The notes beneath the pieces are model-generated. The model was not told where the DNA came from, did not search any database, and saw only the letters and a list, made by a program, of their open reading frames with translations. From NCBI GenBank assembly GCA_017429525.1, contig JAFROT010000022.1, positions 36,027 to 100,026 on the forward strand: DNA of 64,000 nt, written 5' to 3'. This document shows positions 1 through 64,000 of the stretch, piece by piece (the stretch's first letter is position 1; each line of letters begins with the position of its first letter). Origin of the DNA: Bacteroidaceae bacterium. GTDB lineage: Bacteria; Bacteroidota; Bacteroidia; Bacteroidales; Bacteroidaceae. Both the position numbers and the translations under genes were made by a program.

Positions 1-233
1 GTAAGATATATAGGATGAAGCGTCCGCTTTGATTCTAGTCCTTCCAAATTCGCCAAAGTTAAGAACAATCAAGAGTAAAGTACGGATGCTCACAACGAAT
101 GGCGTGGGCTTTTACTCGGATATAGCATGTAAGGCGTTTGGTGATGCCTCGATGAACGTAGACGAAGTAAGTAGTTCATGTTTATCTATTTGTGCCTTTT
201 TGATAAATGATAACTATAAATGACTTTAATGTG

Positions 234-2387
234 ATGAAAACGAACCTATTATTCAAACATTTACGCCATGGGGGAACAATTTCTCATTTTGACCTCCGGT
301 CTTCCTCTTTCACGACTCGGCAAACAGAAAACAAGTTTTCGTTTGCTCTCGCTGCTCCATCGGTTCCATTTTCATTTTTCCATTTGAACCGGGTCGGGGT
401 TAGGCTTCTCCTAGGGCTCCTATTTGCCTTATTTGGGACCATGAGCGCCTTAGCCCAGGAACCATACGCCTCTCTCTCCGACGACGGCAAGACGCTGACG
501 TTCTACTACGACAGCCATAAATCCAATCACACTGGCACCGTCTACAGCCTGTCGTGGAGCAGCAGCCCCGGCTGGGCGGGCACCTACAACAGTCCGAACA
601 AGACGATTACCAAGGTCGTCTTCGACGCGTCGTTCGCCGGTTACAACGGACTGACATCCGCCAAAAACATGTTCGTATATATGGAGGCGCTGACGACCAT
701 CGAGGACATCGTAAACCTGAACACCGCGAACGTCACCGACATGAGCTCTATGTTCTACCACTGCCAGGCCCTGACCGCCCTCGATGTCACTCATTTCAAC
801 ACCGCGAACGTCACCAACATGAACAGAATGTTTGGCAGCTGCCAGGCTCTGACCGCCCTCGATGTCACTCATTTCAACACCGCGAACGTCACCAACATGA
901 GCCAGATGTTCTACTACTGCAAGGCCCTGACTGCCCTCGATGTCACTCATTTCAACACCGCCGCCGTCACCAACATGAGCAGAATGTTTGGCTACTGCGA
1001 GACTCTGACCGCCCTCGACCTCTCCAGCTTCAACACCGCCGCCGTCACCGACATGAGCTATATGTTCACCTACTGCAAGGCCCTGACCAGTCTCAACGTC
1101 TCCAGCTTCAACACCGCGAACGTCACCGACATGTCTGTCATGTTCCAAAATTGCGAGGCCCTGACCGTCCTCGACCTCTCCAGCTTCAACACCGCGAAGG
1201 TCACCAACATGTCGAGTATGTTCTTCTACTGCAAGGCCCTAACCCATCTCGACCTCTCCCGTTTCAATACTGCCGCCGTCACCAACATGAGCTATATGTT
1301 CCAGGACTGCTTCGCCCTGACCAGTCTCGACCTCTCTGGCTTCGACACCAAGAACGTCACTAACATGTCGAGTATGTTCAGAGACTGCTTCGCCCTGTCC
1401 ACCCTCAACCTCTCGAGCTTCAACACCGCGAAGGTCACCAACATGAACTATATGTTCGACAACTGCAGGGTCCTGACCAGCCTCAACCTCTCGAGCTTCA
1501 ACACCGCGAAGGTCACCGATATGAACTATATGTTCAATAGCTGCCAGGCCCTGACCGCCCTCGACCTCTCGAGCTTCAACACCGCCGCCGTCACCAACAT
1601 GAGAAATATGTTCAACAACTGCCAGACCCTGACCGCCCTCGACCTCTCGAGCTTCAACACCGCCGCTGTCACCAATATGAGCAGAATGTTCGACAACTGC
1701 AAGGCCCTGACCGCCCTCGACCTCTCGAGCTTCAACACCGCCGCCGTCACCAACATGAGCAGAATGTTCCACAAATGCGAGGCCCTGACCGCCCTCGACC
1801 TCTCGAGCTTCAACACCGCCGCCGTCACCGACATGAACTTTATGTTCACCTACTGCGTGGCCCTGACCGCCCTCAACGTTTCCCGTTTCAACACCGCCGC
1901 CGTCACCGACATGAGCTATATGTTCCACTACTGCGATGTCCTGACCCGCCTCGACCTCTCCAGTTTCAACACCGCGAAGGTCACTAACATGAACTATATG
2001 TTCACCGGCTGCGGGAAAATGACCACCATCTACGTGGGTAACGGATGGACGACGGATGCCGTCACTCAGTCAACTGAGATGTTCTTATGCTGCGACAAAC
2101 TCGTCGGCGGCAGAGGCACCACCTTTGATGGAGAGCACGTCGATGCCGCCTACGCCCATATCGACGGCGGCACAGTCAATCCAGGCTACTTCTCGGAGAA
2201 GCCCGCGTTCCTGCTGGGTGACGTGAATGGTGACGGACTGGTGACTATTGCTGACGTGACGGCTCTAGTCAACATCATCCTCGGCAAGTCGACGGACTAC
2301 AACACGGCCGTTGTCGATGTGAACAATGACAACGTCATCACCATCGCCGACGTCACGGCACTCGTGAATATAATCTTAGGGAAATAA
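234..2387 (+). CDS. BspA-like leucine-rich repeat surface protein with dockerin-like tail
   Basis: Probable exported adhesin-type protein. From about position 720 to 2030 it is a run of 17 near-identical 26-residue (78-nt) repeats with the pattern NTAxVTxMSxMF..C.ALTxLDLSSF, the BspA/DUF285 type of leucine-rich repeat, plus one decayed copy. The C-terminus (from about 2212) holds two dockerin-like calcium-binding segments (DVNGDGLVTIADV and DVNNDNVITIADV). The ATG at 234 is preferred over the 207 start because it begins MKTN. The hydrophobic export segment (RLLLGLLFALFG...ALAQ) lies unusually far in, about residues 55-75, so a later non-ATG start near 384 is possible. A hairpin at 320-346 lies in that long leader. 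Family call is firm; ligand and attachment are unknown. Confidence 0.85.
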   Translation: MKTNLLFKHLRHGGTISHFDLRSSSFTTRQTENKFSFALAAPSVPFSFFHLNRVGVRLLLGLLFALFGTMSALAQEPYASLSDDGKTLTFYYDSHKSNHTGTVYSLSWSSSPGWAGTYNSPNKTITKVVFDASFAGYNGLTSAKNMFVYMEALTTIEDIVNLNTANVTDMSSMFYHCQALTALDVTHFNTANVTNMNRMFGSCQALTALDVTHFNTANVTNMSQMFYYCKALTALDVTHFNTAAVTNMSRMFGYCETLTALDLSSFNTAAVTDMSYMFTYCKALTSLNVSSFNTANVTDMSVMFQNCEALTVLDLSSFNTAKVTNMSSMFFYCKALTHLDLSRFNTAAVTNMSYMFQDCFALTSLDLSGFDTKNVTNMSSMFRDCFALSTLNLSSFNTAKVTNMNYMFDNCRVLTSLNLSSFNTAKVTDMNYMFNSCQALTALDLSSFNTAAVTNMRNMFNNCQTLTALDLSSFNTAAVTNMSRMFDNCKALTALDLSSFNTAAVTNMSRMFHKCEALTALDLSSFNTAAVTDMNFMFTYCVALTALNVSRFNTAAVTDMSYMFHYCDVLTRLDLSSFNTAKVTNMNYMFTGCGKMTTIYVGNGWTTDAVTQSTEMFLCCDKLVGGRGTTFDGEHVDAAYAHIDGGTVNPGYFSEKPAFLLGDVNGDGLVTIADVTALVNIILGKSTDYNTAVVDVNNDNVITIADVTALVNIILGK

Positions 2388-2403
2388 AAGTCCAATCCCC
2401 AGC

Positions 2404-2434
2404 GCCTCCCTGCTCTCTGCGGGGAGGCTTTTTT
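2404..2434 (+). terminator. Rho-independent terminator after the BspA-like gene
   Basis: Stem GCCTCCC (2404-2410) pairs with GGGAGGC (2422-2428) and is followed by a run of six T. It lies 17 nt past the stop codon. Confidence 0.85.
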
Positions 2435-2793
2435 ATGCTTGAATTGAAATGTTTTCTCGCAGCAGCGAAGAAACTGAACACATACGGACATATGTGCATA
2501 TTCGACCGGTCATGTTGGCATATTAAGTTAGGACGGTTTTATCCGAATCCTGAAATACAATCAACTTTCTTAGTCACAACAGTCCGCATCACTAACGTCC
2601 TTGGAACCCGCTCCCATAGTGGGTTTCGGAGTGTCGGAGTGTTTGATGTTTTTTTAAAAAAAGGCGAATTGCACTAACTAATTTCAGATTGTTTCTTCGC
2701 GCTGCCGCGGTCAATGTGTGAGACAATCAGAAGGACATTCAAGTTTTTTTTCTTTTTTTTAGGAAAAATGATGGTGGTATCGGCAAAAAGATG
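2435..2793. other. Intergenic stretch without a recognisable gene
   Basis: About 360 bases between the terminator and the promoter of the alpha-galactosidase gene. It contains a short hairpin near 2610-2625 (ACCCGCTCCCATAGTGGGTT) and T-rich runs at 2649-2656 and 2745-2760. Short frames on either strand here have no family resemblance that I can recognise. Confidence 0.5.
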
Positions 2794-2801
2794 TATTTTT
2801 G
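2794..2801 (+). promoter_or_regulatory. Bacteroidota -7 box upstream of the alpha-galactosidase
   Basis: TATTTTTG fits TANNTTTG and lies 58 nt before the ATG at 2859. No clear -33 TTTG is visible at the usual distance. Confidence 0.55.
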
Positions 2802-2858
2802 ACGCGGAAATGTAAAAAAGGCTGGAATTATTCACTTTACCAACAAAATAACTAACCA

Positions 2859-5072
2859 ATGAAAAGACTTTTCTTAATGTTGTTGTTGGCCGCGGGTATG
2901 GCGGCAACTAGCAACGCACAAAGCATCTCGACGGCGCGCTTCCAGAAAGGCGACAACATGGATTGGGCCAAGGCCGACGTGGACGACTCCGGTTGGGGCA
3001 CGATGGACATGACCAAGAACTGGGACAAGCAGGGCACGGTGATCAACAACGGCTATGCCTGGTACCGCGTTCACGTGAAGATTCCCCGTTCGCTGCTCGC
3101 CGGCAAGGACCAGCAGAAGATTGTAGTGCTGGACCTGCCCAAGGCTGACGATGCCGACGAGTGCTACCTCAATGGGCGCCTCGTGGGCAAGACAGGCGGC
3201 ATGCCCTCGGACAAGGAGGGCTTCAAATCCAACTGGAATGCCGTGCGCAGCTATCCTGTGGACGTGCAGAAAGGCGGCATCCGTTGGGACCAGGATAACG
3301 TCGTTGCCATCCGCGTCTACAACGGCAATGAGCCGGGCGGACTGTTTGAGCGTCCGCTGAGCGTGCGTGTGCCTGATGCCGTCGAGGGCATTTCGATGTC
3401 GTTCGTCGACCACAACGACGGCAAGGCCCACTGCGACGTGGAGATAGCCAACGCCTATCCGCTTGCCCAGACAGGCACGCTGACGGCCGTCGTCACCGAC
3501 CGCGAGAGCGGCGCCCAGGTGACGAAGGTGACGAAGACGCTGTCGCCCAAGAAGGGCAAGCCGTCGCGCGTCAGCATCCCCTACAATAAGGCGAAGAGCT
3601 GCCTGCTGGTGGCAACCTATAAGGATACGCGCACGGGCAAGGTAATCACGCAGCGCTTGCCGCTGAAGTATATTCTCACGCCGAAGGCTCCCGCCACGCC
3701 GCGCTTCAACGGCGCTCCGCTGTTCGGCGTCCGTCCGGGTTCGCCCGTCATCTATCGCTTCCCCGTCTCGGGCGACCGTCCGATGAAGTTCACGGCCACG
3801 GGCCTGCCCGAAGGGGTCAGCCTGAGCGAGGCTGACGGCGTGCTCTCGGGTAAGGTCGCCAAGCAGGGCGACTACACGTTCACCGTCACGGCTGAGAATG
3901 CCAAGGGACGTGCCCAGCAGACGTTCACGCTGAAGGTGGGCGACCGTATGATGGCGCTGACGCCTCCTATGGGCTGGAACTCATGGAACTGCTGGGCGCT
4001 GAGCGTCTCGCAGGAGAAGGTGATGTCGTCGGCTCAGGCACTGATTGACAAAGGCTTGGCCGACTATGGCTATTGCTACATGAACATCGACGACGGCTGG
4101 GAAGCTCCCGAGCGCAATGCCGACGGCACGATTGCCGTGAACTCCAAGTTCCCCGATATGAAGGCGCTGGGCGACTGGCTGCATGCGCGCGGCCTGAAGT
4201 TCGGCATCTACTCCTCGCCGGGCGACTACACTTGCGGCGGCTACCTCGGCTCGATCGACCACGAGCAGCAGGATGCCGAGTCCTACAATGCGTGGGGCAT
4301 CGACTACCTGAAATATGACTGGTGCGGCTATGGCCGCAAGCACGCCAAGGAGCGCGACAAGGGCGTGGCCTCTTACGTTCGTCCTTACCTGTTGATGCAG
4401 AAGTTCCTGCGCGATCAGCCTCGCGACATCTTCTACAGCCTCTGCCAGTATGGTATGGCGAACGTATGGGAGTGGGGTAAGTTCGTGGACGCCAACTCGT
4501 GGCGCACGACAGGCGACATCAACGACTCTTGGGGCTCGATGCTCGACATCGGTTTCCGCCGTCAGCGTGGCTTGGCCGAATATGCAGGCCCCGGCCACTG
4601 GAACGACCCCGACATGCTCATCGTCGGTAAGGTAGGCTGGAGCAGCAACCTGCGCGACTCTCGCCTGACGCCCGACGAGCAGTACACGCACATCACGCTG
4701 TGGACGCTCCTGGCCTCGAACATGCTCATCGGTTGCGACATCGCACAGATGGACGAGTTCACCGTAGGGCTGCTCTGCAACAACGAGGTGAACGCCGTGA
4801 ACCAGGACATCCTGGGTAAGCAGGCCGACCTCTTCGCCAAGGACGGTGACATCGAAGTGTGGACGCGTCCGCTGAGCGACGGCACGCAGGCTGTGGGCAT
4901 CTTCAACCTCGGCAGCGAGGACCAGAAGGTGGACCTGAAGGCCTTCATCCCGGCCGCCAGCATCAAGAGCATGCGCGACCTATGGCGCCAGCAGGACCTC
5001 CCGCTGACCGACTTCACGTGGACCATCCCCACCCACGGCTGCAAGTACTTGAAGATGAAGATTGACAAGTAA
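2859..5072 (+). CDS. GH27 alpha-galactosidase, secreted, multidomain
   Basis: Predicted to hydrolyse terminal alpha-linked galactose (or a related alpha-glycoside) outside the cytoplasm. Residues 1-21 are a signal peptide ending SNAQ. Residues 22-165 resemble a galactose-binding jelly roll (W-rich, DECYLNG). Residues about 280-365 look like a putative Ig domain (LPEGVSL...G.Y.FTV.A.N..G). The GH27 catalytic domain starts at PPMGWNSWNCW. The KYDWC motif gives nucleophile D487, and WRTTGDINDSW gives acid/base D553; both key residues are present. At 737 aa it is longer than minimal GH27 enzymes because of the N-terminal modules. It has its own promoter and faces a convergent GH43-like gene, so it is probably transcribed alone. 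Exact substrate is not determinable from sequence. Confidence 0.93.
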   Translation: MKRLFLMLLLAAGMAATSNAQSISTARFQKGDNMDWAKADVDDSGWGTMDMTKNWDKQGTVINNGYAWYRVHVKIPRSLLAGKDQQKIVVLDLPKADDADECYLNGRLVGKTGGMPSDKEGFKSNWNAVRSYPVDVQKGGIRWDQDNVVAIRVYNGNEPGGLFERPLSVRVPDAVEGISMSFVDHNDGKAHCDVEIANAYPLAQTGTLTAVVTDRESGAQVTKVTKTLSPKKGKPSRVSIPYNKAKSCLLVATYKDTRTGKVITQRLPLKYILTPKAPATPRFNGAPLFGVRPGSPVIYRFPVSGDRPMKFTATGLPEGVSLSEADGVLSGKVAKQGDYTFTVTAENAKGRAQQTFTLKVGDRMMALTPPMGWNSWNCWALSVSQEKVMSSAQALIDKGLADYGYCYMNIDDGWEAPERNADGTIAVNSKFPDMKALGDWLHARGLKFGIYSSPGDYTCGGYLGSIDHEQQDAESYNAWGIDYLKYDWCGYGRKHAKERDKGVASYVRPYLLMQKFLRDQPRDIFYSLCQYGMANVWEWGKFVDANSWRTTGDINDSWGSMLDIGFRRQRGLAEYAGPGHWNDPDMLIVGKVGWSSNLRDSRLTPDEQYTHITLWTLLASNMLIGCDIAQMDEFTVGLLCNNEVNAVNQDILGKQADLFAKDGDIEVWTRPLSDGTQAVGIFNLGSEDQKVDLKAFIPAASIKSMRDLWRQQDLPLTDFTWTIPTHGCKYLKMKIDK

Positions 5073-5166
5073 TCACCGTCGGGCTGTCGACAGCCCCCAA
5101 TAGCCCCGTCACTGCGGCGTGATTGAATCGTCGACAGCTCCAACTTATCTATTCCATTCCGTGTGT

Positions 5167-5205
5167 ACCATTGGCGGTATTTTTTGAGTACCGCCAGTGG
5201 TACTT
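5167..5205 (+). terminator. Strong hairpin downstream of the alpha-galactosidase
   Basis: GTACCATTGGCGGTA pairs with TACCGCCAGTGGTAC, a 15-bp stem with one G-T pair, around a loop containing TTTTTT. It could end transcription of the upstream gene, but the T run is in the loop, not after the stem, so the function is uncertain. Confidence 0.5.
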
Positions 5206-5240
5206 GCGTTTACCACCTTTGGTGCACGACTTAACGAACA

Positions 5241-5372
5241 GTCGTTACGACCTTAACGAACGTTCGTTAAAGGCAGCACGTATATTCGCGTCGTCTTGAG
5301 CGAATGGTCGTTACGGGCAACACGTATAGTTGTGTCGCCTTGAGCGAATGGTCGTGTCGCCTTCTGTCATTA
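5241..5372 (+). repeat. 22-nt periodic array A
   Basis: Six units start at 5241, 5263, 5285, 5307, 5329 and 5351, exactly 22 nt apart. Units alternate, giving a 44-nt higher-order repeat: CACGTAT recurs at 5277 and 5321, and GAGCGAATGGTCG at 5298 and 5342. The array lies between convergent genes. Confidence 0.8.
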
Positions 5373-5450
5373 ATGCCTTCTCTCTTTGCCGCTATATCCG
5401 ACGGCCCGCACAAGCTGTTTCAGCCCTCGCTCTGGCTATCTATAATGTTT

Positions 5451-5516
5451 GACCCATGCGCATTGAACCATTGACCCATGCGCATGGGTCCATTGTTCCA
5501 TGCGCATGGGTCAAGG
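5451..5516 (+). repeat. 22-nt periodic array B with palindromic core
   Basis: Three units start at 5451, 5473 and 5495. The middle unit contains the perfect 18-nt palindrome GACCCATGCGCATGGGTC; the flanking units carry diverged halves. Confidence 0.8.
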
Positions 5517-5690
5517 TTCTCACCTGAATGTTCTGTCCATTCCTTCTGGCGGCAGGAGGCAATAAGAATGGAAACACGCAGGTCCAGCAATAGAAGCGAC
5601 AGCTAAAACGAAGGGAGCACCGCAACGATAGCGCCTAATCATCAATTTGTCAGGCCTCGTTGGCGGTGCTCCCTCGCTTCTTCTCGCGAA

Positions 5691-5784
5691 AGCTCTCTCG
5701 CGTGCGCGTAGTGCGTAATAGAGGAGACGAGGTCATATTATGGGGTCAACTCGCAATAGCTTTCGCGCGTGCGCGTAGTGCGTA
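5691..5784 (+). repeat. Pair of 27-nt direct repeats
   Basis: Near-identical 27-nt copies at 5691-5717 and 5758-5784 share CGTGCGCGTAGTGCGTA and lie 67 nt apart. The GCGTAGTGC core also occurs in the 22-nt array near 50.2 kb. Between 5800 and 5955 follows a pyrimidine-rich tract of degenerate TTTCACTTATCA-type repeats with no gene visible. Confidence 0.65.
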
Positions 5785-5959
5785 CCTTTTATTTATAATT
5801 CCTGAGATAAGCGTTTCCTGCAAGGAACGGAATCCAACCTTATCAGGCAATCTTTATTATTCAGTTTTCACTTTTCACTTATCACTTATCATTTTTCACC
5901 TTTCACTTATCGTTGATCCTTTATTATTTATCATTTATCATTTCCCTCTGCTTCTCCCT

Positions 5960-7030
5960 CTACTCCTTGAAGACGGGGGTGCCTTCCGGACTCCAGCGGA
6001 TGGACTTGAGGAAGATGCTGCGGTGCATTGATTGTTGCTCGTCGTCCCAGAGGGCATCGAAGAGGAGGAAAGTGCTGTCGGGGTGAGCGGCTGGGACGAT
6101 GCAGATGTTGGAGGCTCCGTAGAGGTCGTCGTCCACGAGGATAGGTTCGGACGACTTGGTCCATGACGAGGGATCCAGCAGGTCGGCGTTGGCCTGAGCC
6201 GTGAGCATGCCGAGGATGTGATAGCGCGTCCATATTCCGCTGGCTGAATAGCACACGCAGACCTTGAGGCCGTCGGGCGAGAGGTAAGCCTGCGGGTTCT
6301 CGTTGACGTAGATAGGGTAGGCTGAGCGGCTGCCGTCGGGGTTGATCCATTGGCGCTCCCATTCGTAGTCGGGGCGGGAGAGGAGCACGCGCTCCGACGA
6401 GACCGTGCAGGGGTCGCTGAGACTGGCGATGTAGATGCATTGCGTCTCGTGCTCAACGCGTCGCTTGGGCCATCCCGACCAGAAGAGATAGAGCTTCCCC
6501 TGTACCTCGAGCACATTGGGATGTATGCCGTAGTTCCATTCGGCGTTGGTGCGCAGCGTGCCGCAGAGCGTCCAGGGGTCGTGCAACGGATTGTCGCCCT
6601 CGCATTGGATGACGTAGAGCTGGTGGTTGTCGGTGTTGTTGTCGTCGGCTTCGAAATAGATGTACCAGCGGTCGTGCAGGCGATAGATCTCGGGTGCCCA
6701 GATGTGGTAGAGCCCCATCGAGTCGCCGCTGAAGATGACCTTCTCGGGCACATCGGGCAGATGGGTGAGGTCGGGCGTCGAGGAGAGACGTATGTCGTCG
6801 TTCTGCGATTGATGCGTGAAGTAGTAGGTGCCCTTGTAGTAGCAGGCGTGCGGATAGCTCCCTTCCTCGAAGAGGAGGAGCGATTCGTGGCTTTCCTGCT
6901 GCCGGCTGCTGCAGGCGACGATGGCTGTCGAGAGCATGAGCGTGCAGAGCAGTCGGACGATTGTGCGGCCGGCCGTCAGCGGTGTGCAGCGCGAGGCTGA
7001 CGGGGCAGGGGAGAAGGGGGTCTTGTTCAT
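5960..7030 (-). CDS. GH43-like glycosidase lipoprotein
   Basis: Five-bladed propeller glycosidase of the GH43-like group, predicted outer-membrane lipoprotein. The N-terminus has a lipobox ending STAIVAC (C40), followed by GSYPHACYYKGTYYFT, then HIWAPEIYRL and WYIYFEAD, which resemble the WAPE/YY signatures of GH43. The usual base Asp before the first Pro (DP) is replaced by Tyr (Y59-P60), so catalysis by the standard mechanism is doubtful. The ATG at 7030 is chosen: a longer frame begins with TTG at 7057, but that codon overlaps the -7 box. The 3' end faces the repeat-rich convergent gap. The family call is moderate, the substrate unknown. Confidence 0.7.
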   Translation of the reverse strand: MNKTPFSPAPSASRCTPLTAGRTIVRLLCTLMLSTAIVACSSRQQESHESLLLFEEGSYPHACYYKGTYYFTHQSQNDDIRLSSTPDLTHLPDVPEKVIFSGDSMGLYHIWAPEIYRLHDRWYIYFEADDNNTDNHQLYVIQCEGDNPLHDPWTLCGTLRTNAEWNYGIHPNVLEVQGKLYLFWSGWPKRRVEHETQCIYIASLSDPCTVSSERVLLSRPDYEWERQWINPDGSRSAYPIYVNENPQAYLSPDGLKVCVCYSASGIWTRYHILGMLTAQANADLLDPSSWTKSSEPILVDDDLYGASNICIVPAAHPDSTFLLFDALWDDEQQSMHRSIFLKSIRWSPEGTPVFKE

Positions 7031-7054
7031 CGAGGGTAAAATGATTTTGCGGTG

Positions 7055-7062
7055 CAAAGATA
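7055..7062 (-). promoter_or_regulatory. -7 box for the GH43-like gene
   Basis: Reads TATCTTTG on the minus strand, a match to TANNTTTG, 24 nt before the ATG at 7030. Its position rules out the longer TTG start. Confidence 0.7.
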
Positions 7063-7187
7063 GAAATAGTTCGCAATAGAGGCAAATTTTCGGGCAAGAA
7101 AAGGTGCCGGGGGTACGAAAAGAGCAGGATGAACGGATTTTTTTATGAATTGAAGAGAATTTGGCAATCTTTTATATAATAAAGGTC

Positions 7188-7195
7188 TAATTTTG
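7188..7195 (+). promoter_or_regulatory. -7 box for the glycan-utilisation operon
   Basis: TAATTTTG fits TANNTTTG and lies 32 nt before the ATG at 7228. A TTTG at 7160-7163 could be the -33 element but the 24-nt gap is longer than usual. It is the only good promoter seen before the seven co-directional genes to 22312. Confidence 0.65.
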
Positions 7196-7227
7196 CAGTG
7201 GAAAAACCAATTTTAACCCATACGATT

Positions 7228-9675
7228 ATGAAGAAATTCCCTTCCCTGACAACTCTTCTGGCCGCCGTAGCGATGCTGTGCGGCACGAGTTGTTCGAGCC
7301 AGGCTGGCCGAGTGCCCGCCGACGAGATTTTTGAGCCATACGCGGCCACCGCCCTCCGTGCACCTTCTGTGCCGCTGGTCGTCTCTGACCCGTACTTCTC
7401 CATTTGGTCGCCCTACGACAAGCTGACGGACGGCACCACGCGCCATTGGACCAACGACGAGAAGCCCCTCGAGGGGCTGCTCACCGTGGATGGCACCGTC
7501 TACCGCTGGATGGGCGCTGAGCGCTTTGTCCTGAAGAGCATCGCCCCGATGGCCGACGAAGAGGCTTGGGAGGCTGACTACACCCGCGCCGTGCAGCGCG
7601 AGGGCTGGCAGCGTCCTGAGTTCGTACCCACCGACTGGCAACGCGGATGTGCCGCCTGGGGCTCCGACGGACTCGACTTCGTACGCACCCATTGGAGCGA
7701 CCTCAACAGCGACCTCTACGTGCGCCGTGCCGTGACGCTCACGGCCGATGACCTGAAGGAAGACCTCTGGATGATCTATTCCCACGACGATGTCTTCGAG
7801 CTCTACGTGAACGGCACGAAGGTGGCCGACACGGGCGAGACATGGGTCGACGGCGTGCGGCTGCACATGGACGGCGACCTGAAAGGTCTGCTCCATGAAG
7901 GCGAGAACGTCATCGCTGCCCACTGCCATAACACGACGGGCGGCGCGTACACCGACTTCGGACTCTTCAAGAACATGAGCGAGAAGACCGCCGTGACGAC
8001 AGCCGAGCAGAAGAGCGTCAGCGTGCTGGCCACAAACACTTACTATACGTTCGCGTGCGGACCCGTGGAACTGAAGGTCGTCTTCACCGCTCCGATGCTG
8101 ATTGACGACTACGACCTGCTCTCCGCGCCCATCAACTACATTTCCTATCAGGTCAACGCCACCGATGGCAAGAAGCACGAAGTGAAGATGCAGATCAGCG
8201 CCGCCCGTGAGCTGGTGCTGAACAAGGCCTCGCAGCCTACTCGCTCGGAGATCATCACCGAGGGCGGCGTGCAGTACGCCAAGAGCGGTACCGTCGACCA
8301 GCCTATCCTGGCCAAGAAGGGCGACGGCATCTGCATCGACTGGGGTTACCTCTATATTCCCGCCATCAACGGCACGGTAGCGCTGGCCGAAGGCGACCAG
8401 CTGGTGTTCAGCAACGACCTGGGCGCCGTGGACAAGGCCGCAAGCTATATGATGATCGGCTATGACGAGGTGCTCGATATCGAGTACATGTACAAGCGCT
8501 ACAAGGGCTACTGGGCTCACGAGGGCGCAGTCACCATCTTCGACATGTTCGACCGCATGAACAAGGACTATGCCAGCATCATGAAGCGCTGCCGCGAGTT
8601 CGACAAGATGATCTACGACGACGCCATGAAGGCCGGCGACAAGAAGTATGCCGAAGTGCTCTCGGCCTCCTATCGCCACGTCATCGCAGCCCACAAGCTC
8701 TTCAAGGACGAGGATGGCAACCTGCTCTTCTTCTCGAAGGAGAACAACTCCAACGGTTGCGTCAACACCGTCGACCTGACTTACCCCGAGTCGCCCCTCT
8801 TCCTGGCCTACAACCCCGAGTTGCAGAAGGCGCAGATGACCTCCATCTTCGACTATAGCCTCAGCGGCCGTTGGACCAAGCCCTTCGCCGCTCACGACCT
8901 GGGCACCTATCCTATCGCCAACGGTCAGGTCTATGGCGGCGACATGCCGCTGGAGGAAGCCGGAAACATGCTGACGCTGGCGGCTCAGATCTGCCGCATC
9001 GAGAACAGCACGAAGTACGTCGACAAGTACTGGAATGTCATCACGACTTGGGCCGACTACCTCTCCGAGAATGGTCAGGACCCCGCCAACCAGCTCTGCA
9101 CCGACGACTTTGCCGGCCACTGGGCCCACAACTGCAACCTCAGCGTCAAGGCTATCATGGGCATTGCTGGCTATGCCGAGATGGCTCGCATCAAGGGCGA
9201 CCAAAGCACCGCCGACAAGTATATGACGCGCGCCAAGGAGATGGCCATCAAATGGGAGCAGGACGCTCTCGAGGGCGACCACTATCGCCTGGCTTTCGAC
9301 CGCGAGGACACTTGGAGCCAAAAGTACAACATGATATGGGATAAGCTCTGGGGAACGAACCTCTTCCCCAACGGCGCCATGGAGCGCGACGTCCAGTACT
9401 ACTTGACGAAGCAGAACAAGTACGGCCTGCCGCTCGACTGCCGCAAGGACTACACGAAGAGCGACTGGATCATGTGGACGGCCGGTATGGCCAAGGACAA
9501 GGCCGACTTCCTGAAGTTTGTCGCACCGCTCTACGACTATATGAATGAGACTGGTTCGCGCGTACCGACGAGCGACTGGTACGACACGAAGACCGGTCTG
9601 ATGGTCGGCTTCAAGGCCCGCTCCGTCATCGCCGGCCACTGGATGCGCGTCCTCGTTGACAAGCAAGCAAAGTAA
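7228..9675 (+). CDS. DUF4965/glutaminase-A-like lipoprotein
   Basis: Large exported protein of the group with domain order DUF4964-DUF5127-DUF4965-DUF1793 (often annotated as glutaminase A-like). The start at 7228 gives a lipoprotein signal (TLLAAVAMLCGTSC, C22); a GTG at 7198 would lie at the transcription start. The DUF4964 part is visible in LRAPSVPLVVSDPYFSIWSP; a beta-sandwich insert with FELYVNGTKVADTG follows; the C-terminal all-alpha region carries YDDAMKAGDKKYAEVLSASY and DDFAGHWAHNCNLSVKAI. First gene of the operon, 29 nt before the next. The biochemical activity of bacteroidal members is not established; the (alpha/alpha)6-type C-terminus and its place in a glycan locus make a carbohydrate role as likely as amidase activity. 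Confidence 0.85.
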   Translation: MKKFPSLTTLLAAVAMLCGTSCSSQAGRVPADEIFEPYAATALRAPSVPLVVSDPYFSIWSPYDKLTDGTTRHWTNDEKPLEGLLTVDGTVYRWMGAERFVLKSIAPMADEEAWEADYTRAVQREGWQRPEFVPTDWQRGCAAWGSDGLDFVRTHWSDLNSDLYVRRAVTLTADDLKEDLWMIYSHDDVFELYVNGTKVADTGETWVDGVRLHMDGDLKGLLHEGENVIAAHCHNTTGGAYTDFGLFKNMSEKTAVTTAEQKSVSVLATNTYYTFACGPVELKVVFTAPMLIDDYDLLSAPINYISYQVNATDGKKHEVKMQISAARELVLNKASQPTRSEIITEGGVQYAKSGTVDQPILAKKGDGICIDWGYLYIPAINGTVALAEGDQLVFSNDLGAVDKAASYMMIGYDEVLDIEYMYKRYKGYWAHEGAVTIFDMFDRMNKDYASIMKRCREFDKMIYDDAMKAGDKKYAEVLSASYRHVIAAHKLFKDEDGNLLFFSKENNSNGCVNTVDLTYPESPLFLAYNPELQKAQMTSIFDYSLSGRWTKPFAAHDLGTYPIANGQVYGGDMPLEEAGNMLTLAAQICRIENSTKYVDKYWNVITTWADYLSENGQDPANQLCTDDFAGHWAHNCNLSVKAIMGIAGYAEMARIKGDQSTADKYMTRAKEMAIKWEQDALEGDHYRLAFDREDTWSQKYNMIWDKLWGTNLFPNGAMERDVQYYLTKQNKYGLPLDCRKDYTKSDWIMWTAGMAKDKADFLKFVAPLYDYMNETGSRVPTSDWYDTKTGLMVGFKARSVIAGHWMRVLVDKQAK

Positions 9676-9704
9676 TCATCAATAACCTATAAACTGATTT
9701 AGCT

Positions 9705-11495
9705 ATGAGAATGAGACTGAAAAGCAAAGCATTCTCGCCATTGGTCCTCATCACCGCCGTGCTCGTAGGCTCAGCAACCATCGGTTGCGAGTCTTCGACC
9801 ACGGTCGAGGACTACTATGGCGTTCAGTCGTCAGCGCCCTTCGACCCGTCGAAGCCGGTGGTGATCACTGAGTTCACTCCCACATCGGGGAGCGTGGGCC
9901 AGCAAATCTGCATCAAGGGCTCAAACTTCGGTAATGATACCTCTCAGGTGCACGTGAAGATTGGCGGCAAAGATGCTGTCGTCGTGAGCTGCCGCAGCGA
10001 GGCGCTCTATGCCTATGTCCCCAGCGCCGCCTACGACCAGATTGACGGCACGACCCTGAAGGGCTCTGTCGCCGTCGAGATAGGTGGCAAGACGGGTACC
10101 GCTGCAGGAGCCTTCACCTACGAACGTAAGATGGTTGTCGGTCGCCTGTGTGGTAAGTTCTACGAGCGCGAGTCCGACGTCGTCTGGGCTGATGGCTCTT
10201 ACGCCGATGGCGTTGAGGGCGTCAGTGGTTTCAAGAACGATGGCGTCATGCAGTTCTCACCCTACAACCACGACCACCTGTTCATCGTCTACGACCAGGA
10301 GCCTCACTTCGGCGTCGTGGCTCACGGCATCCAGTTGCTCGACCTGAAGAACAAGACCGTGCAGACCATCCTGCCGCTCTCGATGTTCTCCAACGAGCGC
10401 CTGCGTACGATCGACTTCGCTGTCGACCCCTTCGCCTATAACGCCGACGGCACCTTCGAGACGACCGTCAATGAGGATGGCGACACCGTCATCGTAGGTC
10501 GTGCTCCCGAGGGCTGGGTTGAACACGCTACCCCCGAGCAGAAGCGTTGGCGCGAGCATCTCATCATCTCGGCCGACAACGACGACAGCAACTACCGTGC
10601 ACACTCCGTCTATATCGTAGACCGCGATGCCGACGGCAACTTCAGCCGCAACTCGCAGGTGCGTCAGCTGGCCAACTACCGCCAGTGTAACGGCGCCAGC
10701 CTGCACCCCGTCAATGGCGAGCTCTACTTCACCAGCTATCAGAAGGGTGAGGTCATCCGCCTCGACATGGAGAAGTACTGGGACACGCTCATCCCCAACG
10801 AGGAGGGCGTACGCATGACTTGGGACCCCTACGTGAACAACAATCTCTTTGACGCCGCTTCGGGCGCCAGCTCGGGCACCGGTGCTTTCGAGATCCTGTT
10901 CACCGTTCAGGATACCTACTGGGAGTTCCAGATTGACATCCATCCCTCGGGCAAGTTTGCCTATATCGTCGTCATCAACCGCAACTACATCCTGCGCACC
11001 GACTACGACGAGAAGACCAAGAAGTTCTCTGCTCCTTACGTCATCGCAGGCGACATGAGTGCCTCGGGCTTCACCGACGGCGTCGGCAAGAGCGCCCGTC
11101 TGAACCGCCCGTACCAAGGCACGTTCGTCAAAAACGAAGAGTATGAGGCCGCCGGCAACGACGACATCTACGACTTCTACTTCTGCGACAGCCGCAACGA
11201 CGCTATCCGTCTGCTCACGCCCGAAGGTATCGTCAAGACCTATGCTGGCGGTAGCGCAGCCACGCACGCCGACGGCAACACCTACGGCAACGAGAACGGC
11301 GAGCTGCGAGACTTCGCTCGCTTCCATCGTCCCACAGGCCTCGTCAACGACGTCCACCGCGACGCCATCACTGGCCAGAACACTTTGATTTTCTACATCC
11401 TCGACACGAGCAACTTCTGCATCCGCACCATCACGATGGAGGAGAATCTCGAATCTACGGAACCTAAAGAGGAGACTAATCCGATTCAACAGTAA
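9705..11495 (+). CDS. IPT/TIG domain lipoprotein with NHL-like propeller
   Basis: Predicted cell-surface lipoprotein: signal with lipobox TIGC (C28). Residues about 45-125 form an IPT/TIG fold (VVITEFTPTSGSVGQQICIKG...G..A.V.S), as in many surface glycan-binding proteins. The remainder looks like a beta-propeller (repeated G..RLNRPYQ, FARFHRPTGLV, YFCDSRNDAIRLL), typical of NHL repeats. It sits 14 nt upstream of susC, so it is very likely co-transcribed and a surface binding partner of the SusC/SusD complex. No catalytic motif seen. Confidence 0.8.
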   Translation: MRMRLKSKAFSPLVLITAVLVGSATIGCESSTTVEDYYGVQSSAPFDPSKPVVITEFTPTSGSVGQQICIKGSNFGNDTSQVHVKIGGKDAVVVSCRSEALYAYVPSAAYDQIDGTTLKGSVAVEIGGKTGTAAGAFTYERKMVVGRLCGKFYERESDVVWADGSYADGVEGVSGFKNDGVMQFSPYNHDHLFIVYDQEPHFGVVAHGIQLLDLKNKTVQTILPLSMFSNERLRTIDFAVDPFAYNADGTFETTVNEDGDTVIVGRAPEGWVEHATPEQKRWREHLIISADNDDSNYRAHSVYIVDRDADGNFSRNSQVRQLANYRQCNGASLHPVNGELYFTSYQKGEVIRLDMEKYWDTLIPNEEGVRMTWDPYVNNNLFDAASGASSGTGAFEILFTVQDTYWEFQIDIHPSGKFAYIVVINRNYILRTDYDEKTKKFSAPYVIAGDMSASGFTDGVGKSARLNRPYQGTFVKNEEYEAAGNDDIYDFYFCDSRNDAIRLLTPEGIVKTYAGGSAATHADGNTYGNENGELRDFARFHRPTGLVNDVHRDAITGQNTLIFYILDTSNFCIRTITMEENLESTEPKEETNPIQQ

Positions 11496-11509
11496 AGCCC
11501 CCGACTACT

Positions 11510-14500
11510 ATGAAAAAATATATAGCAACTATCATACTCCTGCTCGGTACGGCTTTCGCAGCTATGGCGCAGCAGGAAGTCACGATTACCGGTGTCGTCA
11601 GCGACGACACGGGTCCCCTGCCCGGTGTCAACGTAACCGTCAAGGACGGTAAAGGCCTCGGCACCATCACCAATGTCAACGGTCAGTACACGATCAAGAT
11701 GCCGCAATACAAGACGCTGGTGTTCTCCTACATGGGCTTCGAGAGCCAGGAGGTCTTCATCAAGGATCAGAAGACGGTCAACGTCACCCTCTCCGAGGCC
11801 AAGGTCAGCGCCATGGACGAGGTCGTTGTCACGGGTATGACGGCCCAGAAGAAACTGACGCTGACGGGCGCCGTCACCAACGTGAAGATGGAAGAGCTGA
11901 AGCACTTCAATACGTCGAACCTCACGAACACCCTCGCCGGTAACGTGGCCGGTGTGCTCGCCTTCCAGAAGTCCGGTCAGCCCGGTAAGAACACTTCGGA
12001 GTTCTGGATCCGCGGTATCTCCACTTTCGGCGCCAGCAACAAGGCTTACATCCTGGTCGACGGCTTCGAGCGCGAGAACCTCGACGACATCAACATCGAG
12101 GATATCGAATCCTTTTCCGTCCTGAAAGACGCCTCTGCCACCGCTATCTACGGTTCGAAGGGCGCTAACGGCGTCGTCCTCATCACGACGAAGCACGGCC
12201 GTGCCGGCAAGGTCGACATCAACGCCAAGTTCGAGACCTCGTACAACACGCGCACCATCACGCCCGAGTTCGTCAGCGGTTTTGACTATGCTAAGTACTT
12301 AAATGAGGCTCGCGTCACCCGCAACCTCGGCGTGCTCTACCAACCCGTCGAGCTCGACATCATCCGCTATGGCCTCGACCCCGACCTCTACCCGAACGTC
12401 GACTGGCAGGACCTCCTCTTGAAGGACGGCGCCATGAGCTACCGTGCCAACCTCAATATCAGCGGCGGTGGCGAGACGGCTCGCTATTACGTCTCGATGG
12501 CCTACACGCAGGACCAAGGTATGTACAAGACCGATAAGACCCTGCGCGAGCGCTACGACACGAATGCCAACTACGACCGCTGGAACTATCGTATGAACGT
12601 CGACGTGGACGTCACGAAGACCACAGTGCTGAAATTTGGCATCAGCGGCAACCTCAACAAGCGCAACAGCCCGGGCATCGGCGACGACAAAGTCTGGGGC
12701 CAGATGTTCGGTTACAACCCGCTCTACACCCCCGTGCTCTACAGCAACGGACTCTTCCCCGCAAAGGGCGTGTTCAACACGAAGGAGGAGAACGGTGTCA
12801 CCACCTACACCCTCGACGAGAACTACATTAACCCGTGGGTCAGCTCCACGCAGACGGGTTACAATACCGAGTGGCAGAACAATATTCAGACGAACATCAC
12901 CCTGGAGCAGGACCTCAAGTTCATCACCAAGGGCCTGAAGTTCACCGGCCGCTTCGGCTACGATACCTACAATAACAATAGTATCCAGCACCACCGCCTG
13001 CCCGCCCTCTACGCCGCTCGTTCGCGTAACACCGAGACCGGCCAGCTCGACTTCCAGCAGGTGCAGTCGATTCAGGACATGACGCAGTCGAGCGCCAACA
13101 GCGGTTCGCGCCGCGAGTTCCTCGACCTGCTCTTGCACTGGGACCGTCAGTTCTGGGACTACCACAACTTCGCCGCCAACGTGAAGTTCACCGAGGATCA
13201 GAACATCTCGACTCAGAATCTGGGCAGCGACATCAAGAACTCCGTCTCGCGCAAGAACAAAGGTCTGGCAGCCCAGTTCACCTACAACTTCGCATCGCGC
13301 TACTTCGCCGACTTCAACTTCGGCTACAACGGCTCTGAGAACTTCGCCGACGGCCACCGCTGGGGCTTCTTCCCCGCCTGGTCAGTAGCCTGGAACGTAG
13401 GCGAGGAGCCTTGGATCAAGAAGAACGTCAAGTGGATTGACATGTTCAAGATCCGCTTCTCCAACGGTCGCGTAGGTTCTGACGCCACGGGCGACAACCG
13501 CTTCCCCTACCTCTACACCCTCGAGGCCAGCGGCAACGGCTACACCTGGGGCCAGAACGGAACCAATAGCTACGGCAGTATCCGCTATCGTCAGGTAGCT
13601 TCGGAATACGTCACGTGGGAAGTCGCTACGAAGAACGACCTCGGTATCGACCTCGTGTTGTTCGACAACCGCTTCTCGCTGACCATGGACTACTTCGACG
13701 AGAAACGTACCGGCATCTTCCAGGAGCGCCGCTTCCTGCCCACCACCGTCGGTCTGGAGTACTGGGCTGTGGATAACAACTGGAACTACCCTAAAGCTAA
13801 TGTCGGCGCTGTCAGTTCGCGCGGTTTCGACGGCAACTTCTCCTACAACGACAAGTTCGGCCAAGTCGGTCTGACCGTTCGCGGCAACATCACCTATAGC
13901 AAGAACAAGATTGAGGAGTACGACGAGGAGAACAACGTCTACCCCTACCAGAACCAGTACGGCTACCGCGTCAATCAGGTCCGCGGCCTCATTGCCGAAG
14001 GTCTGTTCAAGGACTACGACGACATCCGCAACAGCCCGACACAGGAGTTCGGCACCGTGCAGCCCGGTGATATCAAGTACAAGGACGTCAATGGTGACGG
14101 CGTGGTCAACAACGGCGACGTTTGTGCCATCGGTGCTACCGACCGTCCGAGCCTCATCTACGGCCTCGGCGTGAGCGTCACGTGGAAGGGCTTCGATTTC
14201 AACCTCCACCTGCAGGGCGCCGGCAAGAGCACCTTCTCGACCTACGGCAAGTGCGTCTGGGCCTTCAGCGAGAGCCAGTGGGGCAACATCTTCAAGGGCC
14301 AACTCGACAACCGCTGGGTGGACAGCGAGACAGCCGTCAAGCTCGGCATCCCGGGCAACGAAGATCCGAACGCCACCTATCCGCGTCTCAGCTATGGCGG
14401 CAACAGCAACAACGACCGCAACTCCACCTTCTGGCTGCGCGACGGCCGCTACCTGCGCCTGAAGAACCTCGACATCGGTTACACGCTGCCTAAGCATATC

Positions 14501-14665
14501 GTCAACCAGATTCACTTCTCCAACATCCGTGTTTACGTGGCTGCCACCAACCTCTTCTTCCTCCACAAGAAGTTCAGCACGTGGGATCCCGAATCCCTGC
14601 AGCCGCGCGGCGAGGACTATCCGATTACGAAGGCTATCACAGCCGGTTTGCAAGTTAATATCTAA
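11510..14665 (+). CDS. SusC/RagA-type TonB-linked outer membrane transporter
   Basis: Imports oligosaccharides across the outer membrane using TonB energy. The signal peptide ends AAMAQ. A carboxypeptidase-regulatory-like domain (GVVSDDTGPLPGVNVTVKDG) comes first, then a TonB-box-like stretch (AMDEVVVTG), the plug (GNVAGVL, WIRGISTFGASNKAYILVDG, LKDASATAIYGSKGANGVVLI) and the beta barrel ending in an aromatic-poor VNI. At 1051 aa the length is normal for the family. It is followed by susD after 72 nt, the usual pairing. The operon pairs it with GH92 and GH76, which suggests alpha-mannan oligosaccharides as cargo (inference). Confidence 0.96.
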   Translation: MKKYIATIILLLGTAFAAMAQQEVTITGVVSDDTGPLPGVNVTVKDGKGLGTITNVNGQYTIKMPQYKTLVFSYMGFESQEVFIKDQKTVNVTLSEAKVSAMDEVVVTGMTAQKKLTLTGAVTNVKMEELKHFNTSNLTNTLAGNVAGVLAFQKSGQPGKNTSEFWIRGISTFGASNKAYILVDGFERENLDDINIEDIESFSVLKDASATAIYGSKGANGVVLITTKHGRAGKVDINAKFETSYNTRTITPEFVSGFDYAKYLNEARVTRNLGVLYQPVELDIIRYGLDPDLYPNVDWQDLLLKDGAMSYRANLNISGGGETARYYVSMAYTQDQGMYKTDKTLRERYDTNANYDRWNYRMNVDVDVTKTTVLKFGISGNLNKRNSPGIGDDKVWGQMFGYNPLYTPVLYSNGLFPAKGVFNTKEENGVTTYTLDENYINPWVSSTQTGYNTEWQNNIQTNITLEQDLKFITKGLKFTGRFGYDTYNNNSIQHHRLPALYAARSRNTETGQLDFQQVQSIQDMTQSSANSGSRREFLDLLLHWDRQFWDYHNFAANVKFTEDQNISTQNLGSDIKNSVSRKNKGLAAQFTYNFASRYFADFNFGYNGSENFADGHRWGFFPAWSVAWNVGEEPWIKKNVKWIDMFKIRFSNGRVGSDATGDNRFPYLYTLEASGNGYTWGQNGTNSYGSIRYRQVASEYVTWEVATKNDLGIDLVLFDNRFSLTMDYFDEKRTGIFQERRFLPTTVGLEYWAVDNNWNYPKANVGAVSSRGFDGNFSYNDKFGQVGLTVRGNITYSKNKIEEYDEENNVYPYQNQYGYRVNQVRGLIAEGLFKDYDDIRNSPTQEFGTVQPGDIKYKDVNGDGVVNNGDVCAIGATDRPSLIYGLGVSVTWKGFDFNLHLQGAGKSTFSTYGKCVWAFSESQWGNIFKGQLDNRWVDSETAVKLGIPGNEDPNATYPRLSYGGNSNNDRNSTFWLRDGRYLRLKNLDIGYTLPKHIVNQIHFSNIRVYVAATNLFFLHKKFSTWDPESLQPRGEDYPITKAITAGLQVNI

Positions 14666-14666
14666 G

Positions 14667-14809
14667 ACCCCCTCCTCACTCCCCCTTGCAGGGGGAGGGT
14701 GGTTACCTAAAAAAAAGAAATATAACAGTCTAAGAATATGAAAACAAATATGAGCAATATACTAAGGTATATACTCCCCTCCCTACAAGGGAGGGGCAGG
14801 GGGGTGGGT
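14667..14809 (+). repeat. Inverted-repeat pair at the susC/susD junction
   Basis: Arm 1 (14667-14706) begins one base after the susC stop; arm 2 (14767-14809) lies inside the susD signal peptide. The arms are imperfectly inverted copies, and each is itself near-palindromic (CCCTCCCTACAAGGGAGGG in arm 2). The susD ATG at 14738 falls in the loop. Confidence 0.8.
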
Positions 14810-16957
14810 CTGCTCCTGCTGGCCGCTTTCTTTATTGCCTCTTGTGCCGACCTCGACTCCGACAAATACTTCGGCGACCGCAAGACGCTCGAGAGCGTCT
14901 TCACCGACCGCGAACAGGTCGACCAGTGGCTCGCCCACGCCTTCTCGTTCCTCACGGGCTCCAACTTCGAAGTCTGCTCTAAGGGCGGCACGGGCGGTGA
15001 GAATGCAGCCTGGAATCCCTTCTGCTTTGCCGACGACATCTACTACGGCGACCGCGACTATGCCTATGGCGACGCCAAGGACCGCGGCTTCACGTCCTAC
15101 AACACGTTCCGTGAGGGCGGCTACACCGAGGCCGTCGGGCAGGACGCCTGGGTGCGTAGCTACCAGGGTATCTACCAGGCCAGCATCTTCATCAAGAATA
15201 TCGACATGAACACCGACCTCACCGAGGAGGACCGCCTCGACAAGAAGGGTCAGGCCCGCTTCGTCCGCGCTTACTATTATTGGCTGCTCCTGCGCAAGTT
15301 CGGCCCCATTCCCATCATGCCTGATGAGGGCGCCGACTATACGCTCGAGTATGATGACCTCGCGACCCCGCGTTCGACCTACGAGGAGTGCGCCAACTAC
15401 ATCGCCGACGAGATGGTGAAGGCCGCCAACGAGATTTCGCCCCGCTGGACCAACAGGCGTGATGAAGCCAACATCGCACGTCCGACGCGCGGCGCCTGCC
15501 TCGCCACGCGTGCCATCGCGCTGACCTATGCTGCCAGCCCCCTGGCCAACGGTCAGCTCAAGAACGGCCATCACCCGGCCAACGTCACCGACAATATCGC
15601 CAAGCAGCTCCACAACTTCGACGGCACGCCGCTGCTCTCGCTCGACTACGACGAGGCCAAATGGGCGCGCGCCGCTGCTGCCTGCAAGGACGTCATGGAC
15701 CTCGGAGGCTACGAGCTCTACCACGCAGGCTTCAACGCCGACCCCACCGACGGACGGCCCAGGACCGTGGCGCCCGACTACGACCCCGTCTTCTCGGAGA
15801 ACAACTGGCCCAACGGCTGGAAGGACATCGACCCCTATCTCTCCTACCGCGACCTCTTCAACGGCACGGCCAGCGCGGCCGACAACCCTGAACTCATCTT
15901 CACCCGCGGCTCCAATATGAGCATGGGCGACAACGACAATGGCCTCGGCGCCATGGTGGCCCACTCGATGCCCGTCTCCATCAACGGCTGGAACACGCAC
16001 GGCATGACGCAGAAGATGTGCGACACCTATTATATGCGCGACGGCTCGGACGTCCCCGGTATGTATCGCGAGTGGCGGCAGGACGGCGTCGACGGCAACG
16101 ATATGGGCAACAGCCAGGAGCGCGCCACGGGTTGGACCTCACGCAGCGAGATCAACAACGGCGACTATCCCGAGCTCTCGCAGGACCTGCGCGCCTATCC
16201 TGGCATGAACGTCTCCAAGCAGTATGTCCGTCGCGAACCCCGCTTCTATGCCAGCGTAGCCTTCAGCGGCAGCTACTGGGAGCAGTTGCAGAATCCCACT
16301 CAGTCGCAGCGCAACGCTCAGGTATTCTACTATCGTGGTGGTGGTAACGGCTACATTAATGCTTTCTCCTATCTCCGTACGGGTATTGGCATCAAGAAGT
16401 TCTATCATCCCGATGACTACCGCGACGCACAGCATGACTATGGTCATCTTCGCACTAAGTTTGAACCTGCCATCCGTTATGCAGACATCCTGTTGATGTA
16501 CGCAGAATGCCTCAATGAGCTCACCCAGAGCTATACCATCAAGAGCTGGCAGGGCAAGGACATGACCATCAGCCGTAGCGTCGACGAGATGAAGAAGGGC
16601 ATCCAGCCCGTTCGCATCCGTGCCGGCCTGCACGACTACTCGGCCGACGAGTATGCCGACGTCAATGCCTTCCGTGCCAAGGTCAAGCGTGAGCGCATGA
16701 TCGAGTTCATGGGCGAGGGCAAGCGCTACTTCGACCTCCGCCGTTGGATGGACGCCCCCATCGAGGAGAACAAGCGCGTCTACGGCCTCAACGTCTTCCA
16801 GACGGCTGCCAAGCGCGACGAGTTCATGCAGGTCATCCCAGTCTACAACCTCTCGGCCAACTTCAACGACAAGATGTACTTCTGGCCCATCTCTCACACC
16901 GACCTCAAGCGCAACAAGAATCTTGTCCAGAACCCCGGTTGGACCTACAATGACTAA
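14738..16957 (+). CDS. SusD/RagB family glycan-binding lipoprotein
   Basis: Partner lid of the SusC transporter, binding glycans at the cell surface. The lipobox is FIASC (C36). TPR-like helices are seen in the N-terminal half (RFVRAYYYWLLLRKFGPIP, typical of SusD), and the C-terminus has RVKRERMIEFMGEGKRYFDLRRW, a conserved SusD motif. At 739 aa it is longer than most SusD proteins (about 500-650). The stretch of the signal peptide just before the hydrophobic core (LPSLQGRGRGVG) is encoded by a palindromic repeat also found in the next gene. The nucleotide sequence from the ATG for about 73 nt is almost identical to that of the gene at 17049. Confidence 0.95.
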   Translation: MKTNMSNILRYILPSLQGRGRGVGLLLLAAFFIASCADLDSDKYFGDRKTLESVFTDREQVDQWLAHAFSFLTGSNFEVCSKGGTGGENAAWNPFCFADDIYYGDRDYAYGDAKDRGFTSYNTFREGGYTEAVGQDAWVRSYQGIYQASIFIKNIDMNTDLTEEDRLDKKGQARFVRAYYYWLLLRKFGPIPIMPDEGADYTLEYDDLATPRSTYEECANYIADEMVKAANEISPRWTNRRDEANIARPTRGACLATRAIALTYAASPLANGQLKNGHHPANVTDNIAKQLHNFDGTPLLSLDYDEAKWARAAAACKDVMDLGGYELYHAGFNADPTDGRPRTVAPDYDPVFSENNWPNGWKDIDPYLSYRDLFNGTASAADNPELIFTRGSNMSMGDNDNGLGAMVAHSMPVSINGWNTHGMTQKMCDTYYMRDGSDVPGMYREWRQDGVDGNDMGNSQERATGWTSRSEINNGDYPELSQDLRAYPGMNVSKQYVRREPRFYASVAFSGSYWEQLQNPTQSQRNAQVFYYRGGGNGYINAFSYLRTGIGIKKFYHPDDYRDAQHDYGHLRTKFEPAIRYADILLMYAECLNELTQSYTIKSWQGKDMTISRSVDEMKKGIQPVRIRAGLHDYSADEYADVNAFRAKVKRERMIEFMGEGKRYFDLRRWMDAPIEENKRVYGLNVFQTAAKRDEFMQVIPVYNLSANFNDKMYFWPISHTDLKRNKNLVQNPGWTYND

Positions 16958-16961
16958 GGAA

Positions 16962-17120
16962 GCCCCCCTCCTCACTCCCCCTCAAAGGGGGAGGGTGGTC
17001 ACCATTCAAGAATTGAAAACCATACATTCATAAATACAAGATTATAATATGAAAACAAATAAGAGCAATATACTAAGGTATATACTCCCCTCCCTCGCAG
17101 GGAGGGGCAGGGGAGTGGGT
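16962..17120 (+). repeat. Inverted-repeat pair at the susD/next-gene junction
   Basis: Arm 1 (16962-17003) begins four bases after the susD stop; arm 2 (17077-17120) lies in the signal peptide of the gene starting at 17049. Arrangement and sequence repeat those at 14667-14809. Confidence 0.8.
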
Positions 17121-18143
17121 GTTCTTCTACTCCTGCTTGCCATCCCGTTCCTTACGGCCTGCAATGATGAATGGAAGGAGGAGCAGTACCAGCATTTCAT
17201 CAGCTTCAAGGCTCCGCTGAACGACAACGGCGTCACCTCCGTCTACGTCCCCTTCACGCGTCACAACGACGACGGCCAGCCGCTCTACGGCCGCACAGGA
17301 GTCTCGCACTATGAGCTTCCCGTCATCGTCAGCGGTACCACTCACAACGACCGCGACCTCGTCATCCAGTTTGGGCATAGCGACACCCTCGACATCCTTA
17401 ACGTAGAGCGCTTCGGCTCCCCCTCCTATCGCTCGGATATCGTCGACCTCTACTACAAGGACATGAGCCAATTCGCCTCCTATCCTGCCACCCTTAGCAT
17501 CCCTAAGGGGCAGGACGTGGCGTTGCTCAAGATCCAGTTCGACTTCAACGGCATCGACCTCAAAGACAAGTGGGTGCTGCCGATTGAGATCAAGGACGAC
17601 GACAGCTATACGCCCCATCCGCGTAAGAACTACGCCAAGGCCATGCTGCGCGTCTATCCTTACAACGACTACTCGGGCAACTACTCTGCCACCACGCTCA
17701 CCATCACCAATGCCGACGACCCCACGAACGCCACCGGCATGGAGACGGCACGTGGCTACGTCGTCGACGAGAACACCATCTTCTTCTACGCCGGCAACAT
17801 CGATGAAACACGTGTAGACCGCCAGAACTACAAGGTGTTCTTCAAGTTCATCCCCGATGAGAACAACCCCAATATCGGTCATATTGAGCTCTCGTCTGAT
17901 AATGCTGAGAAGAATGGTTTTGTCAATACGGGAAAAGCCTCTTATCGTATCTACGAACAGGCCGACGAGGTGCAGCCGTGGCTCTTGCACCGCTACGTCA
18001 TCATTAGCGGTATCGAGTACAACTACACCGACTACACGTCTGTCGATGCCTACCCCATGGAGTACACCGTCAAGGGTATCCTCACGCTCGAGCGTCAGCT
18101 GAACACCCAGATTCCGAACGAGGACCAGGCGATTCAGTGGTAA
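17049..18143 (+). CDS. DUF1735/DUF4973-like surface lipoprotein
   Basis: Predicted surface glycan-binding lipoprotein (lipobox FLTAC, C38). The N-terminal half after the Cys resembles DUF1735 (YVPFTRHNDDG, ILNVERFG, SIPKGQDVALLKIQFDF, KWVLPIEIKDD), and the C-terminal half resembles the DUF4973-type domain that accompanies SusC/SusD pairs (YSGNYSATTLTI, VIISGIEYNYTDYT). No catalytic motif is seen. It is the third gene after susC in the operon, the usual place for a SusE-like binding protein. The domain names are from memory of similar loci and should be treated as probable. Confidence 0.72.
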   Translation: MKTNKSNILRYILPSLAGRGRGVGVLLLLLAIPFLTACNDEWKEEQYQHFISFKAPLNDNGVTSVYVPFTRHNDDGQPLYGRTGVSHYELPVIVSGTTHNDRDLVIQFGHSDTLDILNVERFGSPSYRSDIVDLYYKDMSQFASYPATLSIPKGQDVALLKIQFDFNGIDLKDKWVLPIEIKDDDSYTPHPRKNYAKAMLRVYPYNDYSGNYSATTLTITNADDPTNATGMETARGYVVDENTIFFYAGNIDETRVDRQNYKVFFKFIPDENNPNIGHIELSSDNAEKNGFVNTGKASYRIYEQADEVQPWLLHRYVIISGIEYNYTDYTSVDAYPMEYTVKGILTLERQLNTQIPNEDQAIQW

Positions 18144-18151
18144 TGTTATTC

Positions 18152-18298
18152 AAGGAAATATAAAATATGAAATATAAGATATATAATATAAGCACAGTTA
18201 TGATTCTTTATCTTTCAAAAACCCGCCACTCCCTTCGTGGCAAACACGTCCTTCTTCTATCATTCTATATTTTATCTTTCATATTTTATATTTCCTTA
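18152..18298 (+). repeat. AT-rich inverted repeat spanning the GH92 start
   Basis: AAGGAAATATAAAATATGAA (from 18152) is matched in reverse complement by 18268-18298, allowing about three mismatches over 30 nt. Arm 1 starts nine bases after the upstream stop, and arm 2 encodes the hydrophobic part of the GH92 signal peptide. Confidence 0.8.
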
Positions 18299-20644
18299 CC
18301 CACCGTCAGCTTTGCTGCCGGTGAGGTAGGTTACGTCTCCCCCTTGGTCGGCACCATGTCCAAGCACTCCCTCTCCACGGGTAACACGTATCCTGCCATC
18401 GCCCTGCCCTGGGGCATGAACTTCTGGACGCCGCAGACGGGGCGCATGGGCGACGGGTGGGCCTACGTCTACACCGAGGACAAGCTCCGTGGCATCAAGC
18501 AGACCCACCAGCCCTCGCCGTGGATCAACGACTACGGTCAGTTTGCCATTATGCCTACCACGCGCACCGTCTTCCGCGAGGACGACCGCGCCAGCTGGTT
18601 CAGCCACAAGGCCGAGACGGCTACACCTTATTATTATAAGGTTTATCTGGCCGACTGGGACGTCACCGCCGAGCTGACGCCCACCGAGCGCGCCGCCATC
18701 ATGCGCCTCACCTATCCCGAGACCTCGGAAGCGCGCGTCGTCATCGACCCCTTCGACGGCGGTTCCTGCCTGCAGATCGACGAGGCGGGGCGCCGCGTCA
18801 TGGGCTATACCACCAAGAACAGCGGCGGCGTGCCCGAAGGTTTCAAGAACTATTTCGTCATCGAATTTTCACACCCCATCACCTTCGCGGGCATCTATGG
18901 CGACAAGCAAGGCGGCGACAAGCTGTTGGAGGACATCGTGATGATGGCCGACAACCACGTCATCGGCGTCGTAGGCTTTCCCACGCTCCGCCGCGGCGAG
19001 CAGGTGACGCTGCGCATCGCATCGTCCTTCATCAGCTACGAGCAGGCCCTGCGCAACCTCGCTGAACTCGGCGACCGCTCCTTCGACGAGGTCTGTGCTG
19101 CCGGTCGCGAGCGCTGGGACGAGGTGCTCGGCCGCATCCGCGTCGACGACGACAACATCGACCACCTGCGCACCTTCTACTCGTGTCTCTATCGCTCCGT
19201 CCTCTTCCCGCGCTCGTTCTTCGAGTACGACGAGAAAGGTGAGCCCGTGCACTACAGTCCTCACACAGGTCAGGTGCTGCCCGGCCGTTATTTCACCGAC
19301 ACCGGTTTCTGGGACACCTTCCGCTGCCTCTTCCCGCTCCTCAACCTCGTCTATCCCGAGATGAGCCTGCAGATGCAGGAGGGCCTCGTCAACTGCTACC
19401 GCGAGAGCGGTTTCCTGCCCGAGTGGGCCAGCCCCGGCCATCGCGGCTGCATGGTCGGCAACAACTCCGCCTCGGTCGTAGCTGACGCCTATCTGAAGTT
19501 AGTGGACAAGTTGACGAGTGGAGAAGTTGACAAGTTGGTTCCTCAAGGCAAGCAACTCGTCAACTCGTCAACTAAAAGCTCGTCATCTAGCTCGTCAACC
19601 CTCCCCTACGACATCGAGACGCTCTGGCAGGCCGTCGTCCATGGCGCCAACGCCGTCCATCCGAAGGTCAGCTCCACAGGTCGCCTCGGCTTCGACTACT
19701 ACAACCGCCTCGGCTACGTCCCCTACGATGTCGACATCCGCGAGAGCGTGGCACGCACGTTGGAGTATGCCTACGACGACTGGTGCATCTACCAGCTTGG
19801 CCGTAAGCTCGGCAAGAAAGAGAAGGAACTCAAGCCCTTCCGCCAGCGCGCCCTCAACTATAAGAACGTCTTCGACCCCGAGACACGCCTGATGCGTGGT
19901 CGCTTGAAGGACGGCCACTTCCAGAGCCCCTTCAACCCGCTGAAGTGGGGCGACGCCTTCACCGAAGGCAACGCCTGGCACTACACCTGGTCGGTCTTCC
20001 ACGACCCCGAGGGCCTCATCCGCCTGATGGGCGGCCGCGACGTCTTCGTCCAGATGCTCGACTCCGTGTTCAACGTGCCGCCCCTCTTCGACGACAGCTA
20101 CTACGGCGGCGTCATCCATGAGATACGCGAGATGCAGATCATGAATATGGGCAATTACGCCCACGGCAATCAGCCCATCCAGCACATGATCTACCTCTAC
20201 GACTGGGCTGCAGAGCCCTGGAAAGCGCAGCAGCGCGTGCGCGAGGTCATGGACCGCTTCTACACCTCCGCCCCCGACGGCTACTGCGGCGACGAGGACA
20301 ACGGCCAGACCTCTGCCTGGTACGTTTTCTCGGCCCTTGGCTTCTATCCCGTCTGTCCCGGTTCGGGCGAGTATGCCCTCGGCACTCCTTATTTCCGCAA
20401 GGTCACCCTCAGCCTGCCCTCAGGCAAGACCCTTGCCCTCGAGGCCGCAGCGTCTGCCGGCACTCCCATCGCTGCCGCACCCTACATCCAGCGCATGACC
20501 CTCAACGGACAGCCCTACGATCGCAACTACTTGCGCCACGAGGACCTCACCGCTGGCGGCACCATCCACTTCGACCTCGGTCCGCAACCCAACAAGTCTC
20601 GCGGCATCAGCCCCGAGGCTGCCCCGTATAGCTTTAGTAGATAA
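18167..20644 (+). CDS. GH92 family alpha-mannosidase-type glycosidase with altered catalytic acid
   Basis: GH92 enzymes are calcium-dependent, inverting exo-alpha-mannosidases. Family marks are GNTYPAIALPWGMNFWTPQTG, TDTGFWDTFR, CMVGNNSASVVADAYLK and GDEDNGQTSAWYVFSALG. The last gives D709, E710 and D711, matching the catalytic-base/calcium region. Where most members have GNEPSHH this one reads GNQPIQH, so the expected general acid Glu is Gln (Q669). Residues 445-480 are an insertion relative to the family, encoded by a repeat (19499-19606). The N-terminus has a long basic region before a hydrophobic segment ending SFAAG; ATG at 18200 is an equally good start and would sit between the two arms of the inverted repeat. 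Numbering here uses 18167. Likely periplasmic or surface; part of the mannan operon. Confidence 0.93.
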   Translation: MKYKIYNISTVMILYLSKTRHSLRGKHVLLLSFYILSFIFYISLPTVSFAAGEVGYVSPLVGTMSKHSLSTGNTYPAIALPWGMNFWTPQTGRMGDGWAYVYTEDKLRGIKQTHQPSPWINDYGQFAIMPTTRTVFREDDRASWFSHKAETATPYYYKVYLADWDVTAELTPTERAAIMRLTYPETSEARVVIDPFDGGSCLQIDEAGRRVMGYTTKNSGGVPEGFKNYFVIEFSHPITFAGIYGDKQGGDKLLEDIVMMADNHVIGVVGFPTLRRGEQVTLRIASSFISYEQALRNLAELGDRSFDEVCAAGRERWDEVLGRIRVDDDNIDHLRTFYSCLYRSVLFPRSFFEYDEKGEPVHYSPHTGQVLPGRYFTDTGFWDTFRCLFPLLNLVYPEMSLQMQEGLVNCYRESGFLPEWASPGHRGCMVGNNSASVVADAYLKLVDKLTSGEVDKLVPQGKQLVNSSTKSSSSSSSTLPYDIETLWQAVVHGANAVHPKVSSTGRLGFDYYNRLGYVPYDVDIRESVARTLEYAYDDWCIYQLGRKLGKKEKELKPFRQRALNYKNVFDPETRLMRGRLKDGHFQSPFNPLKWGDAFTEGNAWHYTWSVFHDPEGLIRLMGGRDVFVQMLDSVFNVPPLFDDSYYGGVIHEIREMQIMNMGNYAHGNQPIQHMIYLYDWAAEPWKAQQRVREVMDRFYTSAPDGYCGDEDNGQTSAWYVFSALGFYPVCPGSGEYALGTPYFRKVTLSLPSGKTLALEAAASAGTPIAAAPYIQRMTLNGQPYDRNYLRHEDLTAGGTIHFDLGPQPNKSRGISPEAAPYSFSR
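19499..19606 (+). repeat. In-frame repeat insertion within the GH92 gene
   Basis: 108 nt with inverted arms (AGTTGACGAGT near 19510, and ACTCGTCAACTCGTCAACT near 19563) encode a 36-residue low-complexity Ser/Lys/Val-rich insert between the family motifs AYLK and YDIETL, where relatives have only two or three residues. Confidence 0.75.
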
Positions 20645-20648
20645 AGAC

Positions 20649-20809
20649 GGCCCTCCCCCTCCCTCTATGGAGGGAGCGATTACCTAACAAGTAATGAAAA
20701 AAAGAGAACAATGAAAAGAATTCTATTCGCATTCATCCTAATATTAACATCAACCTTTCTGTCAGCGCATGTAATCGCTCCCTCCCTACAAGGGAGGGCG
20801 GGGGGAGAG
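20649..20809 (+). repeat. Inverted-repeat pair at the GH92/GH76 junction
   Basis: Arm 1 (20649-20684) begins five bases after the GH92 stop. Arm 2 (20771-20809) lies in the GH76 signal region. GGAGGGAGCGATTACC in arm 1 is the reverse complement of GGTAATCGCTCCCTCC-type sequence in arm 2. The ATG at 20711 is in the loop. Confidence 0.8.
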
Positions 20810-22312
20810 TCATCAAGTGGAGAGCCCTCCCTTCTCCTCCACCGCGCCATCGCCCTGACGGATGCCACGATGCAGAAGTCGTTCGTCGCGAACAGCCTTC
20901 ACATGTACGACACCTACGACACCGCGACGGGGCAGGGCGCTGGCACGGCAGATGTTTGGCCGTACACCGCAGCCATCGAGGCCCATTGCTCCGTCCTCGA
21001 GGCCCTCGAGCAGCTGCGCGACGAGGAGCCCGACCTCTATGCCCAGCACCACGAGCGCTTCGTCATCCGTCTGCGGCAGCTCTACGACAACCTCGCTTAC
21101 TACGCCGGCACCTACCTTCTCAATTCCTACGCGCGTGTGGCGCGCTGGACCATCTACGGCGTGCATCGCGCCGGCACCAAGGGCACAGCCGCCGTCAAGG
21201 GCATCGAGAATGTCTACGACGATCAGATGTGGATCTGTCGCGAACTCATACGCGCCTATCGCCTCACCGGCTACGACGGCTACCTCAAGGAAGCCACCAT
21301 GCTCGCCAACTACTGCATCGACGGCTGGGACTGCTGCCTCGATGGCGCCGGCAACGAGTATGGAGGCATCAGCTGGGGACCGGGCTACAACAGCAAGCAC
21401 TCCTGCTCCAACGCCCCCCTGATCCAGCCCCTCGTCTGGCTCGCCGACATCTATCGTGCCGACGATGAGCCCGAGGACCTACGCTACTACTACATCCAGC
21501 CCGATGGCACCCGAGCCAGCGTCATGCGTCGCCATTCCGACGTCTATCTTGAGATGGCCCGCAAGATCTACGCGTGGCAGAAGGAGAAGCTCCTCAATCG
21601 CACCACGGGCGTCTACTGGGACATGTGCGGAGCCGTACAAGGCGAGATCAAGTACGTCAAGGTCGGGCGCGACACCTATCGCGACCACATCGACCTGAAC
21701 GGCCCTTCAGGTACCGCCTACACCTACAACAGCGGCACCATGCTCGCGGGCGCTGCCGAGCTCTACCGCGCGACCGCTGAGGCTGCCTATCTCGACGACC
21801 TCAATGCCCTCGCCCGCAGCTGCTTCAGCCGCTTCACCAGCAGCAAGCGCATCGATGGCATAGTCTATCGCCTATGGCCCACCGATGACGTCGCCACTAG
21901 CGGTTTCAACACTTGGTTCGACAATGTCCTCATGCGCGCCTACGTCGACGCCGCGCCCTACAACACTTCTCCCACGCCGACCGCCCTCAACTCCTTCCGG
22001 CTCAACCTCAACTACGGCTGGGAGCACCACCTGCGTGACGGCCTACTCCCCATCCATCTCATCGACGGTTGGGGCGACGCCACCGTCACCAAGGGCTTCC
22101 ATCAGATGGCCTTCGCCTCAGAACTCGCCATGCTTGCCGTCTGGCAGCAGCGCCAAGCCCAGCCCGATGCCGTCCCGCAGCTTCCCGCCGATGCCTCCGT
22201 CAGCCCCTCCGCCACCGAAGGCCAGTTCTTCGACCTTCAAGGGCGGGTCGCCACCCGTCCCCTCCGCCGTGGCCTCTACGTCCTCGCCGGCCACAAGATA
22301 CAGCTGCAGTGA
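20711..22312 (+). CDS. GH76 endo-alpha-1,6-mannanase, secreted, sorting-like C-terminus
   Basis: GH76 enzymes cut the alpha-1,6-mannan backbone inside the chain. The signal peptide is FILILTSTFLSAHV. The family's adjacent Asp pair is in VYDDQMW (D170, D171), followed by RAYRLTGYDGYL, GGISWGPG and GTAYTYNSGTMLAGAAELYR, all GH76-like. The mature N-terminus (IAPSLQGRAGGES) is encoded by a palindromic repeat. The last 30 residues (FFDLQGRVATRP...GLYVLAGHKI) look like the C-terminal sorting tail common in this lineage, consistent with type IX export. Last gene of the operon; it is followed by a long repeat hairpin and a convergent dehydrogenase. Confidence 0.92.
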   Translation: MKRILFAFILILTSTFLSAHVIAPSLQGRAGGESSSGEPSLLLHRAIALTDATMQKSFVANSLHMYDTYDTATGQGAGTADVWPYTAAIEAHCSVLEALEQLRDEEPDLYAQHHERFVIRLRQLYDNLAYYAGTYLLNSYARVARWTIYGVHRAGTKGTAAVKGIENVYDDQMWICRELIRAYRLTGYDGYLKEATMLANYCIDGWDCCLDGAGNEYGGISWGPGYNSKHSCSNAPLIQPLVWLADIYRADDEPEDLRYYYIQPDGTRASVMRRHSDVYLEMARKIYAWQKEKLLNRTTGVYWDMCGAVQGEIKYVKVGRDTYRDHIDLNGPSGTAYTYNSGTMLAGAAELYRATAEAAYLDDLNALARSCFSRFTSSKRIDGIVYRLWPTDDVATSGFNTWFDNVLMRAYVDAAPYNTSPTPTALNSFRLNLNYGWEHHLRDGLLPIHLIDGWGDATVTKGFHQMAFASELAMLAVWQQRQAQPDAVPQLPADASVSPSATEGQFFDLQGRVATRPLRRGLYVLAGHKIQLQ

Positions 22313-22331
22313 GAGCGAAGTGAAGAATGAT

Positions 22332-22490
22332 GAATCTCGCTTCGCTCGGAATGAAGAATACAAGTTACCTGTTTAGGATGAAGAATGAAGAATGACGAAT
22401 GAAGGATGAAGAATCCAATTTACCTTCAAGACCTGAAAGTAATTCTTATTTTTCATTCTTCATTCTTCATTCTTCATCATTCATCCTTCC
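22332..22490 (+). repeat. Repeat hairpin between GH76 and alcohol dehydrogenase
   Basis: GAAGAATGAAGAATGACGAA (from 22380) is the approximate reverse complement of the TTCATTCTTCATTCTTCATC run at 22454-22480. The 28-nt start (22332-22359, GAATCTCGCTTCGCTCGG...) recurs at 23715, and 22415-22464 recurs inverted at 23731-23781. It may act as a terminator for both convergent genes. Confidence 0.75.
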
Positions 22491-22494
22491 CCCT

Positions 22495-23673
22495 TCACTC
22501 CATGCACATCTTGAAGATCTGCTCCACGTCCTGCTGCTGCAGCGGCTTGAAGCCGGGGAGCGTGCCGCCGCCGACGGCCTTTCGGGCCATGAGGGCGAAG
22601 TGCGTCTCGTCGATGCCCACCTCAGGGAAGGTGCGCTTCAGCTGGAGCGTGTTGAAGAAGAAATCGCTCAGGCGCCCGATGGCCTCGTGCGCGATGTCCA
22701 TGGGAGCCAGCGTCGGGTCGATGCTGAACACGTTCGTGCCCATCTGCACGTACTTCGACACCGTTGTCTCGTCCAGGCAGTAGTCCATCCAGCGGGGCGT
22801 CAGGATGGCCAGCCCCAGGCCGTGCGTGATGTCGTAGATGGCCGACAGCTCGTGCTCCATCGGATGGCAGCTCCACGCTTTCTGCCTGCCGCCGTTGACG
22901 AAGCCGTTGATGGCCCACGACGAGGCCCACATCAGGTTGGCACGCGCCTCGTAGTTGTCCGGCTCGCGCATCGCGATGGGTGCGAAGCGGATAATCGTCT
23001 TCATCAGCCCCTCCATGAAGCAGTCCAGCATGTACAGGTCCTCGTTCATGTTGAAGTAGACCTCGATGATGTGCGACATCATGTCGGCCGCGCCGCAAGC
23101 CGTCTGATAGGCCGACACCGTGAACGTGTTGGTCGGGTCGAGGAACGACGCCTTGGGCAGCAAGGCAGGCGCCAGACGCCCTATCTTGTCCTGCGTCTCG
23201 GGATTGCTGATGACGGCTGCGCAGTCCATCTCAGAGCCCGTGGCCGCGAGCGTGAGGATGCTGACGATGGGCAGCGCCCGCTCGATGGGAGCCCATTTCT
23301 TCAGGTCCAGGAAGTCCCACGGGTCGTGGTCCACGCAGGCGCCTGCCGCCATGAACTTCGTCGCGTCGATCGTCGAGCCGCCGCCCACGGCCAGCAGCAC
23401 GTCGATCTGATGGTCCTTGCACAGCTGAGCACCGCGGCGCACAGAGTCGATGCGCGGGTTGGGCTCGATGCCCGAGAGTTCAAACAGTTCCAGCCCCGCC
23501 TCTTTGATTGCCTCCACCACGCGGTCGTAGAGGCCCATGCGCTTGATGGAGCCGCCGCCGTAGGTCATCAGCACGCGCGTGCCGTATTTCCTGAGCTCCG
23601 AGCCCAGGTGCTTCAGTTGGTCGCGTCCGAAGTACACACGGACGGGGATGTCGTAGATAAAGTCGTTGATCAT
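22495..23673 (-). CDS. Iron-containing alcohol dehydrogenase (butanol dehydrogenase-like)
   Basis: Cytoplasmic group III, iron-dependent alcohol dehydrogenase that would interconvert an aldehyde and an alcohol with NAD(P)H. The nucleotide-binding GGGSTIDATK motif, TLAATGSEMD, and the metal-ligand motifs GAADMMSHIIE, HPMEHEL and DITHGLGLA are all present; the length (392 aa) is typical. The sequence is closest in style to the BdhA/YqhD group rather than to FucO, but the substrate cannot be fixed. Monocistronic with its own -7 box. Its 5' and 3' flanks carry a matching inverted repeat of about 50 nt. Confidence 0.88.
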   Translation of the reverse strand: MINDFIYDIPVRVYFGRDQLKHLGSELRKYGTRVLMTYGGGSIKRMGLYDRVVEAIKEAGLELFELSGIEPNPRIDSVRRGAQLCKDHQIDVLLAVGGGSTIDATKFMAAGACVDHDPWDFLDLKKWAPIERALPIVSILTLAATGSEMDCAAVISNPETQDKIGRLAPALLPKASFLDPTNTFTVSAYQTACGAADMMSHIIEVYFNMNEDLYMLDCFMEGLMKTIIRFAPIAMREPDNYEARANLMWASSWAINGFVNGGRQKAWSCHPMEHELSAIYDITHGLGLAILTPRWMDYCLDETTVSKYVQMGTNVFSIDPTLAPMDIAHEAIGRLSDFFFNTLQLKRTFPEVGIDETHFALMARKAVGGGTLPGFKPLQQQDVEQIFKMCME

Positions 23674-23710
23674 TGTCGTTCGTCTTTTTAAAGGTTATTG
23701 GTTAAGTCAA

Positions 23711-23781
23711 TGAAGAATCTCGCTTCGCTCGGAATGAAGAATGAAAAATAAGAGTTACTTTCAGGTTTTGAAGGTAAATGG
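23711..23781 (-). repeat. Repeat arm in the 5' leader of the dehydrogenase gene
   Basis: The reverse complement of 23731-23781 matches 22415-22464 with one indel and two mismatches over about 50 nt, so the dehydrogenase gene is bracketed by inverted copies 1.3 kb apart. Confidence 0.8.
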
Positions 23782-23813
23782 TATTTGTCATTCGTCATTC
23801 GTCATTTCCGCTG

Positions 23814-23821
23814 CAAAGATA
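23814..23821 (-). promoter_or_regulatory. -7 box for the alcohol dehydrogenase
   Basis: Reads TATCTTTG on the minus strand. The leader to the ATG at 23673 would be about 135 nt and includes the repeat arm. Confidence 0.65.
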
Positions 23822-23935
23822 CAAATAGATTTTCGCATCGCGAGCATAAAAGCTACGGATTGTTTGGCCGAAATTTCCTTTTCTTCGTCAGCCCGCCTGC
23901 GCGTGAGCTTCACACAGCAGAACGTCCAGCCTCAT

Positions 23936-24319
23936 TCAAGATAACCTCACTCCAGGATGATGGCCGCGTCGGTCTCGCCAGCATCGTTCGAGGATGAGCT
24001 GGTCGAAGGTGATGCGGCGTTCGAGGCTCATCTTCAGGATGACCTTCATCAGCGTGCGATTGTCGTCTGAGCGGATATCGGCTACCTCTCCTTTCAGATG
24101 CTGGCTGCCAGCGGCCCCGCCTACAATCTGATTGAGCGCAAGGCATCGGTAGCCGCAGTTGATGTAGATGGGCTTACCATAAGCCTTGCGGATAGGGGCG
24201 AGCACGTGGTCTACGAGCGCTGTCAGGCTGTCTCTTACCTCTGCGCTCGACGTGTTGCCGAAATGGTTATTAGCTGCTGCACGGCTGTGCGTGAGTTCAG
24301 CGAATGTGAAATATATCAT
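23936..24319 (-). pseudogene. Truncated M15-family D-Ala-D-Ala carboxypeptidase
   Basis: The N-terminal 105 residues match the small M15 (M15_3-like) peptidases that accompany mobile and phage-like cassettes in Bacteroidales: YFTFAELTHS, PIYINCGYRC, and the zinc motif SQHLKGEVADI (His and Asp ligands). After FDQLILE the sequence switches to an unrelated basic tail and stops, so the final WVHVS-type segment with the third zinc ligand is missing. It is therefore read as a decayed or frameshifted gene. Its usual small neighbours are absent, and AT-rich DNA lies upstream. Confidence 0.72.
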
Positions 24320-24348
24320 TGATCTTTAGTCGTTAGTTGTTTGACTTT

Positions 24349-24926
24349 GAAAGTAAAGGCGGGGTAAATTATTTCAGTAAATATACATGAATTTTTCTTG
24401 GTCGAAATTTACTCCGCATTTACTTTCCTCGTTATAAATATCTTTGTTAGATTTTCTCATAGATTTTGTTGGATTTCTTGCGCGGAGCGCAATCTCTTTT
24501 TTTGAGTCGCCTTCGGCGGGCGCTTGGCCCAAAGTGACCTTGACCCTTCAATAAATTATTTCAGTAATTGAGCCGACTTTTTAAAGTGGATTCAATAAAG
24601 TTTAAAAATCAGAATTTCACTAAACGGTGATTAATTGGCTTATAATCAAAGGATAAAGCAAGTGAAAAATAGGTGAAAAACCCGTGAAAAAGGGCCTATT
24701 TTAGGTAAATAATGGCTTTAAATTGACGAAAAAAATGCATTTTTGACGTCAAATGAGCCATTTTATGCGTTTATTCAGCCTCTTATTTCAGCAAATAGAT
24801 ATTAAATAATATCTTTCTTGGATGAAATTTCTTGACGGGACCGCTCGGCATCCCGAAGGGTGACGCTTGGTACCTCAAAAAGCGAGCAGGGTTCGAACCC
24901 TCCGAATTTACTCCGCATTTACTTTC
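24349..24926. repeat. Dispersed 22-nt direct and inverted repeats in an AT-rich gap
   Basis: AATTTACTCCGCATTTACTT begins at 24406 and again at 24905 (499 nt apart, same strand); a two-mismatch inverted copy lies at 24349-24370. Further loose repeats (TTATTTCAGTAAAT at 24367 and 24556, TTTCTTGG at 24394 and 24814) suggest an old duplication of roughly 400-500 bp. The surrounding 24320-25200 is much richer in A/T than the flanking genes and has no recognisable gene. Confidence 0.6.
24888..24901. other. tRNA T-arm-like palindrome (possible old attachment site)
   Basis: AGGGTTCGAACCCT is a perfect 14-nt palindrome resembling a tRNA T-arm core. No cloverleaf can be built around it, so it is not called a tRNA. 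It sits just before one of the 22-nt direct repeats. Confidence 0.3.
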
Positions 24927-25256
24927 AGAGGCAAGCATATTATATGCAAGAAAACTGCAAGAATAATTGTCAAAAAGCGTTCTGAATCGCGCAAATAGAC
25001 GGTTTGAAAGCCTCAAAAGTCATTCAAGGAGGCATATTTTGCCAGTAATTTCACTCAAAAACGCCTATTTTCAGCCATTTTTCACTATATTATCACCAAT
25101 TAATTCACATTTTTCACTTCATCATTCTTATTGTAATCAAGCGTTTATCTACTTTTTAGTGAAAAATGTATTTTAAAACTTCCTTACGCAGGCGTACTGA
25201 CAATCACAGGCGCGAACAAGCTTCCCAGCCCGCATGCACCTTCGCATTGCAGTCCA

Positions 25257-25558
25257 CAAGTCTGCCTGCTCCTGCCCGCATGCCTGCTCGTCCCTGCCAA
25301 CGCGACCATTCGTCCCTGCTCCTACATTGAGCTGCAAGTACCAGCTTATCCGGGCAAAAACGCCAATTCATAAGGTCGAAATAGGTGGACCACCATGGTG
25401 ATTCACCCTACGCGACCGTTCGCATCGCCCTACGCGACCGTTCGCATCGCCCTGCGCGACCGTTCGCATCACCCTACGCGACCGTTCGTATCGCCCTGCG
25501 CGACCATTCGCATCACCCTGCGCGACCGTTCAGTATCCTCTTGCGCGACGCACAAGCC
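25257..25558 (-). repeat. 22-nt periodic array C
   Basis: Clean units start at 25411, 25433, 25455, 25477, 25499 and 25521, each beginning CGCGACC. Diverged units at 25257, 25279 and 25301 keep the same phase (25301 is exactly five periods before 25411). On the minus strand the unit core is GCGTAGGGCGATGCGAAC, which resembles that of the array near 50.2 kb. Frames through it shift because 22 is not a multiple of three. Confidence 0.85.
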
Positions 25559-25758
25559 CAGCTTCAGTCTCGTTATTTCAATCTGATTTGTGCTCATAAG
25601 GCGTTCGACTTCGCTCAGGCCTATCTGCTTGATATGTCGTAGAGTTACGTTTAGGGCTCGAAGACTATAAAAACGTATTAATTAGACGGTGGCGCCGCCT
25701 TCGGGCGTTCAGATTCGTTACTCTTTTAGTCAAATGCGGGAGCAAATGGGGCTGAGCC

Positions 25759-25789
25759 TTTGAAGATAAAGAGATTATGTGTATTTTTG
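25759..25789 (+). promoter_or_regulatory. Complete Bacteroidota promoter (-33 TTTG, -7 TATTTTTG)
   Basis: TTTG at 25759-25762, a 19-nt spacer, then TATTTTTG at 25782-25789, 56 nt before the lipoprotein ATG at 25846. Confidence 0.8.
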
Positions 25790-25845
25790 CGTCGGATTCT
25801 TATATTATTCTTATTTTTATTCACTTTTTTTAATTTGAAGGAACT

Positions 25846-26904
25846 ATGAACAGAAAACTTTCCCTTCTCTCGATGATTGCCCTGACGGTGGCAGGGCTCG
25901 TCTTCAGCGCCTGCACGACCGATGCCGACTTGGACGCCCAGGCTGGCGGCAAGGCGTTCGTCGGCACGCGCGCTACGGCCGTGCACCCCATGTTCGGGCT
26001 TTATGAGAGCGATTTCATCGCCGGGCAGCACGAGGTGGCCGGCAAGATCAGCATTTGCAACGACTACGACAACGTGTACGTCAAGTTCACGACTACTGAC
26101 GGCTGGCAGATGGGGCGCACCCATCTCTTCATCGGCCCGAAGGAGATCCTGCTGGATCCCGCCAACGGCTACGTCAACAAGCAGGGCTCGCCCAAGAACG
26201 GCCAATTCCCGTACGGCGAGGCTTTCGACCCGCAGGTCACGGAGTGGGAGTTCGCCCTTCCGCTGACGGAGCTCTATGCGATGTTCGGCCTGGACTTCGA
26301 GACGGACAAGGACGTGGACGTCTGCCCCGTCGTGGCTGCTCATGCCGAGGTGGCTAAGCAGATCGACGCCGACACGTGGCAGACGGAGACGGCCTGGGGT
26401 AAGGGCACCAAGTTCGTCAAGAAAGGCAACTGGTCGATGTACATCGAGGGCTATTGCGTGGAATTCCCGCCCGTGGATCCTCCCACTCCTCCCGCCGAGT
26501 ACGACCTGAAGGAGGAGACGGCCTGGGCTTTCGACGTGAACAATCCTCACGAGTACGGCGGCAACTGGGCCAAGTACATTCAGTACGATGGCGAGCCGCT
26601 CACGGTGATGCTCCTGGCCGGACAGAAGGAGACGGACATGACGGTCACGCTGACGCCGGCTGGCGAGGGCAAGGTCAAGATGGTCTTCGAAGGTATTGTC
26701 GAGATTGCTCCTGAGAACGATGGCCACTGGGTGCTCCAGGACGTGAAGGATGCCATCAAGATCCAGGGCTACGCCGACGCTCCCTCGGGCAATCCTGCTC
26801 CGGGTCAGTTCACCTACTACAAGGGCCGCGAGCTGGAGATCGTCGTGGACGCTGCCAACTACTATGGCATCCATCTCGACGTGGCCAAGCTGACGTACAA
26901 GTAG
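25846..26904 (+). CDS. Two-domain hypothetical lipoprotein
   Basis: Unrecognised exported lipoprotein (lipobox FSAC, C23). The N-terminal domain (residues about 45-215) is beta-rich, with GKISICNDYDNVYVKFTT, WQMGRTHLFIG and TAWGKGTKF...GNWSMYI. This layout is seen in Bacteroidales surface proteins of unknown role. A proline-rich linker (PPVDPPTPPAE) joins a second beta-rich domain that begins again with ETAWAF and ends with a YYKGRELEIVV segment. The gene has its own strong promoter and a terminator at 27004, so it is monocistronic. A binding or surface role is only inference. Confidence 0.7.
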   Translation: MNRKLSLLSMIALTVAGLVFSACTTDADLDAQAGGKAFVGTRATAVHPMFGLYESDFIAGQHEVAGKISICNDYDNVYVKFTTTDGWQMGRTHLFIGPKEILLDPANGYVNKQGSPKNGQFPYGEAFDPQVTEWEFALPLTELYAMFGLDFETDKDVDVCPVVAAHAEVAKQIDADTWQTETAWGKGTKFVKKGNWSMYIEGYCVEFPPVDPPTPPAEYDLKEETAWAFDVNNPHEYGGNWAKYIQYDGEPLTVMLLAGQKETDMTVTLTPAGEGKVKMVFEGIVEIAPENDGHWVLQDVKDAIKIQGYADAPSGNPAPGQFTYYKGRELEIVVDAANYYGIHLDVAKLTYK

Positions 26905-27003
26905 GGCGGCCGCTCTGGCTCTGCTCTTTTCTGACGAGGAAAGGACTCGAGTCTTTTTAGAGTCAAAAAACACGTAAGTGCCGAGACTTGAAACGTAATG
27001 GAA

Positions 27004-27028
27004 AGAGGGCGTTCAGCGCCCTCTTTTT
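27004..27028 (+). terminator. Rho-independent terminator after the lipoprotein gene
   Basis: AGAGGGC (27004-27010) pairs with GCCCTCT (27018-27024), followed by a T run. It lies within a longer frame that could be read upstream of metF, which argues against that longer start. Confidence 0.8.
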
Positions 27029-27127
27029 CTTGTGCCTTGATGATGGGGGCTCTCCTTTGGAGAGGGACTTGCGAAAGATTTTCTTCTGTTTTTCGTCGGT
27101 TTGTGGTTTTTTCTCGGGATTTATGCG

Positions 27128-27135
27128 TATCTTTG
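27128..27135 (+). promoter_or_regulatory. -7 box for metF
   Basis: TATCTTTG, 23 nt before the ATG at 27159. TTTG at 27100-27103 is a possible -33 element, although the 24-nt spacer is long. Confidence 0.7.
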
Positions 27136-27158
27136 CAGCGATTTTTTCGTATTCAGAT

Positions 27159-28202
27159 ATGATAGGACAACTCTACGACCATCGATGCGGCTCGTCAGGG
27201 CCCGTGGCTACCCTGCTCTCGGCGGCGGGGCAGGAGGGCGCTGAGGCGGCTGGTGGGCCGGACGCCTCGGCAGGCTCGCGTCAAGTCGGCTTTTCGTTCG
27301 AGGTGCTACCTCCCCTGAAGGGTACGGGCACCGAGACGCTGTTCCGCACCATCGAGGCGCTGGCTCCGTTCTGCCCCCGCCATATCAACATCACGACGCA
27401 TCGTGCAGAGTATGTGTACCGCGAGGTGGAGGGCGGACTGGTGGAGCGCAGCCGCGTGCGCCGTCGCCCTGGCACGATTGCCATTGCGGCCGCCATCCAG
27501 CAGCGATGGGGCATCCCCGTCATCCCGCACATCGTCTGCTCGGGCAGCACGCGTCAGGACATCGAGTACGCGCTGCTGGACCTGCAGTTCCTGGGCATCA
27601 GCGACGTTTTCATCCTGCGGGGTGACAAGGCGCGCGAGGAGAATATGTACCAGCCTACGCCGGGCGGCTACTCGCACGCCCTGGAGCTCATCGACCAGGT
27701 GAACCGCTTCAACGACGGCTTCTTCGCCGATGGCACGCCAATGAAGGTGAAGGGCACGCCCTTCGAGTTCGGCGTGGCGGCCTACCCCGAGAAGCATGAG
27801 GAGGCGCCGAACCTGGAGAGCGATATCCGCGTGCTGCTGGAGAAACAGCGTCGCGGGGCCAAGGTGGCCATCACGCAGCTGTTCTACGACAACGAGAAAT
27901 ACTACCACTTCGTGGCGCAGGCGCGCGCTGCAGGCGTTACCATCCCCATCATCCCGGGCCTGAAGCCGCTGACGAAACTCTCGCAGCTGGCCACTGTGCC
28001 CAAGACGTTCCGCTGCGACCTGCCATTCGCCCTCTCGGAGGAACTCAGGCGCTGCAAGACCGACGAGGAGGTGAGTCGCGTAGGCGTGGAGTGGGGCGTG
28101 GCTCAGTGCCGCGACCTTATGGCCCACGGCGTGCCGAGCCTGCATTTCTACACGCTCAGCGCGGTAGAGAGTATCAAACAAATAGCCAAGCAAGTCTACT
28201 GA
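27159..28202 (+). CDS. metF: Methylenetetrahydrofolate reductase
   Basis: FAD enzyme reducing 5,10-methylene-THF to 5-methyl-THF for methionine synthesis. Family marks are FSFEVLPPLKG, NITTHRAEY, PHIVCSGSTRQDIEYAL, ILRGDKA, AAYPEKHEEAPN, AKVAITQLFYDN, IIPGLKPLT and GVPSLHFYTLS. The ATG at 27159 (MIGQLYDH) is chosen because a longer upstream frame runs through a terminator and a -7 box. Between the start and the catalytic barrel there is a low-complexity Ala/Gly-rich stretch of about 30 residues not usual for the family. The stop codon is followed at once by the holB start. Confidence 0.94.
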   Translation: MIGQLYDHRCGSSGPVATLLSAAGQEGAEAAGGPDASAGSRQVGFSFEVLPPLKGTGTETLFRTIEALAPFCPRHINITTHRAEYVYREVEGGLVERSRVRRRPGTIAIAAAIQQRWGIPVIPHIVCSGSTRQDIEYALLDLQFLGISDVFILRGDKAREENMYQPTPGGYSHALELIDQVNRFNDGFFADGTPMKVKGTPFEFGVAAYPEKHEEAPNLESDIRVLLEKQRRGAKVAITQLFYDNEKYYHFVAQARAAGVTIPIIPGLKPLTKLSQLATVPKTFRCDLPFALSEELRRCKTDEEVSRVGVEWGVAQCRDLMAHGVPSLHFYTLSAVESIKQIAKQVY

Positions 28203-29246
28203 ATGTTCTTCGACCGTGTCATAGGCCAGACGGCCGTGAAGGAGCGTCTGCTGAGCGACCTCAGGCAGGGGCGCGTGCCGCATGCGCTGATGCTGTGCGG
28301 TCCTGCGGGCTCGGGCAAGCTGGCGCTTGCCGTAGCTTTCGCGCAGACGCTGCTCTGCCAGCAACCCAACGAGGACGGCGGGGCATGCGGCGAGTGCATC
28401 TCGTGCCGAATGGCGGCCAAGCTGGAGCATCCCGACTTGCACTTCACCTTCCCCATCGTCAAGGAGACGAAGGTGAAGCCCGAGAATGCCACCTCAGACC
28501 TCTTCGTCAAGGAGTGGCGCGCGCGGCTGCTGTCGAGTCCTTACTTCGACCTGAACGACTGGCTGGAGGATATGGGCGCAGCCAACCAGCAAGCGAAATA
28601 TTACGTGGCCGAGGCCGACAATATCCAGCGCAAGCTGGCACTCAAGAGCAATCAGGGCGGCCGCAAGGTGATGGTGGTATGGCTGCCGGAGAAGATGAAC
28701 CAGGAGTCGGCCAACAAGCTGCTGAAGCTCTTCGAGGAGCCGCCAGCGGGGACGCATTTCCTGATGGTCTCGGAGGAGCCTGACCTCGTGCTGGGCACCA
28801 TCCTCAGTCGCACGCAGCGCATCCTGGTGCCACCGCTCACGCGGGAGCAGTACCAGCAGGCCCACCCGCCCAAGGACGAGCGCCTGTTCCTGGACCTGTT
28901 CATCATGCTGATGCGCCTGAGCTACCAGCGGCGGGTCAAGGACCTGCGCGAGTGGGCCGACCAGCTGGCGGGCATGGGCCGCGAGACGCAGAAGAGCTTT
29001 CTGCAGTTCTGCCAGCGGCAGGTGCGCGAGAACTTCGTCTACAACTTCCGTCAGCCTGCGCTCAACGACCAGAGCGCGGACGAGGCTGCCTTCAGCCGCA
29101 ACTTCGCACGCTTCATCAACGAGCGCAACGTCATCCCGATCGCCGAGGAGCTGTCCAGGGCCGAGACGGACATCGCGCAGAATGTCAACGGCAAGATGGT
29201 CTTCTTCGACCTGGCACTCAAGATGATCGTGCTGCTGCTGCAATAG
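28203..29246 (+). CDS. holB: DNA polymerase III delta-prime subunit (clamp loader)
   Basis: Clamp-loader ATPase-like subunit. The start FFDRVIGQTAVKERLL, Walker A-like GPAGSGK, the zinc-module cysteines (C-x8-C-x2-C-x2-C arrangement around CGECISC), LLKLFEEPPAGTHFLMVSE and ILSRTQRI are typical. It begins directly after the metF stop (TGA then ATG), so the two are translationally adjacent. C-terminal residues from about 220 are the helical collar domain. Confidence 0.9.
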   Translation: MFFDRVIGQTAVKERLLSDLRQGRVPHALMLCGPAGSGKLALAVAFAQTLLCQQPNEDGGACGECISCRMAAKLEHPDLHFTFPIVKETKVKPENATSDLFVKEWRARLLSSPYFDLNDWLEDMGAANQQAKYYVAEADNIQRKLALKSNQGGRKVMVVWLPEKMNQESANKLLKLFEEPPAGTHFLMVSEEPDLVLGTILSRTQRILVPPLTREQYQQAHPPKDERLFLDLFIMLMRLSYQRRVKDLREWADQLAGMGRETQKSFLQFCQRQVRENFVYNFRQPALNDQSADEAAFSRNFARFINERNVIPIAEELSRAETDIAQNVNGKMVFFDLALKMIVLLLQ

Positions 29247-29337
29247 CGAAAGCCCCAACTGAAGCCCCCGCACCCAAGGCCTGCGACATCACACCCGAAA
29301 CTTCAACCATACAATATACACGGAATCAAAAGAGATT

Positions 29338-30546
29338 ATGGAACAAGATATAAAAGTCTCATCGAGCCTGCCGCTCGCGAGCGGGGCTGCTGAGTCTCTG
29401 CCCACCTTCAACGGCAATCGCGGACTCAGCTATTGCGGCTGCCCGAAGCAGAGCTGCCAGCTGAATGTCTACGACTACCTGGCCGACGTGCCGGGCAACG
29501 CCGACGTGACGGACTTGGTGGAGGTGCAGTTCAAGAACACGCGCAAGGGCTACTTCCACAACAGCAACCACCTCGACTTGGAGAAAGGCGACATCGTGGC
29601 CGTGGAGGCCTCGCCGGGACACGACATAGGCACGGTCACGCTGACGGGGAAGCTCGTGCTGCTGCAGATGCGGCGCACGCCGCCCAAGAACCCCGACGAC
29701 ATCAAGCGCATCTACCGCAAGGCGCGTCCCGTGGACATGGAGAAATACGAGGAGGCGAAGGCACGCGAGCACGACACGATGATTCGCTCGCGCCAGATCG
29801 CCAAGGAACTCGGCCTCGAGATGAAGATAGGCGATGTCGAGTACCAGGGCGACGGCAACAAGGCGATTTTCTATTATATCGCCGACGGGCGCGTAGACTT
29901 CCGCCAACTGATCAAGGTGCTGGCCGAGGCGTTCCACGTCCGCATCGAGATGAAGCAGATCGGTGCGCGGCAGGAGGCCGGACGCATTGGTGGCTTCGGA
30001 CCGTGCGGGCGCGAGCTGTGCTGCACGACGTGGATGAAGAACTTCGTCAGCGTCTCGACCGCCGCTGGCCGCTTCCAGGACCTGAGCCTGAACCCGCAGA
30101 AGCTCGCAGGACAATGCGCCAAGCTGAAGTGCTGCATGAATTTCGAGGTCGACCAGTATGTAGAGGCCTCGCGCCTGCTGCCCAGTCGCGAAGTGCAGCT
30201 GGAGACGACGGACGGCACTTATTACTATTTCAAGGCCGACATCCTCGCGAACCTGGTCACCTACTCCACCGACCGCCGCATCGCGGCCAACCTGACCACC
30301 ATCACGGCCAAGCGGGCCCTTGACGTAATTGCCATGAATAAGGAGGGCAAGAAACCCGATACGCTCGACGACCGCGTAGCGCCCGTCGCCCAAAAGCCCG
30401 TGGATCTGGCCACTCAGGAAGACCTCACGCGCTTCGACCAGGTGCGTAAGAAAAAGAAGAAGAAAAAGAAGAAGTCGGGCGACTCGGCAGGCGACAAGGC
30501 AGCAAGCACTTCGCAGAACGAGGCGAGCAAACCCGAGCGGAGCTGA
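29338..30546 (+). CDS. ricT: RicT/PSP1-family regulatory protein
   Basis: PSP1-domain protein homologous to RicT/YaaT, which in Firmicutes belongs to an iron-sulfur complex affecting RNA processing and development; the role in Bacteroidota is not known to me. The Cys-rich signatures GGFGPCGRELCCTTW and QCAKLKCCMNFE are clear, and the N-terminal part carries GCPKQSCQLNVYDYL. The C-terminus is a lysine-rich tail (KKKKKKKK) followed by a Ser/Ala/Glu-rich stretch. Located 91 nt after holB and before gldH, a common Bacteroidales order. Confidence 0.9.
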   Translation: MEQDIKVSSSLPLASGAAESLPTFNGNRGLSYCGCPKQSCQLNVYDYLADVPGNADVTDLVEVQFKNTRKGYFHNSNHLDLEKGDIVAVEASPGHDIGTVTLTGKLVLLQMRRTPPKNPDDIKRIYRKARPVDMEKYEEAKAREHDTMIRSRQIAKELGLEMKIGDVEYQGDGNKAIFYYIADGRVDFRQLIKVLAEAFHVRIEMKQIGARQEAGRIGGFGPCGRELCCTTWMKNFVSVSTAAGRFQDLSLNPQKLAGQCAKLKCCMNFEVDQYVEASRLLPSREVQLETTDGTYYYFKADILANLVTYSTDRRIAANLTTITAKRALDVIAMNKEGKKPDTLDDRVAPVAQKPVDLATQEDLTRFDQVRKKKKKKKKKSGDSAGDKAASTSQNEASKPERS

Positions 30547-30570
30547 CAGCTCCTTCGCAATGCGAAGCGA

Positions 30571-30685
30571 GCACGACTCGTGCGGACGAGCAGGCAAGCC
30601 TTTTCTTGCAGCGCACGCCCCGTGCGGACGGGCAGGCAAGCCTTTTTCTTGCAGCGCACGCCCCGTGCGTGCGGGCAGGCAACTC
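30571..30685 (+). repeat. 42-43-nt tandem repeat with hairpin between ricT and gldH
   Basis: TGCGGACG starts at 30581 and 30623, and a variant at 30666. Each copy contains GGCAAGCCTTTTTCTTGC, a small hairpin with a T-rich loop, so the array could act as serial attenuators. Confidence 0.75.
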
Positions 30686-30717
30686 CAAGATGTCAACTAA
30701 CGACAAAACAAACAGAT

Positions 30718-31218
30718 ATGCATCGCATAGCTAAACTCGTATGCGCTGTTGGCGTGCTGGCGTACGTCCTCGTCGGGTGCCGGCCGCGTACGTCATACTT
30801 CACTTTCCAGCCCGTCGATCTGGACGGCTGGACCTGTACGGACACGCTTCGATTCACGCCGCCTGAGGCTACTGCCGACGGACGCTTTTCGCTCAACCTG
30901 GTCGTACGTTTCAACAACCACCTCGAATACGGCGACTTGTGGCTTGTGGTGGAGCAGCGCCTGCGTGCTGCCGACGAGTGTATGCGCTATCTCCCTCATC
31001 GCGACACCGTGCATCTGGTGGTCGCTAACGAGGCCGGCAAATGGCTCACGCCCGGCGTCGTCCTGCACGAAGAGGAGGCGTTCGTAGGGCTGCCGCATCT
31101 CTTGAAAGGCGAAGCCCTTGAAGTTCTTGTCTATCACGTCATGCGCGAACAAGAACTCCAAGGGCTCACGGAAGTGGGACTGAGGATGGAGCCGTCTACT
31201 TCCACGTCGGCACCTTAG
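30718..31218 (+). CDS. gldH: GldH-like gliding motility lipoprotein
   Basis: Small lipoprotein (lipobox VLVGC, C21) with the GldH pattern: YFTFQPVDLDGWTCTDTLRFTPP, LNLVVRFNNHLEYGDLWLVVEQ, and YHVMREQELQGLTEVGLRM. In Flavobacterium GldH is required for gliding; in non-gliding Bacteroidales its role is unclear but linked to type IX secretion. The ATG at 30718 is chosen because it gives a normal lipoprotein signal; longer frames run into the repeat array. Its last 23 bases overlap the convergent FKBP gene. Confidence 0.85.
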   Translation: MHRIAKLVCAVGVLAYVLVGCRPRTSYFTFQPVDLDGWTCTDTLRFTPPEATADGRFSLNLVVRFNNHLEYGDLWLVVEQRLRAADECMRYLPHRDTVHLVVANEAGKWLTPGVVLHEEEAFVGLPHLLKGEALEVLVYHVMREQELQGLTEVGLRMEPSTSTSAP

Positions 31219-31882
31219 TGCCTAGCGGGTACACGCCGACCATGTTCAGACGGAAAACGGCCGCGCTATAGGCCGGTATGACGCCATTGGCCGAGGAGCC
31301 GTAGAAGAGCTGTTGGGGGATGTAGACGAGCCAGTCATCGCCCTCGACCATGCGCTGCAAGGCGGTGCCGAAGCCTTCGGTGAAGTCGGAGACGGCAGCC
31401 TTCTGCGGCGAGGCCGTAGCTGGGTCGAAGCCTTGGTAGTAAGTCTGCGTGAACACGGTCGTCAGCGTCTGTCCGCTGGCGTCGGTCGTAGGCATCAGCT
31501 GTCCGCGGAAATTGATGCGGACGGTGTCGCTGTAGGCCGGATTGACGGTGCCGTCGCCGCGCTTGAGGATGTGCACGCAGATGCTGTCGCCCACATCGCC
31601 GCTCTGGTAGAGCGGACTCCTCTGTAACGACTTGTACATGCGCCAGTCGCAATGCTGAGCCCAGTCGCTGCCATAGCGCGAACGGGCCGCGGCGATAGCG
31701 TTGTGGGCGCTGTCGACGGCCAGCTGAAACCAGGCTTTGTTGCGCGACTCCCAATTGTGGTAGGGGTCGTACTCGGGGGTGTCTTCGCTGCAAGCGGCGA
31801 AGGATGCGATGAGCAGGGCACACCCACAGGCTCTCCCCAGAAGTGAGAGAAGCTGTTGGCGCAAGGATTTTCTTCGTGTCAT
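31196..31882 (-). CDS. FKBP-type peptidyl-prolyl isomerase lipoprotein
   Basis: Predicted periplasmic or outer-membrane prolyl isomerase (lipobox SFAAC, C31). The FKBP domain runs from about residue 85: GDSICVHILKRGDG, DTVRINFRGQLM, GFGTALQRMVEGDDWLVYIPQQLFYG, GVIPAYSAAVFRLNMVGV, matching the YG/IP.NA.L.F.V core. A helical N-terminal segment precedes it. It resembles GldI-type proteins, which fits its convergent neighbour gldH. The overlap of the two 3' ends means their transcripts are complementary over at least 23 nt. Confidence 0.85.
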   Translation of the reverse strand: MTRRKSLRQQLLSLLGRACGCALLIASFAACSEDTPEYDPYHNWESRNKAWFQLAVDSAHNAIAAARSRYGSDWAQHCDWRMYKSLQRSPLYQSGDVGDSICVHILKRGDGTVNPAYSDTVRINFRGQLMPTTDASGQTLTTVFTQTYYQGFDPATASPQKAAVSDFTEGFGTALQRMVEGDDWLVYIPQQLFYGSSANGVIPAYSAAVFRLNMVGVYPLGTKVPTWK

Positions 31883-32031
31883 AGTTCGTGGCGTTATAGC
31901 GTGATAACGTTAATTCGATTTTCGATGCTTGCGAGGGGCAGGATGCGGGATTTCTGGATTCCGATATTCCGATATTCCGTTATTTCGGAATTCCGTTATC
32001 TCCTGGATTCCGTCGCTCTGGTGATTCCCGC

Positions 32032-33576
32032 TTACAGCAGCTTCTTCAGCAGGCTGGTGATGCTGACGCGGTCCTCGATAATCTTCTGCAGGTCGGCGAT
32101 AGGCACTCGCTTCTGCTCCATCGTGTCGCGGTCGCGCAGGGTGACGCAGTGGTCCTCGAGCGTGTCGTGGTCGATGGTGACGCAGTAGGGGCAGCCGATG
32201 GCGTCCATGCGACGATAGCGCTTGCCGATGGTGTCCTTCTCGTCGTACTTGCAGTTGAAGTGGAAGCGCAGGTCGTTGACAATCTGCTGTGCCACCTCGG
32301 GCAGGCCATCTTTCTTGACTAATGGCAGGACGGCCAGCTTAACGGGTGCCAGCGCTGCGGGCAGCTTCAGGACAACTCGCGTCTCGCCGTTCTCCAACTG
32401 CTCCTCGGTGTAGCTGTGGCACATGACGCTCAGGAACATACGATCTACGCCGATAGAGGTCTCGATGACGTAGGGCGTGTAGCTCTCGTTGGTCTCGGGG
32501 TCGAAGTATTCAATCTTCTTGCCGCTGTACTTGGCGTGCTGCGACAAGTCGAAGTTCGTGCGGGAGTGAATGCCCTCTACCTCCTTGAAGCCAAAGGGCA
32601 TGCGGAACTCGATGTCGGTGGCGGCGTTGGCGTAGTGAGCCAGCTTGTCGTGGTCGTGGAAACGATAGTTCTCGGCGCCGAAGCCAAGAACCTGATGCCA
32701 AGCCATACGCGTCTGCTTCCACTGCTGGAACCAGTCGAGCTCGGTGCCCGGCTTGACGAAGAACTGCATCTCCATCTGCTCGAACTCGCGCATGCGGAAG
32801 ATGAACTGGCGCGCCACGATCTCGTTGCGGAACGCCTTGCCGATCTGAGCGATGCCGAAGGGCAGCTTCATGCGGCCCGTCTTCTGTACGTTCAGATAGT
32901 TGACGAAGATGCCTTGCGCCGTCTCGGGACGGAGGTAGATGGTGCTGGTGCCTTCGGCGGTCGAACCCACCTCAGTCTTGAACATGAGGTTGAACTGGCG
33001 CACGTCGGTCCAGTTGCGGGTGCCGCTGATGGGGCAGACGATCTCCTCGTCCAGGATGATCTGCTTGAGCTCATCGAGGTCGTTGGCGTTCATGGCCTTC
33101 TGGAAGCGTTCGTGGAGGGCATCGCGCTTGGCTGCATTCTCGAGTACGCGCGGGTTGGTGGCGCGGAACTGAGCCTCGTCGAAGCTGTCGCCGAAGCGCT
33201 TGCGACCCTTGGCCACCTCCTTCTCGATCTTCTCGTCGTACTTGGCCATCTGGTCCTCAATCAGCACGTCGGCGCGATAACGCTTCTTCGAGTCGCGGTT
33301 GTCGATGAGCGGGTCGTTGAAGGCGTCGACGTGTCCGCTGGCCTTCCAAGTCATCGGGTGCATGAAGATGGCGGCATCGATGCCGACGATATTCTGGTGC
33401 AGCAGCACCATCGACTGCCACCAGTACTGCTTGATGTTGTTCTTCAGCTCAACGCCGTTCTGGCCGTAGTCGTAGACAGCGCCGAGGCCGTCGTAAATAT
33501 CACTTGAGGGGAATACGAACCCGTACTCCTTGCAATGCGAGACAATCTTCTTGAAAACGTCTTCTTGTTGTGCCAT
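32032..33576 (-). CDS. glyS: Glycyl-tRNA synthetase, single-chain type
   Basis: Class II synthetase charging tRNA-Gly. The sequence begins MAQQEDVFKKIVSHCKEYGFVF, carries GLGAVYDYGQNGVELK, the motif-2 region FRNEIVARQFIFRMREFEQMEM, and the C-terminal anticodon-binding domain with LPLVKKDG and GCPYCVTIDHDT. The start at 33576 gives 514 aa, the usual length; a longer frame to 33711 overlaps the -7 box. Confidence 0.96.
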   Translation of the reverse strand: MAQQEDVFKKIVSHCKEYGFVFPSSDIYDGLGAVYDYGQNGVELKNNIKQYWWQSMVLLHQNIVGIDAAIFMHPMTWKASGHVDAFNDPLIDNRDSKKRYRADVLIEDQMAKYDEKIEKEVAKGRKRFGDSFDEAQFRATNPRVLENAAKRDALHERFQKAMNANDLDELKQIILDEEIVCPISGTRNWTDVRQFNLMFKTEVGSTAEGTSTIYLRPETAQGIFVNYLNVQKTGRMKLPFGIAQIGKAFRNEIVARQFIFRMREFEQMEMQFFVKPGTELDWFQQWKQTRMAWHQVLGFGAENYRFHDHDKLAHYANAATDIEFRMPFGFKEVEGIHSRTNFDLSQHAKYSGKKIEYFDPETNESYTPYVIETSIGVDRMFLSVMCHSYTEEQLENGETRVVLKLPAALAPVKLAVLPLVKKDGLPEVAQQIVNDLRFHFNCKYDEKDTIGKRYRRMDAIGCPYCVTIDHDTLEDHCVTLRDRDTMEQKRVPIADLQKIIEDRVSITSLLKKLL

Positions 33577-33708
33577 TATTTCGATGTTTAAAGTTTGATG
33601 TTTAATGCTTGGGTGAGAACTGTCGTTTGACTCGTGAGGCCTTTGCATTAAGGCGTTTCCATATGCGTTTGTGAACCTTAAATGATCAGCTCCTCGCGAA
33701 AATCGGTG

Positions 33709-33716
33709 CAAAGTTA
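33709..33716 (-). promoter_or_regulatory. -7 box for glyS
   Basis: TAACTTTG on the minus strand, about 130 nt before the ATG at 33576. Confidence 0.6.
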
Positions 33717-33828
33717 AACCTTTTCTGCGAATTAGCGGTCAAAAACGCAAATCTTTTAAGGCAGGTTAAGATTTCTATGGTCAAATCACTTAATTTAGGT
33801 ACTGAAAAGGCAAAAAAAAGGAGAAAAG

Positions 33829-33860
33829 TTTGCGCGAATCATCAAAAGTGATTACCTTCG
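33829..33860 (+). promoter_or_regulatory. Probable ferredoxin promoter
   Basis: TTTG at 33829-33832, a 20-nt spacer and TACCTTCG at 33853-33860, one mismatch from TANNTTTG. It lies 91 nt before the ferredoxin ATG. Confidence 0.6.
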
Positions 33861-33951
33861 CGCCGTCAAAAGGACATGAGATGTCCCTTGGCATACTCAA
33901 AAGAGACTAAAATCATTCAATCGTTAAATCTTTAAATCATTCAATTGAACT

Positions 33952-34119
33952 ATGGCTTACGTAATTGGTGAAGACTGCGTTGCTTGCGGCACTTGCATTG
34001 ACGAATGCCCCGTTGGCGCTATCTCTGAAGGCGATATCTACAGCATCAACCCCGACGAGTGCACGGAGTGCGGCACTTGCGCTGACGCTTGCCCCTCGGG
34101 CGCTATCAGCCTGCCCTAA
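33952..34119 (+). CDS. Small 2[4Fe-4S] ferredoxin (55 aa)
   Basis: Cytoplasmic electron carrier. The translation has two complete clusters, CVACGTCIDECP and CTECGTCADACP, each C-x2-C-x2-C-x3-C-P, in the symmetric clostridial-type arrangement, starting MAYVIGEDC and ending GAISLP. Length (55 aa) is exactly that of the family. It stands alone, with its own promoter upstream and a strong terminator at 34147, suggesting high independent expression. Redox partners cannot be told from context. Confidence 0.96.
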   Translation: MAYVIGEDCVACGTCIDECPVGAISEGDIYSINPDECTECGTCADACPSGAISLP

Positions 34120-34146
34120 TCGCAGTCTCGACAGAAATGAATCAAG

Positions 34147-34178
34147 CCTCTCTGACCACTCAGAGAGGTTTTTTTTTA
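34147..34178 (+). terminator. Rho-independent terminator after the ferredoxin
   Basis: CCTCTCTGA (34147-34155) pairs with TCAGAGAGG (34160-34168) around a 4-nt loop, followed by a long T run. Confidence 0.92.
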
Positions 34179-34195
34179 CTTTTTCGCCAAAATCC

Positions 34196-34226
34196 TTTGC
34201 AGTTAAACGAAAAAGCATTACCTTTG
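34196..34226 (+). promoter_or_regulatory. tRNA-Met promoter
   Basis: TTTG at 34196-34199, a 19-nt spacer and TACCTTTG at 34219-34226, 26 nt before the tRNA. Confidence 0.85.
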
Positions 34227-34251
34227 CACCCGCGTTCGAGAAAAACGACCT

Positions 34252-34328
34252 GGCGGGATAGCTCAGCTGGTTAGAGCGCATGATTCATAATCATGAGGTC
34301 CTCGGTTCAATCCCGAGTCCCGCTACCA
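34252..34328 (+). tRNA. tRNA-Met (CAT anticodon)
   Basis: Full cloverleaf: acceptor GGCGGGA pairs with TCCCGCT (G1-U72 wobble), D arm GCTCAGCTGGTTAGAGC, anticodon loop TTCATAA, T arm with GGTTCAATC, and CCA encoded in the gene. Elongator Met is likely; a lysidine-modified Ile isoacceptor cannot be fully excluded. Confidence 0.96.
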
Positions 34329-34330
34329 AG

Positions 34331-34363
34331 AGGGGAAAAGTGATGCTTCGCTTTTCTCCTTTT
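34331..34363 (+). terminator. Terminator after tRNA-Met
   Basis: AGGGGAAAAG pairs with CTTTTCTCCT (one G-U), followed by TTT. Confidence 0.7.
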
Positions 34364-34421
34364 GTCGTTTAAGAAACCCACGGACGCCAAGATCATGATT
34401 ACTAACTAACGGAACGATGAT

Positions 34422-36950
34422 ATGAAAAAGATGTTCTCCTTCCTTCTCGCAGTCGCTTTCGCTACGTGCGTGTGCGCGCGCGAAAATAATAATGTACGGC
34501 CCGCTTCGGAGCCTTCTCCGCGTACGTCGGTTCTCTTCGACTTCGGCTGGCGTTTCCATGCCGGCGACGTACAGGGCGCTGAGGCTCCCACATTCGACGA
34601 CGCCAGCTGGCGCGCCGTCGACCTGCCCCATGACTATCAGATTGAGCAGCCGTGGGTCACGCCGGGCACCGACGAGCGCCCCGACAATAGCGACCCCGGA
34701 GCCAACATCCGCAGTCGCCTCTCGCCGCGTGGCTTCAAGGAGATGGGCATTGGCTGGTACCGCAAGACCTTCACGCCCGATGCCGCATGGCAGGGCAGGA
34801 GGGTGATCATCGACTTCGAGGGAATCCTCTACGTGGGCGATGCCTACCTGAACGGGCAGTTCATCGGCAAGACTGATTACGGCTACCTCGGCTTCGAGGC
34901 CGACGTGACGAAACTGCTGAAGTGGGGACAGCCGATTGTCCTGGCCGTACGTGCCGACAGCCGCGATGCCAGCAACAGCCGCTGGTACACGGGCGCAGGA
35001 CTCTATCGCGACGTGCATGTCGTCGTCACCGACCCCGAGATCTTCTTCGCCCGTCATCCGCTGCGCATCACTACGAACGGCACCGACAGCGTCTGCCTCC
35101 TGGCGGAGGTGACAGCGCAGGAGCGTGGCCTCAAGGAATTGCGCTTCCTCACGCGCATCTTCGACCGCGAGGGGCGCCTGGTCGCTGAGCAGACGACCGC
35201 TCAGCCCTACCGCGGCAACCAGCGCACGCGCGAGTATGCGCTTCAGCCCATCAGCCTGCCTAATGCCCATCGCTGGGACGTCGACGACCCCTATCTCTAC
35301 ACGGCAGAGGTCACGGTCAGCCACGCCGATGGGCGCATTGCCGACCGCGTGAGCTCGCGCTTTGGCGTCCGTCAGCTGGAGTTCTCGCCCGACTTCGGCA
35401 TGAAGCTCAACGGCCGCAAGGTCATCCTCAAGGGAATCGCCAACCATCACACCCTCGGCGCTCTCGGCGCTGCTGCCTATCCCCGCGCCATCGAGAAGCG
35501 ACTGCGCCTGCTCAAGGACTTCGGCTTCAATCACATCCGAACCAGCCACAACCCCTACTCAGAGAGCCTGCTGGACCTCTGCGACTCGCTGGGCATCCTC
35601 GTCGTCGACGAACTCTACGATAAATGGCTCACGCAGTACTGCGGAGGCCGTGCGCCTTGGAGCGAACTTTGGCAGCACGACATCCCCGAATGGATCACGC
35701 GCGACCGCAATCACCCCAGCATCGTATTCTGGAGCCTCGGCAATGAGCTGCAGACGTATTGGAATATCCCGTATGCCGACTGGGGCGTGACGCCCTATCG
35801 GATGCAGAAACAGTTGCTGCGCCGCTACGATGACACGCGTCTCATCACGGTGGCCATGCACCCACGCGGACGTTCGCAAGAGACCGATTCGCTGCCTGCG
35901 CCCCTCGTCATGGAGACGGACATAGCAGCCTACAACTATCGTTACATGTACTTCCCCGGCGATGGCCGTCGGTTCCCGTGGATGATGTTCTACCAGAGCG
36001 AAGCCACCACGGCAGCGATGGGCCCCAACTACTATGAGATGGACCTCTCCAAGGTCATCGGCCTCGCCTATTGGGGCGCTATCGACTATCTCGGCGAGAG
36101 CCAGGGCTGGCCTGCGAAGGGATGGGCGCAGGGCGTCTTCTACATCGACCTCACGACCAAGCCCAATGCTTATCTGGCCAAGAGCATCTTCTCTGACGAG
36201 CCCGTCGTCCACCTCTGCTTCCAAGAGCAGAGCCAGGACATCGAATGGAACGGCGTGCGTCAGCGCATTCGTCGCCTGACGGATCATTGGACGCGCACGG
36301 CCGGCGAAGAAGTCAATCTGACGGTCTACACGAATGCCGACGAGGTCGAACTGGTGGTCAATGGCCGCAGCCTCGGGACGAAGCAGAATGACCGCGCTAA
36401 CCCCAAGGTGCGCAATCAGATACGCTGGGAAAAGTTTGCCTACGAACCAGGCTATATCGAGGCCATTGCCCGCACGGGCGGCAAGGTCGTTGCCCGCCAT
36501 CGCGAAGAGACGGCTGGCGAGGCCGTCGCGCTGCGGCTCGTCCCCGATTTGGCTTCTGCTGCCGCGCGCCGCGCTCCTGCTGTAGGCCCGCATTGGCGAG
36601 CTGATGGCATCGACCTCCAGCATGTCAAGGTCGAGGCGATTGACAAGCAAGGGCGTGTAGTGCCTTCTGCCAATGCCGACGTTCGCTTCACGGTCACGAC
36701 GGCACCGCTGTCCAAGGGCTCATCCGCTACCGCTGCTGTTGCCTCCGCGACAGCTCCCGCATCGGCTCGGCTGGTTGCCGTCTCTAGCGGCGACCACTAC
36801 AGCGACGAACTCGTCTGCACCGACCACCGCCGTCTTTACGAGGGTCGTGCCCTGGCCATCATACGTGCAGGCCAGCACCCCGAATTCGTTACGCTTACGG
36901 CTACGGCCCCGGGCTTGAAAGCGGCAACGCTCAAGATGCAGGCGCGATAG
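34422..36950 (+). CDS. GH2 beta-galactosidase-type glycosidase, secreted
   Basis: Retaining beta-glycosidase with an export signal (FSFLLAVAFATCVCA). The N-terminal sugar-binding domain shows FDFGWRFHAGD, WRAVDLPHDYQ and GWYRKTF. The Ig-like domain follows, then the TIM barrel with LKGIANHHTLG, FNHIRTSHNPYSESLLDLCD. The acid/base is E442 in SLGNELQ and the nucleophile is E527 in YQSEATT. C-terminal Ig-like modules include WTRTAGEEVNLTVYTNADEVELVVNGRSLG. At 842 aa the length fits secreted bacteroidal GH2 enzymes. Beta-galactosidase is the best guess; other GH2 specificities are possible. It stands alone between tRNA-Met and array D. Confidence 0.92.
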   Translation: MKKMFSFLLAVAFATCVCARENNNVRPASEPSPRTSVLFDFGWRFHAGDVQGAEAPTFDDASWRAVDLPHDYQIEQPWVTPGTDERPDNSDPGANIRSRLSPRGFKEMGIGWYRKTFTPDAAWQGRRVIIDFEGILYVGDAYLNGQFIGKTDYGYLGFEADVTKLLKWGQPIVLAVRADSRDASNSRWYTGAGLYRDVHVVVTDPEIFFARHPLRITTNGTDSVCLLAEVTAQERGLKELRFLTRIFDREGRLVAEQTTAQPYRGNQRTREYALQPISLPNAHRWDVDDPYLYTAEVTVSHADGRIADRVSSRFGVRQLEFSPDFGMKLNGRKVILKGIANHHTLGALGAAAYPRAIEKRLRLLKDFGFNHIRTSHNPYSESLLDLCDSLGILVVDELYDKWLTQYCGGRAPWSELWQHDIPEWITRDRNHPSIVFWSLGNELQTYWNIPYADWGVTPYRMQKQLLRRYDDTRLITVAMHPRGRSQETDSLPAPLVMETDIAAYNYRYMYFPGDGRRFPWMMFYQSEATTAAMGPNYYEMDLSKVIGLAYWGAIDYLGESQGWPAKGWAQGVFYIDLTTKPNAYLAKSIFSDEPVVHLCFQEQSQDIEWNGVRQRIRRLTDHWTRTAGEEVNLTVYTNADEVELVVNGRSLGTKQNDRANPKVRNQIRWEKFAYEPGYIEAIARTGGKVVARHREETAGEAVALRLVPDLASAAARRAPAVGPHWRADGIDLQHVKVEAIDKQGRVVPSANADVRFTVTTAPLSKGSSATAAVASATAPASARLVAVSSGDHYSDELVCTDHRRLYEGRALAIIRAGQHPEFVTLTATAPGLKAATLKMQAR

Positions 36951-37019
36951 GCCAGGCCGCTCTTTCCCACCTTAGATGACGTGTTGACCTGCTTGACATC
37001 CAGAGGTCGTACACATACA

Positions 37020-37129
37020 GACGCAAAGCCCTTCACGAACGGTCGTGAAGGGCTTTACATATTGTCGTGAAGGGCGTTGCGAGCGGACGTGTGGGGCCTC
37101 ACATATGGACGTGCAGGGCCACGTGCAGG
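37020..37129 (+). repeat. 22-nt periodic array D between convergent genes
   Basis: Units start at 37020, 37042, 37064, 37086 and 37108. The best two begin GTCGTGAAGGGC and the next two GACGTG. The first unit (CCCTTCACGA) pairs with the second (TCGTGAAGGG), so this array may also form a hairpin between the two gene ends. Confidence 0.85.
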
Positions 37130-37131
37130 CT

Positions 37132-38799
37132 TCACTTGCGGATGTAGAAGGCTCTCGCTGTTGCGCGATTGAAGTGCAGGCGGAGCGTTCCGACGAAGCG
37201 TGCGTTCTTTCCCATCTGGTTGTCGATAACGGCGTGTCCGTCCAGGTTCTCAAGCACTTCGGGATGACGGAAATACGTGTGGGAATGGCCGCCGATGACG
37301 ATGTCAATGTTCCGGGTGCCGGCAATGAGTTCTTCGTCGCTGACGCCCGCTACTTTCCATCCCAGGTGTGAGATGCAAACGACGAGGTCGCAGTGCTCAA
37401 CATTCCTCAGGTAGTCGGCTACTGGCTGAGCGGCCACGATGGGGTCGGTGTAGCGAACGCCCTCGCAGGTGTGGGCCGCTACGAGTCCTTCCAGTTGCGG
37501 CGAGACGCCGAGCAGGCCGATCTTGAGCCCGGCGCGACGCACGATGGTGTAAGGCTTGACGAGTCCCTCGACGGGCGTGCCCGTGAAGTCGTAGTTGCAG
37601 CAGACGATGGGGAACTGCGCTTGACGGAAGATGCGCGCCATGTTCTCCGTGCCCCAGTCGAACTCGTGGTTGCCGATGGTGGCGGCATCGTAGCCCATCA
37701 GGTTCATCAGCCCCACTTCGACATCGCCGTGGTAGAGGCTGTAGTAGGCCGAGCCCTGCGAGAAATCGCCCGCATCGACCAGCAACAGGTCGGGGTCGCT
37801 CTTGCGGAGCTGGTCGATGAGCGCTACGCGACGCAGGTAGCCGCCTTTGTCGGCTTGGGCTGTATCGGACAGCAGCGGGCTGAGGGGCTCGATGCAAGAG
37901 TGGGTGTCGTTGGTGTGAACGAGCAGCAGCGAACGGCTCTTCGAGCCTGTGCCCTCCATGACGGTGATGGGTTGCTCGGGGGCAGTCGGCTGCTCGTGGT
38001 TCATCGCTGGGGTAAGCGCTGGCATCTCGCCGTCGATGACGATGCGCCCTTCAATCTTGGACGTCGCCTTCAGTCCCTGCTGGTCGAGCAGCCGCAGGTG
38101 GTTCATGAGCGTCTCGCGCACAGGTTCCTTCGTGACGATGCGTTCCGTTGAGCGCTTGAGTGCGTAGAGCTTGTCGTTGCCGTCGGCCAGGTAGTCGAGG
38201 GTGGCGATGGTATATGTGCGCTCGGGGTCAACGGGTTCGCCGCCGAGCGTGGCGCTCTTCAGCTGTCCATCGGGCGTGATGACCAGGCGGGCTGCACTGC
38301 TCACGCCCTCACCGCGTACGGCTGCGATGTCGTGGAAAAGCGCTTGAACGTCAGAGCCCTTCAGCTTCAGGATAGTAAAGAAATTCTCGAAAGGCGAGAT
38401 GGCCAGGATGTCGCCACGGCGCACTATGCCCTGGGGCATGGCTGCGCGCAGACCGCCCATATTACAGATGCCGAGGTCGGGCTTGTAGCCCATGCGCTCG
38501 CCCGTCGCCACGAGGACATCGGCGACCCAGTTGGAGAGCAGGCTCTCGGGGCGGCCGCCCGTCATGTAGATCTCGCTCTGCCCGACGTAGGGGGTTCGGA
38601 GGCTGTCGACCCCCATGCGGAAGGGGGCGATGAAGGCTTCGGCTCGGGACGAGGGCTGACGGTCGAGCGCCTTGGTGACCTCGATGCGGTGAGGCTCAAC
38701 GCGTTGAAGCACGTAATGATGGCTGCTGCAAGCCGATAAGAGCAGCACCATGAGAGGCAGGGCGTGGTGGATGACGGCTGAAGGGCGATGATTGTTCAT
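37132..38799 (-). CDS. 5'-nucleotidase-type fusion with inverted domain order, lipoprotein
   Basis: Predicted lipoprotein (lipobox LLSAC, C24). Residues about 30-265 are the 5'-nucleotidase C-terminal substrate-binding domain (NWVADVL, NMGGLRAAMPQGIVRRGDILAISPFENF, YTIATLDYLADGNDKLYAL). After a Pro-rich linker, residues about 290-555 are the metallophosphoesterase domain (LLVHTNDTHSCIEP, LLVDAGDFSQGS, ATIGNHEFDWG, ISHLGWK, VIGGHSHTYF), with its metal-binding Asp, His and Asn residues intact. The normal order is phosphatase first. In related genomes I recall the two as adjacent separate genes, so this looks like a gene fusion. Probable nucleotide or phosphoester hydrolase outside the cytoplasm. 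Confidence 0.9.
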   Translation of the reverse strand: MNNHRPSAVIHHALPLMVLLLSACSSHHYVLQRVEPHRIEVTKALDRQPSSRAEAFIAPFRMGVDSLRTPYVGQSEIYMTGGRPESLLSNWVADVLVATGERMGYKPDLGICNMGGLRAAMPQGIVRRGDILAISPFENFFTILKLKGSDVQALFHDIAAVRGEGVSSAARLVITPDGQLKSATLGGEPVDPERTYTIATLDYLADGNDKLYALKRSTERIVTKEPVRETLMNHLRLLDQQGLKATSKIEGRIVIDGEMPALTPAMNHEQPTAPEQPITVMEGTGSKSRSLLLVHTNDTHSCIEPLSPLLSDTAQADKGGYLRRVALIDQLRKSDPDLLLVDAGDFSQGSAYYSLYHGDVEVGLMNLMGYDAATIGNHEFDWGTENMARIFRQAQFPIVCCNYDFTGTPVEGLVKPYTIVRRAGLKIGLLGVSPQLEGLVAAHTCEGVRYTDPIVAAQPVADYLRNVEHCDLVVCISHLGWKVAGVSDEELIAGTRNIDIVIGGHSHTYFRHPEVLENLDGHAVIDNQMGKNARFVGTLRLHFNRATARAFYIRK

Positions 38800-38835
38800 G
38801 GATGGATAACAGCTTGATGAGTTGTAGATTGATGG

Positions 38836-39678
38836 TCAGTTGCTGCCGTCGACGAGGCTGATGCCGTCGTCGGCGATGACGATGAGGCGGCGGCGGTAGA
38901 GGTCGCCGACGGCTTTCTTGAACACTTTCTTGCTGACGCCGAAGACGGCGTAAATCTCGTCGGCTGGGCTCTTGTCGCCGAGTGCCGTACGCCCGCCATG
39001 GGTCTGTAGGTGCTCGAGCAGGATCTCGCTGAAGTCCTTGACGGCTCGCTGGCCCTTGCGCTGCAGGCTGAGGTCGATCTTGCCGTCGGGGCGCACTTGC
39101 TTGACGTAGGCGCGTAGGCGGTCACCGCTGTGGAGCTCGCGGAAAATTTCGTCGTCGAAGAGCAGGCCCGCGAACTGATTGTCCACGACGACCTTGAAGC
39201 CGAGGTCGGTCTTTTGCCAGATGAGGGCGTCGACCTCGTCGCCGCCATGATAGGGCGGATAGTCGTTGCTGAGGTAGCGCTCGACCTTGGCTGAAGCCAT
39301 GATGCGATAAGTCTCGGGGTCCAGGTGGATATGGACGAGGTAGCTGCGCCCCTTCTGCATCTTCATCTTCTGCTCGCGGAAGGGCACGAAGAGGTCTTTC
39401 ATCAACCCCCAGTCGAGGAAGGCCCCGAACTGATTGACCCACGCCACTTCGAGCCAGGCGAAGTCGCCCACTTCGGCATAAGGGTGCTCAGTGGTGGCGA
39501 CGAGGCGTTCTTCGTTGTCGAGGTACACAAAAACGTCGATTTCATCGCCAATTTCTGCACCTTCGGGGATGTAGCGATTGGGCAGAAGAATATCTTCCGG
39601 GCCGCCCGAGAGGTAGAGCCCCTGTTCGGCGCGGCGCGCTACAGTAAGCCTGTTGAATTTGCCTAATTGAAGTTTCAT
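38836..39678 (-). CDS. CvfB-like S1 RNA-binding protein
   Basis: Cytoplasmic protein of the CvfB/YitL family: several S1-like OB folds ([82 protein letters not shown]) and a C-terminal winged-helix ([28 protein letters not shown]). Members bind RNA and affect virulence-factor expression in staphylococci; the role here is unknown. The start overlaps the upstream ABC ATPase stop (ATGA), so the two are translationally coupled. Confidence 0.9.
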
Positions 39679-40550
39679 GCTAAAAAGGTTTCGGGTGTTG
39701 TAGTGGGGTCGAGCGGGTTGCGGCGGATGGGCCCGACGTCGGGCAGGGGAGTGCCGTCGGCAGGAGTGGGGGCGGTGGGAGTCGGGTCATTGTGGGTGCC
39801 TCCTATGGGAGCGTCTTCTGCGGAAGCCGGGGCTTCCATGAGCGGCTTGGCTGGAGCAGGCTTGCTGGCGTCGGCCGGTTCAGCGGGAGTCGTTTCGTCG
39901 TCGATGACTTGCCCGTCGCGAAGATGGATGGTGCGGTCGGTCTGCGCGGCGAGGCTCTCGTCGTGCGTGACGATGACGAAGGTCTGCCCGAGGCGGTCGC
40001 GCAGGTCGAAGAAGAGGCGATGCAGCTCCGTCTTGTTGGCGCTGTCGAGGCTGCCGCTCGGCTCGTCGGCGAGGACAACGGCAGGTTTGTTGACAAGCGC
40101 TCGGGCCACGGCCACTCGCTGCTTCTCGCCGCCTGATAGTTCGGCGGGTTTGTGGGTCGCGCGGTCGGTGAGTCCCATGAAAGCGAGCAGCTCCTCGGCA
40201 CGCTGGCGGGCGTCATTATGGCTGCTGCCCCCGATGAGAGCGGGTATCATCACGTTCTCAAGCGCCGTGAACTCAGGCAGCAACTGATGAAACTGGAAGA
40301 CGAAACCGATGTTCTGGTTGCGGAAACGAGCCAACTGCTTGGTGCTGAGTCGCGTGACGTCGGTCCCGTCGATGACGACGGAGCCCTCGTCGGCCGCATC
40401 CAGCGTGCCCATAATCTGGAGGAGGGTCGTCTTGCCGGCCCCGCTGGGACCGACGATGCTGACTACCTCACCGCGCTCGATGCTGAGGTCGATGCCTTTG
40501 AGCACTTGCAGCGAGCCGAAGCTCTTGCGGATATTCTTTAGTTCTATCAT
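39675..40550 (-). CDS. LolD-like ABC transporter ATPase with long C-terminal tail
   Basis: ATP-binding subunit of the LolD/MacB type: Walker [10 protein letters not shown] (residues 34-42), Q-loop region [18 protein letters not shown], signature [15 protein letters not shown], Walker [13 protein letters not shown], and H-loop VTHD. The domain normally ends near residue 220. Here about 70 extra residues follow, rich in Pro, Ala and Thr ([21 protein letters not shown]), with no resemblance I recognise. The permease is not adjacent. It overlaps both neighbours by 4 nt, forming a coupled trio with the antiporter and the CvfB-like gene. Confidence 0.9.
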
Positions 40551-42640
40551 GATCTTAGTTTATTAAGCCACTCCTCGAAGAGCATCTGTCGTTGCGTGAC
40601 GCTCTGACCGTTGGGCGCAAACACCGAGAGCGATTCTTGCGGGTCGCCGTATTGGTCGGGGAAGAGGAGTATGATATTGGTGTGAGCGAAATGACGTGCG
40701 ATGATCGCAGGCAGCGTATTCAGCGCCGGCGTGAATGAGATGAAACCTGCGCGGGAGGAGACGATGATGAACAAGTCGTCGTGGGCCACTATGGATGGCA
40801 GGGACAGGAGCATGGAGCCAAATCCTTTCTCCACCTCAACATCCATCTGTACGTTGGGGTGATGCTCGGCGAGATAGCCTTTGATGTAGAACCCGGTGTC
40901 GCCGCAGGTGTGGAAGACCATCTGCTGCCCTGTCTGTTCGCCAATGCGGCAGAGGTGTTCGAGCCATTTGTAGAAGCCGACTTCGTATTCTGCCTTTGGC
41001 GGCACGGCCGCTATGATGCGCCGCATGGTGCCTGGCGGCATCAGCAGTCGCACGAGAAGCACCTCACGGTGGGTGGAAGCGAGCACGCTTTGTGCGATGA
41101 CGCCCAGTTTGCCTGCCGGCTGGCCGTCGGCCGTCTCGTGCAGGCCGAGGATGACCTCGCCAGCATCAACTTCGCGCATGGTGTGAACGATGGCGCTGGC
41201 TACGTTCGAGCTGACGCGGCTCATCGTGGACATGGTGACGCCCGCTCCAGCAGCCGTCTCGCGCGCTTTCTCGAGGTTGTGCTGTCCGCGGGCACGGAGC
41301 GCGTCGTCGGGGTCGTCGTCCATGGAGATGGCCAGTCCCATCAGGCTGTCGGCTATGAGCGGGTTGCGTATCATAATCGACAGTTGCGTAAGGGCATCGA
41401 CCGTCTGAGGATAGGCGTAGGCCGTGAGGCATTTGCCGTGGTAGCTGCCTCGGTTGCGCTCCAGCTCGTTGGTCTCCACGGCAATCTGTCGTGCGCCACG
41501 GCCTGTGGCCAGGGAACTGACGATGCAAGAGACAAGGATGAGCAGGACCGTGGCATTGAGCATCTGCGCGTCCATGAGCTGCACAGCGGGAGCGGTGGCT
41601 ATCATCACGATGGCCAGGGCGCCTGCAGCATGCGCGTTGGTCAGTCCGAAGAGAATCAGGCGGTCGGCTCGCTGTCCGCCTGTGAACTTGTTCATGATCA
41701 GGGCGGCTATCCACTTGCTGGCGATAGCCGTCACGACGACAACCAGGCAGAGCCACAGCGTCGAGCGATCGGTCACGACGCTGATGTCAATCAGCATGCC
41801 GACGCCGATCAGGAACCAAGGCACGAACAATGCGTTGCCCACAAATTCCAGTCGCCCCATGAGCGGGCCGCCGTGCGGGATGATACGGTTCAGGATAAGG
41901 CCTCCGAAGAAGGCGCCCAACAGCCCCTCCAATCCAACCAATTCGGCCAGCCACGCGCTGATGAACACCATCGAGAGCACGAACACGAATTGCGTCACGG
42001 CGTCCTCATTGCGGCGAAGGAACCAGCGGCCCACCTTCGGGAATACGTAAGCCACAGAGACCATGTAGACTGCAATGCCGATGAAGAACTTCAGCCAGAA
42101 CCACCATCCGCCGACGCCCTGCCGAATCTGTACGACAATCGCTAACGTCAGCAGCGCCATGAAGGAGGCAAAGGCCGTAGCGACGATGGCGTGAACGACG
42201 CTGCGGTGCTTGCCCAGGCCGTAGCGACCGATGATGGGGAAGGCCACCAGCGTATGCGATCCCAGCAGGCAGCCCAGAAGCACGGACGTGGAACCGCCGA
42301 AATGCAGGACGCTGCGCGCCACGGCAAAACCGATGAGGAAGGGAATCGCGAACGTCAGCGCTCCGAACATGAGGCCGCCGCGTCCGTAGCGGCGGAAGCT
42401 GCCCATGTCCATCTCCAGACCCGCCAGGAACATAATGTAGTAGATTCCTACTTCGCCGAAGAGCTCGAACGACGCATCGCGGGCCAGAACGTTAAGCCCA
42501 TGCTCGCCCAGCGCCACACCAGCCAGAATCAATCCGATGATGTGGGGGATGCGCAACCTTCGCAACACGATGGGAGCGAGAAGGATGACGAGCAGCATGA
42601 CGAGGAAAATCCCCGTCGGATGGGTGATGAGCGGTTCCAT
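40547..42640 (-). CDS. CPA2-type cation/proton antiporter
   Basis: Inner-membrane Na+/H+ or K+/H+ antiporter: about 12 hydrophobic segments over residues 10-390, with [11 protein letters not shown] and [15 protein letters not shown] typical of KefB-type CPA2 exchangers. The remaining 300 residues form a soluble domain with two USP-like halves ([20 protein letters not shown]). The -7 box ends only seven bases before the ATG, so the transcript appears to have almost no leader. Translationally coupled to the ABC ATPase downstream (4-nt overlap). Confidence 0.88.
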
Positions 42641-42647
42641 TGCGCTG

Positions 42648-42655
42648 CAAAGATA
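42648..42655 (-). promoter_or_regulatory. -7 box directly upstream of the antiporter start
   Basis: TATCTTTG on the minus strand, with seven bases between it and the ATG at 42640; a leaderless or near-leaderless mRNA is implied unless translation starts further in. Confidence 0.7.
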
Positions 42656-42716
42656 CGAAAAATAACGTTACGTTAATGAAATCATTAACGAAAAGTGGAA
42701 AAAGGGCGAAAAATGA

Positions 42717-43148
42717 TCAATTCTCCCAATTGATCGTGCGTACGCCGTCGCCGTTGACATCGATGTGGACGTGTAGGGCATTCTCGGGCAGGAGTTCCTC
42801 GATGAGTTCGGGCCATTCGATCAAGCAGAGGGCCCCGCTGTAGAGATAGTCCTCGAAGCCGATGTCGTAGGCTTCGCTGAGGCGGCGTATGCGGTAGAAG
42901 TCAAAGTGGTAGATGGTGCTCAGGTGTTCGTCGTCGCTATCGGAGGCTTGGTACTCGTTGACGATAGCGAACGTGGGCGAGGTGACGGGCTCGCGGACGC
43001 CCAGCGCCTCGCAGAGGGCACGGATGAAGGTGGTCTTGCCTGCGCCCATATGACCATAGAAGGCGATGACTTTGGCTTCGCCGATAGCTTCGATGAATGT
43101 GCGGGCAGCTGTGCTGATCTCTTCGAGTGAGGTTATGGTGATTTGCAT
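42717..43148 (-). CDS. tsaE: tRNA threonylcarbamoyladenosine biosynthesis ATPase
   Basis: ATPase that works with TsaB, TsaC and TsaD to make t6A37 in tRNAs. Walker A GHMGAGKTT, the conserved VTSPTFAIVNEY, YHFDFYRI, EWPELI and the terminal INWEN are all diagnostic. The start at 43148 (MQITITSLEEI) fits the family's length (143 aa); an in-frame ATG at 43190, just after the porX stop, would add 14 residues. Same strand as porX, probably co-transcribed. Confidence 0.93.
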   Translation of the reverse strand: MQITITSLEEISTAARTFIEAIGEAKVIAFYGHMGAGKTTFIRALCEALGVREPVTSPTFAIVNEYQASDSDDEHLSTIYHFDFYRIRRLSEAYDIGFEDYLYSGALCLIEWPELIEELLPENALHVHIDVNGDGVRTINWEN

Positions 43149-43193
43149 TTTCTCTTTGTTTTCTATTATCGGATTTGGATGATTGTTCATTTC

Positions 43194-44753
43194 TCATCGA
43201 TGCCTCGGCGTCAGCTCGATGAGCGGGATGAGCATCTCTTCCATCGAGATGCCTCCGTGCTGGAAAGTGTCGCGATAGTAGCTGACGTAGTAGTTATAGT
43301 TGTTGGGATAGGCGAAGAAAGCGTCGCCCGTAGCGAAGATATAGCGCGTCGACAGGTTGGGCGACGGCAGCTGTGCGCGGTGGGGGTCGGTGATGTCAAA
43401 GACTTCTTTTGGATTGTAGTCCAGATTCTTACCGAGCTTGTAGCGCAGGTTCGTATTGGTGTTCTTGTCGCCTTTGACACGGATGGGGGTTTGGCAGCGG
43501 ATGGAGCCGTGGTCGGTGGTGAGGACGATGCGATAGTCTGACGCTGCGAGGGCACGGAACAGATCGCCCACAGCCGAGTGGCGGAACCAACTGAGGGTGA
43601 TGCTGCGGTAGGCGGCTTCGTTGGATGCCAGTTCCCGAACCATCCTACTCTCCGTGCGGGCGTGGCTGAGCATGTCGATGAAGTTGAGCACGCATACGTT
43701 CAGGTCGTACTTCGCCAGCTGAGGCAGCTTCTGTACGAGTCGCTCGGCGGCTTGCGAGTCGTTGACCTTATTGTAGGTGAACGTGCTCTTGCGCCGATAG
43801 CGGTTGAAGAGCGTCTGGATGAGGGGCGCTTCATTAAGGTTCTTGCCCTCTTCGCTGTCTTCGTCGACCCACAACTCAGGGAACATCTCGGCGATGATAT
43901 TGGGCATCAGACCCGAGAAGATGGCATTGCGGGCGTACTGCGTGGCGGTAGGCAGGATGCTGCAGTAGAGGCTCTCGTCGATCTGGAAGAGGTCGGCGAT
44001 CTCGCTCATGAGCACGCGCCATTGGTCGTAGCGGAAGTTGTCGATAACGATGAAGAACACCTTCTCATTTTGGTCCAATAGAGGAAAGATGCGCTGCTTG
44101 AAGACGTCGGGGCTCATCACCTTTGGGCGTCCCTCAGCCTCGGCATCGCCAATCCATGAGAGGTAGTTTTTCGCGATGAAACGGGCAAATTTGTGATTGG
44201 CCTCGCTCTTCTGCATAGCCAGCATCTCCTTCATTCCGCTGTCCGTTTCGCTGAGTTGCAGTTCCCAAGCTACGAGCCTTCTGTAGAGCTCCATCCAATC
44301 TTCGATGCGCGTGGCGTCGTCGATGAGCATGCCCAGCGTGCCGAAGTTTTGTTGGTAGGCGGTCTGTGTCTGTTCGGTGAAGATTTCGCGTTGGTGGATG
44401 TTCTTCTTCAGCGACAGCAGGATCTGTGTCGGGTTGACGGGCTTAATTAGGTAGTCGGCAATCTTGCTGCCGATGGCTTGATCCATGATATTCTCCTCTT
44501 CGCTTTTGGTGACCATCACGACGGGCGTCGTAGGTGCAATCTCCTTGATGCGTTGCAGGGTCTCGAGGCCGCTGATGCCTGGCATGTTCTCGTCGAGGAG
44601 GATGAGGTCGTAGGTCTGCTCAGCACAGCGGTCTACGGCATCGAAGCCATTTGTCACCGTGTCCACTTCATAGCCTTTTTTCTCAAGGAACATAATGTGC
44701 CCCTTGAGTAGCTCGATCTCATCGTCAATCCATAGAAGCTTTCCGTTTGTCAT
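43194..44753 (-). CDS. porX: PorX: response regulator with PglZ-type domain, type IX secretion control
   Basis: Cytoplasmic two-component regulator of type IX secretion. The receiver domain starts GKLLWIDDE with phospho-acceptor D54 in LILLDENMPG and VTKSEEE; a linker follows, then an alkaline-phosphatase-like PglZ domain (FFIVIDNFRYDQWRVL, MPNIIAEMFPELW, LTTDHGSIRCQTP) reported in PorX to act on nucleotides. Length (519 aa) is standard. In Porphyromonas PorX acts with the histidine kinase PorY and the ECF sigma factor SigP; neither partner is in this window. It has a housekeeping-type -7 box, and porW lies next upstream on the same strand. Confidence 0.93.
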   Translation of the reverse strand: MTNGKLLWIDDEIELLKGHIMFLEKKGYEVDTVTNGFDAVDRCAEQTYDLILLDENMPGISGLETLQRIKEIAPTTPVVMVTKSEEENIMDQAIGSKIADYLIKPVNPTQILLSLKKNIHQREIFTEQTQTAYQQNFGTLGMLIDDATRIEDWMELYRRLVAWELQLSETDSGMKEMLAMQKSEANHKFARFIAKNYLSWIGDAEAEGRPKVMSPDVFKQRIFPLLDQNEKVFFIVIDNFRYDQWRVLMSEIADLFQIDESLYCSILPTATQYARNAIFSGLMPNIIAEMFPELWVDEDSEEGKNLNEAPLIQTLFNRYRRKSTFTYNKVNDSQAAERLVQKLPQLAKYDLNVCVLNFIDMLSHARTESRMVRELASNEAAYRSITLSWFRHSAVGDLFRALAASDYRIVLTTDHGSIRCQTPIRVKGDKNTNTNLRYKLGKNLDYNPKEVFDITDPHRAQLPSPNLSTRYIFATGDAFFAYPNNYNYYVSYYRDTFQHGGISMEEMLIPLIELTPRHR

Positions 44754-44786
44754 CGTCTGGAGGTGTTAGGGTTTTGTTTCTCGCTG

Positions 44787-44794
44787 CAAAGATA
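44787..44794 (-). promoter_or_regulatory. -7 box for porX
   Basis: TATCTTTG on the minus strand, 33 nt before the ATG at 44753. Confidence 0.7.
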
Positions 44795-44841
44795 GCTATT
44801 TTTCCGTTTTCATCCGTTTTTTTTAAGGAAGAAATGCTTTT

Positions 44842-47769
44842 TCAGAACATCCAGTCTTCATCGTCGCTACCGTCATCTTCCTCCTCGCCTTCTTCTGAAT
44901 CTACAGCCTCTTCGCTATTCTCTTCGCCTATGGGGATGTCGTCGATGTCCGTTGGGAAATTGTCTGTGGGTTCGTCCAGGATGAGCTCTTCGGGAATCTC
45001 GCGTGGCGATAGTTCGGCGTCGAAGAATTCGGCATAGTCATCGTAGCTGTAGCGGGTGCCGAGGAGTTTCAGGTTGGCCTCACTGATGAGGATGGCTCGT
45101 ATGCCCTCGAGGCGCGTGCGCATGCGCTCGTTACCATAGAGTTGCTGGGCGTAGGCGTGTACTTCGTCATAGTTCTGGAAGCCCGACACGCGCAGCTGAG
45201 TGATGACACCCGCCGTGACCGTTTCGATGTCGAAGTTGCGCGTCATGAACTCCGTGAAATTGTAGCGGGCCATCTCGAAGAGCAGTTGGTCCTCATCGAC
45301 CTCGCCCGTGGGATAGGCAAGTACGAAGACGTAAGGCACGGCAGGATCCGCCACGAGGCTGTCGGTCACCTGCGTGGTGTCGCTTGACGCTAAGAAACTG
45401 CGGTTGCTCCAAATCGTGCTGGCGTCCCATTTGTCTGAGGCCAGCAAACGTCCTTCTTCCAGTCCCTTGACGATGGCTTTGGCCATCTCGGCAATCTCGT
45501 CCTTCGAGTATTTCTCGGCCACCTGTTTCATCGAGACGAAGAATGAGTCGCGCTGCCCCGAGTAAAGCTGTGACATCGCACGGACGAAGAGGAATTTGCC
45601 GCGGTGGGCACCCTCCTCGAAGTCCTCTGTGCTCCGCTTGAAGTTCTGCTCCACCTGCCAGTACTCGCCGCGTTTGTAGGCATCGTAGGTCTGGGCGTAG
45701 AGCGTGTCCTCGAGGTGACGACCGTGCTGGGCCAGTTCGAGGAAGCGCGGGTTGGAGATGGTCTTCGTCAGTTTGCTGTCGGGGTATTCGCTTTGCAGCA
45801 GACTCAGGTAGTGTCTCGCCTGTTCGTCATCGCTGCGCCTGAGCGCGAGGAGGAAGAGATGGTAGTAGACGTCGTCCATCTTGTCAAAATCAGGGAAGTC
45901 GTTGATGAGGCGCCCGAGTGTCTTCTCTGAGAGGGCGAAGTTCTCTATTTTCTCCATCTCGAGCACGCCGCCGTGGTAGAGACCGTCGCGGATGAGCTGG
46001 TTGGAGGCTTCCACTTGTTCCTCGGTGAAGGGAATCTGCTTGAGGTAGTACTCGCGATGGTGTGGGTCGTTCTCGAGCGAATCCTTCAGGTGCTGCTCCT
46101 CTTCACTGAGCCCTCCATTTTCGCCCATTCCATCGGAAAAGAGGCTGTCGCCAGCAGCCATGTTGCCCCCTTCGAAGGCGCTGCCTTCGCCCAAGGCCTT
46201 GCTGCTGCGCCGCCAGTTGTCCTCGTTGGGCCGCTTGCCCCATCGTCGTTCAAACTCCTGTTTGCCTTGGGCCACGGTCTGAGGGTTGTAGAAGTAGAAG
46301 GTCGTCGATTGCTGTCCACGACGCACGGCGCCCACCTGCCCGTTGTTGGCTGTAGCGTTGTTGGCTGCTGTGCGCGCCTGTGTGCCAGCGGCTCCGTTAC
46401 CGCCCATGGCAGCCTGCTTCTTCTCCATCTCCTTCTCCTTTTTCTTCAGGTCGTCGATGACGCGGTCGATGGCAGCCAGATATTCCTTTTCAGGCAACTT
46501 AGCCAAGGCTTGCAAGCTGTCCTGCAGCTTCACGGCCGAGAGGTGCGGCTCAATCTCGGTGAGTACCTTGCTGCGACGCTGGACCTCGGCATAGTCGTCG
46601 CGCTCCTTGTCGATGAGGCTGACGAGCTGATTGTAGCAGTCGGTAGCGTCGATGTAGTTCTCGCGCTCCCAATAGAGCTCGCCCAGGTGCTGCAGCACGA
46701 CGGCCTTGGCGAAGCCGCTCTGCGTGCTCTCCTCAATGCCTTTCTTCCATGCGTAGATGGTCTGCATCGTATCGCGGCTGGCCAGATAGATGTTGCCGAT
46801 GGCATAGTAGATACGGTCCAGGTAGTTTTCGTTGTTAGGGTTCTTGGTCATTCGGCGCAACTTGCGGATCATCGACTTGCCTTGTCCGTTGGCCATCACT
46901 TCAGTCTGCAGGATGCGGGCGTTGAAGGCCAGTTCGTAAGGCGGGTTCAGGTGGATGCACTTGCTCAGCGACTTGTATGCTGTGGCATTGCTGCCCGTCT
47001 GCTGTTGCAGCTGTCCGAGCAGGTAATAGAGGCGTGCGCGTTGCAACTTGTTGCGGGTGTGCTTGGCCGTCGTGGTGAGCGGGTTGATGGCCTGCTTCAA
47101 CTGACCTGTTGAGATGTAGTAGGCCGCCCGTGATGCATCGAGCTCCAACTGTCCGCGTGGAGAAATGCTGTCGCGACGAATCTTGTTGAAGACATCCTCT
47201 GCGTCGTATGGCCAGTCCATGAGCACATAGCAGCGGGCCAGTTTGGCACGGGCTACGCTGGCGATGTCGGGCTGGTCGGAGTAGAGGCGTATGATGTAGT
47301 TGTAGCTGGATGCAGCCTCGATGAATTCGCCCTTTTGGAACTGCGCGTCGGCGAACATCATCCAGGCATGGCGCAGGTAGGTGTTGTACTCTTTGCGAGC
47401 GAAAAAAGCCTTCTGCTTGGCTGTCATACGTCCCGATGGCTTCTTTGGCTTGCGCTTGATACTGTGGCGCTTAATGGCCTTTTGGCTCTTCTCGATAGCC
47501 GTCTCGAAATTGCCTTTGCCCATTGCGGCCGTCTTCTTGTCGGCGACGATGTACATGGGCAGCAGTTCCGTGTAGTTGTCGGTATGCCCCTTGAGCTGAG
47601 CTTCCAAACCCTCGTCGAAGGCAACGCGACCGTTGTAGAGCGTGTTGAAATGCGCGGTTGTCCGGTGGTAGAAGCGCGTCGTCGCCGTGTTCTTCTGCGT
47701 AGAGCACGACAATAGCAGCCCTGCCGTCAGCAGAGCTATGCTCGCTTTTATTGCACGCATGCGCTTCAT
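44842..47769 (-). CDS. porW: PorW/SprE-like TPR lipoprotein of type IX secretion
   Basis: Large lipoprotein (lipobox LLLSC, C22) made of tetratricopeptide-like helices, matching PorW/SprE. The N-terminal signature is TTRFYHRTTAHFNTLYNGRVAFDEG, and repeats such as AWMMFADAQFQKGEFIEAASSYNYII and ASVARAKLARCYVLMDWPYDAEDVF follow. The central low-complexity part contains Asn/Ala-rich and Gly-rich stretches. The C-terminus is strongly acidic (EEGEEEDDGSDDED). PorW links the periplasmic ring to the translocon in other species. The start codon is preceded by the motif shared with porT. Confidence 0.9.
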   Translation of the reverse strand: MKRMRAIKASIALLTAGLLLSCSTQKNTATTRFYHRTTAHFNTLYNGRVAFDEGLEAQLKGHTDNYTELLPMYIVADKKTAAMGKGNFETAIEKSQKAIKRHSIKRKPKKPSGRMTAKQKAFFARKEYNTYLRHAWMMFADAQFQKGEFIEAASSYNYIIRLYSDQPDIASVARAKLARCYVLMDWPYDAEDVFNKIRRDSISPRGQLELDASRAAYYISTGQLKQAINPLTTTAKHTRNKLQRARLYYLLGQLQQQTGSNATAYKSLSKCIHLNPPYELAFNARILQTEVMANGQGKSMIRKLRRMTKNPNNENYLDRIYYAIGNIYLASRDTMQTIYAWKKGIEESTQSGFAKAVVLQHLGELYWERENYIDATDCYNQLVSLIDKERDDYAEVQRRSKVLTEIEPHLSAVKLQDSLQALAKLPEKEYLAAIDRVIDDLKKKEKEMEKKQAAMGGNGAAGTQARTAANNATANNGQVGAVRRGQQSTTFYFYNPQTVAQGKQEFERRWGKRPNEDNWRRSSKALGEGSAFEGGNMAAGDSLFSDGMGENGGLSEEEQHLKDSLENDPHHREYYLKQIPFTEEQVEASNQLIRDGLYHGGVLEMEKIENFALSEKTLGRLINDFPDFDKMDDVYYHLFLLALRRSDDEQARHYLSLLQSEYPDSKLTKTISNPRFLELAQHGRHLEDTLYAQTYDAYKRGEYWQVEQNFKRSTEDFEEGAHRGKFLFVRAMSQLYSGQRDSFFVSMKQVAEKYSKDEIAEMAKAIVKGLEEGRLLASDKWDASTIWSNRSFLASSDTTQVTDSLVADPAVPYVFVLAYPTGEVDEDQLLFEMARYNFTEFMTRNFDIETVTAGVITQLRVSGFQNYDEVHAYAQQLYGNERMRTRLEGIRAILISEANLKLLGTRYSYDDYAEFFDAELSPREIPEELILDEPTDNFPTDIDDIPIGEENSEEAVDSEEGEEEDDGSDDEDWMF

Positions 47770-47778
47770 TCTTTCTTC

Positions 47779-47821
47779 TATAACGTTTGTCCGTGTCGCT
47801 TTATTGCCTCAATGGTGGCAT
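47779..47821 (-). promoter_or_regulatory. Shared ECF-like promoter motif upstream of porW
   Basis: On the minus strand, reading towards porW: ATGCCAC-N7-GCAATAAA-N13-ACGTTATA, ending nine bases before the ATG. The same words with identical spacing occur before porT (51827-51869). GCAAT and CGTT are 17 nt apart, which fits -35/-10 spacing for ECF sigma factors. Confidence 0.6.
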
Positions 47822-47849
47822 TCTTTCGCGTAGGACGCTTGTTTAGGCC

Positions 47850-48140
47850 TTAATTCTCGCTTACGATCATCAGCGCTTCGTCGCGAACGCCTTCGGGCAG
47901 TTCGATGCCGCGCATTTGCAGACTTTTCAGCCACTCGGCCACTTCGCGCGGCAGTGTTGTCAGGAGCACTTCGCGGAACTCCTCTTCCTCCTCCTCGCTG
48001 TAAGCATCGGCTGCCCGGCCACGAAAGCGGTCGAGTTCCTCATCGTCGAAGTAGTCGATGGGTTCTGCGCCTGTGGCCATCAGTAACTCTTTCTCGCATA
48101 CGGCATGCATGCCGCAGCAACCTTCTAATCTCTGGCTCAT
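47850..48140 (-). CDS. Small acidic conserved-type hypothetical protein
   Basis: 96 aa, no signal peptide, acidic centre (YSEEEEEEFREVLLTTLP) and Cys pairs near the N-terminus (CCGMHAVC), which could bind a metal. I recognise no domain. It starts inside the aroA stop (ATGA overlap), so it is translationally coupled to aroA and was probably kept as a gene. Function unknown. Confidence 0.65.
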   Translation of the reverse strand: MSQRLEGCCGMHAVCEKELLMATGAEPIDYFDDEELDRFRGRAADAYSEEEEEEFREVLLTTLPREVAEWLKSLQMRGIELPEGVRDEALMIVSEN

Positions 48141-49450
48141 AGTTGTTCGAGGATGAATCCTGCCTGTTCGAGGTCTTGCCAGAAGCGGGGGTAGGACTTC
48201 GTGACGACTTCGGGGTTGTTGATGTCGATGCTGCCAAGCACGAAAGCCGCAGGAGCGAAAGCCATCGCCATGCGGTGATCGTCGTAAGTGTCAATGGCCG
48301 TTCCAGAGGCGGGTTTTAAATAAGGTACGCGCGCGTGAGGCTGCTGTTCCGGACCTTCCCATCGCAGCACGCTGTCGCCTTCGTTCTCGAGGCTCACGCC
48401 TAATTTGGCCAACTCCGTCTGTAGGGCGGCGATGCGGTCGGTCTCTTTGATGCGTAGGCTCTGCACTCCTGTGAAGCGGAAAGGTATGCCTTTGAGCGCG
48501 CAGGCCACCACTAAGGTCTGTACGAGGTCGGGCGTTCGCGTGAAGTCCCAGTCGAGGCGCTGGCAGGCCGTTCCGCGTCGGACGAGGTTGATGCGAGGCT
48601 CGCGGCTCCCTTGTGAGAGGGGCATGGACTGGATGCCTAATGATGAAAACAGGTCGCGCACGGCGCTGTCACCCTGCAGACTGATGTCGAAGAGGCCCTT
48701 CAGCGTCGCCGTCTCGTGCTCGTTGTCGCTCAGGAGTACCGTCTCATACCAGTAGGAGGCAGCACTCCAGTCCGACTCGATGGTGTAGCGGATCGCGTGG
48801 TAGGGCTGTGGCGCTACGACAACGGTCCGCTCGTCCTGCCAAGATACGTCTGCGCCGAAATCGCGCATCATTGCCATCGTCATCTCGATGTACGGCCGAC
48901 TCACCACCTCGCCGGTCAGCGAGAGCCGTAAGCCTTCTTCCAGGAGTGGTGCAATCATCAGCAAGGCCGAGACGTACTGCGAACTGACATTACCGGGCAG
49001 GGAGAGTTGGCCGCCGTGCAATGGCTTTGCTTTAATGTGCAGGGGAGGGTAGCCCTCCTCGTCTACGTACTCAATCCATGCACCTAATGAGCGCAAGGCT
49101 TCCACGAGGACGCCGATGGGGCGCTGGCGCATCCGCTCGGATCCTGTGATGATGTGTTCGCCCTGTGCTATCTGTGCCTGAAGGACCTTGTAGCTCGTCA
49201 TGCTCAGCCATGCGGTCAGGAAGCGCATGGCCGTGCCTGCTGCTCCGATATTGACCACGCAGTCCTTCGTCGAGAGGCCTGCCAGCATGGCGCGCGTGTC
49301 GTCGCAATCTGAGATGTTGGTCAGCGCCGATGTGGGTGCTCCGCTCAGCGCCGCCAGGAGGAGGGCGCGGTTGCTGATGCTCTTGCTGGCGGGCAGTGAC
49401 ACCTCTGCCGTCAGGTTTCGGGGCTTTTGAACGCGTATTTTCATACTCAT
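48137..49450 (-). CDS. aroA: 3-phosphoshikimate 1-carboxyvinyltransferase
   Basis: EPSP synthase of aromatic amino-acid synthesis. Motifs: LPASKSISNRALLLAAL, GAAGTAMRFLTAWL, GSERMRQRPIGVLVEALRSLGA, and YDDHRMAMAFA. The start at 49450 (MSMKIRVQ) is used because the longer frame runs through the -7 box at 49478; ATG at 49444 is also possible. At about 437 aa the length is normal. Confidence 0.94.
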   Translation of the reverse strand: MSMKIRVQKPRNLTAEVSLPASKSISNRALLLAALSGAPTSALTNISDCDDTRAMLAGLSTKDCVVNIGAAGTAMRFLTAWLSMTSYKVLQAQIAQGEHIITGSERMRQRPIGVLVEALRSLGAWIEYVDEEGYPPLHIKAKPLHGGQLSLPGNVSSQYVSALLMIAPLLEEGLRLSLTGEVVSRPYIEMTMAMMRDFGADVSWQDERTVVVAPQPYHAIRYTIESDWSAASYWYETVLLSDNEHETATLKGLFDISLQGDSAVRDLFSSLGIQSMPLSQGSREPRINLVRRGTACQRLDWDFTRTPDLVQTLVVACALKGIPFRFTGVQSLRIKETDRIAALQTELAKLGVSLENEGDSVLRWEGPEQQPHARVPYLKPASGTAIDTYDDHRMAMAFAPAAFVLGSIDINNPEVVTKSYPRFWQDLEQAGFILEQL

Positions 49451-49477
49451 AAATGGTTTTATCAACAAATTTCGGCA

Positions 49478-49485
49478 CAAAAGTA
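49478..49485 (-). promoter_or_regulatory. -7 box for aroA
   Basis: TACTTTTG on the minus strand, 27 nt before the ATG at 49450; it is divergent from the tRNA-Pro promoter. Confidence 0.7.
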
Positions 49486-49493
49486 GAAAAAAG

Positions 49494-49525
49494 TTTGCAC
49501 GTATCAAAAAAAACGCGTACCTTTG
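49494..49525 (+). promoter_or_regulatory. tRNA-Pro promoter
   Basis: TTTG at 49494-49497, a 20-nt spacer and TACCTTTG at 49518-49525. Confidence 0.85.
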
Positions 49526-49576
49526 CACCCGCAAAACGAAAAAGACTTGTTCCCGCTCGTTTTCGCACCCATGATT

Positions 49577-49651
49577 CGGGATGTAGCTCAGTCCGGTTAG
49601 AGTACGCGTCTGGGGGGCGTGGGGTCGCTAGTTCGAATCTAGTCATCCCGA
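49577..49651 (+). tRNA. tRNA-Pro (GGG anticodon)
   Basis: Acceptor CGGGATG pairs perfectly with CATCCCG; D arm GCTCAGTCCGGTTAGAGT; anticodon loop CTGGGGG; T arm CTAGTTCGAATCTAG. CCA is not encoded after A73, unlike the tRNA-Met gene. Confidence 0.95.
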
Positions 49652-49660
49652 CATCAAGAA

Positions 49661-49695
49661 AGAGGCTGTGTCAGCAATGATGCAGCCTCTTCTCT
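49661..49695 (+). terminator. Terminator after tRNA-Pro
   Basis: AGAGGCTG (49661-49668) pairs with CAGCCTCT (49683-49690), followed by a T-rich run. Confidence 0.8.
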
Positions 49696-49808
49696 TTGTC
49701 TCTTGCTCTGATTCCATAAGCCTTATTCTTATTGCGCTTAGATCACCCAGGTCACTCGGATCGTTCGGTTTAGAGTGTTTGTCTGTGCCATCCATGCTAT
49801 GGCGTGAT

Positions 49809-50021
49809 TTATCTGGGTGCACCACCCTCTTCCTTTCGGGCGAACTGTCCGGGCGTGACGCCGCAGACGCGGCGGAAGACACGTGTGAAGTGTGGCTGGT
49901 CGGCGAAGCCGCATTGCTCGGCTACCTCAGCGATGGTATGCTCGGGGTGGGCGAGGAGCAGCTGGCGAGCGTGCTCTATGCGTGCGTGAAGAATATAATG
50001 TGCAGGCGTAGCTCTAGACAA
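49809..50021 (-). pseudogene. Remnant of an AraC-family regulator (DNA-binding domain only)
   Basis: The translation YILHARIEHARQLLLAHPEH, TIAEVAEQCGFADQPHFTRV and FRRVCGVTPGQFAR is a nearly complete C-terminal AraC helix-turn-helix pair. The ligand-binding domain that should precede it is absent: upstream sequence on this strand has no matching frame and the available start is a TTG within the domain. Best read as the 3' remains of a regulator gene. Confidence 0.75.
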
Positions 50022-50190
50022 AAAGTGGAAGAGCTACAGAGGAAATGCCATCGAATCCTTGGCTGCATGAAATAAAGGCCAACCTTTGCAGCAACCCAAG
50101 GAGAATGTCTTGCCCAGGAGCGAGGGCAACCTTTGTCGTGAGTAAGACTACAAGTAGTCAACTAAAATCGACTAAAACTCACGTTTAGTC

Positions 50191-50321
50191 GCTCGTTTGC
50201 GCACGTATATATGCGTAGTGCTGAGCGAATATATGCGTAGTGCTGAGCGAATATATGCGTAGTGCTGAGCGAATATATGCGTAGCGCTGAGCGTAAATAT
50301 GTGCCGGCTGAGCGTATATAT
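50191..50321 (+). repeat. 22-nt periodic array F (clearest example)
   Basis: Units start at 50191, 50213, 50235, 50257, 50279 and 50301. Three consecutive copies are identical and begin GCGTAGTGCTGAGCGAAT; outer copies are diverged and the last is one base short. No distinct spacers separate the copies. Confidence 0.93.
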
Positions 50322-50573
50322 GCGCAGACGGATGGGATCAGATGCGGGGGAGAGGGATAGAGTTGATGTGCTGAGAAGCTGTGGAGCGTTGAAAGGATGT
50401 GCGTTTGGCTTGGATTTGCATTTTTTTCGGCCGAAAATGATGCATTTTTCCTCGAAAAAGCGCTGCTGAAATGTCCATTTTTCTTCGTTTGTGCATGAGG
50501 GAGCGAGCATGTGAGGGAATGTGGTTTTTATATCGCGCTGACAATCAGCTACTTGCTACTGCACGCGCTTCCC

Positions 50574-50800
50574 GCTGATGACAGATGACAGATGACAGTT
50601 TCTTTATTGTCATCCTCATTCGTCTTTTTGGGTGTCTTGATACAAGAGTATATATTCTACTAAATATATAATATTATATATATATATTTAAGTATATTTA
50701 ATAATATATATAAGTATATTTAATAATCTATATAATTATTCATCTCTTCTTGCCTGCTTGGGGGCATTATAGAAACTGTCATCTGTCATCTGTCATCGGC
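50574..50800. mobile_element. MITE-like AT-rich element with terminal inverted repeats
   Basis: GATGACAGATGACAGATGAC, then AGTTTCT (50576-50603), is matched in reverse by AGAAACTGTCATCTGTCATC (50770-50789) and the bases after it. The 160-bp interior is almost pure A/T with ATATAT runs. No coding capacity; a non-autonomous insertion or regulatory cruciform are both possible. Confidence 0.6.
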
Positions 50801-51115
50801 TCTGCTATATCATGGCCTAAAATGAAGTTTAACCTGGGTCAACCCTTATCGTGGGTAAGACTACATGTAGTCACCTAAAATCGTAAACTACACATCGAAC
50901 TACACATCGAATATAAATATGCTTTGGGGGCATAGGTTCTTGACCCAACTAACATGTGCTCGTGACGTGAAGAACATAGGTTGGTAAGCCCACGAACCTA
51001 AGTTCATTTTTCATGGGACATTTAGGCGTTCTTGATCTGTGCAATCTGAGTGATTGGTTTGCGTGTTATTCCCTCTGGTTTGCACGGGCTCATCTATCAG
51101 AAGGGGGGCGTAGAG

Positions 51116-51823
51116 CTACTCAAAGTAGAAGGTGAGGGAGATCATCTTGGCGCGACCGCGGTCGATGCCTTTGGTGAACTTGAGGAGTGACTCGTCGATG
51201 AGGTCGCTACGATCCTTGGCTATGATGTCGCGAAGGCCAAAGGAGAAACGGAGCTCGGGGATAAGCTTGAAGAAGGGGAGGTAGATATCGCACCCCGCAC
51301 CTATCTGGATGAAGCAGTCCAGGCGCTCGGTGAGCAGGGCATTGTGTTTTCGCGTTGTGAGGTCGATGGCGGGTGCGGCACCAATGGTGAAGTAGGGGCG
51401 GAAATTGTTGTAGCGGGGAGCGCCCACTTTCAGCAGTACGGGTAGGGAGATGTAAGTCGACTTGAGGTTCTGTGTACTGTCGCGCCCGCTGCTCTGCTCG
51501 TGGAAGGATGCATGCTTCTGCCCGAAGTCGAGGGTCGGCTGTATGCGCAGGCCAAGGGTCTTGTTGAGGCGTATTTCGCCGAGCACGCCTACCGTGAAGC
51601 CTGGCTGGTAGTTGTCGACGTCGGTGTACCACTGCTCGCCTGAAGCGGGGTCGATATAGCCGTTGTTCTTGACCTCGATATCCATCATGTTGATGCCGAC
51701 GAAGAAACCATAGTGAAGGAACCGCTGGTCCAGATAGGGGCGGTTCTGAATACGCAGTTCCTGGGCGTGAGCACCAAGGACGGCGAAGAGGGAGGCGAGA
51801 ATCACGAGCGCTCGTTTCATCAT
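51116..51823 (-). CDS. porT: PorT-like outer membrane beta-barrel of type IX secretion
   Basis: Small outer-membrane protein with a signal peptide (LASLFAVLGAHAQ) and a beta barrel of about eight strands. RIQNRPYLDQRFLHYGFFVGIN, GLRIQPTLDFGQ, STYISLPVLLKVGAPRYNNFRPYF and the terminal aromatic MISLTFYFE match the PorT family. Divergent from asd. The motif shared with porW ends just before the start codons. Confidence 0.87.
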   Translation of the reverse strand: MMKRALVILASLFAVLGAHAQELRIQNRPYLDQRFLHYGFFVGINMMDIEVKNNGYIDPASGEQWYTDVDNYQPGFTVGVLGEIRLNKTLGLRIQPTLDFGQKHASFHEQSSGRDSTQNLKSTYISLPVLLKVGAPRYNNFRPYFTIGAAPAIDLTTRKHNALLTERLDCFIQIGAGCDIYLPFFKLIPELRFSFGLRDIIAKDRSDLIDESLLKFTKGIDRGRAKMISLTFYFE

Positions 51824-51826
51824 GTA

Positions 51827-51869
51827 TATAACGTCGGACGGGGCCGTTTTATTGCTTCGAGAGTGGCAT
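51827..51869 (-). promoter_or_regulatory. Shared ECF-like promoter motif upstream of porT
   Basis: Minus strand: ATGCCAC-N7-GCAATAAA-N13-ACGTTATA ending three bases before the first ATG (51823), so transcription would begin at or near the start codons. Spacing is identical to the porW copy. Confidence 0.6.
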
Positions 51870-51960
51870 AATCTGTCGCTAGGCGTGTCAATTGCGTCTA
51901 TTTTAAGGTTTCTAGTGATAGAAATTCAGCAATAATAAGGTGTAAATCGCAAATTATCGC

Positions 51961-51968
51961 TACCTTTG
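51961..51968 (+). promoter_or_regulatory. -7 box for asd
   Basis: TACCTTTG, 40 nt before the ATG at 52009. Confidence 0.75.
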
Positions 51969-52008
51969 CACCGCAAATAAACGACACAAAAGTAAATAAT
52001 AGACAACA

Positions 52009-53019
52009 ATGAGAGTAGCTATTGTAGGCGCCAGTGGCGCCGTAGGTCAGGAGTTTCTTCGTGTGCTCGATGAGCGTAATTTCCCCATCGATGAGTTGGT
52101 CCTCTTCGGCAGCCAGCGTAGTGCCGGGCGCAAGTATGCGTTCCGCGGTAAGGAATATGAGGTGAAGCTGTTGCAGCATAACGACGATTTCAAGGATATT
52201 GATGTGGCTTTCGTCAGTGCCGGTGGTGGCACATCGAAGGAGTTCGCAGAGACCATCACCAAGCATGGCGCAGTGATGATTGACAATAGTTCGGCTTTCC
52301 GTATGGACGAGGATGTACCCTTGGTGGTGCCTGAGTGCAACGCTGAGGATGCGCTGAACCGTCCGCGCGGCATCATCGCCAATCCTAACTGCACGACCAT
52401 CATGATGGTGGTCTGCTTGCAGCCCCTGGAGCAGCTGTCGCATATCAAGCGCATTCATATCGCCTCCTATCAGGCGGCCAGTGGCGCCGGCGCTGCTGCC
52501 ATGGCTGAACTGGAACAGCAGTACCGCGAGGTGCTCGATGGCAAGGAGCCTACGGTCGAGAAGTTCGCCTATCAGTTGGCTTACAATGTGATTCCCCAGA
52601 TTGACGTCTTCACGGATAATGGCTATACGAAGGAGGAGATGAAAATGTTCAACGAGACGCGCAAGATTATGCACACCGATGCCGCTTGCTCGGCTATGTG
52701 CGTGCGCGTTCCTTCTCTAAGGAGTCACTCTGAAGCCGTCTGGATTGAGACCGAAACGCCCATCACTCCCGAGTCGGCACGCGAGGCGATGTCGCAGGCA
52801 GAGGGCATCACCGTCATCGACGATCCTGCCACGAAGCAATATCCCATGCCCCTCTTCACGGCGGGCAAGGACGATGTCTACGTTGGGCGCATCCGTAAGG
52901 ACCTGGCCTGCGAGAATGGACTGACGTTCTGGCTCTGCGGCGATCAGATCAAGAAAGGTGCCGCCCTCAATGCCGTACAGATTGCAGAATACCTAATTAA
53001 GGTAGGGAACATCAAATAA
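52009..53019 (+). CDS. asd: Aspartate-semialdehyde dehydrogenase
   Basis: Makes aspartate semialdehyde for lysine, threonine and methionine synthesis. The NADP-binding [14 protein letters not shown] is at the N-terminus and the catalytic C128 is in [23 protein letters not shown] and [16 protein letters not shown] follow. Length (336 aa) is normal. Only six bases separate it from the pectin-lyase gene, which suggests an unusual shared transcript. Confidence 0.95.
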
Positions 53020-53025
53020 GAGACA

Positions 53026-56000
53026 ATGAACAGATTCCATACTATCGTCGTCATGGCAGCCATCCTGATGGTTGCCATGGCGACTTGCGTTTTCGGCCAG
53101 CGCATCCAGCAGCCGTTGGGGCGTGGCGTCGTGGCCGTTCGCAATGGTAGCGGTGTCCTCGTCTCGTGGCGACGGCTGGCGCAGGAGCCAGAAGATGCAA
53201 CGTACAACGTCTATGTCAACGGCAGCAAGGCTAACCCCTCGCCGCTGAAGAACACCAACTGGCAGACCAGCTCGACGAAGGTGCCTGTAGGCGCTTCGGT
53301 CGCCGTGACAATCGTCCGAGATGGCGTGGAGAGCGCTCCGAGCGTGCCATTCGTGGCCAAGAATTTCGATATGCGCAACATGTTCATGAGCATCAGCTTT
53401 GATGCCTCGCCCCTTTTGGCTTCGCGGTTCCACACCAGTTATGTGTGGCCCGTGGACCTCGATGGCGACGGAGAGATGGACTATGTGGTCAACCGACTCA
53501 GCAATAGTTCGGGCCTGGACTGCTACGTCGAGGGCTATCTGCGTTCGGGTGAGCACCTGTGGACGGTCAAACTCGGTCCCAACGAGCTCAGTTGCTCGGG
53601 TCAGGACGACATGATTACGGTCGCCGATATGGACTGCGATGGCTATGGCGATGTCGTCGTCCAATCGTCGGACGGCACGCAGTTCTGGGACCCCGACAAG
53701 AAGGATTTCGGCCTCTACGTGAATGGAGGCACCACGGGCGATACTGATGGTGATGGTATCGTGGACTACGAGAAGCAGAACACGCGTAACGCCCCTCGTT
53801 ACATCAGCATCATCGATGGCCGCACGGGTCGCGAGAAAGCCAGTGTGGAACAGAGCTACAATCAGCACTACAACCGCACAAACCGGGCCTCGCTCATGGG
53901 CGATGAGTACAACAAGCATGTCGGTCACATGGGCGTCTTCTTCCCCGATGGCGTACATCCCGCAGTGGTTATGGAATGGCACATGCGCGGGACAGGGGGC
54001 GACCACCATTACTACAACCTCGGCGTCGGCTACGACTTTACGGGTGGTAAGGCTGGCGCATTGAAGGAATTCTTCAACGAGCCGACAGGAGCGCCCGCTT
54101 TCCACCAGATTCGCATCGGCGACACGGACGGTGATGGGCGCGACGAGATGATCGTGGGCGGCTACACGATGGACCATACGGGAAAGGTGTTGTTCAACAC
54201 GGGCATAGCCCATGGCGACCGCTTCCGCACCAGCGATATCGACCCCGAACGCCCTGGCCTTGAGACCTTTGCCGTGCAGCAGTATGCAGGCGACCAACTG
54301 GGAATGATCCTCTACGATGCGTCCACGGGCGAGGGCATCAAGCGTTGGTATATGCCAGCCTCGGGCGACGTCGGTCGTGGCGAGTGCATGGACGTTGACC
54401 CTGGCCATCTCGGATGGGAGATGTGGTCGACGATGGACGGCAACGTCTATGACGCCAAGGGCAGCCTCATCAGCGGCCTGTCCAACCAATATCCCTGTGA
54501 GGGCATTTGGTGGGATGCTGAGCCTGACCGCGAGACCGTTCAGACCAGCGACAGCCACTATAATGTCTACATACAGGATTTCTACAAAGGGCGTGAGGTG
54601 GAGTTCGCCAAGATCAGCAACTGGCGCTATCTGACGGTCTATGCCAAGCGTGCCGCGTTCTGGGGCGACATCATCGGCGACTGGCGCGAAGAACTTATCC
54701 TGCTGCACAAAGAAGGCGACGTACAGGTGGGCATCGTCGGTGTCAGTACGGACTATGCCACTAAGATTGACAACATCTACTGCTTGCTGGAGGACCCTCA
54801 TTATCGTGGCGACTGCAGCACGAAAGGCTACTATCAGAGTCCCAATCCCGGATTCTATCTCGGCTATGATATGCCACGTCCGCAACTGCCACCCACGATG
54901 GTCACCGACCTCGTGCTCGGTCCTGTGTTTGGCCGCGAGGGAGCCCGCTCGGTGTCGTGGTCGACGGAGAGCAATGGCTGCACCGACTTCGCGCGTACCG
55001 TGGCCCAGCCCTTCGTTCAGGGCAAGAGTGTGCTCATCGATCTCAACACCCCCTCACATATCATCTTGAATGAGGCGGTACGTCCCAGCGCCGTCTATGC
55101 CATGCCTGTTCGTGGGCAGCGTAATTTCATCGACGGAACGGGCGCTTTCGACGGACCAATGGATCTCTGGAAGAGCCAGCAGGGCACGTTGGCCATCAGT
55201 GTGCCGATGAAGCACACGGGTGTGACCTATATCTCTGAAGGTACGCTCGAGGTGTACAGTGAGATTGTAGGTGACGTCGAACTACGGGCTCGTGGGACAT
55301 TGGCCGGCAATGCCATCGTGGGCGGCAACCTGCATCTCGAAGGAGCGCTGAACTACGAGGGCTGCCGTCTCAGTCCCGGCTCAGCATCCGAACCCTTTGG
55401 CACAATTACGTTGAAGCAAGGACTCAATGTCAACAAGCGGCTCTTCTTTGAAGCCGACATAGAGGATGTAGGTTATGCTGCGGTACAGCCTAAGACCGAT
55501 CGCCTCGTCATCGAGGGGAATCTCAACGTCGCTCAGCCTCTGGTCATCCATGTCCGCACCGTGGGCGAAAAGCTGCAACCAGGCATTATCCCCCTTATCA
55601 CTTTCACGGGTGATTTCCAAGGCAAGGCCGAGAACATCAGCGTTATGGGCATCGAAGGCCTCTCCTATACTATTAAGGTGGAGGATGGTGCCGTGAACCT
55701 TGTCATCCATGCACAGCGTGAGCCCGCAGAGGGCGTTCGTTGGACGGGTGTCGAGAGCACGCTCTGGGACTATCAGACTGAGAACTTCAGCCTCGGTGAT
55801 GCTGCTACGGCGTTCGTCGCAGGCGACCAGGTCGTATTCGACGACCAGGCGCAACGCGTGACGGTACAGCTGAGCGAATCCATGCCCATGGGCGGCGTCG
55901 TGTTCGAGAACGAGTCGAAGACCTTCACCCTCGGTGGCGAAGGCGGTTTGAGTGGCACGGGCGGAGTGACCTTCAATGGTAATGGCCGTGTCAATATGAA

Positions 56001-57447
56001 GGTGAAGACCAGTGACTACACGGGCCTGACACTCATCAACAACGGCACTGTAGAGGTGGCTGAGCTGGCCGACGGCGGACTGCCCAGCAGCATAGGTGCT
56101 GCCACGACGGCTGCCACGAATTTCCAGATAGGCAAGGCACGCTTGATTGTCAGTAATGCCAATACCGCTACCAACCGCGCGCTCATGCTCAATGACACGG
56201 CTGCCATCCAGATTCCGAGTGGCGTCGTGGCTTTGAAAGGACGTGTCAGCGGCAAGGGCGCTTTGCGCAAGGAAGGGGCCGGACAGCTGAACCTCACTTT
56301 TGGCGGTGCCAACACCTATACGGGCGGTACCATCCTCGTGGCTGGTGCGCTGTCCATGGGAACCTGGAACACCACTTTCGGAGCGGCCACATCGCCTATC
56401 ACGGTCGTCGGTAACGCTACCATTGGCATCTTCAACAACAATTCGACATCGCAGACGCCTGTTTTCCAAAACCGTCTCACCATTGAAAGCGGCAGGACGC
56501 TCACGATGCAGACGGGGCAGCGCTGTAAGATACAAGGTACATTGCTCGGTGCGGGCACGATGAACATCAGCTTCCCGTACGTGCGCGGCGATTTCTCGAT
56601 GAACACGTCGAACTTCGAAGGCACGCTCAACGTCACGGGCGGACAGTTCCGCCTCACGGCTGCCACCGATCTCTCCAAAGCTACATTCAGACTTGGTGCT
56701 GGCGTCTATGCTGTACATGTCAAGAGCCAGAGTGCCGACGAGCAGAACCTGACGACCAAGGTAGGCTCTCTTCAGTCTACAGCCACCGATGCCCAGCTCT
56801 CTACCGGAACATGGAACGTGGGCTACCTCGGTCATGACGACCTATTTGCAGGTAAGTTCACGGGCTCGCTCAACAAATATGGAACGGGTACGCTACGCCT
56901 TACGGGTGCATCGAGCACTGGCTCCCTCACGATCTACGAGGGCGCTCTCGCAGCCGGCGCTACGTCGACGGCTGTCGCTACCTTCACGCATGCAGGCAGC
57001 CTCTCGGTGAGGTCAAATGGTGCGTTGGCCGTGAAGGTACGGCGGTCGGGGACGAAACTCACTTGCGACGCCTTTAACGTGGCAGGTAAGGTGACGCTGA
57101 GCAGTCCGACCATCGAGCTCACCATGCTGGGCGCTACCGTCCTCAAGGGCGGTGATGAACTGCCGCTCTTTACGGGCAAAGGCGCTGTCACCCTTGCAGG
57201 TACGCCTACGCTTATCCCTGAACTCCCCGGCGATGGCCTCGTCTGGGACACCTCCCGATTGGCTTCGGAGGGTATCTTGGCTGTCAAGGCGGATGTCGTA
57301 GGCATAAAGGACGTGAACGATAACGGGAACGTGAACGATGGCGGGAACGAGAATGTTTATGACCTCAGCGGCAAGAAACTTAATGTCAGCGCTCTCGTTC
57401 GGAAAGGCGTCTACGTCGTGGACGGAAAGAAAAAGTATCACAAATGA
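53026..57447 (+). CDS. PL11 rhamnogalacturonan lyase fused to autotransporter-type repeats
   Basis: Very large secreted protein. After a signal (AILMVAMATCVFGQ), residues to about 630 are a PL11 rhamnogalacturonan lyase: RIQQPLGRGVVAV, VWPVDLDGDGEMDYVVNR, DMDCDGYGDVVV, GHMGVFFPDG, GDTDGDGRDEMIVGGY, and FWGDIIGDWREELIL, with many Asp-rich calcium loops. The next 800 residues are beta-helix-like; the part GALRKEGAGQLNLTFGGANT is a passenger-associated transport repeat as in autotransporters. The C-terminus (YDLSGKKLNVSALVRKGVYV) is a sorting-like tail. PL11 enzymes are usually about 600-800 aa, so this is more than double. No autotransporter barrel is present, so export via type IX secretion is the likelier route. 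Confidence 0.88.
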   Translation: MNRFHTIVVMAAILMVAMATCVFGQRIQQPLGRGVVAVRNGSGVLVSWRRLAQEPEDATYNVYVNGSKANPSPLKNTNWQTSSTKVPVGASVAVTIVRDGVESAPSVPFVAKNFDMRNMFMSISFDASPLLASRFHTSYVWPVDLDGDGEMDYVVNRLSNSSGLDCYVEGYLRSGEHLWTVKLGPNELSCSGQDDMITVADMDCDGYGDVVVQSSDGTQFWDPDKKDFGLYVNGGTTGDTDGDGIVDYEKQNTRNAPRYISIIDGRTGREKASVEQSYNQHYNRTNRASLMGDEYNKHVGHMGVFFPDGVHPAVVMEWHMRGTGGDHHYYNLGVGYDFTGGKAGALKEFFNEPTGAPAFHQIRIGDTDGDGRDEMIVGGYTMDHTGKVLFNTGIAHGDRFRTSDIDPERPGLETFAVQQYAGDQLGMILYDASTGEGIKRWYMPASGDVGRGECMDVDPGHLGWEMWSTMDGNVYDAKGSLISGLSNQYPCEGIWWDAEPDRETVQTSDSHYNVYIQDFYKGREVEFAKISNWRYLTVYAKRAAFWGDIIGDWREELILLHKEGDVQVGIVGVSTDYATKIDNIYCLLEDPHYRGDCSTKGYYQSPNPGFYLGYDMPRPQLPPTMVTDLVLGPVFGREGARSVSWSTESNGCTDFARTVAQPFVQGKSVLIDLNTPSHIILNEAVRPSAVYAMPVRGQRNFIDGTGAFDGPMDLWKSQQGTLAISVPMKHTGVTYISEGTLEVYSEIVGDVELRARGTLAGNAIVGGNLHLEGALNYEGCRLSPGSASEPFGTITLKQGLNVNKRLFFEADIEDVGYAAVQPKTDRLVIEGNLNVAQPLVIHVRTVGEKLQPGIIPLITFTGDFQGKAENISVMGIEGLSYTIKVEDGAVNLVIHAQREPAEGVRWTGVESTLWDYQTENFSLGDAATAFVAGDQVVFDDQAQRVTVQLSESMPMGGVVFENESKTFTLGGEGGLSGTGGVTFNGNGRVNMKVKTSDYTGLTLINNGTVEVAELADGGLPSSIGAATTAATNFQIGKARLIVSNANTATNRALMLNDTAAIQIPSGVVALKGRVSGKGALRKEGAGQLNLTFGGANTYTGGTILVAGALSMGTWNTTFGAATSPITVVGNATIGIFNNNSTSQTPVFQNRLTIESGRTLTMQTGQRCKIQGTLLGAGTMNISFPYVRGDFSMNTSNFEGTLNVTGGQFRLTAATDLSKATFRLGAGVYAVHVKSQSADEQNLTTKVGSLQSTATDAQLSTGTWNVGYLGHDDLFAGKFTGSLNKYGTGTLRLTGASSTGSLTIYEGALAAGATSTAVATFTHAGSLSVRSNGALAVKVRRSGTKLTCDAFNVAGKVTLSSPTIELTMLGATVLKGGDELPLFTGKGAVTLAGTPTLIPELPGDGLVWDTSRLASEGILAVKADVVGIKDVNDNGNVNDGGNENVYDLSGKKLNVSALVRKGVYVVDGKKKYHK

Positions 57448-58247
57448 ACGATAATCAGATATCCAATCCTCTGCTCATCACGAGCGTGCAAAACCCCAAG
57501 ATCAAGCAACTCCTGGAGCTACAGCAGAAGTCGTCAGCCCGTCGGCAATCGGGCTTGTTCGTCGTTGAGGGACAACGCGAAGTCCAGCGCTGCGTCAATG
57601 CTGGATATGAACTTGATACGGTTTTCATCTGCCCTGAATATTGTAAGAAGTCATTTGCTGCGCCACACGCATTTGCTGTCAGTCCCTATGTCTACGAGAA
57701 GATCGCCTATAGGGGAACTACAGAGGGCGTAGTTGCCACAGTCGTAGCTAAACCGTATTCGCTCGCAGACCTCCGTCTGCCCGAGAATGCACTTATCGTG
57801 GTGCTCGAACGCGTGGAAAAGCCGGGTAACCTCGGCGCTATACTCCGTTCTGCAGATGCTGCGGCCGCTGATGCCGTCATCGTCTGCGACCCGCTGACGG
57901 ACCTGTACAACCCTAACCTCATCCGCGCCAGTGTGGGCGCATTCTTCAGTGTGCCCACTGTGGCATGTACGTCGGAGGAGTGCATCGCTTTCCTGCAAGA
58001 GCATTCTTTCCGCATCCTGACCGCACAGCTTCAAGATTCTCGTCTCTATTACGACACGGATATGCGAGGGGCCACGGCTCTCGTCTTCGGTACAGAGTCG
58101 ACAGGTCTCACGCCGCAGTGGCGTGAAGCAGCCGATGCGCACGTCCGCATTCCTATGCTCGGGGTTGTCGATTCGCTCAACGTCTCGGTCAGTGTGGCTA
58201 TCCTCCTTTTTGAGGCGGTAAGGCAGAGACAGGCGATCCAAGGATAA
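57444..58247 (+). CDS. TrmH/SpoU-family RNA methyltransferase
   Basis: Knotted (SPOUT) 2'-O-ribose methyltransferase acting on rRNA or tRNA. An N-terminal substrate-binding part (TSVQNPKIKQLLELQQKSSAR, GLFVVEGQREVQR) precedes the knot motifs LERVEKPGNLGAILRSADAA, FGTESTGL and IPMLGVVDSLNVSVSVAILLFEA. Which nucleotide is modified cannot be told. The start overlaps the lyase stop (ATGA), coupling translation of two unrelated functions. Confidence 0.9.
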   Translation: MNDNQISNPLLITSVQNPKIKQLLELQQKSSARRQSGLFVVEGQREVQRCVNAGYELDTVFICPEYCKKSFAAPHAFAVSPYVYEKIAYRGTTEGVVATVVAKPYSLADLRLPENALIVVLERVEKPGNLGAILRSADAAAADAVIVCDPLTDLYNPNLIRASVGAFFSVPTVACTSEECIAFLQEHSFRILTAQLQDSRLYYDTDMRGATALVFGTESTGLTPQWREAADAHVRIPMLGVVDSLNVSVSVAILLFEAVRQRQAIQG

Positions 58248-58278
58248 TGTATCATTGCTATTTATAACTCAATTCATC

Positions 58279-59802
58279 ATGAAAAAACTATCTATCTCTC
58301 AGTCACTCATGTGGCGTCCCGCTCGCTACATCGCCAAGGGGCTTGCCCTTGGCTGCACGCTATTCTGCCTATCGGCTACGGCTCAAGCAAGAACCTTAAC
58401 CCTTTCGAATGTCGATGAGACCTCGACTATACCTACCGTCAAGGCCGACGTCCTGAAGGTCAATAATCGCCCGAAAGAGGCCGAACGCCTGTTCCGCTCT
58501 GATGCTGTCGAGAAGCAGATCAAGGACATCGTCAAGAAACTGACGAATGTCCGTCTGGCGTGGATGTTTGTCAACTGCTTCCCGAACACCATTGACACGA
58601 CTGTTCACTACACCGAGAGCGATGCCGACGGGCAGCCCGACACCTTTGTGTACACGGGTGATATCCATGCGATGTGGCTGCGCGACTCGGGAGCTCAGGT
58701 CTTCCCTTACGTGAAGCTGGCTCCTAAGGACAAGCACCTGCAGCGCATGCTGGCTGGTGTCATCCTGCGACAGTTCAAGTGCATCAACATCGACCCCTAT
58801 GCTAACGCCTTCAACCGCGAGCCCAACCCCGATGGCGACTGGCAGAAGGACCTCACCGCCATGAAACCAGAATTGCATGAACGCAAGTGGGAGATTGACT
58901 CGCTCTGTTACGTCATCCGCCTGGCTTATGAGTACTGGACGGTGACGGGAGATGCCTCAATCTTCGGCGATTCATGGATTCACGCTGTCGAGAATATCTT
59001 GGCTACGTTCCACGATCAGCAACGTAAGGGGAATAAAGGTAAGTACCGTTTCCAGCGCCGAACGGAACGTCAGCTTGACACGATGAACAATGATGGTTGG
59101 GGGGCTCCTGTCAAGCCCGTTGGTCTGATTGCTTCGGCTTTCCGCCCCTCGGACGACGCAACGACGCTTCTCTTCCTCGTGCCATCCAACTTCATGGCCG
59201 TGACACAACTGGGACATGCAGCAGAGATCCTGACGAAGGTCAACCAACGTAGCGACCTCGCAGCCCAATGTACGGATCTCGCCGCAGAGGTGCGCGCAGC
59301 CCTGCAGAAGTATGCCATTCATCAGCATCCCAAGTACGGACCCATCTATGCTTTTGAAGTAGATGGCTTCGGCAATCAGATGCTCATGGACGATGCCAAC
59401 GTACCTTCGCTGCTCGCTATGGCCTATCTTGGCGATGTCCCCGTTGACGATCCCATCTACCAGAACACGCGCCGCTTCGTCTGGAGTGAGGACAATCCCT
59501 ACTTCTTCCGCGGTAAGGCGGGTGAGGGCATAGGTGGCCCCCATATCGGTTATGACATGCCTTGGCCCATGAGCATTATGATGAAGGCTTTCACCAGCAC
59601 GGATGATGCTGAGATCAAGACATGTATCAAGATGCTGATGGACACGGATGCCGGTACGGGCTTCATGCACGAGTCGTTCCACAAGGATGATGCTTCCAAG
59701 TTCACGCGCAAGTGGTTTGCTTGGCAGAACACCCTCTTCGGCGAGCTCATCATCAAGCTCGTCAATGATGGTAAACTTGACCTCCTCAACAGCATCCAAT
59801 AA
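58279..59802 (+). CDS. GH125 exo-alpha-1,6-mannosidase, exported
   Basis: Inverting exo-alpha-1,6-mannosidase (family formerly DUF1237). The ATG at 58279 (MKKLSIS) gives a signal peptide; the 58255 frame start is less likely. Family motifs are CFPNTIDTTVHY, DTFVYTGDIHAMWLRDSGAQVFPY, NREPNPDGDWQKDLT and KWEIDSLCYVIRLAYEYW. The expected acid is D207 in WEIDS and the base E465 in FMHESFH. Substrate specificity complements the GH76 and GH92 enzymes of the operon at 7-22 kb. It is 31 nt after the methyltransferase gene and before a terminator. Confidence 0.94.
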   Translation: MKKLSISQSLMWRPARYIAKGLALGCTLFCLSATAQARTLTLSNVDETSTIPTVKADVLKVNNRPKEAERLFRSDAVEKQIKDIVKKLTNVRLAWMFVNCFPNTIDTTVHYTESDADGQPDTFVYTGDIHAMWLRDSGAQVFPYVKLAPKDKHLQRMLAGVILRQFKCINIDPYANAFNREPNPDGDWQKDLTAMKPELHERKWEIDSLCYVIRLAYEYWTVTGDASIFGDSWIHAVENILATFHDQQRKGNKGKYRFQRRTERQLDTMNNDGWGAPVKPVGLIASAFRPSDDATTLLFLVPSNFMAVTQLGHAAEILTKVNQRSDLAAQCTDLAAEVRAALQKYAIHQHPKYGPIYAFEVDGFGNQMLMDDANVPSLLAMAYLGDVPVDDPIYQNTRRFVWSEDNPYFFRGKAGEGIGGPHIGYDMPWPMSIMMKAFTSTDDAEIKTCIKMLMDTDAGTGFMHESFHKDDASKFTRKWFAWQNTLFGELIIKLVNDGKLDLLNSIQ

Positions 59803-59821
59803 GCAAATGCCAGTCATATTG

Positions 59822-59858
59822 AAGGCGTGCCCAAGACATTCTTGAGCACGCCTTTATT
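59822..59858. terminator. Bidirectional terminator between GH125 and rsmD
   Basis: AAGGCGTGC (59822-59830) pairs with GCACGCCTT (59846-59854); T-rich on one side and A-rich on the other, serving the convergent genes. Confidence 0.8.
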
Positions 59859-59885
59859 CTTGTGAAGCCTGAGAGGACGCGGTGA

Positions 59886-60455
59886 CTATGAAATCTCGGG
59901 CGAACGGAAGATGGAGAAATTGACGCTTCCGTAGGCGCGATGGTCGATCAAATAGGGATGAGCAGTGAAGTCCTGAGTGCGCCCATGTTCGAGGACGAAG
60001 ATACCACCTGGGACCAAAATTGGTGCCCTCGATTCGTCGTTCGTGAAAATCAGGTCAGGCAGTTGCGGCAGTTGGGGTAGGGCATAGGGGGGATCCGCGA
60101 AGATGAAATCGTAGTTGGCCGATGTCTTGCGCAGGAAACGAAGTACGTCAGCACGAAGAAGTGTAACGTCATCCTCGGCCTGAAGGGCACGCAGGAACTG
60201 ACGAATGAAGGCCGCATGCTGGGTGTCGAGCTCCACAGCGGTGACATGGGCACAACCTCGTGACAGGAGTTCGAGGGTGATGCTCCCCGTGCCGGCAAAG
60301 AGGTCGAGCGCGCGGGGCATATCGGCTTCGAAGTCTATATAGGAACGGAGAACGTTGAAGAGGTTCTCTTTGGCGAAGTCGGTGGTGGGGCGTGCCTTGA
60401 AGGAGCGGGGAATGTCGAAATGACGACCGCGGTATTTGCCAGCTACAATGCGCAT
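59886..60455 (-). CDS. rsmD: 16S rRNA guanine-966 N2-methyltransferase
   Basis: Methylates G966 of 16S rRNA. It starts with MRIVAGKYRGRHFDIP, has the AdoMet motif ALDLFAGTGSITLELLSRG, and the catalytic motif DPPYALP. Length (189 aa) is normal. Downstream partner of the DUF3822 gene on the same strand (36-nt gap), a frequent Bacteroidales pair. Confidence 0.94.
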   Translation of the reverse strand: MRIVAGKYRGRHFDIPRSFKARPTTDFAKENLFNVLRSYIDFEADMPRALDLFAGTGSITLELLSRGCAHVTAVELDTQHAAFIRQFLRALQAEDDVTLLRADVLRFLRKTSANYDFIFADPPYALPQLPQLPDLIFTNDESRAPILVPGGIFVLEHGRTQDFTAHPYLIDHRAYGSVNFSIFRSPEIS

Positions 60456-60491
60456 GGGAACACAATAAGCAGAGATGTGGAAATGGGGTGA

Positions 60492-61337
60492 TCAGATTCG
60501 ATTGAGCAGGAGCGCCTTGAGGTCGAGCGGAAGCTGACGTTCACGTGCCAATGGGACGCGTGGGAAGAGGTCGTCGGAGATGAGGGTGTCTGTATGGCGC
60601 AGGTAAAGTGCGAAGCCCTGCTGTAGTGCCGTGAGCGTGGATTCAGCGTCGGTGCCAGGGACCTCTGAGATAAGCACGAGCCGATCGTTCTCGGGGTCGA
60701 GGCCGAGCATCTGCCACACGTTCAGGACAAAATACTGGATGTTGGCAGGCTTCGTCGTGGCAAAGGTGTTGAGAAAGCGCAGATGGCTGTCGGCAAATGC
60801 AATGACGTCTATGCGACCATCGTAGAGACATACATAGAGGCGTGCAGCTTGGTCGGCCGTATCCTCGTGGAGGTGCAACAAACGCTCGGTGAGCATGGCG
60901 CGGGCAGCGAAGAAGCGCGCCATGGGATAGTACTGCAGAATGACCTCTTCGACATCCCTGGGGATGGCGTAGAGAGCTACAGATTCAAGCTCAGGCAGAA
61001 TGGTATAAGCTACGCGCTGCGTCTGGCTGTCGGTCTGCGCGAAGGTGAAGTGGTAGAGGTCGGCAGCCTCCCCACGATGGAACTCCTCGAGGGGAACGTG
61101 GGTGGAGGGCGTGTCGACAAGCACGAACGCTTGCTCAATCTGACGGTTGTAGTAGTCGGAACGCGCCAATTCGTGCTGGAGACGCAGTGCTACGCTCTCG
61201 CCGTCGTCAATGCGGAAATGCTCGCCGCGGATGAGGCTGTTGGACTGCGTGTCGCAGACAAAAAAAGAAAATCCATCCGCACGCAGGCGGATGGATAGAC
61301 TTAGCGGATGATAGGATTTACTCCCAGTTGCCGGCAT
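60492..61337 (-). CDS. DUF3822 family protein
   Basis: Cytoplasmic-looking protein of about 281 aa with the DUF3822 pattern: LSIRLRADGFSFFVCD near the start, VLVDTPSTHVPLEEF, YTILPELESVALYAIP, LYVCLYDGRIDVIAF, and NIQYFVLNVWQMLGLDPENDRLVL. An actin-like ATPase fold has been suggested for the family, but the function is unknown. The ATG at 61337 (MPATGSKSY) overlaps the end of the upstream gene by 20 nt; a TTG at 61364 is the longer alternative. Confidence 0.85.
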   Translation of the reverse strand: MPATGSKSYHPLSLSIRLRADGFSFFVCDTQSNSLIRGEHFRIDDGESVALRLQHELARSDYYNRQIEQAFVLVDTPSTHVPLEEFHRGEAADLYHFTFAQTDSQTQRVAYTILPELESVALYAIPRDVEEVILQYYPMARFFAARAMLTERLLHLHEDTADQAARLYVCLYDGRIDVIAFADSHLRFLNTFATTKPANIQYFVLNVWQMLGLDPENDRLVLISEVPGTDAESTLTALQQGFALYLRHTDTLISDDLFPRVPLARERQLPLDLKALLLNRI

Positions 61338-62004
61338 TGTTGTTCCAGTTATTGAGGTCGCCAATCTTCAGGCCAGGATAGCTGCCCATGTCGTCGGCCA
61401 GCTGGCGACGGTTGACGATGAGACGCTCGCCGTTGCGGCCCATGTTCTTAAGGAAGCTCTCATCGGGAGCAGAGCATTCCATGACGTACTGCTGAGTACC
61501 AGAACGGGTGACGGTGAGGAAGGTCTGAAGCTGGAAGGTATCGCCTTCAGCAAAAGGAATGTAGCGGAGTGAGTCGGGGTTGAAGCCTTCGCCGAAGAGA
61601 GAGTCGGCAAGGTTGACCCATGTGGTGTCGCGACGGAAACCTTGCAGTCCGTTGGCAGCAATCTCGGCTGCGTTGCCACGAGCCACGATAGCAGCAGCCT
61701 TCGCCTCGGTGAGGCCTTTCTCCATTTGTTCGTCGGAGAGGACACCTTCCTTGACAATCTTAGGAATGCGACCATTGCGGACGAATTCGACCAACTTCCA
61801 AAGGCTGTCGCAATAGGCAGCTTCGGGGCTCTGGAGCTTGAACTGCTCCTGGGCATCCTTGATTTGGAGAAGGCGAGCCTTGACGGCATTCTCACGTACT
61901 GTGACTTCCTTGTTGAAGTCGATGTCATCTTGAATACTACGCCAGCAGATGAACAGCAGGCCGATGACGCAAAGTGCTAAAAGCACGTTAAAAACCTTTT
62001 TCAT
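61318..62004 (-). CDS. Membrane-anchored hypothetical protein
   Basis: 228 aa with one N-terminal membrane anchor (VFNVLLALCVIGLLFICW), then a helical coiled region (VRENAVKARLLQIKDAQEQF) and a small mixed domain (FAEGDTFQLQTFLTVTRSG). The end is Asn-rich (NNWNNNAGNWE). It resembles conserved Bacteroidales proteins lying upstream of DUF3822 genes; the function is unknown. The start at 62004 is favoured: it is 37 nt after a -7 box, whereas the longer frame runs through that box. Confidence 0.75.
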   Translation of the reverse strand: MKKVFNVLLALCVIGLLFICWRSIQDDIDFNKEVTVRENAVKARLLQIKDAQEQFKLQSPEAAYCDSLWKLVEFVRNGRIPKIVKEGVLSDEQMEKGLTEAKAAAIVARGNAAEIAANGLQGFRRDTTWVNLADSLFGEGFNPDSLRYIPFAEGDTFQLQTFLTVTRSGTQQYVMECSAPDESFLKNMGRNGERLIVNRRQLADDMGSYPGLKIGDLNNWNNNAGNWE

Positions 62005-62041
62005 GATGTGTATTTGAAGCTTTTTGTTTACATTTGCATCG

Positions 62042-62049
62042 CAAAAATA
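62042..62049 (-). promoter_or_regulatory. -7 box for the membrane protein, DUF3822 and rsmD unit
   Basis: TATTTTTG on the minus strand, 37 nt before the ATG at 62004. Confidence 0.7.
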
Positions 62050-62099
62050 GAAAGAATTATTTGAATATACCTCATTTTTGATGATTTTTTTCACTTCCG

Positions 62100-63596
62100 A
62101 TGGCGATAAATGACCAAATGAGGGGTCTCATCTTCGATAATTTCGAATTTAGACCCACGCAAGAGCAGCAAAATGCGGTAAAATTGATGTCAGATTTCCT
62201 TTTCGATACGAATCGCGAAAGTGTGTTCGTGTTGAAAGGCTATGCAGGCACAGGAAAGACCTCTTTGGTAGGTGCTCTGGTGCGTGCGTTGGACCAATTA
62301 CAGCAGCGGACAGTGCTCATGGCTTCGACCGGAAGAGCGGCTAAAGTGTTCTCAATGCACACGGGACATACTGCTTATACGATTCACCGTCGGATCTATA
62401 GGCAGAAGGCGTTCACTGGCGAGATGGTGGATTTCCTTCAGGGGGTGAATTTGTTGAAGGGGGCTTTGTTCATCGTTGATGAGGCTTCGATGATTGCCAA
62501 CGATGGTTTGGGTGGCTCGCCTTTCGGTACGGGACGCTTGTTGGACGATCTGATTCATTTTGTCTACTCAGGCGAGGGCTGTAGGTTGATGCTCGTAGGC
62601 GATACTGCGCAGTTGCCGCCCGTAGGGGAAACGGAAAGCCCGGCGCTCTCGCGGATGATGCTGGAGGGATACGGACTTGACGTCGTCGAGATTACGTTGA
62701 GACAGGTCGTCCGTCAACTCTCGGAATCTGGCATCCTTTGGAACGCTACGATGCTTCGTCAGATGATAGCAGATGAGGCCTATGGGACGTTCCCGAAGAT
62801 GCGTATGACTGCAGACGTGGTTAACATGCCTGGTTCCGAACTCATTGAGGCTCTGGAGCAGGCCTATTATGAATGTGGACAGGATGAGACGATCGTGGTC
62901 ACTCGGTCGAATGTGCGGGCAAATGCCTTCAATCAGGGGATACGAGGACGTATTCTTTATATGGAAGAAGAATTGTCGGGCGGCGATCGCGTAATCATTG
63001 TCAAGAATAATTATTTCTGGGTGAAGGATGACGAGGGCGCAGATAATGCGAAGAAGACAGGCGGTGGGAAAAAGACGGCGGTGACGGACGAAATGATTAG
63101 TCAGGATGGAGAACGGGCGACTATGGACTTCATCGCTAACGGGGATATGGCTATCGTAAGAAGGTTGCGTAATGAGCGTGAAGAGCATGGCTTCCGCTTT
63201 GCGGATGTGACGCTGATTTTCCCAGATTTCAACGATATGGAGGTGGATGCTACCATTATTCTTGACACGCTACAAAGCGAAGCGCCAGCCCTGACGCGGC
63301 AGCAGCAAGAGTCTCTGTTCCAGCATGTGTGGGACGATTATCCTGAACTTACGACTAAACGTGACCGCATGAAAGCAGTGAAGGAAGATCGGTACTTCAA
63401 TGCGTTGCAGGTGAAATATGGTTACGCCGTCACTTGTCATAAGGCACAGGGTGGACAATGGCAACGGGTTTTCGTGGATCAGGGCTACGTGACTGAGGAC
63501 ATGCTGGGGCCGGATTATTTCCGTTGGCTGTACACCGCCATCACGCGAGCTACGGAGACTGTTTACCTCGTGAACTGGCCTCAAACAAATTCATGA
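62100..63596 (+). CDS. RecD-like superfamily 1 helicase/ATPase
   Basis: Cytoplasmic DNA helicase of the RecD/UvrD-like group: Walker A GYAGTGKTSLVGAL, motif Ia MASTGRAAKVFS, Walker B FIVDEASMI, motif III LMLVGDTAQLPPV, and a C-terminal UvrD_C_2 block with YAVTCHKAQGGQWQRVFVD and YTAITRATETVYL. At 498 aa it is shorter than RecD2 and lacks its long N-terminal domain, as in the short form found across Bacteroidales. A lysine/glycine-rich loop (KKTGGGKKTA) interrupts the middle. Probable repair role; partner unknown. Confidence 0.9.
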   Translation: MAINDQMRGLIFDNFEFRPTQEQQNAVKLMSDFLFDTNRESVFVLKGYAGTGKTSLVGALVRALDQLQQRTVLMASTGRAAKVFSMHTGHTAYTIHRRIYRQKAFTGEMVDFLQGVNLLKGALFIVDEASMIANDGLGGSPFGTGRLLDDLIHFVYSGEGCRLMLVGDTAQLPPVGETESPALSRMMLEGYGLDVVEITLRQVVRQLSESGILWNATMLRQMIADEAYGTFPKMRMTADVVNMPGSELIEALEQAYYECGQDETIVVTRSNVRANAFNQGIRGRILYMEEELSGGDRVIIVKNNYFWVKDDEGADNAKKTGGGKKTAVTDEMISQDGERATMDFIANGDMAIVRRLRNEREEHGFRFADVTLIFPDFNDMEVDATIILDTLQSEAPALTRQQQESLFQHVWDDYPELTTKRDRMKAVKEDRYFNALQVKYGYAVTCHKAQGGQWQRVFVDQGYVTEDMLGPDYFRWLYTAITRATETVYLVNWPQTNS

Positions 63597-63689
63597 AGGC
63601 TAAGTCTGTTGCGGCTACCCTTTAGCGATTTTTGTTCTGCTTCTGATGAATGAGGGCTTCTCCGTCCTACTTCGTGAAAAGAGGCCTTT

Positions 63690-63777
63690 CACGTCTATAT
63701 GTGTGGCGCTTCACGTCTATATGTGTGGCGCTTCACGTCTATATGTGTAGCCCTCCACGTCTATATGTGTGGGGTGT
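63690..63777 (-). repeat. 22-nt periodic array E
   Basis: Four units start at 63690, 63712, 63734 and 63756, each beginning CACGTCTATATGTGT. On the minus strand the unit includes ACACATATAGACGTGAAG, close to the GACGTG/ACATAT words of array D. Confidence 0.9.
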
Positions 63778-63885
63778 TGTGACAAGGGGTGTGATAAAGC
63801 GTTGTGACAAAGCGTTGTGACACGGGTGCTGCATGACCAGTTTGTGACAAGCGTGACAAGCGTGACAGTTATGTTTGTCACGCTT
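63776..63885 (+). repeat. Short 12-13-nt repeats and a hairpin
   Basis: GTTGTGACAA/GTTGTGACAC units recur at 63776, 63801 and 63814, then AAGCGTGACA (63858-63867) pairs with TGTCACGCTT (63876-63885). This is followed by A/T-rich DNA resembling the interior of the 50.6-kb element. Confidence 0.65.
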
Positions 63886-63947
63886 AAATATTGAAATAGA
63901 AATTTATTATATTATATATTTAAGTTTCGGAAGTAATGAATATGTTA

Positions 63948-64000
63948 AGAATTAGCCCCGTAGGGGCGATGGATATTAGGCAGGGGTGTAGTAAAACGGA
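63948..64000 (+). repeat. Partial palindromic repeat at the window edge
   Basis: GCCCCGTAGGGGC (63955-63967) is a perfect hairpin followed by GATGGATATTAGGCAGGGG. It looks like the start of an interspersed palindromic repeat cut by the window end. Confidence 0.5.

What the first reader, a model, noticed from the sequence alone, without database searches (positions are those of the whole stretch)
14667..20809. Every gene junction from susC to GH76 carries an inverted-repeat pair enclosing a start codon
At four successive junctions (14667-14809, 16962-17120, 18152-18298, 20649-20809) one arm starts within nine bases of the upstream stop and the other lies in the next gene's signal-peptide region. 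In three cases the start codon is in the loop; in the GH92 case ATG 18200 is in the loop and ATG 18167 is in the arm. Three pairs are GC-rich and one is AT-rich, so position is kept but sequence is not. In mRNA these would fold into long hairpins that could mask starts, set the protein ratio between SusC, SusD and enzymes, or protect processed ends. I know of no described system of this kind.
Basis: partly seen in the sequence, partly recalled or inferred. Interest (0 to 1): 0.88.

Follow-up and report, generated by a model that had tools for sequence, protein, structure and literature searches.

The report
Paired palindromic repeats bracketing gene starts
The four inverted-repeat pairs are real, but they belong to a class of short repeats scattered in matched, opposite-facing pairs through this rumen bacterium's genome, around gene starts, after gene ends and even inside genes, rather than a switch special to this sugar-use operon.

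Summary
All four pairs exist at the stated places: two as long stems (GH92, GH76), two imperfect. They are not special to the susC-GH76 operon. In 845.5 kb of the same genome I found 60 such pairs (0 in one resampled control). Most lie between codirectional or convergent genes; 12 sit in open frame inside genes that read as MiaB-like, MutS2, kinases, TolC-like. Two classes stand out: GC-rich palindromes (33 of 34 inverted neighbours face the same way) and heptamer arrays (purine-rich arm first, 13 of 13). Orthologues show arms bracketing native sequence, and unrelated families at the same bracket position in different species, so 'position kept, sequence not' holds. The regulatory reading is weak: start regions are as open as average, and at J1 and J2 the arms do not co-vary. 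Best explanation: REPIN/BIME-like paired palindromes expanded within this genus, possibly served by a divergent RAYT-like HUH protein encoded in the nqr operon, where three junctions carry pairs with a shared half-loop. Unusual: bracketing of native DNA, in-frame copies, exchange of families, and co-orientation with transcription (16 versus 1, 13 undecided), which leaves room for an RNA-level role.

The parts
14666..14700 (+). J1 first arm: GC palindrome (subfamily with CTCCCCC..GGGGGAG) directly after the SusC stop, followed by GGTTACC
   Evidence: profile hit; sequence
14770..14813 (-). J1 second arm: GC palindrome of another subfamily, read in SusD as ILPSLQGRGRGVG between n- and h-region of the lipoprotein signal (regions by eye)
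16959..16996 (+). J2 first arm, after SusD stop
17081..17125 (-). J2 second arm, read as ILPSLAGRGRGVG in the DUF4973 lipoprotein
18152..18187 (+). J3 first arm: AT-rich array of period 7 (identity 0.72 at lag 7); contains ATG 18167
18262..18297 (-). J3 second arm, read as LSFIFYISL (hydrophobic part of the GH92 signal, by eye)
20652..20680 (+). J4 first arm: GC palindrome after GH92 stop
20775..20814 (-). J4 second arm, read as APSLQGRAGGES in GH76 just after the hydrophobic segment (by eye)
22375..22487 (.). Heptamer pair (GAATGAA-like / TTCATTC-like) between the convergent ends of GH76 and the minus-strand gene 22495-23673; same class as J3, no start codon involved
50574..50800 (.). Another heptamer pair in the window, GATGACAGATGACAG.. 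/ ..CTGTCATCTGTCATC, outside called genes
11510..22312 (+). Operon carrying the four pairs: SusC, SusD, DUF4973 lipoprotein, GH92, GH76

Best explanation
The four pairs are copies of a dispersed, lineage-expanded class of short repeats that come as matched, opposite-facing pairs ('brackets') around a stretch of DNA, mostly 20-135 bp long, that in several cases is clearly native. Shown: pairs occur across the sampled genome; each class has a strongly preferred facing; they favour places where a short insertion is tolerated (just after stops, short intercistronic gaps, signal-peptide regions, linkers); inside genes the frame stays open; different families occupy the same bracket positions in different species at two places (GH92 start, TolC-like linker). 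Inferred: the GC-palindrome class is a REPIN/BIME-like element whose spread depends on the divergent RAYT-like HUH protein of this genome, and the arms are kept matched by copying of one arm from the other (replication template switching) or by joint replacement. At the operon junctions the first arm fills the gap after the stop and the second was accommodated in the fast-evolving signal region, so start codons end up in the loop as a result of where insertion is tolerated. Hairpins in the mRNA follow from this; whether they were later put to use is not shown.
For: Genome sample: 60 pairs in 845.5 kb, 0 in one resampling. Facing: of 42 neighbouring GC-arm hits closer than 300 bp, 33 tails-outward, 1 tails-inward, 8 same-strand (some of them overlapping or adjacent hits); 17 single arms of 93 merged hits. 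Heptamer pairs: 13 of 13 purine arm first. Location: inside genes 12 (44.8 expected at random), codirectional gaps 27 (8.9), convergent gaps 15 (2.3), divergent 5 (3.0); within 30 nt of a stop 22 of 39 against a random fraction of 0.16. Bracketing of native sequence: four kinase orthologues without arms (L161-L164) keep the strand (ITIT or similar) that lies between the arms in G000; TolC-like orthologues. Same place, other family or subfamily: TolC-like linker (heptamer pair in G000, GC pairs in G015, G017 and others), MutS2 linker, lipoprotein-GH92 junction. Lineage limits: the core CCCCTCCCNNNAGGGAGGGG has 58 strand-counted hits in G000, is present in 40 of 121 genomes of the genus including G000, and in 2 of the 294 other genomes drawn from the order; reversed-pattern control 0. 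RAYT: NCBIfam REP_Tyr_transpos matches 10 of 10 members of alignment A1; the gene lies next to nqrF, and three nqr junctions carry pairs that share 37-49 nt of loop; about 40 nt of that half-loop recur at one further place in G000 (contig C31) and three in G014, as expected of a REPIN-like unit.
Against: The RAYT-like match is below the curated cut-off (40.7 of 80 bits), and no GC arm touches that gene (nearest arm C5:58541, about 1.5 kb from the gene start, nqrF between). RAYT-like homologues also occur in core-lacking genomes (G359, G379), and two core-rich genomes (G017, G018) gave no Y1 match. Heptamer arms are not palindromes, so a RAYT would not explain them. A native loop is hard to reconcile with insertion of one unit, while the shared half-loop of the nqr subfamily speaks for one; both kinds of loop exist. 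In kinases the pattern is not uniform: G015 lacks the strand and has a different degenerate pair, and in G012 repeats follow the strand. In MiaB and MutS2 the loop lies in linkers that cannot be aligned, so nativeness is not shown there. Co-orientation with transcription (16 to 1) is not expected of neutral elements in intercistronic gaps.
Confidence: 0.6

Rival explanations
1. mRNA hairpins that regulate translation or stability at each junction and so set the ratio of SusC, SusD and enzymes.
For: All four fold better than shuffles. The asymmetric inner motif GGTTACCTTTCAAGAATTG lies on the 5' arm side in 16 of 17 decidable pairs that are inside genes or between codirectional genes (13 more undecidable). 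Arms match their partner better than a swapped orthologous arm at J3 (29 of 30), MutS2 (11 of 12), TolC-like (10 of 12). A pair begins within 30 nt of a stop in 22 of 39 cases.
Against: Start regions are no less open than average. J1 and J2 arms do not co-vary (10 of 20, 2 of 6) and in the window are of different subfamilies. By the ungapped criterion only 11 of 329 codirectional junctions in the sample are bracketed, 1 of 24 in the window (the profile adds J1, J2, J4). Relatives with the same operon lack them at many junctions. Pairs occur inside genes and between convergent genes.
Confidence: 0.15
2. Replication template switching alone: one arm arrives or expands by slippage, and its inverted partner is copied from it nearby; the same process later re-matches the arms. 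No transposase is needed.
For: Would explain native loops, matched arms, and why unrelated families (GC palindromes, heptamers) share the architecture. Template switching is described as creating and maintaining hairpins (PMC8794818; passages read). Apical loops of paired arms are identical in 9 of 24 decidable pairs, 2.8 expected by shuffling.
Against: Does not by itself explain the fixed facing (33 to 1; 13 of 13), the shared half-loops, or the spread of each family through one genus.
Confidence: 0.25
3. Mobile 5'-end cassettes: first arm, leader, start codon and second arm move together and replace gene starts.
For: J1 and J2 share 86 nt at 90% including the start; about 42 nt of that loop recur in G017, G015 and G018 at starts of this operon (places matched by my reading); three nqr loops share 37-49 nt, and about 40 nt recur elsewhere.
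Against: In a 61-genome search the J1 loop gave strong matches (E below 1e-6) only in this operon of G000, G017, G015, G018 and at one place in G066. Of 33 GC loops in the sample only four pairs of loops match over more than 30 nt: the two window loops, C5_59438/62608 (nqr), C10_85224/86833 and C5_85880/87445. The kinase and TolC-like loops carry host-gene residues.
Confidence: 0.1
4. Invertible DNA (invertons) flipping the start codon segment.
For: Inverted repeats of suitable size and spacing.
Against: The pair-bearing orthologues read at these junctions (among L050-L057) have the start codon facing forward; the families share no arm sequence; many pairs have no gene start in the loop. Reads that could show both states were not available.
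Confidence: 0.03

Closest known systems
REPINs / BIMEs mobilised by RAYT (TnpA-REP) proteins
   Same: Short palindromes in inverted doublets, spacer less conserved than arms, compensatory changes (PMC3116915, passages); in general one full-length tnpA-REP gene per REP type (PMC6006769, passages). Here: 33 of 34 inverted neighbours in one facing, a RAYT-like gene, and a subfamily with a shared half-loop next to it.
   Different: REPIN doublets are described as lying in extragenic space; here 12 of 60 pairs are inside genes, several loops hold native sequence and loops run from 20 to about 300 bp, heptamer arrays without palindromic arms show the same architecture, and the outer end reads AGACCC rather than the GTAG or CGTC tags named in the title of PMC3733652 (listing only).
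Rickettsia palindromic elements (RPE)
   Same: Palindromic repeats in frame inside unrelated genes, in several families (PMC10969869, passages).
   Different: RPEs are described as units of about 150 bp; here two separated arms bracket host codons, and most copies are intergenic. The original RPE papers were not read; one look-up was not held.
Bacterial MITEs, including BrickBuilt of Porphyromonas gingivalis
   Same: Inverted terminal repeats, non-autonomous; BrickBuilt is in the same order of bacteria (order recalled; PMC4596501, listing only).
   Different: No generally conserved interior; I did not search for a transposon with the same ends.
Heptamer repeats (STRR of cyanobacteria; TAACTGA repeats of Beggiatoaceae)
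   Same: Unit of seven, intergenic (PMC4679880, listing only; STRR recalled).
   Different: Those are described as direct repeats; here arrays come as inverted matched pairs with many different heptamers.

Membership tests
REPIN / RAYT system | Short palindromic unit organised as inverted doublets | tested here: met
   33 '+-', 1 '-+', 5 '--', 3 '++' of 42 neighbours under 300 bp; 17 singles
REPIN / RAYT system | Extragenic location | tested here: not met
   12 of 60 pairs inside called genes, frame open, though far fewer than the 44.8 expected at random
REPIN / RAYT system | A RAYT (HUH, Y1) gene in the genome | tested here: inconclusive
   C5:55958-57079, HxH and YxxDNP motifs invariant in A1; NF047646 E 2e-10 but 40.7 bits against cut-off 80; Y1_Tnp 21.1 bits against 23
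REPIN / RAYT system | RAYT gene flanked by its REPs | tested here: inconclusive
   Three loop-sharing pairs at nqr junctions beside it, nearest arm about 1.5 kb away; none adjacent
REPIN / RAYT system | Mobility shown by transposition intermediates | not testable with these tools
   No reads
Rickettsia palindromic elements | In-frame palindromic insert in unrelated genes | tested here: met
   Genes reading as MiaB-like, MutS2, kinases, IspG-like, TolC-like (names are my reading)
Rickettsia palindromic elements | One compact unit with a conserved peptide | tested here: not met
   Two arms around host residues in the kinase and TolC-like genes; loops mostly not alike
Invertons | Both orientations of the loop observed | tested here: inconclusive
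   One orientation in the pair-bearing orthologues read; no reads
Translation-masking mRNA hairpins | Start region less accessible than usual | tested here: not met
   0.54-0.77 against 0.54 +/- 0.15 (predicted folding of 170-nt stretches only)

The most novel reading that the evidence does not exclude
A general process in this genus turns unrelated repeat families into matched inverted arms around the same native segments, re-matches or swaps the families over time, and does so in register with transcription. If so, gene starts and protein linkers are repeatedly re-bracketed by new sequence, giving a standing source of new signal-peptide and linker sequence and of long mRNA stems, without a classical transposon unit.
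Probability: 0.3. Interest if true: 0.85.

Novelty: new variant of a known kind. Interest (0 to 1): 0.6.

Why it matters
REPINs and Rickettsia palindromic elements are known cases of short palindromes living in bacterial genomes, one outside and one inside genes. Here one genus shows both, with arms that bracket host DNA and with interchangeable sequence families. That makes the open question of how inverted doublets are born (as a unit, or one arm copied from the other) testable on a dense tree of rumen genomes. It also warns that N-terminal signal regions and linkers in these bacteria are partly made of repeat sequence, which affects annotation, start calling and expression design in polysaccharide-use operons.

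Tried and rejected
Ungapped inverted-repeat search missed J1 and J2; a profile of the GC arm was needed. Cassette mobility of the J1 loop: 61 genomes searched, strong matches almost only in the same operon; rejected as the general rule. Invertible DNA: rejected for lack of any flipped orthologue among those read. Start masking: tested and not supported. RAYT presence as a predictor of richness: 22 genomes, no clean split. Literature: ten searches; their listings show no description of paired repeats of this kind in Bacteroidales. The library lacks most subscription papers, so this is weak evidence of absence.

Sampling limits: the 845.5-kb sample is 26% of a 3.3-Mb assembly of 86% estimated completeness, and its contigs (C2, C5, C8, C10, C15, part of C40) were chosen because they held hits to a GC-arm pattern, so 7.1 pairs per 100 kb may be inflated. 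Contig starts not chosen for elements, from four genus mates chosen for richness, gave 6.5; stretches of G014 and G381 chosen partly around cores gave 12.3. Genes in the sample come from my own codon-usage caller, so starts are approximate and 'inside' depends on it. The resampling control was run once. Of 18 named relatives, J1 and J2 were scored in 18, J3 in 14 and J4 in 10; the rest lacked the next gene, ended early, or had more than 420 bp in between. AT pairs in L057 and L059 and three GC pairs in TolC-like orthologues (L240, L244, L250) were read by eye. For the MutS2 arm test 10 of the 30 fetched loci were used, own included (1 without anchor, 2 with one arm, 3 with none); for the TolC-like set 19 of 24 (8 without anchor, 2 with one arm). 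The 33 '+-' pairs include a few weak profile hits without a clear palindrome. In one search the motif was read from the same data, and some pairs are local copies of each other, so independent cases are fewer than 17.
Full report
What is there. The window is part of a 3.3-Mb, 56-contig genome; orthologous operons come from assemblies titled Bacteroidaceae, Bacteroidales, Prevotellaceae or Prevotella, many from rumen samples. The operon encodes SusC, SusD, a DUF4973 lipoprotein, GH92 and GH76. Each of its four junctions has two arms facing each other with a start codon between them. J1, J2 and J4 use a GC-rich palindrome of about 40 nt, roughly AGACCC(T/A)CCCCC..CCCTCCC-nnn-GGGAGGG; J3 uses an AT-rich array with a period of seven. 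J1 and J2 mix two subfamilies. The second arm is translated: ILPSLQGRGRGVG in SusD, ILPSLAGRGRGVG in the lipoprotein, LSFIFYISL in GH92, APSLQGRAGGES in GH76.

How common. In 845.5 kb of the genome I found 60 pairs with 15-250 bp loops and none in one first-order resampling. Control stretches gave 1.9 (three genomes of the same family, other genera, 160 kb), 0.8 (other families, 120 kb) and 1.7 (core-lacking genus mates, 115 kb) pairs per 100 kb; four core-rich genus mates gave 6.5 (260 kb of contig starts). The sample itself was not random (see Tried and rejected). The GC core occurs in 40 of 121 genomes of the genus (G000 included) but in only 2 of 294 other genomes drawn from the order, with 0 control hits.

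Rules of the pairs. GC arms: 93 merged hits; of 42 neighbours closer than 300 bp 33 face each other with AGACCC outward, 1 faces the other way, 8 are on the same strand; 17 hits are single. Heptamer pairs: 13 of the 60, all with the purine-rich arm first. Pairs avoid coding sequence (12 inside genes, 44.8 expected) and favour codirectional (27 against 8.9) and convergent gaps (15 against 2.3); 22 of 39 begin within 30 nt of a stop, against a random fraction of 0.16. Many GC pairs carry an asymmetric inner motif, GGTTACCTTTCAAGAATTG: among 30 pairs inside genes or in codirectional gaps, 16 have it beside the 5' arm, 1 beside the 3' arm, 13 are undecidable. The motif was read from the same data and some pairs are local copies, so independent cases are fewer.

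Inside genes. Twelve pairs lie in open frame inside genes that read, by my eye, as MiaB-like, MutS2, three histidine kinases, IspG-like, TolC-like, TamB-like and others. Orthologues in the genus show what the arms did. In one kinase, four orthologues without arms (L161-L164) keep a strand (ITIT or similar) between VES/LES and ITDNG or TVTDNG; in G000 one arm precedes and one follows that strand, so the arms bracket native codons. G015 and G012 depart from this pattern. In the TolC-like protein the linker holds a heptamer pair in G000 and GC pairs by profile in G015, G017 and two variant members (L245, L256), with three more by eye, around a similar native strand, while L239, L241, L242 and L247 show none. 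In MutS2 four of ten loci examined, own included, have a full pair, in more than one subfamily; that linker, and the one in MiaB, cannot be aligned well enough to call the loop native.

The operon in relatives. By the GC profile: J1, full pair in the window and 4 of 18 relatives, one arm in 2, none in 12. J2: full pair in the window and 2 of 18, one arm in 3, none in 13. J3: GC pair in 6 of 14, and AT pairs in the window and, by eye, L057. J4: GC pair in the window and 1 of 10, one arm in 2, an AT pair by eye in L059. In L049 and L050 the GH92 frame opens upstream of the lipoprotein stop and no pair is present (my reading).

Do the arms co-vary? I compared each first arm with its own second arm and with second arms from orthologues. 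Own was better in 29 of 30 comparisons at J3, 11 of 12 in MutS2 and 10 of 12 in the TolC-like gene, but only in 10 of 20 at J1 and 2 of 6 at J2. Apical loops, which an arm's own hairpin does not constrain, are identical within 9 of 24 decidable pairs against 2.8 expected; 1 of 10,000 shuffles reached 9. Arms thus look matched when young, or re-matched by copying, and drift apart at J1 and J2.

RNA. The four junctions fold well (z -3.7 to -9.6), yet the start regions are predicted to be as open as elsewhere (0.54-0.77; 250 random starts 0.54 +/- 0.15). Masking is not supported; effects on stability or processing remain possible.

A possible mobiliser. The search of the genome for Y1_Tnp found one protein (C5:55958-57079). 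With nine homologues from the genus it has invariant HxH and YxxDNP motifs. All ten match NCBIfam REP_Tyr_transpos (E 2e-10 for G000, below the curated cut-off). It follows nqrF, and the junctions before nqrB, nqrE and nqrF carry GC pairs sharing 37-49 nt of loop at about 96-97%; about 40 nt of it recur at 90-95% at one place on contig C31 of G000 and three in G014 (nqr names are my reading). REPIN work reports such clusters beside RAYT genes (PMC3116915; PMC6006769; passages read). But no GC arm touches the gene, and homologues occur in core-lacking genomes, so the link is a lead. The shared half-loop also means that this subfamily may move as a unit, unlike the brackets in the kinase and TolC-like genes.

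Judgement. The pairs are best seen as a REPIN/BIME-like class that also enters genes, as Rickettsia palindromic elements do (PMC10969869, passages), with three unusual traits: bracketing of native DNA, exchange of unrelated families at one site, and co-orientation with transcription. How pairs form is not shown. Template switching (PMC8794818, passages) would explain matched arms and native loops; it does not explain the fixed facing.

Noticed in passing
window 207-2387: ORF with a 78-nt (26-residue) repeat in 16 listed copies of a 300-nt reference, possibly leucine-rich-repeat-like.
   Followed up: no
window 25381-25553, 50182-50313, 63692-63779, 5276-5349: Intergenic-looking arrays with 22-nt (or 44-nt) spacing, e.g. 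TATATGCGTAGTGCTGAGCGAA, different sequences at different places; recalls BrickBuilt units.
   Followed up: no
L097:793-1911 (-), own genome C5:55958-57079: Divergent RAYT-like HUH protein of 373 aa with a C-terminal extension (non-significant DprA resemblance, E 0.7), located after nqrF.
   Followed up: partly
own genome C10:95472, C15:15680, C5:191640, C5:226296: Another small inverted pair, GTTTTCCAACCGGTTGGAAAAC-like twice with a 22-nt loop, at four places in the sample.
   Followed up: no
window 14735-14820 and 17046-17131: SusD and lipoprotein gene starts are 90% identical over 86 nt, so neighbouring signal regions in this operon exchange or duplicate.
   Followed up: partly
L279:15337-15492 (G359): A very long GC pair (score 44) in a genome that lacks the usual core, with outer GAAGCCTC.. 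ends: a further subfamily.
   Followed up: no
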